Below are positions 1 through 29,202 of a DNA stretch of 29,202 nucleotides, one piece after another (within the stretch, counting starts at the first letter, position 1; each line of letters opens with the position of its first letter). The position numbers and the translations under genes are program-made. The notes beneath the pieces are model-generated. The model saw only the letters and a list, made by a program, of their open reading frames with translations. It did not search any database and was not told the origin of the DNA. This DNA comes from a virus, in the IMG/VR virus record IMGVR_UViG_3300037346_000402, positions 1 through 29,202 of that record. The stretch is one strand, 5' to 3'.

Positions 1-16
1 TAATGCTCTACCAGCT

Positions 17-412
17 TTAGATCATGCCGTCAGCGGTGTTAGATCTAGCATAGACTTCTGCCGTTAGCTATCTAATCTAATGATTGATCTTGCACTCATT
101 GAAGTTAGATCTAGATCTAGCTTTATAGAGGCGTAAGAGGCACTCTAGATCTAGACTAAAAATAACTAGACACTCAAGCAAGATCATCTTAGATAGCTTC
201 TAAAGATCCTTGTCAAGAATGATCAAGGTGTCTAACTCTTCTAGACACTTACTTAGATCAGGATAGTAAAAGTATTTAGGCTAGCAACTATCAGCACTAC
301 AACCCTAGACTAGCAAGCACTCATGATTAGATCTCATAGCACTTCACAACAACTTTAGATCTATCTTTACTTAGACTAAGTATTCAAGAAGGAAAGATAA
401 ATTTTTTAGATC
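17..412. repeat. Dispersed TTAGATC(TAG) repeats
   Basis: TTAGATC occurs at 17, 39, 105, 253, 327, 355 and 406. The longer form TTAGATCTAG is at 39-48 and 105-114, and the palindrome CTAGATCTAG is at 111-120 and 145-154. Spacing is irregular (roughly 20 to 75 bases), so this is not a tandem or CRISPR-type array. Palindromic repeated sites of this kind are typical binding sites for an initiator or a dimeric regulator. Nothing in the window proves which protein binds. Confidence 0.65.
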
Positions 413-613
413 CTTGCTTTTTATTTTTATCTTTTAGTAATCTTTTATAAAAATCCTTATGTTATGTCAAGTTATAAAAAGCTCTTATTTTAGGAAACAA
501 TTTCACAAAAAGGCAAAATGTAACCGCTACCCTCTCACCCGTCAAAAGCAGTACACGCTAAGGTACTAAATCTTCCGCTACGGACACCCCCTCTTTTTAA
601 AAACCTCGGTTTT

Positions 614-629
614 TAGACGCCCCTATTCC
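614..629 (+). repeat. Copy 1 of the 16-base motif TAGACGCCCCTATTCC
   Basis: This copy is 84 bases upstream of the helix-turn-helix gene at 713, in non-coding sequence. It is identical to the copy at 930-945 and differs at one base from the copy at 783-798, both inside that gene. It may be an operator for autoregulation (inference). Confidence 0.5.
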
Positions 630-699
630 TAAAAAAATCCGGAAAAAATTTTTAAAAAATTTCGTTCAACCTTTCCATATCGCCCTGTACAAAGCTTGC

Positions 700-705
700 T
701 AAACT
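700..705 (+). promoter_or_regulatory. Possible -10 box (TAAACT) for a leaderless transcript
   Basis: TAAACT ends 7 bases before the ATG at 713, so a transcript would begin at or very near the start codon. There is no Shine-Dalgarno sequence before this ATG, which fits leaderless translation. No good -35 box is seen at the usual distance, so the call is weak. Two TGTAC elements (686-690 and 705-709) flank the region and could be operator half-sites. Confidence 0.3.
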
Positions 706-712
706 GTACCTT

Positions 713-1219
713 ATGCCCCGTAGAACAGCAAGAAGCCAGCCCCTCCCACCCACCGAGGTTGAGTATCTAAACTCTCTTTCAATAGACGCCCTTATTCCAA
801 GAGTCGACGCGCTCTATAACGCAGGCTGGGCACTACAAGCAATAGGCGAGTGTCTATCTCCGAAGCGTCCAAGATCAACAGTTCGCAGTTGGGTGCTCAA
901 GGCTAAGGATCTACCTCACCTTGAGACAGTAGACGCCCCTATTCCGTCTCCAAAACATAAAACAGCAGCCGAAGGGTATCAAAAACGCCGTCCTACGTCC
1001 CCAGGGATACCTGAGGATACATTTGATGAGATTAGGTCCCTAGCGCCTCTAGCACGCTCTTACAGGGCCAAAATGGCTCAAACTAGCTCTGCAGCGGTCG
1101 CAAACCGCAGATTGACCGATATTTGCACTAAATTATACAAAAATGGCGTAGGAATAAGGGAAATAGCCGAGGCAGCAGGGGTGACATACCGCGCCATGTA
1201 TAAGAGAATTAAACTTTAA
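713..1219 (+). CDS. Two-helix-turn-helix DNA-binding protein
   Basis: This 168-residue basic protein has two helix-turn-helix-like segments. The first is at about residues 30-62 (GWALQAIGECL followed by STVRSWV). The second is at the C-terminus, about 134-168 (GVGIREIAEAAGVTYRAMYKRI). The middle is a proline-rich linker and a helix. It is likely a sequence-specific DNA-binding regulator, but its target is unknown. The ATG at 713 has no ribosome binding site and lies directly after a possible -10 box, suggesting a leaderless mRNA. Two copies of a 16-base motif lie inside the gene and one lies upstream. It has the same overall plan as the protein at 3404-3961, so the two are probably paralogues. 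A tail-less small terminase subunit is a less likely alternative given its distance from the large terminase. Confidence 0.85.
   Translation: MPRRTARSQPLPPTEVEYLNSLSIDALIPRVDALYNAGWALQAIGECLSPKRPRSTVRSWVLKAKDLPHLETVDAPIPSPKHKTAAEGYQKRRPTSPGIPEDTFDEIRSLAPLARSYRAKMAQTSSAAVANRRLTDICTKLYKNGVGIREIAEAAGVTYRAMYKRIKL
783..798 (+). repeat. Copy 2 of the 16-base motif (one mismatch)
   Basis: TAGACGCCCTTATTCC lies inside the gene at 713-1219 and encodes part of I-D-A-L-I-P. It is in the same codon phase as copy 3. Confidence 0.5.
930..945 (+). repeat. Copy 3 of the 16-base motif (exact match to copy 1)
   Basis: TAGACGCCCCTATTCC lies inside the gene at 713-1219 and encodes part of V-D-A-P-I-P. It is identical to the non-coding copy at 614-629, so a repeated peptide alone cannot explain all three copies. 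Confidence 0.5.
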
Positions 1220-1226
1220 TTTCGAT

Positions 1227-1255
1227 TTGACATCTTAAATCTGACACGATAGGAT
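1227..1255 (+). promoter_or_regulatory. Promoter, TTGACA-N17-TAGGAT
   Basis: A perfect -35 box (1227-1232) and a good -10 box (1250-1255) are separated by 17 bases, as for the main housekeeping sigma factor. The start would be near 1262. The only thing between it and the terminator at 1285-1320 is about 60 bases of RNA, so it drives either a small RNA or a leader that is attenuated before the peptidase gene at 1439. Confidence 0.7.
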
Positions 1256-1264
1256 CTCTCCCGT

Positions 1265-1272
1265 GGTAAAAT
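1265..1272 (+). promoter_or_regulatory. GGTAAAAT intergenic motif (copy 1)
   Basis: This is one of four exact copies in the window that I found, all in gaps between genes (others at 9390, 21433 and 27965). Here it lies just downstream of the -10 box of the 1227 promoter. Its function is unknown. Confidence 0.45.
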
Positions 1273-1284
1273 ATTAACCGGAGA

Positions 1285-1320
1285 GCGCATTCTTTCACTA
1301 AAAGAAAGGATGTGCTTTTT
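1285..1320 (+). terminator. Intrinsic terminator
   Basis: The 12-base arms 1285-1296 (GCGCATTCTTTC) and 1304-1315 (GAAAGGATGTGC) pair fully, with two G-U pairs, around a 7-base loop. They are followed directly by TTTTT. It lies before the peptidase gene and between two promoters, so it could also act as an attenuator. Confidence 0.8.
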
Positions 1321-1348
1321 GGCATCTCTGGCACCTCTGTGCTAGAGT
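1319..1348 (+). promoter_or_regulatory. Promoter with extended -10, TTGGCA-N18-TAGAGT
   Basis: The -35 box is TTGGCA (1319-1324). The -10 box is TAGAGT (1343-1348), preceded by TG one base upstream (extended -10). The start would be near 1355, giving a leader of about 85 bases before the peptidase gene at 1439. It overlaps the T-run of the preceding terminator, so the peptidase would be driven independently of the upstream transcript. Confidence 0.5.
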
Positions 1349-1438
1349 GCAACCTATAACTGAATATAGAAAGAAAACCAAATAGAACACTAAACGACCG
1401 AGTACTAAAGTATTCACTTCTGAAAGGTAGGTCGCTAA

Positions 1439-2191
1439 ATGCATAAGAGGTTCATTTCAATAAGTGTAATTGCACTGTTAATGACAAGTTCCACCGCAGC
1501 GTTCGGACAAATATTAGTAGAGTCTGTTACGTCTCCATCTGAAAACTCAGTAACACAAGTAACAAAACCAGTTCCAGTAATTGATTCACCTGTTCGACAG
1601 GAGTCTGTAGTTTCTGGACCCGTAAAAACACAGGCCCTCTCAGGGGGGCCAGTCCTTAGCTCAGATGCCCCTCTGCTTGGCTCCATAGACTGGATGGCTC
1701 AGGAAAAAATAGAAAAAGATAAAATAAAGTCAGACGCTGAGCGCAAGCAAGCTGAGCTCGAGGCAGAAATTACCCGTCTAGAGAAAGTTGCTTCCGACAC
1801 CAAAACACTAAACGAAACACTGGTTCTAGTCAAGAAAGAAATTGGCCGGAGCTGGTGGGTGTTTAGCGGTTCCAGCCCAGGAGCTTGGGACTGTTCAGGT
1901 CTTATCCGTTGGACATACGCACATCTTGGTGTAGACCTAATCCACCGTGCAACCATACAAAGAGGTTCCGGCGAGATTGTCACCGAACCCAAAATTGGAG
2001 ACCTAGTTTCCTTCAATTACAAAGGTTCTAAGTATGCTAGTCACATTGGTATCTATGTCGGACCTAACCAGATGATTCACGCTGGAGGGAAGCCAGGCGA
2101 CAGGACCGAGCTACACTCCATCAGCGGGTGGTCAAAAGATAACAGAGACAGCGAAATCGTCTACACTCGCATCATAGAGACAAACAATTAA
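1439..2191 (+). CDS. Secreted NlpC/P60 cell-wall peptidase, candidate endolysin
   Basis: This 250-residue protein has a basic N-terminus and a hydrophobic stretch ending in small residues (about 1-23), so it is probably exported or membrane-anchored. Residues 24-85 are a Ser/Thr/Val/Pro-rich linker, and 86-135 form a charged coiled coil. The NlpC/P60 domain is at about 136-248. Its catalytic Cys152 lies in WDCSG and the catalytic His202 in ASHIGIYVG. His214 in MIHAG is the likely third residue. The family cuts peptide bonds in the peptidoglycan stem. The start has an AAAGGTAGG-type ribosome site upstream, and the gene has its own promoter and terminator. With the small membrane proteins downstream it could be a signal-exported endolysin. 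A captured host wall hydrolase is the alternative. Confidence 0.88.
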   Translation: MHKRFISISVIALLMTSSTAAFGQILVESVTSPSENSVTQVTKPVPVIDSPVRQESVVSGPVKTQALSGGPVLSSDAPLLGSIDWMAQEKIEKDKIKSDAERKQAELEAEITRLEKVASDTKTLNETLVLVKKEIGRSWWVFSGSSPGAWDCSGLIRWTYAHLGVDLIHRATIQRGSGEIVTEPKIGDLVSFNYKGSKYASHIGIYVGPNQMIHAGGKPGDRTELHSISGWSKDNRDSEIVYTRIIETNN

Positions 2192-2203
2192 ATTAACTGA
2201 GAA

Positions 2204-2228
2204 GCCCCTCCTTCGGGAGGGGTTTTTC
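2204..2228 (+). terminator. Intrinsic terminator after the NlpC/P60 gene
   Basis: A 7-base perfect stem, CCCCTCC (2205-2211) and GGAGGGG (2216-2222), has a TTCG tetraloop and is followed by TTTTT (2223-2227). It ends the peptidase transcript. Confidence 0.9.
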
Positions 2229-2240
2229 TTCTCCTACAAC

Positions 2241-2269
2241 TTGACAAAGAACTTTTAGTAGTATATTGT
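2241..2269 (+). promoter_or_regulatory. Promoter, TTGACA-N17-TATTGT
   Basis: A perfect -35 box (2241-2246) and a -10 box TATTGT (2264-2269) are 17 bases apart. TATATT at 2262-2267 is an alternative -10. The promoter lies just after a terminator and before the small membrane protein genes, so it likely begins that operon. Confidence 0.65.
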
Positions 2270-2305
2270 CGAAGTATGAACCATCCGCAAAGAGAAAGAG
2301 ACTAA

Positions 2306-2560
2306 ATGGAAAACATCTACAAAAGCATCGTTGTTGCCACCCTATTCGGCAACATTATAGCGTTCCCGGTAATTGCCTACACGTTCCCATGGGATACCTA
2401 TTTGATTGACCCGAGCACTTACTACATTGTTCAGTCAGCATCTCTAGGATTTCTAATTGCTGCCTGCATCTTTATCTACGAGTGGACCAAGTATGGCCAG
2501 AAGCCAAAGTTTTTTAAAATAAACTTAAAGCCAACTGCCCGTAAACCGAAAACAAAGTAA
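2306..2560 (+). CDS. Small two-helix membrane protein, holin candidate
   Basis: This 84-residue protein has two hydrophobic segments (about 7-27 and 40-60) and a strongly basic C-terminal tail (lysine-rich, about 66-84). Size, two membrane spans and a charged tail fit the general plan of class II holins, and it lies directly downstream of a cell-wall peptidase. I recognise no specific family, so the holin role is an inference from shape and position. The start is preceded by a purine-rich GAGAAAGAG ribosome site, and a clear promoter lies 37 bases upstream of the start. Confidence 0.7.
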   Translation: MENIYKSIVVATLFGNIIAFPVIAYTFPWDTYLIDPSTYYIVQSASLGFLIAACIFIYEWTKYGQKPKFFKINLKPTARKPKTK

Positions 2561-2564
2561 ATAG

Positions 2565-2592
2565 TTGCGTATCTCAACAACTGTGATAGTAT
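2565..2592 (+). promoter_or_regulatory. Promoter with extended -10 for a leaderless transcript
   Basis: The -35-like box TTGCGT (2565-2570) is followed after 16 bases by TAGTAT (2587-2592), with TG one base upstream. The expected transcription start coincides with the ATG at 2599, and there is no Shine-Dalgarno sequence. This suggests a leaderless mRNA, common in actinobacteria. Confidence 0.5.
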
Positions 2593-2598
2593 AAACCC

Positions 2599-2772
2599 AT
2601 GATCTTAGAAACCACTTTTGCATGGCTAGTACTACTAGCAGTTATTGCAACTCTTTACTACCCGCTGGCTAAAAGACTCTACAGAAGATGGAAACAAGTC
2701 CGTTTAAGAAAACGAACTCTCGGTCCACTCTTAGGTGTTGTCTTTCCGACCTCAGATAAGAAAGACGAATAG
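2599..2772 (+). CDS. Small single-span membrane protein (57 residues)
   Basis: One hydrophobic segment at about residues 8-21 (FAWLVLLAVIATLYY) is followed by a highly basic stretch (KRLYRRWKQVRLRKR) and an acidic C-terminal tail, predicting the N-terminus outside and the C-terminus in the cytoplasm. I recognise no family. It starts right after an extended -10 promoter, probably leaderless. It ends exactly where the next gene begins (TAG immediately followed by ATG), so the two are probably cotranscribed. Possible roles include a holin partner, antiholin or spanin-like helper, but none can be shown. Confidence 0.65.
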   Translation: MILETTFAWLVLLAVIATLYYPLAKRLYRRWKQVRLRKRTLGPLLGVVFPTSDKKDE

Positions 2773-2937
2773 ATGCGTTTACTCCTTCTACTCAGAGAAT
2801 TAAACTGGATGGCAGTTCTAGCGCTTATTACATCAATAGCGGCGTTGATTATCACCTACCAAACTAACCCGACATTACTAGGACCAGTTTTAGCACTATC
2901 CGCGATTGCGTTTGCTAAGCTGTCAGATAAGGATTAA
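2773..2937 (+). CDS. Small two-span membrane protein (54 residues)
   Basis: The protein is almost entirely hydrophobic, with two likely membrane segments at about residues 12-29 and 34-50, and a short charged end (SDKD). Its ATG directly abuts the stop of the preceding gene, with only a weak ribosome site, so translation is probably coupled. No family is recognised. It belongs to a run of four small membrane proteins downstream of the NlpC/P60 peptidase. Confidence 0.65.
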   Translation: MRLLLLLRELNWMAVLALITSIAALIITYQTNPTLLGPVLALSAIAFAKLSDKD

Positions 2938-2941
2938 CTCG

Positions 2942-3106
2942 TTGAGCGTGCTAGCTATACTAACCATTATTGGAGTGTCACTACTTATATTTGGTCTCTC
3001 GCTCTGGCTCCTCCTTGCGATAGTGATTTTTGTTGGGGCGGTCACTATGGCTGACATGCACGATGACTACCCGCCAAAAGATTTTATAGATGAAAGGATC
3101 AAATGA
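2942..3106 (+). CDS. Small membrane protein with acidic tail (54 residues)
   Basis: A long hydrophobic stretch (about residues 2-35, one long or two short spans) is followed by a charged tail (DMHDDYPPKDFIDERIK). I chose the TTG at 2942 because AAGGA (2929-2933) sits 8 bases upstream. A GTG at 2948 is possible, and the frame is open further upstream, inside the previous gene. The stop overlaps the next start by 4 bases (ATGA), so the two genes are translationally coupled. No family is recognised. Confidence 0.6.
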   Translation: MSVLAILTIIGVSLLIFGLSLWLLLAIVIFVGAVTMADMHDDYPPKDFIDERIK

Positions 3107-3390
3107 GCACCGGACCAAGAAAAGTTTTGACCGTATTTGGAGCAGACGAACTAAGAGACGCCCTTCCAAGTAGTGGCGTTTTTGACATGCTCGACTGCGA
3201 GGTGGAGCTACTATGTCCACCAACCGCTCCAACTTCGGAAATAGAGAAGATGGTAAAGATTATCGAATCGATGATCAATGTCACCGATGTCCGGGTTACC
3301 GGCGCCCCCCGTTTTGAAGATGAACAAAGCTACAAAGTAACTATCTACAACGTACCGCTAGAAGTTGCAAAAGGCAGAAGAAGAGGATAA
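3103..3390 (+). CDS. Unknown small protein (95 residues)
   Basis: This soluble, mixed-charge protein has an N-terminal half reminiscent of a small alpha/beta fold (KVLTVFGADELRDAL) and a C-terminal half with two likely beta strands (TDVRVTGAP and YKVTIYNVP). No known motif is seen. Its ATG overlaps the stop of the membrane protein before it, and AAAGGA lies 5 bases upstream. The next gene begins within or just after its end, so it is part of the same operon. Function is unknown. Confidence 0.75.
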   Translation: MSTGPRKVLTVFGADELRDALPSSGVFDMLDCEVELLCPPTAPTSEIEKMVKIIESMINVTDVRVTGAPRFEDEQSYKVTIYNVPLEVAKGRRRG

Positions 3391-3403
3391 GGTAGTGACC
3401 ATA

Positions 3404-3961
3404 ATGACAGATAACAAATACGTAAAGAAAAATCAGGAAGTCCCGGCTTACATAGTAGAGTTCTTTAAGACTGAAATTGATATTGAAACTAGGGATCAAT
3501 TAATTAGAGATCTCTGCAACAACCACTGGACATACGAAGCTATTGCTTCTTCTTGTAAAATTACTAGGGAGCGAGTCCGTCAGATATACATCTCGGATCC
3601 AACAAGAGACAACGTAGCCCTACCTTTTAAAGTTCCAGAGCCTCCAGTAAAACCAGAGCGCCCAAAGCCCGTATACATTGAGCCAGCTCAAGAGACCCTA
3701 AAACGTCTACTAGAGCTTCAGCCTTACGCTCAGCTAGTCCGATCAAACGGAAAAGCTTACCGCAAAGAGGCAGAAGAGTACACCAAGCTTTTAAATTACG
3801 CACACACCGTCGAGAAAGTAACTCTTTACCGTCTAGCAAAGCGCCTCGGTGTGACGCATGGTGCCCTGCGATTCCGTTTAGTTCGCTACGGCTATAAAGA
3901 AGCAGTTTCAGCTACGTCTAAAGTTTACAGACCGATTATTAAAGAGAACCGCCTCGGATGA
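3404..3961 (+). CDS. Two-helix-turn-helix protein, possible small terminase or regulator
   Basis: The protein is about 185 residues from the ATG at 3404. The GTG at 3395 (AGAGGA 8 bases upstream) and the TTG at 3365 are possible earlier starts. An N-terminal helix-turn-helix (HWTYEAIASSCKITRERVRQIY) is followed by a proline-rich linker, a charged helix and a C-terminal helix-turn-helix (YRLAKRLGVTHGALRFRL). This is the same plan as the protein at 713-1219. It is the last gene before a terminator and the large terminase gene, and no other small-terminase candidate is visible, so DNA recognition for packaging is plausible. A transcriptional regulator is equally possible. The fold is seen in the sequence and the role is inferred. 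Confidence 0.8.
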   Translation: MTDNKYVKKNQEVPAYIVEFFKTEIDIETRDQLIRDLCNNHWTYEAIASSCKITRERVRQIYISDPTRDNVALPFKVPEPPVKPERPKPVYIEPAQETLKRLLELQPYAQLVRSNGKAYRKEAEEYTKLLNYAHTVEKVTLYRLAKRLGVTHGALRFRLVRYGYKEAVSATSKVYRPIIKENRLG

Positions 3962-4045
3962 TGCTAAGGAGCACTTTATTGAATCGTTTATTTCAGCTTG
4001 GACGAAAGTTATGACGTCTGATCTGTTTTAGCAGTTTGAAAGATT

Positions 4046-4073
4046 ACCCCTGTATAAGCAGGGGTTTTCTTTT
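4046..4073 (+). terminator. Intrinsic terminator before the terminase gene
   Basis: ACCCCTG (4046-4052) and CAGGGGT (4059-4065) form a 7-base stem with a 6-base loop, followed by a T-rich tract (TTTCTTTT). It separates the small-gene operon from the structural operon. The large terminase starts 21 bases later, so the structural genes must rely partly on read-through or on a promoter I cannot identify. Confidence 0.8.
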
Positions 4074-4093
4074 ACCTGTAGAATAGGAGCCTT

Positions 4094-5503
4094 ATGGGTA
4101 AAAGTATTATGGAGCAGCTTGCTCTTCTCTCTCCAGAGGAAAGAGCGGAAGCTATGCTTGACGTTGATCCAGACTCTCTAATTTGGGACTGGACCGTCTG
4201 GGCGCGTCCAGAGCAAATAGCTCCTCCAGGAATTGATTGGAACATCTGGCTTGTTATGGCAGGTCGTGGTTTTGGTAAGACTCGTCTTGCAGCCGAATGG
4301 GTACGCGATATGGCCAAATACACAAATACCGGTAAGCGTCGCTTTGCGCTTGTTGCCCGAACTGCGGCCGACGTTCGTGACGTTATCGTTGAAGGCGAGT
4401 CTGGAATCATCAACGTCTCTCCACCTTCGGAGAAGCCACTCTACGAGCCGTCCAAGCGTCGACTAACTTGGCCCAACGGAAATACTGCCACACTCTTTAC
4501 AGCGGATGAGCCTGATGGTTTGCGTGGTCCTCAGTTCACTCACGCATGGGGTGACGAGATTGCAGCTTGGCGTCAGACTCCAGATGCCGCAGGTATGACC
4601 GCTTTTGATAACCTCAGAGTTGGAACCCGTCTTGGCTCAAACCCTCAGATGGTTGTAACTACCACTCCAAAGCGCGTCCCACTTTTATACAAACTCATTG
4701 AAGAATCCAGAACCGATAAAGGTAACGTAATAATCACTAAGGGTTCCACTATGGACAACGCAGGCAACCTTTCTGGCGCGTACCTAGACACCATTACTGG
4801 CGTCTACGAAGGCACAAACCTGGCTCGCCAAGAGCTTTACGGAGAAATGCTCGAGGACCAAGAGGGGACGCTTTGGAACGAGGAGATGGTTGAGGTAGCC
4901 AGACATGCAATGTATCCATTCTCTACCCCTTTAAGAGTTATTGGTGTTGACCCTTCTGTTGCAGAAAACCCTCGAGACGAGTGTGGAATTGTTGTAGTTG
5001 CTTCTACCGCTGATTATGACCTATACAAGCGTAACGCTTGGGTTCTTGAAGATGCGTCCGTTCACGGTTCCCCAGACACTTGGGCCCGTAAAGTTGTAGA
5101 AATGGCACGTAAATGGGGTTGCCCAGTTGTTGCAGAAGTAAATCAGGGGGGAGCGCTTGTAAAAAACGCAATCCTCTCTATAGACCCGAGCATTAAAGTC
5201 TTAGAAGTACACTCCAAGCACGGAAAACAGCTTCGCGCAGAGCCAATCGTTCTTGCTTACGAGCAGGGCCGCGTTCATCACGTTGGATACCTACAAGATT
5301 TAGAATCTCAGATGTACTCTTGGATCCCAGGAGAGGGGAAATCCCCCGACCGCATCGATGCACTTGTTCACGCACTCACTGCTCTGCTAATTAAGCCACC
5401 GCCTGGCTTTAGCGGAGGCAAAATACGCGCCAAGTCACTCTCAGACAGAAGGCTTCCAAAGAGTGCGATATCTGATCGAGCAAAAATATTTAGAGTTCGC
5501 TAG
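4094..5503 (+). CDS. terL: Terminase large subunit
   Basis: This 469-residue ATP-driven packaging motor and nuclease is of normal length. The N-terminal ATPase has Walker A at 56-63 (AGRGFGKT), Walker B ending in Asp154-Glu155 (FTHAWGDE) and the coupling motif TTTP at 189-192. The C-terminal RNase H-like nuclease shows Asp286 (IGVDPS), an acidic strand at about 348 (AEVNQGG) and Asp419/Asp422 (SPDRIDALVHA). It drives genome translocation into the prohead through the portal. The ribosome site TAGGAG sits close before the ATG. The next gene overlaps by one base (TAGTG). No key residue is missing. Confidence 0.97.
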   Translation: MGKSIMEQLALLSPEERAEAMLDVDPDSLIWDWTVWARPEQIAPPGIDWNIWLVMAGRGFGKTRLAAEWVRDMAKYTNTGKRRFALVARTAADVRDVIVEGESGIINVSPPSEKPLYEPSKRRLTWPNGNTATLFTADEPDGLRGPQFTHAWGDEIAAWRQTPDAAGMTAFDNLRVGTRLGSNPQMVVTTTPKRVPLLYKLIEESRTDKGNVIITKGSTMDNAGNLSGAYLDTITGVYEGTNLARQELYGEMLEDQEGTLWNEEMVEVARHAMYPFSTPLRVIGVDPSVAENPRDECGIVVVASTADYDLYKRNAWVLEDASVHGSPDTWARKVVEMARKWGCPVVAEVNQGGALVKNAILSIDPSIKVLEVHSKHGKQLRAEPIVLAYEQGRVHHVGYLQDLESQMYSWIPGEGKSPDRIDALVHALTALLIKPPPGFSGGKIRAKSLSDRRLPKSAISDRAKIFRVR

Positions 5504-5868
5504 TGAAAGTTCTTGCTGACGTATTTCCAGCTCATCTAGCGGTGGTTGCATCAGGTGTTTTTGATGACGTCTACGATCTAAAGTCAAATCCACCCACTAA
5601 AGATTCCTTTTACAGGTCTACAACGAGAGTTGTAGTAACTGATGAGGCTATATTTGTAGCTCAGGATGGCCCAAACGGTGCTCAGATTATCTTTCAAGAG
5701 AAGTTTGAGACATTTCTAAAACCAGCCGATTCCAAGAGCGACTATAGATTGATAACAAAATCTGGAAAAATGCTAGCCTTTCAAAAGGACACTAATTGCG
5801 GCTGCGGATCCCGTCTCCGAGGTTGGAATGCTTACAAAACAATATCTTCTATAAAGGACTCGATATGA
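5503..5868 (+). CDS. Conserved small phage protein with CGCG motif
   Basis: This 121-residue protein probably has a beta-rich body and a striking C-terminal NCGCGSRLRGW motif (Cys99, Cys101). From memory, proteins with this ending sit directly after the large terminase in many actinobacteriophages, with no assigned function. The cysteine pair plus arginines could bind a metal or nucleic acid (inference). The GTG start overlaps the terminase stop by one base, and its own stop overlaps the next ATG by four bases, so the three genes are translationally coupled. Confidence 0.8.
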   Translation: MKVLADVFPAHLAVVASGVFDDVYDLKSNPPTKDSFYRSTTRVVVTDEAIFVAQDGPNGAQIIFQEKFETFLKPADSKSDYRLITKSGKMLAFQKDTNCGCGSRLRGWNAYKTISSIKDSI

Positions 5869-6152
5869 CAATAGATCTTCTTACTTATCTAATTTTAATT
5901 CTGGCTGCCTACCGGACAACTAGGCTAATAACTACTGACGTAGTTCTGGATGGCTTTCGCAACTGGGTTTGGGCTAGACAAGATCCGGGAACTAAGATAG
6001 GCTATCTAATAAGCTGCAATTGGTGCACTGGTTTTTGGGTATCCTTAGTTTTTATTTTAGGACATCTTTTAGTGCCTAATGTCACGTTTGTGGTATCATT
6101 AGTGTTATCGACATCTGCCCTAGTAGGTATAATTTCTTCAAAGGCTGAATAA
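5865..6152 (+). CDS. DUF1360-type membrane protein
   Basis: This 95-residue protein has hydrophobic segments at about 2-18, 56-70 and 73-92. The family signature is visible: RTTRLITTDVVLDGFR followed by SCNWCTGFW, with Cys51 and Cys54 next to tryptophans. DUF1360 proteins are common in Gram-positive hosts and their phages, and their function is unknown. The ATG at 5865 overlaps the previous stop (ATGA) and has AAAGGA at 5853-5858, so this start is preferred over a longer frame beginning at 5796. It lies between terminase and portal, a typical location in actinobacteriophages. Confidence 0.85.
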   Translation: MTIDLLTYLILILAAYRTTRLITTDVVLDGFRNWVWARQDPGTKIGYLISCNWCTGFWVSLVFILGHLLVPNVTFVVSLVLSTSALVGIISSKAE

Positions 6153-6164
6153 TAGGGAGAACCC

Positions 6165-7913
6165 TTGGGAATCTTTAATAAAAGCAATAAAAATATTAGC
6201 AAAGCCCCTACTACTGGTAGGTTTAGGGCTTTTGTCCCACGTACCGCTACCCCTATCGCACCCGGGATATCTGTAGACTCTTTCGGCCTTGTCTATGCTG
6301 AGGCTGCCCCATACAATGCACCTAGAGGATTAACCGCCGCCGCTACTCAGATAAAAATTGGCGATAAGACCGAAGCCGAGCAGTTTAAATTTCGTAGACA
6401 GTCAGCTTCTTCATCGTGGCAGACCGAGGCTTGGGAATACTACGACGCAATCGGTGAAGTTAAATATGCGTTCAACTTAGTTGCGTCTGTTGTTTCTCGT
6501 ATTCGTCTCTATGCTGCTTCTGTAGATAATCCATCGGAAGCCCCTGTACCAGTAAATCTTTCTTCTATGATCGACCCGCAACTTGCCAGAGCCGCGGAGC
6601 GTGCTCTGTCTAGGTTGGATTCTGCATATGGAGGCCAGTCTGGACTTTTGAAAGACACCGCCCTAAACTTGCAAGTTACCGGCGAGTGTTATCTAGTTCA
6701 GGTTCCGGAAAGACTTGGAACAGGGCTACCTGAGAGCTGGGACATAAGATCTGTAGACGAGCTGCAAATAGACTCTAGGGGGAACTACATAATTAACCCA
6801 ATCCGTGAGGTTGCTGGGGGATCATCAAGTCAGGGATCAAAGAGTGCGATAAAGCTTCCTAGAGAAGCGTTCATTGGACGTATCTGGAAGTCTCACCCTC
6901 GCTACTCCTTAGAGTCCGATTCATCTCTCCGCGGTCTACTAGATCTTTGCGCAGAGCTACTACTTCTTAACCGTACCTTCCGTGCAACTGCACGTTCACG
7001 CTTGAACGCTGGTGCTCTTTACTTACCAGACGGTTTATCCGTAGCTTCGTCTCCGGACCCAGACTACCCATACGATGAAGAAGGCGAATACAATCAGCAG
7101 TACAACGCTGAAGAAGCTGCCGACGACTTCGAGGATCAACTCATCGATGCTATGACTACTCCTATCAAGGATGAAGATTCAGCAAGCGCGGTAGTTCCAC
7201 TTATTATTCGTGGTCCTGCGGAGCTTGGCGACAAGATCAAGCAGTTTAAGTTTGAGCGCTCGTTCGATGCCTCACTTGTTCAGCGTGCAGACCGAGTCCT
7301 AGAGCGTATTATGCAGGGACTAGATGTTCCAAAAGACGTCGTCACAGGACTAGCAAACGTTAAGTACTCAAACGCACTTCAGATTGATGAAGCGCTATAC
7401 AAGGCACACATCGAGCCGCTAATGCTACTTATTGTGGACGCCCTTACTGTTGTCTACTTACGTCCTTACCTAATCGCAAACGGATATGACGAAGAGTCTG
7501 TGTCTAGAATTCAGATCTGGTATGACCCAAGTCAAGTAGCAACAAGAAACGACAGGGCAACTGACGCAGATAGCGGCTTCGACAAACTGGCAGTGTCTTA
7601 CGACACTTGGAGAAGAGCTCACGGTTTCTCCGATGCAGATGCCCCTAGTCCAGCCGAACTTGCACTCCGTCTTGTGATTAATAAGGGAATGATTACCCCA
7701 GAACTTACTCAAAGTATGTTGGAGGCAGTTGCCCCAGAACTTAGAGAGCTAATTAACAAGGCAAGTCAGGCTACCTCAGTTGCGCCAATGCCTCCTGGCA
7801 TAGATCAGCTTCTATCAGGGCAACCTGTAGAGCCTGAACCTGAACCCGCTCCTCCTGCTGAAGCTGCGCCTCTTGCAGAACCAGTAATGCCGGAAGGCGG
7901 ACAACCTCAGTGA
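6165..7913 (+). CDS. Portal protein
   Basis: This 582-residue dodecameric channel protein at the head vertex is the docking site for the terminase and later the tail. Order, size and content fit: an N-terminal segment, the wing/stem region (KDTALNLQVTGECYLV), a long helical crown region with LLLNRTFRATARSRL, then DVPKDVVTGLANVKYSNALQ with a long helix behind it. The C-terminus is a Pro/Glu/Ala-rich tail (about 545-582), probably disordered. The TTG start at 6165 is supported by GGGAGA 4 bases upstream. It is followed directly by the Dps-like gene with overlapping start and stop. Confidence 0.9.
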   Translation: MGIFNKSNKNISKAPTTGRFRAFVPRTATPIAPGISVDSFGLVYAEAAPYNAPRGLTAAATQIKIGDKTEAEQFKFRRQSASSSWQTEAWEYYDAIGEVKYAFNLVASVVSRIRLYAASVDNPSEAPVPVNLSSMIDPQLARAAERALSRLDSAYGGQSGLLKDTALNLQVTGECYLVQVPERLGTGLPESWDIRSVDELQIDSRGNYIINPIREVAGGSSSQGSKSAIKLPREAFIGRIWKSHPRYSLESDSSLRGLLDLCAELLLLNRTFRATARSRLNAGALYLPDGLSVASSPDPDYPYDEEGEYNQQYNAEEAADDFEDQLIDAMTTPIKDEDSASAVVPLIIRGPAELGDKIKQFKFERSFDASLVQRADRVLERIMQGLDVPKDVVTGLANVKYSNALQIDEALYKAHIEPLMLLIVDALTVVYLRPYLIANGYDEESVSRIQIWYDPSQVATRNDRATDADSGFDKLAVSYDTWRRAHGFSDADAPSPAELALRLVINKGMITPELTQSMLEAVAPELRELINKASQATSVAPMPPGIDQLLSGQPVEPEPEPAPPAEAAPLAEPVMPEGGQPQ

Positions 7914-8368
7914 TGAACCAAACGCCTAGTGTTGACCTAGCAAAAAAACTTGCCCACTTGCTGTCTGATGTCGTGTCTCTATCTTTTATTGCTCAGGGGC
8001 ATCACTGGAATATTAAAGGTCCAAACTTTTACCAGTTTCACGAATTCTTTGCAGAGATATATGAAGACACGTCTTCCGCTATAGACCCGCTAGCCGAGAA
8101 TATAAGAAAGCTAGGATTCAACGCGCCCTACCTATTGACAGATTTTTCTGAGATGACTTGTATCAATCAGGAGAGAGTGGACGGCGATGCAGATGAATCA
8201 CTTAACTCGTTAGTTAGTGCAAATACGACTGTAACTAGTTGCTATGCTAAAGCTTTTGATATGGCAGAAAACTGTAACCAGCCTGGCATTGCAGATTTTC
8301 TTGCTGGTAGACATAACATGCACCAGAAGTGGCAGTGGCAATTAGAATCAACTTTAGGGATTAGATAA
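7910..8368 (+). CDS. dps: Dps-like ferritin
   Basis: This 152-residue four-helix protein matches the Dps/miniferritin family. Dps proteins form a 12-subunit shell that oxidises iron with peroxide and often protects DNA. Counting from the GTG at 7910, the inter-subunit iron site is visible: His32 (GHHWNIKG), His44 (FYQFHEFF), Asp59 and Glu63 (IDPLAEN), with the spacing of E. coli His51, His63, Asp78 and Glu82. The position matching E. coli Asp67 is Ala48, with Glu49 next to it, so one iron ligand is absent or shifted. There is no long lysine-rich tail. An ATG at 7913 is an alternative start. Its place between portal and head genes, overlapping the portal stop, suggests late expression with the virion proteins. 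Confidence 0.9.
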   Translation: MMNQTPSVDLAKKLAHLLSDVVSLSFIAQGHHWNIKGPNFYQFHEFFAEIYEDTSSAIDPLAENIRKLGFNAPYLLTDFSEMTCINQERVDGDADESLNSLVSANTTVTSCYAKAFDMAENCNQPGIADFLAGRHNMHQKWQWQLESTLGIR

Positions 8369-8369
8369 T

Positions 8370-9374
8370 ATGTCTTCATATTTAGATACCGTTTTTAGTG
8401 GCGGAGCTGGAGCACCAGCAGAGCTTCTTGATTTAAAGAAAGTTAAGAAAGAAACTGGAGCTGTGACTTTAGAGATTGACACTGTAACCGCTGATGTTGG
8501 AGGTTATGGCGGAGAGTGCCCACCTGCAACTCAAGACATCCAGCTAAACCTCACCAACCGACAGAATGCTATCGACAACGTTGGCTACGGACCACTTAAC
8601 CCAGCAGAACCGAACGAAGAGTTCTGGCAAGATAAAGCTGAGCGTTGGAAGACTAACATTGCAGAAGCCAAATCCGCTCGTTGCGGAACCTGCGTTTTCT
8701 TTGTTCGTACTCCAAAAATGCTTGACTGTATCGAAGAAGGCATCGGTCTAGGAAATCAAGAAGCCGAAGGCTCAATTAAAGCTGGAGAACTTGGCTACTG
8801 TAGCGCTCTCGACTTTAAGTGCGCTTCAGAGCGTACATGTAATGCTTGGGCATCAGGCGGACCAATTACAGAAGAAACAGTAACTGCTGCATCACAAGGA
8901 CCATGCTGGGATGGGTACGTTCAAGTTGGTATGAAGACTAAGGGTGGTAAAGAAGTACCTAACTGCGTGCCAGCTAGCGAAGCCTCTCTTTACGCCACCG
9001 CGGGCTCAAAGCCAGCACCTAAGAAAGACCAAGTAAAGGGCTCAGATAAGAACAAGAAAGGCTCAGCAGATACCGGTAAGGGCGTGACTTTTACAGAAGC
9101 AATTATGACGTCTCTTAAAGATAAAATGGAGACTACTAATGAAAAAGCAAAAAATGGCAGAACAACCACAATGGCTACCCTAAAAGCCGTATATCGTAGG
9201 GGTGCTGGTGCCTTTTCTACATCACATCGTCCAGATCAAAACCGAAACTCATGGGCTATGGCTAGAGTGAATGCGTACTTACATCTATTAAAGACAGGGA
9301 CCCCAAAAAACCCTAAATATACTACAGATAACGACCTGCTACCAAAGGGTCACCCAAAATCAACAAAGAAATAA
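8370..9374 (+). CDS. Cysteine-cluster protein with conserved C-terminal phage module
   Basis: This 334-residue protein has three recognisable parts. Residues 105-164 hold six cysteines (105, 108, 120, 144, 151, 157) in CGTCVFF...GYC...FKCA...TCNAWASGGP. The pattern resembles small iron-sulfur or zinc-binding proteins of the HiPIP type. Residues 179-201 hold PCWDGYVQVGMK...VPNCVP, a short cysteine-bounded motif met in many environmental phage proteins. After a lysine-rich linker comes a conserved C-terminal module (271-330, AVYRRGAGAFSTSHRP then WAMARVNAYL and NDLLPKGHP). The metal-binding role is inferred from spacing. It lies in the head gene block, so it may be a minor head or internal virion protein. 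Confidence 0.8.
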   Translation: MSSYLDTVFSGGAGAPAELLDLKKVKKETGAVTLEIDTVTADVGGYGGECPPATQDIQLNLTNRQNAIDNVGYGPLNPAEPNEEFWQDKAERWKTNIAEAKSARCGTCVFFVRTPKMLDCIEEGIGLGNQEAEGSIKAGELGYCSALDFKCASERTCNAWASGGPITEETVTAASQGPCWDGYVQVGMKTKGGKEVPNCVPASEASLYATAGSKPAPKKDQVKGSDKNKKGSADTGKGVTFTEAIMTSLKDKMETTNEKAKNGRTTTMATLKAVYRRGAGAFSTSHRPDQNRNSWAMARVNAYLHLLKTGTPKNPKYTTDNDLLPKGHPKSTKK

Positions 9375-9382
9375 AATACCTT

Positions 9383-9398
9383 AAAGTAAGGTAAAATT
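9383..9398 (+). promoter_or_regulatory. GGTAAAAT intergenic motif (copy 2), 16-base duplicated element
   Basis: AAAGTAAGGTAAAATT is identical to 21426-21441 upstream of the major capsid gene. Here it is also part of an inverted repeat, TACCTT (9377-9382) and AAGGTA (9388-9393). It lies about 50 bases before the giant modular gene. It could contain a phage-specific late promoter or an operator. Confidence 0.5.
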
Positions 9399-9447
9399 CT
9401 AGTAATATACTTTTAGCAAATACTCCTTTGCTCAGGAAGGAACAAAA

Positions 9448-12114
9448 GTGAGCCAATCGTTCGACTCCCTACTCTCTAAAATCGAGAATTACTACTCTGA
9501 TGCGGACTACACTGTCCAGGATGCAGAGCACTTATCTCGCATTGCTATATCAGAGTATGCCAACACTCAGAACTCTCTAGTTGCCTCAGCACGTCAGCTC
9601 TCAACTACGTCTGTACAGAAAATTATTGATCTTACAATCGACAAGCACATCACATCCGACCCGAGTGAGTGGATGCTTTTTGCTGCTAATGCTGTAGACA
9701 ATGTGATCAACTACTCTCACCGTGGTGTACTTGCATCCGGACTTTCTGACTTTACCGACTTACTCCCACTAGGCCACCCGTCTCGTACAAACCGCGAAGC
9801 TATTACTGCATCTGCTTTAAACCATGCAACCGCGCTTTGGGCTGCAGGAGATCCTCGCATTGCATCAGATCAGGCTAGACACGACACATACAAAGCGTAT
9901 GCAAGCAAGCCTGGTTCAGTTGAAGCAGACTATGCCTCTTTTAAACTTGCAGCTTTAGTTGCAGCCGGCTATGTTCCAGATGACATTAGTCTTCCGATAA
10001 CAGCTGCTTTCAAAATGAGCTTTGCAGAGCGTTCTGCTAGGGCAAAAGCTTTAGCCGCGGTGCGCCGCCGTGACCGTAAGCAGCGTTTCGCCGATGAGTT
10101 TGGACGCCTAAAGGGTTTCTTTAGCAGAGGCGATGGGTCTATCTTTACCGGAGACGGAAGAATTGTTGGAGCGCAAGCCGGCACAAATAACTTTGAAGTA
10201 GAGTTCACAGGCAATGAAGAAATTCCAGATGGTATCTACCCTATAGATGCTTCTAAGACCGAATCTGTAAAGGCCAGACTATCTAAGCGTGCGCTAAAAG
10301 GCATAAAAGGTGTAGACAGCATTGCTGTACCAACGAAGGGCGAGCGCGATGCTGCAATCCCCCTAGATCAGTTTCTAGCTACTAAAAAAGATGCTCCAGA
10401 AGGCTGGACTAAAGATGAAGATGGGTCTTTTACTTCTAAGTCTGGACAGACTCTACGTCAGGTAGATGCTCGCCCTGAAGGTGACTACATGTTCGAGGGT
10501 ATCGGAGAGGGTGGTGCAGAGGACTCAACAAAGCCGTTCTTTGAACTAAAAGACCGAAACGGTAAAACAATTGGTGCTGCACAAGATTGGGCTGGCGCAA
10601 ATAAAATTGCAATGACCTATGACGCTCTCGAGGAAGACAGCGACCCAACTCCAGAAGAGGCAGACCAGGACGCCAAAAAGCTCTCTGACAGAAAAATACC
10701 TAATATAGAGCGTACAGCAGATGGTTATGAGGGCGAGACAGAGAAGGCCTCAGTTAGAGTATCCAAAGAGGGAGATAAGTTTAAAGTAGAAAAAGGCGGC
10801 TTCGAGGATATTGATGTTATTTCCGGACAGTACGAATATTTCGAAAAAACACTTTTTGATACAGAAGAAGAAGCACTAGAGGACGCTGACAAGTGGCTTC
10901 GCCTATCTGAGTCGCCAAACTTTTTTGAATTCATGTACAACGACTGGTTTGAAAGTCAGGCCGACGGTCTTGACCAGGACGCCAAAGATCCTAACTGGGC
11001 AGACGAAGCAATTGATTTTGATGACCTAGATAACCAAGATAACTGGAAAGACCTAGGCGGAGGCTCCAGAGAGTACATCTCTCCAGATGGAAAACTAAAG
11101 CTAACCTTTGAGCCAGATGGCGACTCAGGCGGTGAAGGCGGCTTCGTAGACGCCTCCGGAATCGCTATCGAGTATGATGGTCAGTTTGTTGGCAGCTTTA
11201 GGGCAACCGAACGCGACCTCACATCTCCAGGAGAAGTTGCAGATGCTCTTAGTCGTAAGCTACCTGAGACCAATTTTAACCCTAATGATCTAGTAAAAGC
11301 TGATGACAGCGGAGAATACGAGTTTATCCCAGCAAGTGATGTTGGTTCTGTTTCCATTGTAAAAAAGTACAACCCTGCAACAAAGAAGCTATCTTGGGTG
11401 GTCACCAAAGACGTAGGTGACCTCATTGATGAAAATCTTGAGCACTCTTTCTTTGAGCAAAAATCCTTTGACTCTCTAGGTGACGCAAGAGCATATGCTG
11501 AAGAGTTTGCTCAGATTTTAAATGACCCGGACAAAGTTTTTGCTTTCTTAGATCAGGATTTTAGAGATAACCCACCAGGATACGATGGCTTAGATCAGGC
11601 TGCAAAATCTGTCTCCGACAGAGATAGACAGCTCGCTGACGGATATGGAATCTCTCCTCGTGTAGAGCTAGTTTACAACTCTGAGACTAAGCAGTTTGAT
11701 CGTGTGGTAAACCCAGACGAGTTTGAGGCAGACGGTGACCTCTACGACTTCGGTTCGGCAGTAGTTAACTTGTCTGAATACTCCCCTGGCAAATGGGCAG
11801 CAACTATTTTTTACGGAGATAGAGACGGTAGCGGACAAGATACCGTCGAGCTTGAGCAGTTTTTTGACAGCTCAGAAGAGGCTTTTAAGTGGGTTGCTAA
11901 TGGGTTTGGACAACAGTTTGACAGCTCTCAGGTAGCGGAAGGCATCATAGAGCGTAATAGCTCAGTTGAAATGCTAGAGTTCATTAACAGTCCTGAATAC
12001 AAAGATATTGATAAAAACTACCGTCTCTATCGCCGTAAGCCGGACAGAACAGACCTAGAAGGCTTAGATCAGGCTGCAAAATCTGTCTCCGACAGAGATA
12101 GACAGCTCGTCTGA
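9448..12114 (+). CDS. Polyvalent modular protein, first part
   Basis: This 888-residue acidic protein starts with GTG and a strong AGGAAGGA ribosome site. Residues about 1-230 are helical, ending in a basic stretch (AAVRRRDRKQRFADEFGRL). Later parts are small beta-rich modules separated by linkers of the type G-L-D-Q-x-A followed by S-D-R (for example at 10966, 11587 and 12061). Repeated modules end with F-D-(S/T)-x-x-(E/D)-A-x-x-(Y/W)-A. The frame stops at a lone TGA (12112-12114). The same frame then remains open to 13857, so the gene may be read through or may be a recently split longer gene. The final linker is a 49-base exact copy of the one at 11587. Together with the next two frames it looks like one polyvalent protein, a class thought to be carried in the virion and injected. 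Specific function is unknown. Confidence 0.8.
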   Translation: MSQSFDSLLSKIENYYSDADYTVQDAEHLSRIAISEYANTQNSLVASARQLSTTSVQKIIDLTIDKHITSDPSEWMLFAANAVDNVINYSHRGVLASGLSDFTDLLPLGHPSRTNREAITASALNHATALWAAGDPRIASDQARHDTYKAYASKPGSVEADYASFKLAALVAAGYVPDDISLPITAAFKMSFAERSARAKALAAVRRRDRKQRFADEFGRLKGFFSRGDGSIFTGDGRIVGAQAGTNNFEVEFTGNEEIPDGIYPIDASKTESVKARLSKRALKGIKGVDSIAVPTKGERDAAIPLDQFLATKKDAPEGWTKDEDGSFTSKSGQTLRQVDARPEGDYMFEGIGEGGAEDSTKPFFELKDRNGKTIGAAQDWAGANKIAMTYDALEEDSDPTPEEADQDAKKLSDRKIPNIERTADGYEGETEKASVRVSKEGDKFKVEKGGFEDIDVISGQYEYFEKTLFDTEEEALEDADKWLRLSESPNFFEFMYNDWFESQADGLDQDAKDPNWADEAIDFDDLDNQDNWKDLGGGSREYISPDGKLKLTFEPDGDSGGEGGFVDASGIAIEYDGQFVGSFRATERDLTSPGEVADALSRKLPETNFNPNDLVKADDSGEYEFIPASDVGSVSIVKKYNPATKKLSWVVTKDVGDLIDENLEHSFFEQKSFDSLGDARAYAEEFAQILNDPDKVFAFLDQDFRDNPPGYDGLDQAAKSVSDRDRQLADGYGISPRVELVYNSETKQFDRVVNPDEFEADGDLYDFGSAVVNLSEYSPGKWAATIFYGDRDGSGQDTVELEQFFDSSEEAFKWVANGFGQQFDSSQVAEGIIERNSSVEMLEFINSPEYKDIDKNYRLYRRKPDRTDLEGLDQAAKSVSDRDRQLV
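11587..11635 (+). repeat. 49-base direct repeat, copy 1
   Basis: This segment encodes the linker GLDQAAKSVSDRDRQL. It is identical to 12061-12109. Downstream of copy 1 the sequence continues as A-D-G-Y-G. Downstream of copy 2 one extra T is followed by the TGA stop. Confidence 0.85.
12061..12109 (+). repeat. 49-base direct repeat, copy 2
   Basis: This copy is identical to 11587-11635 and ends 2 bases before the in-frame TGA at 12112. It marks a recent duplication of a linker, or a recombination joint, exactly where the giant frame is broken. Confidence 0.85.
12112..12114 (+). other. Lone in-frame TGA between two halves of a giant frame
   Basis: The frame 9448-13857 is continuous apart from this one TGA. 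The next frame has no ribosome binding site before its ATG codons (12157, 12172, 12238). Other genes here end at TGA (3104, 3959, 5866, 7911), so the standard code is in use. Read-through, coupled re-initiation or a decay mutation would each fit. Confidence 0.6.
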
Positions 12115-12156
12115 GAAGCACTAATCGCTAAACTTCGCCTGTCACCAGTAAAAATA

Positions 12157-13857
12157 ATGCCCGCACAATTGATGAGAAGAGACCTAGAAGGCCTCGACCA
12201 AAACGCTCCAGAGCCCCTCTCAGCGGGCTGGAAAACCATGGACGAGGACGAAAAGGCAGACATAATAGAGTCGGTCTCCGATTACATCGGCGAGTGGGCA
12301 GAGTCTAATCCTGCAGAGTTTTACACCAACTGGGCTAGATTCGCTTTAGATTCTTACTACAATCCTGACGGCGTAAGAGCATTTGAGAAGCCATATATCT
12401 ATGCTGAAAACTACATGGACTATTTGGCCGACAATGACCCAGAAATGATAGATGTTATTTCTGAAAAACTGGCCTCACCCGGCCTCGACCAAAACGCTCC
12501 AACCAAGCCTCTTTCAGATAAGCAGTTAGAGCCTGCATCAGATGCTCAGTATAACTTCTTACAGAGTTTGGTTGAATCAAAAATGGATGTCGATGCTGAC
12601 ACAATTAAAGCCGTTGAAGAAGCAGCTGGAAATAAGAACCTAAGCAAGGCTCAGGCTGGAGCTCTAATTGGAAAGCTTCGTGCACTTGGTGACAAGGAAA
12701 ACTTAGGTCCTTACGGTAAGCCTTCTCAGAAGATGATTGACTCTGTAAACCGAGATGTTTACGCTAAGGGATTGTCTGACGAAGATAGGGACGCGATTCT
12801 ACAGGATCTAAACTCTCTGTCGAAGGGCGAGGTTTCTAGCATCATAAGTCAGCTTAAAGAGATGCCAAATGTTCTAGGCGGATTAGATAACTACATAAGT
12901 TCTCTTGTTGAAGCCGGAGATATAGAAGCACTTAAGCGTCTACGTTCAGACCCTCGTAATGAGAACTCCTTTACAAACCTAGATCAGTCTATTGCTGGTC
13001 TAGAGTCTGGAGACACTTCGGGATTGGACCAGGCAGCTTCATCAAACGAGCAGTCCGGCCCTCTTTACGATAAGGAAGAAGTTTCTGACTTATTGGATGA
13101 AATAGAAGCAGCAGAAGAGTCCAACGAGATTGGCAATACTTTCCTTCCAAAAGGCCTACTAAACGACTTTGATCCAGAAAGCGTCGGAGACGCAGCCGCT
13201 CTATACGACGAGCTAAATGACGCCATCCCTAATGTAGGTTCATCCGGCACGCTGGGAGCAAAACTAACAGAGATAGCTAAAAACCTACTAGAGAGTATCA
13301 AATCTAGACTCGGCACTATTGAGTTTGCAAAGCGTGACAGAGACGACCTAGGAAGTAGTTCTAAGTTCGATAAAGCAGTAGACGATCTAAATAATTTTGT
13401 TGACTACTACTACCCACTTAAGGCTAGTTCTGATATGGAGAACGATCCTGATGGCGGCAGCGTTGGAGATGTTAGAGGTGGTGGTTGGGAGGCCTCTGTC
13501 AGGTTTAACGAGGAGACTGGCAAGTGGGAAGCAAATATAACCTCACCCGGTCAGGTTTCTGAGAGCTATGGTCAAGAGTTTGATGATCAGGGGGACGCCG
13601 CTGACTATGCATCCGCTGAGCTATATAAGAACAACCGTGAGGCTCTAGACACTGCTACTAATGTGTTATCTGACGGTGGCATGGACTCTCTTATCAGCGA
13701 GTACGGCGATAATCCAGCTGAACTAGCTAATGTCCTAGAAGGTATTATTGAATGGCTTCAGGGCACAAAGCGAGGACAGGCCGAGGAAGTTGCTAGAGCT
13801 TTAAGTGAAGTTGTAGATAGACTTCGTGAAACCTCAACGCCAAACCCAAAAGCGTAG
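12157..13857 (+). CDS. Polyvalent modular protein, second part
   Basis: This 566-residue frame is in the same phase as the one before it and is open from 12115. I give the first ATG, which has no ribosome site. It starts with two short helical modules, each preceded by a GLDQNA linker encoded by an identical 21-base segment (12190-12210 and 12481-12501). A module of the type SDAQYNFLQSLV...LSKAQAGALIGKL follows (about residues 125-185), a small helical domain also met in actinobacterial and phage DNA-related proteins. The last third contains one more beta module (WEASVRFNEETGKWEA...). It ends at a TAG (13855-13857) that overlaps a -1 frameshift signal leading into the next frame, so it is probably internal to a larger product. 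Confidence 0.75.
   Translation: MPAQLMRRDLEGLDQNAPEPLSAGWKTMDEDEKADIIESVSDYIGEWAESNPAEFYTNWARFALDSYYNPDGVRAFEKPYIYAENYMDYLADNDPEMIDVISEKLASPGLDQNAPTKPLSDKQLEPASDAQYNFLQSLVESKMDVDADTIKAVEEAAGNKNLSKAQAGALIGKLRALGDKENLGPYGKPSQKMIDSVNRDVYAKGLSDEDRDAILQDLNSLSKGEVSSIISQLKEMPNVLGGLDNYISSLVEAGDIEALKRLRSDPRNENSFTNLDQSIAGLESGDTSGLDQAASSNEQSGPLYDKEEVSDLLDEIEAAEESNEIGNTFLPKGLLNDFDPESVGDAAALYDELNDAIPNVGSSGTLGAKLTEIAKNLLESIKSRLGTIEFAKRDRDDLGSSSKFDKAVDDLNNFVDYYYPLKASSDMENDPDGGSVGDVRGGGWEASVRFNEETGKWEANITSPGQVSESYGQEFDDQGDAADYASAELYKNNREALDTATNVLSDGGMDSLISEYGDNPAELANVLEGIIEWLQGTKRGQAEEVARALSEVVDRLRETSTPNPKA
12190..12501 (+). repeat. Duplicated GLDQNAP linker, 21-base identity
   Basis: The 21 bases at 12190-12210 and 12481-12501 are identical. 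They encode GLDQNAP and bracket a module of about 90 residues. A related form (GLDQGAP) recurs at 13887, after the frame change. Confidence 0.7.
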
Positions 13858-13874
13858 CCCCCAAAAAGGGGGCT
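13845..13874 (+). promoter_or_regulatory. Candidate -1 ribosomal frameshift signal
   Basis: In the frame of 12157-13857 the sequence C CCA AAA (13845-13851) fits the -1 slippery pattern X XXY YYZ. The stop TAG follows 4 bases later. A hairpin with stem AGCCCCC (13856-13862) and GGGGGCT (13868-13874) and an AAAAA loop begins inside the stop codon. A slip of one base back enters the frame that runs to 16637. That frame is open from 13830, and its first ATG, GTG or TTG is only at 14073. The spacer to the stem (4 bases) is a little shorter than usual. Confidence 0.65.
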
Positions 13875-14072
13875 GACGACAGCGTTGGCCTAGACCAAGG
13901 CGCTCCAAACGCCCAGGCCTTATATAAAACAGTTCGTGACCTAAAGCCAGGCGACTCTGTATACAAAATTAACTCCTATGAGATCGGCACTGTAAAAAGT
14001 AATACAGGACAAAAGGAGGGTGGTTCAATTGAGTACACAGACGGTACAAACCAACGTTACTCAAACCGCCAG

Positions 14073-16637
14073 ATGGTTTCTCAGATTCAAGTTGTAGACC
14101 CAGATAATATTGCCCCTCGTGCCGACAAAACTGATATTGATTTCCCTGGGTACGGAACAGTTGCCCCTGGAAGTAGATCGCGAGATCTCGCTACACCACG
14201 TCAACTAGAGTACATCAAAGAGCGTCTAGATAGTGGAACACTTCCGATCAACTTGGAACAGGGAGCAAAGCGATTCTTAGAAACTGATGGGAGACAGCCA
14301 TTAAAGTCGTACACTAGCGACCTTGTGGGTGCTCTAAAAAAGCATGAGGCTGGACTAAAAGAGCCAGGCCTCAACCAGAGCACTTCGACACTGGACAGAA
14401 TTACTAGTCTTCTCAATAAGTACCGTGAGGCAGCACCTCCACTTAATTCTGGTAGAAACTTTGCTCCAGCAGTCTCTCCAGGCAGCGAAGGTTCTAAGGA
14501 AGCTCCGCAGAAGCTTTCCGAAGAAGAATTTGCCACTAAACAGTCGGAAATTTTAGAGACTAATAAGAACGTACTTCAATCTGTACTGTCTAACATTAAA
14601 GATCTTTTATCGCCGGGGAAATTCGCTTCTTGGCGTAGAACCTTTACTAGGGGCTCTGTACGGCCACTGCCGGTTAACCCTGTTAGTGACTCGTACTACC
14701 GTGGCTCTAACCTTATAGCTCTAGATAACGCTGCATCCGAAAACGGCTTCTCTGACCCTAGATGGATGACGTATTCTCAGATTACACAAATGGGTGGGTC
14801 TGTAAAGCCCGGCACTAAGGGCACAAAAATTCTAGTTCCGACTCTATTCGTCACTGAAGTGAACGGAAAAGTCAAAGAGCTGTACATATTTAAAGAAAAA
14901 ACAGTATTTAACGGTGACCAGGTTGACGGTATCCGACCATACGATCTTGATGATAAAAAGTCTTATACCACTAAAGAAGCGGTTGAAAAACTACTGGATA
15001 GAATCCGTGAGGCCGCTGAGTTACGCAGCGGGAGTGCCCCAACAATGTTCGGTATACAGCTAGATAAAAATGATAATCCTAGGTGGATGCCAAACTACGG
15101 TGGTTCGATTGAAAACATTAGATTGCCTCTTAGGGCTAATTTTGAAAATGACGAGGCTTGGTTTCAGACACTGGCTCATGAGCTAATACATAGTACGGGA
15201 GCTAGAACCAGACTAAATCGTCAAGACGTTAAAGATAGTCTGGCTAAAGATAGTGATGCCAAGGGTAGAGAAGAAATCACCGCTGAGCTAGGATCTTTAA
15301 TTCTTGCACGTATGTTTGGGGTAGGCGTTGATGAAAAAAACTCCGCTGCGTACATTAAAAGCTATCTTAAAAATAAAAACGTACCTGACAAAGAAATTGT
15401 TGACGCAACCCTCCGGGCTCAGTCGGCGGTGGACTACTTGCTAGGCAATGACGTTCTCCCTGTGTGGAACCCAGAGAGCACTAAAGTCGCCCCAACAGAG
15501 CAGTCACTTAGAATGGGTAGCCTGACTCCAGGCTCATCGAGTTTAAACCCAATCCCAGATCCAGACCTGCTTGATTTGCCGGCACCTGGACTAGACCAAG
15601 CAGCTAAAAAACCAGAGAGCACCGGGAAGTCTGTCAGTAAGAGCTCTGAAGCTAAACAAAAAGTTTTAGCTGCTTTATTGGACTCGCTGAAAGACGGAAA
15701 AACTCCTTGGCGTAAGCCGTTTACAGATGGAGCCAACTTTGCTGGTGCGTTTGTATCTAGAAACCCGGCGTCAAAACACATATACACCGGAATCAATGCA
15801 ATGGTCTTAAAGTTCCATCAGCAACTTAACGGTTACGATGACCCACGTTGGATGACGTACAAACAGGCGGAAACGCTGGGAGGAAACGTTAGAAGAGGCG
15901 AAAAGGGCGTGCCAATTCTTAGACCCATTGCAAAGCCGCTAATAAAAGATAAAGACGATGAGATTATTGGCGGCGGCGGTGTGTTCTTTTCGACTGTATA
16001 TGTATTCAATGTTAGTCAAATCGACGGGCTAAACCTGCCTAGTGCTAAGGACGAAGCTGGAGAACCAAAAACTCCACTAGAGGCTCAAGATTTTATATTA
16101 GAACGCTACGCAAAATCTATGGAGGCAAAAGGCCTAAAAGCTCCTGAGGTTGTATACACTTATGTTGGCGCATACGGCAACCACTCTCGCTCTTCATCGC
16201 CCAACTGGGCATCCGGAGCAGACTTAATTACTCTTCCTACTAAAGAGCAGTTTACTAGCCCAGAAGATATGTTTAACACCATCACGCACGAACTAGCTCA
16301 CAGCACAGGGCACAAAGATCGTTTGGACAGGTCCGAGGAGATAAAGGGCTATGGCTCCGATAGTGCTGTAAGAGGTAGGGAAGAGCTGATTGCAGAAATA
16401 TCAGCGGCAATTCTAGCTAGCATGTTTGGTGTAAACAGTGATGTTGACAACACCGCAGCGTATGTTAAAAGCTGGCTAGCTGCACTGAAGGATGACCCTG
16501 AAATGATTACCAAGGCATCCTCGGAAGCACAGAAAGTAGTAGACTATATCTTAGGTATAGATCTCGGAGACTGGAGCCCGGTAGAGGGTTACAGCAGTAA
16601 AGTAAGCAATAAAAAGGAAGAAGAGCCAAATGAGTAA
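14073..16637 (+). CDS. Polyvalent modular protein, third part: tandem ArdC-type antirestriction units with zincin domains
   Basis: From the ATG at 14073 this frame has 854 residues. The frame is open back to 13830, and that leader codes for GLDQGA and a beta-rich segment (DLKPGDSVY...IEYTDG), so it is likely entered by frameshift. There is no ribosome site at 14073. A helical TPRQLEYIKERL module comes first (about 47-98). Two ArdC-like N-terminal domains follow (about 184-287 and 544-652), each holding DPRWMTY and a GG-x-V-(K/R)-x-G-x-(K/G) stretch. Each is followed by a metallopeptidase domain: H369-E-L-I-H373-STG with TAELGS further on, and H739-E-L-A-H743-STG with IAEISA. ArdC proteins bind single-stranded DNA and block host restriction. 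Zincin partners are typical of polyvalent proteins. Action inside the newly infected host is an inference from the family. Confidence 0.88.
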   Translation: MVSQIQVVDPDNIAPRADKTDIDFPGYGTVAPGSRSRDLATPRQLEYIKERLDSGTLPINLEQGAKRFLETDGRQPLKSYTSDLVGALKKHEAGLKEPGLNQSTSTLDRITSLLNKYREAAPPLNSGRNFAPAVSPGSEGSKEAPQKLSEEEFATKQSEILETNKNVLQSVLSNIKDLLSPGKFASWRRTFTRGSVRPLPVNPVSDSYYRGSNLIALDNAASENGFSDPRWMTYSQITQMGGSVKPGTKGTKILVPTLFVTEVNGKVKELYIFKEKTVFNGDQVDGIRPYDLDDKKSYTTKEAVEKLLDRIREAAELRSGSAPTMFGIQLDKNDNPRWMPNYGGSIENIRLPLRANFENDEAWFQTLAHELIHSTGARTRLNRQDVKDSLAKDSDAKGREEITAELGSLILARMFGVGVDEKNSAAYIKSYLKNKNVPDKEIVDATLRAQSAVDYLLGNDVLPVWNPESTKVAPTEQSLRMGSLTPGSSSLNPIPDPDLLDLPAPGLDQAAKKPESTGKSVSKSSEAKQKVLAALLDSLKDGKTPWRKPFTDGANFAGAFVSRNPASKHIYTGINAMVLKFHQQLNGYDDPRWMTYKQAETLGGNVRRGEKGVPILRPIAKPLIKDKDDEIIGGGGVFFSTVYVFNVSQIDGLNLPSAKDEAGEPKTPLEAQDFILERYAKSMEAKGLKAPEVVYTYVGAYGNHSRSSSPNWASGADLITLPTKEQFTSPEDMFNTITHELAHSTGHKDRLDRSEEIKGYGSDSAVRGREELIAEISAAILASMFGVNSDVDNTAAYVKSWLAALKDDPEMITKASSEAQKVVDYILGIDLGDWSPVEGYSSKVSNKKEEEPNE

Positions 16638-16782
16638 AAAAGAAAAACCAGACACCCTAGGCGGATACACTGAAGATCAGCCGGAGTACTGGGTCTTAAT
16701 GGCAAAAGTCATTGGTAATCCAGTTCCAGAATACGAAGACGACAGTGAATTTGTCGATGAAGACGGCGTAGTAATTAAGTAG
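16630..16782 (+). CDS. Small acidic protein (50 residues)
   Basis: The ATG at 16630 overlaps the end of the ArdC gene by 8 bases and has a strong purine ribosome site (AGGAAGAAGAG). After a lysine-rich start (MSKKEKPDTL) the protein is acidic, with YWVLMAKVIGNPVPEYEDD. I recognise no family. Coupling to the preceding gene suggests expression together with the polyvalent protein. Confidence 0.65.
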   Translation: MSKKEKPDTLGGYTEDQPEYWVLMAKVIGNPVPEYEDDSEFVDEDGVVIK

Positions 16783-16817
16783 TAACACCTACGACTAAAT
16801 CAGCAATAAAAATACCG

Positions 16818-16825
16818 GGTAATAT
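16818..16825 (+). promoter_or_regulatory. Near copy of the GGTAAAAT motif (GGTAATAT)
   Basis: One base differs from the motif at 1265, 9390, 21433 and 27965. It lies 31 bases upstream of the protease gene, again in a gap between genes. Confidence 0.35.
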
Positions 16826-16837
16826 TGACCTAGGGTC

Positions 16838-16843
16838 TATAAT
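16838..16843 (+). promoter_or_regulatory. Perfect -10 box TATAAT
   Basis: TATAAT stands 13 bases before the ATG at 16857, which would give a leader of only a few bases. A short AGGA (16848-16851) could still serve as ribosome site. There is no good -35 box at 16-18 bases. TTGACC at 16825-16830 pairs better, 16 bases ahead, with TAGGAT at 16847-16852. Confidence 0.35.
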
Positions 16844-16856
16844 ATATAGGATTTGA

Positions 16857-19800
16857 ATGAATAACCTAATTGGCCGCTCTGGCAGTTTAGCTCTATACGC
16901 TAACAACGAGCACGGAGTCATTATCGACTCTTCCATTGGTGCAGTAGTGGCGAGTGGCGCTGCCCCTGACGTCTATTTTATTCAAAAATGGGAGCCATCT
17001 ACCGTAGAAGAATCTAAGTCAGAAACCTTGCTAGCCGAAAAAGCTCTTGGAGCACTGGAAGAGCGTTCTTTAGTTGCCGCTGGCGACAGAATGTACACCA
17101 TACCCAAAACCGCTCAAGCGGAGGCTAAAAAAGCCCTCGAGTGGAGAAAAGAAGAGGGCAGAGGAGGCACTCCGGTAGGCTTAAACACCGCTCGTATTTT
17201 AGCTAAGGGCGGTCAAATTGGAATCCGAAAAGTTCGTCATATTGCAAAATACTTCCCTCGTCACGAAGTAGATAAAAAGGGCAAGGGTTGGAAGCCGGGG
17301 CAAGAGAATTATCCATCTAATGGGCGCATCGCTTGGGCTCTTTGGGGTGGAGATGCAGCGTGGAGTTGGGCTCGCAGTATTGTAGAGCGCGAGAATAAAA
17401 AGCCAGTTGCTGCTGGCGGGTACGATATCTCTAACCAACCTAATCAGACAACCTACGCAGAATCTAGCGAGGATATCAACCCATTTAAATATGCTAATGA
17501 CCTTGACATGAACTATGGTCCAGAGTTTTTAGTTAGAGTCTGTTTAGACGGTTCCGGAATGGACCGACTATATATGGTAGATATTGACGGATCCATATAC
17601 GTTTGGGACGACTCCAACTGGGACAACATGGGACATGTCGATGGAGACGTATGGTCCTATGACCGCATGTTGGATGACATATATGACGTCCAAGAAAAAA
17701 CTCACATTATTATTGACCCTCAATCGGCACTAAAAATAGCAGCTCGGATGGCAGTAGACCCTGGCTGTAAAGTAACTATGTTTGATCTAGATCAAGATGA
17801 AGCTGCTTTGACTATGTCTGGTATTCAAGACGAAGACTGGGATTTTATTGATCAGGTGATACTTGCTGCCGGAACTGCCGACTCAACATCTGATGCAGAC
17901 AAAGATGGAGACGGAATATTAGACTCTGACTTCTTGTCCGAGAAGGCAGAAAATCAGCCGCGTGATGCCCGCGGGAAGTTTGCGGCTGCAGGCTCTAGAG
18001 TTATTGTTGGTGGCGACGCCCAGCGGGGTGCTGGAACTATAACTAAAGTAGACAGTAAAACAGGCATGGTTTCTGTCAAGCTGGACAGCGGAAAATTTAT
18101 AGATGTAGATGCTAAATATACCGAAGGCGAGAAGGGCTTCACCGGCCCTAGAGCTGTACCTAAAGCTTTAGCCCCCCTAAATATGTCCGGAATTATTGGT
18201 GAACCTAGGACTCCAATTAATATGCCTAAAGCGCACTTAAAGGGAACCCTACCTCCACTTTCTGGTAAAGACATTGACACCATGCTTAACAACTGGCCTA
18301 AATACATTTCAGATATGCGTAAGTCTTACAAGCCTATCGATGCAGCAGACAAAGCTAAAGTAAAGAAAACTTGGGGACTTAAAAAGTTTGCTGGAGAAAA
18401 CTCTATTGTTGCCGCCGCTGAAGCTGAGAAAGATCTAACTCCAGCTACCTCGGATGTGACGCCTAAGTATTTAGCTATAGTTACGGAAGAAGATCCGCAG
18501 AATGTAGTGGACTTAGTCGCTCTTGTCCCAGCTAGCGCAACATCCACAGAGCCAATCGCTTACACAAGGAAAGGTGACAAATGGGAGCGCGACGATCAGA
18601 CCATGGCTGACCTTCGCTCCTCAACTAAGCCTCCTGTCATAGAGCTAGACCAAGAAGCTGTAAATGACGTTTTGGTTCAAATGTCGGAAGACGACGCTAC
18701 CCCAACAAAGACTGTAGAAGAGTTTTCTACTATAGACAGCATTGACTCAATACTCAATGCTTTTGTTGCTGCTGGCGGTTTAGATCGCAACCGTGGTAAT
18801 GCAGAACAGCTACGCCGCTACTGGACTAGTGGCAAAGGTGCTGCCAAAATCCGTTGGGGTACTCCTGGCGACTGGACCCGATGCGTACGACAGCTGTCAA
18901 AGTATATGGGCCCGCGCGCTAAAGGCTATTGCCAGCTACGACACAAGGATGCAACTGGTGTATACACGGGGAGCAAGTTGAACCCGGGGAAAAAGAACTC
19001 TTTGCAGTCATCTATGTTTACATCTCTTGCTGACTTCGAGCAAAAAGTACTAGATCAAAGTATCCTAAGTGCTCGAGCTGGAGCTGCAAAAGAAAAATTT
19101 AACCTAACAGCTGGAGCTGCCCCTGAGATGATGTCAGGTGCTAAATTTAGCATCCCACTTTTGATTCCTGAAGAACTAGAGTCCGGCGACGGTAGAAAAT
19201 TCAAGAAAGACTCTATAAGCATAAGAGAATTGCCTCTACCACTGCTTTGGCAAATCAAAACGGGAGATGGCCACGCCGGTTCTGTTGTAGTTGGTCGAAT
19301 CGACTACATAGAGAGAACTAAAAATGGTCTAGGGAATGCCTACGGTGTTTTTGACATAGGGTCTTATGGAAAAGAAGCAGAGCGTCTAGTTAGAAACGGA
19401 TTTTTAAGAGGGGTCTCAGCGGACCTAGATCAGTTTGAAGCCAAAGAAGATAAAAAACCCAAGACCGAAGGCGCCACTGAGCTTGAGGACGATGGCGAAA
19501 TTGGCAAAGACAAACTCACAGTAAATAAGGCACGTGTAATGGCTGCTACAATTGTAGCTAAGCCTGCATTTCAGGAGTGCACTATATCTATTGACGAATC
19601 AGGCTACCAGGAGGAAGAATACATGCCTTTAACCGACGGTCTCTATGAAGAGACAATTGACTCTACCGTCGAGCCGCTAGTTGCTTCAGGGTTTCTTGAT
19701 TCAGAGATTCCTGTAGTTCCGCCTCAGGGGTGGTTTGAAGACCCTAAGCTAACTAAGCCAACTCCACTAACCGTGGATGCAAATGGTCATGTCTACGGTC

Positions 19801-21425
19801 ACATTGCTGCTTGGCACGTGAACCACATTGGCATGCCTCGCTCGACACGCCCGCCACGATCTCGTAGCAAGTACTCATACTTCCACACTGGAGTAGTTAA
19901 GACCGACACTGGTGCTGATGTTCCAGTAGGACAGCTTACTTTGGCAGGTGGTCACGCTGACTTACAGGCAAATGCATCCCAAGCTGCTAAGCATTACGAC
20001 GACACCGCATCGGCTATTGCTGATGTTCACATGGGTGAGGACGAGTACGGTATCTGGTGTTCAGGGTCTTTAAGACCGGAAGCAACAGAGTCTCAGATTC
20101 GTGCACTGCGTGCTTCTGCTCCTTCAGGTGACTGGCGTCCAATTAACGGCTCTCTCGAGTTAGTTGCTGTATGTCAGGTTAATGTTCCAGGATTCCCTAT
20201 TGCTCGTGCACTAGTTGCCTCCGGTAAAGTTATGGCTCTTGTAGCTGCAGGAGCTAGTTTCTTTGCAATTATGAAAAGCGAGCACGTAGAACACTTTGTG
20301 ACTAGAGCCGAGCTGCTCTCTCAGTTAGCTGCGTCTACACCAGACCTAAAAGCTAGAGTTAAGAAAGCCAAAAAAGAAGCTAAAACTTATGCAATAACTG
20401 CTGCCGCTAACAAAGTGGAGAGCATGCGTGAGCGCGCTCTTATTGCATCAGCTGTAGCAGAGCTTTCAAAAATTAATAACGCTCAGAGGAAGTTTCTAGT
20501 GAACACTGGTAGAGCACTGCCAGACGGCTCTTATCCAATTAGAGGCAAGCAAGACCTTAACAACGCAATAATTGCATATAAAAGAGCTAATCCCGAAGAC
20601 CGCAAGGAAGTTAGGGCTCACATTCGCAAGCGTGCTGAAGAATTAAGTCAAACTGACCTAATTCCAAAAAGCTGGAAAGCTACCGCGGCAACGGACACTG
20701 CCAGCTCTATTGATAAGATGCGCTCACTGATTGCGGCTGCCCGCTCTAGGGTGACCGAGTTTGCCGAAGGCGACGAGATTTCAGACTACGAGTTAGAAAA
20801 GCTTAAAGATTTAAAAACAGAGGCTGACAAGCAGACTGAAGAAGAGATTCAGAAAGCTGAAGACGTTAAGGCTGGTAAAAGTACAGTTACTGACAAGTTT
20901 GACGAAGATGGCCGCACTAAGTTTACTCCAAAAACACAGCCTCGCGACGCTAAAGGAAAGTACCGCAAGGTTTTAGCTAGATTAAAGCAGAATCTAGGTG
21001 TTGCAGGACTTCAGGACGCGCTTTTGAAAGTCCAAGAAGCAGAAAATCTAGAGTTTGCAGGAAACTACACCAAATCAGCAGCAGCTAGCTCTGACCTAAT
21101 TGGACTGATTGACAGACTTGACACTAACGCTTTAAACCCGGAGGCACTAGAGAACGTTAGAGCTACTGCAGCAGAGTTAGGCAAGACTATTGCCAACCTA
21201 CCCCTGCCTTTTGGCAAGGATGCATCAAAATTAAGGTTTAGCGATTTACCGTCTGGACTCAAGGACCTCATCGAGCAGATGATTACTCGAGTCGAGGCCA
21301 AAATTGGTAAAGAGGACTCAGACATTGCCACTAAAGGTCTAAAGTCCTATATGTCCGGAGCAGACGTATATTCCCAGGGTGAGGTTCAGTCTGAGATGAG
21401 CAAGCTACTCCGACTCCTCACCTAA
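16857..21425 (+). CDS. Capsid maturation protease fused to several phage modules
   Basis: This 1,522-residue protein is much longer than a usual maturation protease of 200-700 residues. Modules in order: GIRKVRHIAKYFPRHEV...GRIAWALWGGD (107-180); an acidic beta region (210-320); RDARGKF plus a beta module (367-425); RRYWTSGKGAAKIRWGTPGDWTRC with GYCQLRHKDATG (645-711); the prohead protease core (about 763-885) with His806 (GDGHAG) and Ser854 (GVSADLD), the expected catalytic pair of assemblin-like proteases; a WHVNHIG/YSYFHTG/HYD/SGDWRPINGSLELVA domain (960-1120) known from actinobacteriophage head proteins; a LPDGSYPI...AHIRKRAEEL domain (1214-1270, DUF6582-like); and a second RDAKGKY unit (from 1361). 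It should cleave the scaffold region of the capsid protein. The long tails may act as scaffold or be packaged. Confidence 0.85.
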   Translation: MNNLIGRSGSLALYANNEHGVIIDSSIGAVVASGAAPDVYFIQKWEPSTVEESKSETLLAEKALGALEERSLVAAGDRMYTIPKTAQAEAKKALEWRKEEGRGGTPVGLNTARILAKGGQIGIRKVRHIAKYFPRHEVDKKGKGWKPGQENYPSNGRIAWALWGGDAAWSWARSIVERENKKPVAAGGYDISNQPNQTTYAESSEDINPFKYANDLDMNYGPEFLVRVCLDGSGMDRLYMVDIDGSIYVWDDSNWDNMGHVDGDVWSYDRMLDDIYDVQEKTHIIIDPQSALKIAARMAVDPGCKVTMFDLDQDEAALTMSGIQDEDWDFIDQVILAAGTADSTSDADKDGDGILDSDFLSEKAENQPRDARGKFAAAGSRVIVGGDAQRGAGTITKVDSKTGMVSVKLDSGKFIDVDAKYTEGEKGFTGPRAVPKALAPLNMSGIIGEPRTPINMPKAHLKGTLPPLSGKDIDTMLNNWPKYISDMRKSYKPIDAADKAKVKKTWGLKKFAGENSIVAAAEAEKDLTPATSDVTPKYLAIVTEEDPQNVVDLVALVPASATSTEPIAYTRKGDKWERDDQTMADLRSSTKPPVIELDQEAVNDVLVQMSEDDATPTKTVEEFSTIDSIDSILNAFVAAGGLDRNRGNAEQLRRYWTSGKGAAKIRWGTPGDWTRCVRQLSKYMGPRAKGYCQLRHKDATGVYTGSKLNPGKKNSLQSSMFTSLADFEQKVLDQSILSARAGAAKEKFNLTAGAAPEMMSGAKFSIPLLIPEELESGDGRKFKKDSISIRELPLPLLWQIKTGDGHAGSVVVGRIDYIERTKNGLGNAYGVFDIGSYGKEAERLVRNGFLRGVSADLDQFEAKEDKKPKTEGATELEDDGEIGKDKLTVNKARVMAATIVAKPAFQECTISIDESGYQEEEYMPLTDGLYEETIDSTVEPLVASGFLDSEIPVVPPQGWFEDPKLTKPTPLTVDANGHVYGHIAAWHVNHIGMPRSTRPPRSRSKYSYFHTGVVKTDTGADVPVGQLTLAGGHADLQANASQAAKHYDDTASAIADVHMGEDEYGIWCSGSLRPEATESQIRALRASAPSGDWRPINGSLELVAVCQVNVPGFPIARALVASGKVMALVAAGASFFAIMKSEHVEHFVTRAELLSQLAASTPDLKARVKKAKKEAKTYAITAAANKVESMRERALIASAVAELSKINNAQRKFLVNTGRALPDGSYPIRGKQDLNNAIIAYKRANPEDRKEVRAHIRKRAEELSQTDLIPKSWKATAATDTASSIDKMRSLIAAARSRVTEFAEGDEISDYELEKLKDLKTEADKQTEEEIQKAEDVKAGKSTVTDKFDEDGRTKFTPKTQPRDAKGKYRKVLARLKQNLGVAGLQDALLKVQEAENLEFAGNYTKSAAASSDLIGLIDRLDTNALNPEALENVRATAAELGKTIANLPLPFGKDASKLRFSDLPSGLKDLIEQMITRVEAKIGKEDSDIATKGLKSYMSGADVYSQGEVQSEMSKLLRLLT

Positions 21426-21441
21426 AAAGTAAGGTAAAATT
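21426..21441 (+). promoter_or_regulatory. GGTAAAAT intergenic motif (copy 3), 16-base duplicated element
   Basis: AAAGTAAGGTAAAATT is identical to 9383-9398. It begins right after the protease stop codon and lies about 105 bases before the major capsid gene. That gap also holds a GGACG/CGTCC hairpin (21503-21507 with 21517-21521). Confidence 0.5.
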
Positions 21442-21546
21442 AGTGGTAGGTAGAGCGCCTCACGCTTCTTGCGAAGAGTCCCTCAACCTTGACTGTAATC
21501 ACGGACGCTAAACTGACGTCCAAAACTAACTGGCCTAGGAGGTACA

Positions 21547-23457
21547 GTGTACGACCAAATTAAAACTCAGCTGGACACCATTGCTGAGCTTAGCGACGAA
21601 CAAGTCGCGGAGCTTCAGGCAGATGTTGTCTCGCAGTTTGAAGTGGTTGAGGGTGAAGATCCAACTCCTGAGACAGTTGATGCTATGACGTCGCTAGCCG
21701 ATTCTCTTGACATGATTCGTGGCGAGCTTTCTCGCCGTGAGTCAATGGCTTCAGAGCTTGCAGCCCAAGCCGCTGAGGCTGTTGCTCGTGTTAAGGGCCA
21801 AGCTGACGACGAAGGAGAGGAAATGGCTATGACCGAAGACGAGCCTATGGCGGAGGAAACTCCTATGGAGGAAACTCCAGAAATGCCGGAAGCCGAAGTC
21901 GAGGAAGACAAGGAAGAGGACAAGGAAGATGAGGATGAGGCAATGAAAGCTTCAGCTGAAATCTCCGAGGACGCTCCCGAGCTTACTACCGACGCTCCAG
22001 CCGAAGCATCAACCAATCAGGAAGACGGTTCAGAACTATCAACCGAAAACACAGGAGAAACTGCAGAGCTAGCAACCGAGGTTGCTGAAGGTTCTGAAGC
22101 TTCAACTGAAGAAATCATCGATTCATCAATCGCTCTTGTAGAAGAGCAGGAAGAGCAGGCCCCAGTGACCGCTTCAGCCGACCAGCCTTTCGAGGCCCCA
22201 GCTGACCGCCAGCCTGTTGTTCAGGTTACCGAAGTTCCAGTAGCAATTACTGCTGGTGCTGACATTCCTGGTTACACAGCTGGTAGCACAATCAACGACA
22301 TGTACGAAGTAGCTCAGGCTATGGAAAAGCGAATCCACTCGCTTCGTCGTGTCAATGGAGGAGACGGAGAGCAGCACATCGTTGCATCCGTAACCACCTC
22401 GTTCCCAGAGGAGCGCATCCTCTCAACCGACGCAGAGTCTAACTCAGCTAAGATCAGTGCAGTATCTACTCAGAACGCACTTGTTGCTTCTGGTGGACAC
22501 GGTGCACCGCTCGAGGTCAAGTATGACATCTACGAGCTCGGTTCTACCACCGTTCGCCCAGTTCGTGACTCCCTGCCACGTTTCCAGGCTGACCGTGGCG
22601 GTATCCGTTTCGTAACCCCGCCAAGCTTTGCTGCTGGCTCATACGCTGACGCTGTTGGTGTATGGACTGCTGCTGTAGATGCTGACCCACAGAGTGCTGT
22701 AAAGACCAGCCTCACTGTATCAGCTGCTACAGAGCTTACTGCTACAACTGACGCTGTAACCCTACAGCTACAGTTCGGTAACCTTATGACTCGCGCTTAC
22801 CCAGAGTTGATTGCTCGTCACAACGAGCTAGCTCTAGTACAGCACGCACGTGAGGCCGAGCAGTACATCCTAGGAAAGATTGATGGCGGTTCTACTGCTG
22901 TTACTTCTGGAACCCTAATCGGTTTTGGTCGCGACTTCCTAGTTACAGTTCGCAAGGCAGCCGTTGCTTACCGTTCACGTCACCGTATTGCTCAGAGCAC
23001 TCAGCTCAAAGCAATCATTCCTGACTGGGTATACGACGCAATGGCAGCTGACCTAGCTCTAAACATGCCTGGAGACGGTAACCTGTCTGTTGGTCGTGGA
23101 GAGATCGAGGGTTACCTTGCTCAGCTAAACGTATCGCTAGTTGCATCACCTGACATGACCGTTTACGGTGCTCAGGGCGCAGCTGCTCTACTAGAGTTCC
23201 CGGACCAGTTCGACTGGTACCTATTTGCCGAGGGAACATTCTTGTTCCTTGACGGTGGTTCTCTAGACCTAGGTATCATCCGCGATAGCTCACTTGTTGG
23301 CACCAACGACTACAAAATGTTCGTTGAGACCTTCGAGGGTGTTGCAAAAGTTGGTATTGAATCTCTACGCATTCGCCAGGCCGCTAACGTTAACGGTGTG
23401 GCCGCTGCTCTTCGCGACACCACTGGTGGCGCTGAAGCTGCTGCGATCGAGGTCTAA
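21547..23457 (+). CDS. Major capsid protein with N-terminal acidic scaffold-like region
   Basis: This 636-residue protein starts with GTG behind a perfect AGGAGG ribosome site. Residues 1-85 look helical, and 88-205 are very acidic (Glu/Asp/Thr/Ala rich, low complexity). About 235-620 have the length and character of an HK97-type capsid protein of actinobacteriophages (IRFVTPPSFAAG, QFGNLMTRAYPEL, EAEQYILGKIDGGS, VAYRSRHRIAQSTQLKAIIPDW, YGAQGAAALLEFPDQFDWYLFAEGTFLFLDGGSLDLG is the conserved tail part, shown in pieces). The N-terminal third probably acts as a delta domain that guides assembly and is removed by the upstream protease (known for the fold, inferred here). Codons in the capsid part look more regular and GC-richer than in neighbours, fitting high expression. 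Confidence 0.93.
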   Translation: MYDQIKTQLDTIAELSDEQVAELQADVVSQFEVVEGEDPTPETVDAMTSLADSLDMIRGELSRRESMASELAAQAAEAVARVKGQADDEGEEMAMTEDEPMAEETPMEETPEMPEAEVEEDKEEDKEDEDEAMKASAEISEDAPELTTDAPAEASTNQEDGSELSTENTGETAELATEVAEGSEASTEEIIDSSIALVEEQEEQAPVTASADQPFEAPADRQPVVQVTEVPVAITAGADIPGYTAGSTINDMYEVAQAMEKRIHSLRRVNGGDGEQHIVASVTTSFPEERILSTDAESNSAKISAVSTQNALVASGGHGAPLEVKYDIYELGSTTVRPVRDSLPRFQADRGGIRFVTPPSFAAGSYADAVGVWTAAVDADPQSAVKTSLTVSAATELTATTDAVTLQLQFGNLMTRAYPELIARHNELALVQHAREAEQYILGKIDGGSTAVTSGTLIGFGRDFLVTVRKAAVAYRSRHRIAQSTQLKAIIPDWVYDAMAADLALNMPGDGNLSVGRGEIEGYLAQLNVSLVASPDMTVYGAQGAAALLEFPDQFDWYLFAEGTFLFLDGGSLDLGIIRDSSLVGTNDYKMFVETFEGVAKVGIESLRIRQAANVNGVAAALRDTTGGAEAAAIEV

Positions 23458-23479
23458 ACCTAGTAGCAAATCTAGTTGC

Positions 23480-23505
23480 GGGGGAGGTCAGAAATGGCCT
23501 CCCCC
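23480..23505 (+). terminator. Strong hairpin after the major capsid gene
   Basis: GGGGGAGGTC (23480-23489) and GGCCTCCCCC (23496-23505) pair over 10 positions (one G-U) around a 6-base loop. No T-run follows, so this is not a classical terminator. It may stabilise or process the capsid mRNA, or partly reduce downstream transcription. Confidence 0.5.
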
Positions 23506-23543
23506 AACACAGAAAACATAAGACTTAACTTTAAGGATTTTAG

Positions 23544-24419
23544 ATGGCTTTCACAAAAACCGGTGTTGTAACAGCACCTAAAATTGTGCCTTCTGCATTC
23601 GGCCTACTCGCCGTAGTCAAGCCAGAGAACGCCCCCGGTGAAGACCAGTGGGTCAGAGGATTCTCTCAAGAGTACGAGACAGAACTATACTCTGCAACTA
23701 ACTGGAACGACACAGACACTACTGATGGTGAAATTGTTGCAGCAGGCGTACCGACATACTTTACAGAAATTAAGCCTTGGTTTATTGAGGCTGAAGAATT
23801 GCGCTCTACTCTAGGCTTTCTTGGCATAGACCGTATAGAGCGAATCAAGCGTCAACTAGATGGTGTAACCCAGCATGCTATGGAGACAGAGCTTTGGGAC
23901 GGAGCAGTCCGAAAAGGCGAAAACCACGCTAATAAAGCTCTTTCAAGTGCGTCTGCAACTATATTGAATGGTGGAACTGCACTTTCAACTCGTCGTGCAC
24001 TTGCACTTCTTGAGTTCTCAATCGGTGCTGTATCAGATGGAGGCGAGCAGGGCGCTATTCACATAACCCGCGACGTCGCTGCACTGCTATCAAGCAGTAG
24101 CCAAATGCTTCTACACGAAAAAGAAAAAGACCACCTACAAACTTTGGGTGGCACTCCGGTAATTGTTGGTTCTGGTTATTCAGGTAACGGGCCTACAGGA
24201 GCTACAGGAGCTACGGCTACTGCAGATAATAAATGGATTTACGCCACAGGAACCGTCCGCACCTATGTGGGCGACATTGATGTCGTAAACGACAATCTAA
24301 GCCAAGCTTATGATGTGTCGGGAAATCAGAATGACATGCGTCTCAAAGCGATCCGCCCTGCGGCTGTTTACTTTGACACATCCATCCACCTCGCTGTTCG
24401 AGTCGATCTAACAGCCTAA
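23544..24419 (+). CDS. Structural protein, possible minor capsid protein
   Basis: This 291-residue protein follows the capsid gene, with AAGGA before its ATG. The start (MAFTKTGVVTAPKIVPSAFGLLAVV), a central helical stretch with an even mix of charges and a beta-rich end resemble capsid-type or decoration proteins that follow the major capsid gene in actinobacteriophages. I cannot place it in a named family with confidence. A short collagen-like GPTGATGAT run lies near residue 217. Alternatives are a head decoration protein or a second capsid-fold protein. Confidence 0.8.
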   Translation: MAFTKTGVVTAPKIVPSAFGLLAVVKPENAPGEDQWVRGFSQEYETELYSATNWNDTDTTDGEIVAAGVPTYFTEIKPWFIEAEELRSTLGFLGIDRIERIKRQLDGVTQHAMETELWDGAVRKGENHANKALSSASATILNGGTALSTRRALALLEFSIGAVSDGGEQGAIHITRDVAALLSSSSQMLLHEKEKDHLQTLGGTPVIVGSGYSGNGPTGATGATATADNKWIYATGTVRTYVGDIDVVNDNLSQAYDVSGNQNDMRLKAIRPAAVYFDTSIHLAVRVDLTA

Positions 24420-24444
24420 TAACAAACATAAGGAGAATAGCTAA

Positions 24445-25551
24445 ATGGCTACTCAAGAATATGCTGCCAGCATCCAGGGTGTGTCAATCCGCGTCACTCG
24501 CCTAGATTCTGTCGGTAATTTACTAACTGGACCAGCAGACAGCTACACTACATCGGCTTTCATGCGTATTTCATTCACCCCTGAATATGAAGAGGGCGAC
24601 GAGATCACTGAAAAGGGTGCAAATGGTGTTGTATGCGTAACATTCAAGGCTCCAGACACTCTAAAGAGAATTACAATGGAACTTGCTATTTGTGAGCCAG
24701 ATCCAGAGCTTTCTGCTCTACTCTCTGGTGGACTACTACTTCGCAAGAACATAGGAAGCGCCGGAGACCCTAACCACAAGTCAATTGGTTGGGCTGCTCC
24801 TGGTGTTGGCGACGACCCTGCTGGCAACGGTGTTGCTATCGAGGCTTGGTCACACGCAGTTAAAGACGGAAAGCGCGCTGGCGTTCTTCCTTACTTCCAC
24901 TGGATCTTCCCATATGCAAAGATGCGCCAGTCTGGCGACCGCGTTATTGAAAACGGTCTACTAGCCAACACCTTTGAAGGTTACGGTCTAGGAAACGCTT
25001 CATTCCAGGCAGGTATCGATGGCCGTTGGGAATTCCCAATTGCTGCTGAGCGTCCATACGCTTATGCACGTGCAGACTGGGCCCCAACTGGTCTAAACGG
25101 ATTCTACAGCTGGAGCGACGGTGTCGGTCCTGTTGTATTCACTTCAGCTACAGCCAAGCAGCCAACAGCCATCACTATTGATACTGCAGCAGCTACAGTA
25201 ACTGACAACAAGTCCACAATTACCTTCAGTGCTAGCCCTGGAATTGCAGCTGGTGATGAGCTATACGTTCAGAACCTAGGATCGCTATTCAACGGTACAT
25301 GGACTGTATCAAATATCACCGGTAACTCTGTCAGCTACGAAAACTCACTGATTACTGCTGACGTAACTGCCACTGTTGGCTCTGGAGCTCGCGTAACTGT
25401 TGTTAACAGTGTAACTGAGACCTACCCAGCACCGACTGCAACCGGTACCAACGATATTGGTGTGGGTGACGACAGCTACAACGTTCCTGGAAACGTAGGA
25501 TACAACGCAGACAATGCGATTGATAACATCCTTGCTTCAAACGAGAACTAA
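24445..25551 (+). CDS. Likely tail tube protein with C-terminal Ig-like domain
   Basis: This 368-residue protein starts behind AAGGAGA. The N-terminal part (about 1-230) has the beta-rich character of tail tube proteins, with SYTTSAFMRISFTPEYEEGDEITEKGANG and an aromatic, Asp/Gly-rich end. Residues about 232-320 look like a separate beta sandwich (KQPTAITIDTAAATVT...YVQNLG...GTWTVSNITGN), as in Ig-like decorations on tail tubes. The placement before the connector genes is unusual for a tube gene, so a head decoration protein is an alternative. A large hairpin follows immediately. Confidence 0.7.
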   Translation: MATQEYAASIQGVSIRVTRLDSVGNLLTGPADSYTTSAFMRISFTPEYEEGDEITEKGANGVVCVTFKAPDTLKRITMELAICEPDPELSALLSGGLLLRKNIGSAGDPNHKSIGWAAPGVGDDPAGNGVAIEAWSHAVKDGKRAGVLPYFHWIFPYAKMRQSGDRVIENGLLANTFEGYGLGNASFQAGIDGRWEFPIAAERPYAYARADWAPTGLNGFYSWSDGVGPVVFTSATAKQPTAITIDTAAATVTDNKSTITFSASPGIAAGDELYVQNLGSLFNGTWTVSNITGNSVSYENSLITADVTATVGSGARVTVVNSVTETYPAPTATGTNDIGVGDDSYNVPGNVGYNADNAIDNILASNEN

Positions 25552-25554
25552 ATA

Positions 25555-25609
25555 GTTTAAAGACGGGTGGTAGCTTGAGCATAATCGCTTAGGCTGCCAC
25601 CCGTTAAAC
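25555..25609 (+). terminator. Large hairpin after the tube gene
   Basis: ACGGGTGGTAGC (25563-25574) pairs with GCTGCCACCCGT (25593-25604) over 12 positions with one G-U. GTTTA (25555-25559) and TAAAC (25605-25609) extend the stem past a 3-base bulge. No T-run follows. It is similar in kind to the hairpin after the capsid gene and may protect or process mRNA of an abundant protein. Confidence 0.5.
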
Positions 25610-25626
25610 TTATCTAAGAGGTAAAG

Positions 25627-26742
25627 ATGACTAACAATCTGTGGATTCAGCCCGAAGAGATGGGCGACTACTCTTACACCGAGTATACCGAAGAGGCTGC
25701 CCGGGTTGCGTCTTACCTACTCTGGGCAATGTCTGGTCGTAAGTATACCGGAGAGACAACTGTAACTGAGCGTTACACCTGTACTCTTCGTAATAATCGA
25801 CTAGGGCCGTCCACTAAAACAAACTCTCCAGTTATTTTTGGCGGTGAAGTCTATAACATTCCTTCCGGCGATTATGACGAGTATTCCGAGCTTACTTCTG
25901 ACGGAATGTCGCCGGACTCACGCATAAAGCTTCGCGGCCGTCCGGTTACAAAAATTCACGCTATTAGAAATAGACAGGGCAAAATAATCGACCCATCTAA
26001 TTACTACTTAGTTGATCACTCAACAATCCACATTAAAGCTGGAACTCCTTGGACTCCTTGTAATACTGAAGTTACCTACTCTTACGGTACTCCAGTCCCA
26101 ATTGCAGGAAAAATGGCTGCCCGTAAGTTAGCAATTGAGTTTGCCCGACTTTGGTCAGGGGATGATAGCTGCGAACTACCTCAGCGGGTGACCTCCGTGT
26201 CACGTCAGGGCGTTTCCTACACCATCCTAGATAACCAGGAGTTCATTGACGAACTTCGCACCGGTCTTTATGAAATTGACTTATTTTTAAAGGTTGCGAA
26301 CCCTGACAACGCTAGACGTAAGTCAAAGGTTTTTTCTGTTGACACCCCTAGAGCGAGACGCTATACACCGAAAACCATTGTGCTTCCGGCTATCCCGGAA
26401 TACGATGTAACTCTAATAAAAGGAGCGCCAGCTACCTGGTCATCTTTTGGGCTTTTAACCGATTTAAGTAATTTTTTCCCAGATAGCGGTTGGACCCCAG
26501 TTATTACTTTGAGAAGCTACTCCGGACTACGCTCTGTGGATCTAAAAGAGTCTGACTACGTCCTCGATGGCGGGGAGTCAACCCTGAGTTTTACAGTCCC
26601 CTATGACAAAGCACTTAGAGCCCTTGGCATGACTGACCCTGGCACTTGGGCCCTATACGCAACACAAACAGTGGACAGTGTCCCAAATATAATAGAACTT
26701 GCGTCTGGAAATCTTCAGATTAAGATGTACTCAAACGAATAG
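25627..26742 (+). CDS. Head-to-tail adaptor protein with extra C-terminal domain
   Basis: This 371-residue protein begins after AAGAGGTAAAG. Residues about 1-235 match the style of connector proteins that bind below the portal: an N-terminal helix with EYTEEAARVASYLLWAMSGR, then beta strands around RGRPVTKIHAIRN...YYLVDHSTIHI, and a helix KMAARKLAIEFARLWSG. Residues about 240-371 form a further beta-rich domain (TWSSFGLLTDLSNFFPDSGW...TWALYATQTV) not needed for the connector, perhaps a surface or tail-contacting domain. The assignment is by position and pattern. Confidence 0.75.
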   Translation: MTNNLWIQPEEMGDYSYTEYTEEAARVASYLLWAMSGRKYTGETTVTERYTCTLRNNRLGPSTKTNSPVIFGGEVYNIPSGDYDEYSELTSDGMSPDSRIKLRGRPVTKIHAIRNRQGKIIDPSNYYLVDHSTIHIKAGTPWTPCNTEVTYSYGTPVPIAGKMAARKLAIEFARLWSGDDSCELPQRVTSVSRQGVSYTILDNQEFIDELRTGLYEIDLFLKVANPDNARRKSKVFSVDTPRARRYTPKTIVLPAIPEYDVTLIKGAPATWSSFGLLTDLSNFFPDSGWTPVITLRSYSGLRSVDLKESDYVLDGGESTLSFTVPYDKALRALGMTDPGTWALYATQTVDSVPNIIELASGNLQIKMYSNE

Positions 26743-26754
26743 AAGAAAAAAACA

Positions 26755-26922
26755 ATGGCACAGACGATGACTAACTTTACCGCGGCAGATATGCCTGGCG
26801 CAACCCCAGTTGCTAAAGCTCCTAAAGCTAAAGCTCCTAAGGTAGAAGCACCGGTAGTTGTAGAGGCTCCAGTAGTAGAGCTAGAAGTAATTGAAGAAGA
26901 GGTAGCTCCGGTAGCGGAGTAG
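26755..26922 (+). CDS. Small Ala/Pro/Lys/Val-rich low-complexity protein
   Basis: This 55-residue protein has a normal N-terminus (MAQTMTNFTAADMPG), then KAPKAKAPK and a Val/Glu/Pro-rich acidic tail. It resembles a histone-tail-like or linker peptide. The gene lies between connector genes, with 12 bases before and 3 bases after it, so expression is coupled. The ribosome site is weak (AGAAGAAAA). Function is unknown, perhaps an assembly or decoration peptide. Confidence 0.65.
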   Translation: MAQTMTNFTAADMPGATPVAKAPKAKAPKVEAPVVVEAPVVELEVIEEEVAPVAE

Positions 26923-26925
26923 CTT

Positions 26926-27429
26926 ATGTATGAAATTGACGGCACAGGGGTCCTGGAGGATGCAACAAACCTCCGGGATATGATGGACGGTATTGTCGAG
27001 CGAGTCGAGACCGTATTTCAGTCATATAACGTCAATCTCCCACAACGTCGATATTGGACTATTGGTCAACCGGCTATAGATTGCGAACAAGTTGTAGTTT
27101 CATTTATTCAGATGTATCTAGGCTCCCCTGGAGATGAAGCTAGCTCGCCGCAGCGTTGTAATGTCCCTAGAAGCGCTGTTGTAACTATATCTATAGCTAG
27201 ATCAGTCCCAATCGTTGGGCCCAATGGGAGGCCACCTGCTCCAGAAAAAATACAACAAGCATCTGCTGTCTCCGCTATTGATGCTTGGGTGCTTATGGAT
27301 GCCATAAAGCTTTTTGATATGTGGGACGGCAGCGGCTACGGGGTAGGGGTTATTGCTACTGTAGACATCACCCCGCCTGAAGGCGGGTTTCAGACAGTTA
27401 ATATGAATCTAACTTTAGCGGTACCATAA
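26926..27429 (+). CDS. Neck or tail terminator-like protein
   Basis: This 167-residue protein has an N-terminal helix (DATNLRDMMDGIVERVETVFQ), beta strands (VVVSFIQMYLG, AVVTISIARSV), a long helix (AVSAIDAWVLMDAIKLFDMW) and a terminal strand (GGFQTVNMNLTLAVP). Pattern and place between connector and gp10-like genes fit a head closure or tail terminator protein. I cannot choose between these. The ATG is 4 bases after the previous stop, with GGAG shortly upstream. Confidence 0.7.
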   Translation: MYEIDGTGVLEDATNLRDMMDGIVERVETVFQSYNVNLPQRRYWTIGQPAIDCEQVVVSFIQMYLGSPGDEASSPQRCNVPRSAVVTISIARSVPIVGPNGRPPAPEKIQQASAVSAIDAWVLMDAIKLFDMWDGSGYGVGVIATVDITPPEGGFQTVNMNLTLAVP

Positions 27430-27430
27430 A

Positions 27431-27949
27431 ATGCCACTAGGTGGTTTTATACCCGATAGTCCTTGGATATACTATGCTCAGAAATTCACTAAGCATGTAG
27501 GTAAGTACGGCAGAGGGGCCGTAGGCTCCCCTGGGACAAAATTTACTTTTGCAGTAAAAAACGTAACGATATACAAAGCAGCTCTTCATAGAGAGCTAAA
27601 CACTAATTCGGGCGGATTGTGGCGAGTCTTAGAGAGACGGGGAAATAAAGCCGTAAAAGGTGCTAAACGGATGGCCGGAGTAAAAACCGGTCGTCTTAGG
27701 GCTTCTATTCATATGCGACACCTGGGCAACTCTACCGGTCAATACCTTTGGATAGGGTCCAAGGTTAATTATGCATACATGCACCATCAGGGGACTCGGC
27801 CTCACTTGATAGCTCCTAGAGCCGGAGTAAAAGCTCTTCGCTTTTTTAGTAAGGGCAGACTTATAATTACCCCCGGCCCGGTAATGCATCCGGGCACTAA
27901 ACCAAACCCATACCTTTCAGCCCAGCTGCGGCACTTTGCACTCAGATAA
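27431..27949 (+). CDS. HK97 gp10-like head-tail joining or tail completion protein
   Basis: This 172-residue basic protein carries the signature of the family: a helix with a Lys/Arg-rich run (ERRGNKAVKGAKRMAGVKTGRLRASI) and a strand with WIGSKVNYAYMHHQGTRPHLI, followed by GGG-type small-residue turns. Such proteins finish the top of the tail or join it to the head. It starts one base after the preceding stop and is therefore coupled to it. Confidence 0.8.
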   Translation: MPLGGFIPDSPWIYYAQKFTKHVGKYGRGAVGSPGTKFTFAVKNVTIYKAALHRELNTNSGGLWRVLERRGNKAVKGAKRMAGVKTGRLRASIHMRHLGNSTGQYLWIGSKVNYAYMHHQGTRPHLIAPRAGVKALRFFSKGRLIITPGPVMHPGTKPNPYLSAQLRHFALR

Positions 27950-27964
27950 GCCTACAAACAATAG

Positions 27965-27972
27965 GGTAAAAT
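27965..27972 (+). promoter_or_regulatory. GGTAAAAT intergenic motif (copy 4)
   Basis: This copy sits in the gap before the tail chaperone gene. AGTAAC and GTTACT around 27973-27994 can form a small hairpin with an alternative pairing GTAAG/CTTAC, so the leader may be structured. Confidence 0.45.
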
Positions 27973-28031
27973 AGTAACGGTAAGTTATGTTACTTACAAA
28001 TGACTAACGAAAAAAAGAAAGAAGATACTAA

Positions 28032-28370
28032 ATGGCAAAATTTAAAGATTTTGGAGTAGGACAAGCTCCAGAAAATACAGAAGCTATCTCATTCAAGTTG
28101 TATGAAGAAGAGTTTTTTTGTGTGCCAAACATGCAGGGTAGAGTGATGCTCTCTTTGGTTAAAGATTCGGCTAGCGACAACCCAGCGGTGGCTGCAGAAA
28201 CTATTGACAACTTTTTTAATCAGGTACTGATTGACGAAAGTTTAGAGAGATTCAACGCTCTAACCACAGACAAAGACAAGATTGTAACAACCGAAACTCT
28301 AGGAGAGATTGTTGGTTGGCTACTAGAGGAGTACTCTGGACGCCCGGAAGCGCAGCCAGAGGTCTCCTAA
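28032..28370 (+). CDS. Tail assembly chaperone, first frame (gpG-like)
   Basis: This 112-residue acidic, mostly helical protein comes directly before an overlapping second frame and the tape measure gene. That is the classic layout of the lambda gpG/gpGT chaperone that binds the tape measure protein and guides tail tube growth. Content fits the family: an N-terminal strand region (AISFKLYEEEFFC), then helices (AAETIDNFFNQVL, TLGEIVGWLLEEY). The ATG follows a purine-rich AAAGAAAGAAG leader. It ends at TAA 28368-28370, and the second frame is reached by a -1 shift. Confidence 0.82.
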   Translation: MAKFKDFGVGQAPENTEAISFKLYEEEFFCVPNMQGRVMLSLVKDSASDNPAVAAETIDNFFNQVLIDESLERFNALTTDKDKIVTTETLGEIVGWLLEEYSGRPEAQPEVS

Positions 28371-28753
28371 CCTGGGCGATTGATCTCTGGCCGTATGTAA
28401 ATGGAAAAGCTCTCTTTAATGGCCTCAGGTTACAAGATATGGATGCATCTGAAATGATGGATGTTATTCATTTTATTTTTGAGGATGACATGAGATACTC
28501 CACTGCTGAAGAGGTCCAGGCTCAAAGCAAGTTTAGAACTGACTTCTATCTACTATATGGAAAACAGTACAAGTACGGGTCTGGTAGCAGCTCCTCTACA
28601 ACTTACGGTGGAAGAACTTATGTTCCAGCCGGTGGTGTAGACGAGTTTGATCCAAGCCCGGTTGATGCGCGTAAGCCCTACATAGCACCAACAAGTTTTA
28701 ACCCAGAATCAACTAATCCATTTGGATCAGGTCTAGACGCACCACTCGGATAA
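28316..28753 (+). CDS. Tail assembly chaperone, second frame (gpT-like)
   Basis: This frame is one base back from the first and is open from 28235. The coordinate is its first TTG, and the real product is probably a fusion to the first frame. Past the first frame's stop it reads WAIDLWPYVNGKALFNGL and DMDASEMMDVIHFIFEDDM, then a Ser/Gly/Pro-rich tail. I found no perfect X XXY YYZ heptamer in the overlap. The nearest is C CCG GAA (28343-28349), which lies in the loop of a CTCTGG/CCAGAG hairpin (28334-28339 with 28356-28361). AGGAG (28301-28305) could act as a stimulator or as a ribosome site for separate initiation at 28316. Confidence 0.7.
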   Translation: MATRGVLWTPGSAARGLLTWAIDLWPYVNGKALFNGLRLQDMDASEMMDVIHFIFEDDMRYSTAEEVQAQSKFRTDFYLLYGKQYKYGSGSSSSTTYGGRTYVPAGGVDEFDPSPVDARKPYIAPTSFNPESTNPFGSGLDAPLG

Positions 28754-28770
28754 GGTAAAGAGGTGACACA

Positions 28771-29202
28771 GTGGCAGTAGTAGGCGAAGCGCATATACTC
28801 GTTCGCGCTATTACCACTGGAGTCAACCGAGATATTCAACGAGCATTTAAGGGTCTCTCTGGCGAAGGAGGTTCTGCTCGTAGAAGTGGTGAAAGCCTGG
28901 GTAGATCCTTCTCTAGAGGATTCAATTCAAACGTAAACGGAAACATCTTTTCTAGAATCACCGAGGGACTTAACAACATGGCTCCCGCCGCCGCGGGCGC
29001 TAGAAAAAGATTCCAGTCTCTAGTTCGCACTGGATACACTCTAGGTACCGCGGTTTCAATAATAATAGGTGGAATCGCGTCCCTAGCTAGCGGCCTTCTG
29101 TCGCTAGTGGGAGCCGCTGGTGCTGCAGCCGTATCGGTTGTTGGTCTTGTTGGTGCATTCGTAAGCCTTCGAATAGGACTGTCCGCAGCCTCGTTTGCCA
29201 TG
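28771..29202 (+). CDS. Tape measure protein, N-terminal part (runs off the window)
   Basis: At least 144 residues are open to the window end. It starts with GTG behind AAAGAGG. The first part (VAVVGEAHILVRAITTGVNRDIQRAF) and the following glycine/serine-rich stretch, then long hydrophobic, alanine/glycine/valine-rich helices (TAVSIIIGGIASLASGLLSLVG...), are typical of tape measure proteins, which set tail length and take part in DNA ejection. It follows the overlapping chaperone frames as expected. The C-terminus, with possible lysozyme or peptidase domains, is not in the window. Confidence 0.9.
   Translation, partial: MAVVGEAHILVRAITTGVNRDIQRAFKGLSGEGGSARRSGESLGRSFSRGFNSNVNGNIFSRITEGLNNMAPAAAGARKRFQSLVRTGYTLGTAVSIIIGGIASLASGLLSLVGAAGAAAVSVVGLVGAFVSLRIGLSAASFAM

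Follow-up and report, generated by a model that had tools for sequence, protein, structure and literature searches.

The locus described here raises the question of how a giant phage gene is read when its parts lie in different frames. The gene is found in the window, by which we mean the whole stretch of DNA analyzed: virus record IMGVR_UViG_3300037346_000402, 29,202 bases long and probably a fragment. It encodes a polyvalent protein in three pieces, the last of which continues in the -1 frame (Table 1). Our analysis indicates that a programmed -1 ribosomal frameshift very probably yields a short polyvalent protein and a longer form that bears ArdC. This conclusion is based on sequence comparison, which establishes that the shift signal is present and conserved, that selection acts on the -1 leader at the protein level and that some relatives have the two parts fused in frame.

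Table 1. Positions of the polyvalent gene, its frameshift signal and neighboring genes in the window.
Feature	Position	Strand	Description
Terminase	4094-5503		
Portal	6165-7913		
Polyvalent gene, first part	9448..12114	+	888 aa from a GTG start, with GLDQ linkers; frame shared with ORF A
Zero-frame ORF A	12157..13857	+	566 aa; ends PKA-stop; relatives 45-62% identical
-1 frame leader without ATG/GTG/TTG	13830..14072	+	GLDQGA linker
-1 frame ORF B	13845..16637	+	two ArdcN + MPTase-PolyVal (zincin) units, GLDQ linker between
Slippery heptamer C_CCA_AAA	13845..13851	+	shares the frame of ORF A; relatives have CCCAAAA or AAAAAAA
Zero-frame stop TAG	13855..13857	+	
Stimulatory hairpin, candidate	13856..13874	+	starts 4 nt past heptamer, loop AAAAA
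Capsid maturation protease (P0004)	16857..21425	+	adjoins polyvalent gene; query of motif-blind survey
Major head protein	21547-23457		

ORF A consists of repeated, helical-looking modules with GLDQ-x-A linkers between them, and ORF B contains two ArdcN and two MPTase-PolyVal stretches (E 1.9e-43 and 4.6e-48). Several conflict-type domains, including ArdC-N and MPTase-PolyVal, and the linker-joined modules of ORF A mark the product as a polyvalent protein. The B part varies between phages: it is a double ArdC in this window, and in the relative L080 (4441-9765) the -1 part is longer and has a predicted ADP-ribosyltransferase exoenzyme domain (PF03496) ahead of the ArdC units. For most of the A and B parts in other relatives, no Pfam family scored above its threshold. 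In four relatives without ArdC (L042, L049, L052 and L066), the shift comes directly after a conserved small domain (..GDxxYxxDGxxLG..YLDxxGxxQ..); a stretch resembling this domain also lies within the -1 leader of the window. The upstream part of the gene is broken in frame by a TGA at 12112-12114, followed at 12157 by an ATG without a Shine-Dalgarno sequence. One relative, L013, has a single continuous ORF across the region that matches this break. The repeated linker GLDQAAKSVSDRDRQL directly precedes the TGA, which suggests a recombination scar.

The polyvalent gene sits among head and packaging genes (terminase, portal, protease and major head protein), and a major tail protein and a head-tail adaptor are also encoded in the window. 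This neighborhood suggests that the polyvalent protein is probably packaged inside the head and enters the host together with the DNA, as predicted for phage polyvalent proteins (Iyer et al. 2017, PMC5512222). The host is likely actinobacterial, because the protease places Actinomycetia phage DSL-LC01 and large Microbacterium phages closest among annotated phages. A scan of bacterial genomes with the protease gave 14 loci, nearly all of them short matches in Streptomyces and other actinobacteria, and none was a full-length match. When annotated phages were searched with the nucleotide sequence of the window region, no match was obtained. Similarly, tblastn of ORF A and of the A and B parts of L052 found no match in annotated phages, so there is no earlier annotation for comparison.

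The standard -1 frameshift signal in bacteria and phages is an X_XXY_YYZ heptamer with a hairpin downstream of it. The window has a phased heptamer, a downstream structure and a long open -1 frame that lacks its own initiation signal; across divergent relatives the signal is conserved and the leader is under coding selection. ORF A ends with CCA (13846-48) AAA GCG TAG, preceded by C, which places CCCAAAA in X_XXY_YYZ phase. An earlier note on this DNA had described this slippery site in the upstream frame, together with a stop and a GC-rich hairpin, and all three elements are present as proposed. In the hairpin, AGCCCCC (13856-13862) pairs with GGGGGCT (13868-13874) to form a stem of 7 bp. Only 4 nt separate the heptamer from the core stem, which is a rather short spacer; in several relatives it measures 5-6 nt. 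The 30 nt past the heptamer have a folding energy of -17.9 kcal/mol, a value reached by none of 400 sampled in-frame positions of the same gene, and the hairpin has a z of -5.2 compared to dinucleotide shuffles. The window's 7,806 codons contain CCCAAAA or AAAAAAA in frame just 4 times. Another in-frame CCCAAAA lies at 9353-9359 in ORF 8370-9374, whose stop codon ends 15 nt further on; the -1 frame there would add only 13 residues. At the position of the tail assembly chaperone, an ORF pair (28032-28370 and 28316-28753) overlaps in the -1 direction; no X_XXY_YYZ heptamer was found in that overlap. Readthrough of the TAG was considered and ruled out: the zero frame closes within ~40 nt, and conservation is absent there.

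The signal was used to scan IMG/VR (2.9 million viral contigs) with the pattern CCCAAAAGCNTANCCCC-(3-9)-GGGG. Sixteen stretches matched, compared with 0 for a reversed control pattern of equal composition. Every match was in phase with an open frame (at least 80 codons visible) that closes there, and in every case the -1 frame was open. Polyvalent relatives among the matches were L002 and its copies, L013/L017, L016, L020, L024, L028 and L029. The remaining matches belong to other phages and fall in genes for major head proteins (L014 and L018; L019, L022 and L027 by likeness) or a major tail protein (L026; L023 by likeness), which are a known place for -1 frameshifts. In L014 (2343), L018 (955) and L026 (5769), which are unrelated phages, C_CCA_AAA_GCN_TAR and a C/G-rich stem close the gene, and the C-terminal extensions are 21-64 aa long. 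When the heptamer's first three positions were left unconstrained, the scan also recovered L035 and L037, two polyvalent ArdC relatives in which A_AAA_AAA replaces C_CCA_AAA. This replacement would keep tandem slippage, as selection for slipping predicts. Three other hits of the relaxed scan (L034, L036 and L038) were rejected as chance-like, since they are not at the end of a long ORF.

In a second survey, loci were picked by the neighboring protease rather than by the motif; 80 were fetched, and 57 remained after most near copies were removed. The ORFs upstream of the protease in these loci included 36 pairs that overlap in the -1 direction. A phased CCCAAAA or AAAAAAA was present in the overlap of 22 of them, each from a different locus (22 of 57), and in all 22 the stop ends 3-6 nt past the heptamer. 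The other 14 pairs have a start codon -19 to +11 nt from the stop, like ordinary gene pairs, and the heptamer was found in 0 of 5 pairs that overlap in the +1 direction. Every relative that carries the shift is a metagenomic contig. The shift was absent from the four annotated phages examined (DSL-LC01, Pumpernickel, Cece and Mimi), in which the polyvalent gene is uninterrupted.

These surveys bear on whether the shift is an artifact, in which one base was gained or lost in the homopolymers of a continuous gene. Homopolymers are error-prone, and the nearby in-frame TGA at 12112 means that the contig may hold further interruptions. However, the same out-of-frame geometry recurs in many independent contigs from many metagenomes with differing heptamers and hairpins, and errors would not pick two heptamers in slip phase or set a hairpin downstream of each. 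A mistake confined to this contig cannot account for the shift, because the same arrangement occurs at 22 other loci with two heptamers and different hairpins. We consider a sequencing or assembly error extremely unlikely; the shift signal is almost certainly real because it is kept across many divergent relatives.

The earlier note had proposed aligning homologues to see whether the slippery site and hairpin are kept. The site is indeed kept, as CCCAAAA or AAAAAAA, and so is the position of the hairpin, the sequence of which changes (GGGCCG/CGGCCC in L043, GGGGCTG/CAGCCCC in L049). Long branched stems are found in L052, L069, L071 and L074. In most relatives the hairpin ranks within the top few per cent of positions of its own gene by folding strength (30 or 45 nt); those of L043 and L113 are weak when 45 nt are folded, and L058 has a z-score of only -0.6. 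The strong GC stem could instead mark a transcription terminator or attenuator, the -1 overlap being incidental. This reading has next to no probability in our judgment: the stem is not followed by a U tract, and heptamer phase and stop spacing are conserved together with a hairpin whose loop and stem sequences change in a constant position. Slippage of RNA polymerase, which would add or drop bases in the A run and so join the frames in the mRNA, is a further alternative. The heptamer is A7 in three polyvalent ArdC relatives and several others, and poly-A runs are also prone to polymerase slippage (PMC3711429). On the other hand, the A run that follows CCC is no longer than A4 in this window and in over half of the relatives, and polymerase slippage needs neither the X_XXY_YYZ phase nor the hairpin, both of which are kept. 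We regard transcriptional slippage as highly improbable and favor slippage by the ribosome.

Are the two frames parts of one protein? The -1 frame is open from 13830 (after a TGA at 13827-29) and translates as PKSVAPKKGADDSVGLDQGAPN...; 930 codons are open. Its first ATG, GTG or TTG is at 14073, 76 codons past the heptamer's first base, and has no Shine-Dalgarno sequence. The open frame, the late start without a ribosome site and the GLDQ-x-A linker of the leader had all been reported in the earlier note and are correct; GLDQGA occupies leader codons 15-20. An AGGAGG at 14014-14019, which that note overlooked, lies 8 nt ahead of an in-frame ATT (14028) in the -1 leader. ATT is a very rare start codon. 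The segment that holds both (14014-14030) is an insertion missing from the nearest relatives.

In the alternative reading of two separate genes, the ArdC part starts at the 14073 ATG or the 14028 ATT, through independent initiation or termination-reinitiation. The AGGAGG and its ATT would fit such a start, and the hairpin could help coupling, but the Shine-Dalgarno-like stretch is in the window-specific insertion and relatives share no start. The first codon at which each could start is 12 to 180 codons in; these codons do not occupy homologous places and have no clear Shine-Dalgarno sequence. Some are at least 100 codons in, and that of L029 (codon 144) falls within ArdC. Ordinary pairs in the survey, by comparison, start close to the stop. 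Moreover, the leader between the hairpin and any start is selected as protein: ArdC relatives display purifying selection in the -1 frame, with pN/pS of 0.04-0.55, synonymous sites being near saturation in more distant pairs. We consider separate genes very unlikely. On these comparisons, a separate gene and a sequencing error both appear effectively excluded.

Other observations connect the two frames. Linker type agrees on both sides of the shift (GLDQ in this phage, GFAQ/GFSQ in L080), which indicates that linkers evolve together across it. In L053, L055, L057 and L062, homologues of A and B are joined in one frame through a ..RGPK.. junction, which lines up with the place where other relatives shift, and in L104, L108, L109 and L114 ArdC is in frame with a long polyvalent array. 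Homologues in which A and B are separate genes with their own ribosome sites, named in the earlier note as contrary evidence, were looked for among the relatives and none was found. Leader selection, matching linkers, in-frame fusions and the lack of a shared start support the note's view that the two frames form one protein.

A quick protease tree of 61 rows (24 with the shift, 37 without) allowed us to follow the signal through the family. The states CCC, AAA and no shift require 13 changes on this tree, compared with a mean of 21.6 in shuffles. The shift state appears to be inherited yet often switched, and recombination between the protease and polyvalent genes could inflate the count of changes.

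These results suggest a model in which ribosomes translating the polyvalent gene reach C_CCA_AAA, where the hairpin would cause some of them to pause. The tRNA-Pro and tRNA-Lys would then re-pair one base back on CCC AAA in a standard tandem -1 slippage. The ribosome would read on in the -1 frame, adding PKSVAPKKGADDSVGLDQ... and the double ArdC/metallopeptidase part, to give a fused product with the shift-spanning peptide ..TSTPNPKSVAPK.. The other ribosomes, expected to be the majority, would stop at the TAG and release the short product. We infer that ribosomes slip here, with some efficiency, and, from the gene's setting, that both products enter the head and are delivered by injection; selection may keep the ratio of short to long form. 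It is reasonable to propose that the shift sets the amount of ArdC made.

Recoding in phages has been described mainly for tail chaperones and for capsid and tail proteins (recoding review PMC5009743). In gene 10 of T3/T7, the head and tail genes of Lactobacillus phage A2 and the coat of Listeria phages A118/A500, a -1 shift likewise occurs close to the end of a late protein made in abundance and adds a C-terminal domain to some copies, and relatives may carry the same extension in frame, as we observed here (PMC5009743). Those extensions are short, often Ig-like and located on the capsid or tail surface, whereas those in the present family add 265 to ~1,800 aa to a giant multi-domain protein. 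The tail chaperone G/GT of lambda and many tailed phages also relies on a -1 tandem slip on a heptamer that gives short and long products in a fixed ratio, but in another gene with another role. The polyvalent proteins described by Iyer et al. 2017 (PMC5512222) are similarly giant, contain ArdC-N and MPTase-PolyVal and are encoded near portal and head genes; frameshifting is mentioned 0 times in that study, whereas here a recoding signal divides the array. The earlier note had remarked that frameshifting in polyvalent genes is not commonly described, and in keeping with this we found no report of it in the open literature (most subscription papers lie outside this scope). The case is one of a known -1 mechanism in a new kind of gene.

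Retroviral Gag-Pol offers a parallel, in that an enzyme-bearing minority form is built on an N-terminal part common to the majority form; the phage proteins have no homology to it, and their packaging is deduced from gene context. It is tempting to speculate, although we think it rather unlikely, that injected effectors are dosed in a similar manner. The frameshift would fix a minority of chains bearing ArdC or other enzymes, which would be co-packaged through the shared N-terminal array and cut at GLDQ/GFAQ linkers by the neighboring capsid protease. This would result in a set ratio of effectors per virion, with the signal gained, lost or heptamer-swapped many times in the family. The major head protein lacks the GLDQ/GFAQ motif, so its processing gives no support to the linkers as protease sites.

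To our knowledge, phage recoding is known almost only from tail chaperones and from capsid and tail decoration. Annotations of injected anti-restriction factors may be wrong, because gene callers would break up genes of this type and report the ArdC part as a gene of its own. The natural variants (two heptamers, several hairpins, and relatives with and without the shift) provide a ready comparative set for phage frameshifting; the closest annotated relatives of these phages have actinobacterial hosts. In this uncultivated family, recoding would govern the make-up of giant, probably injected, counter-defense proteins.
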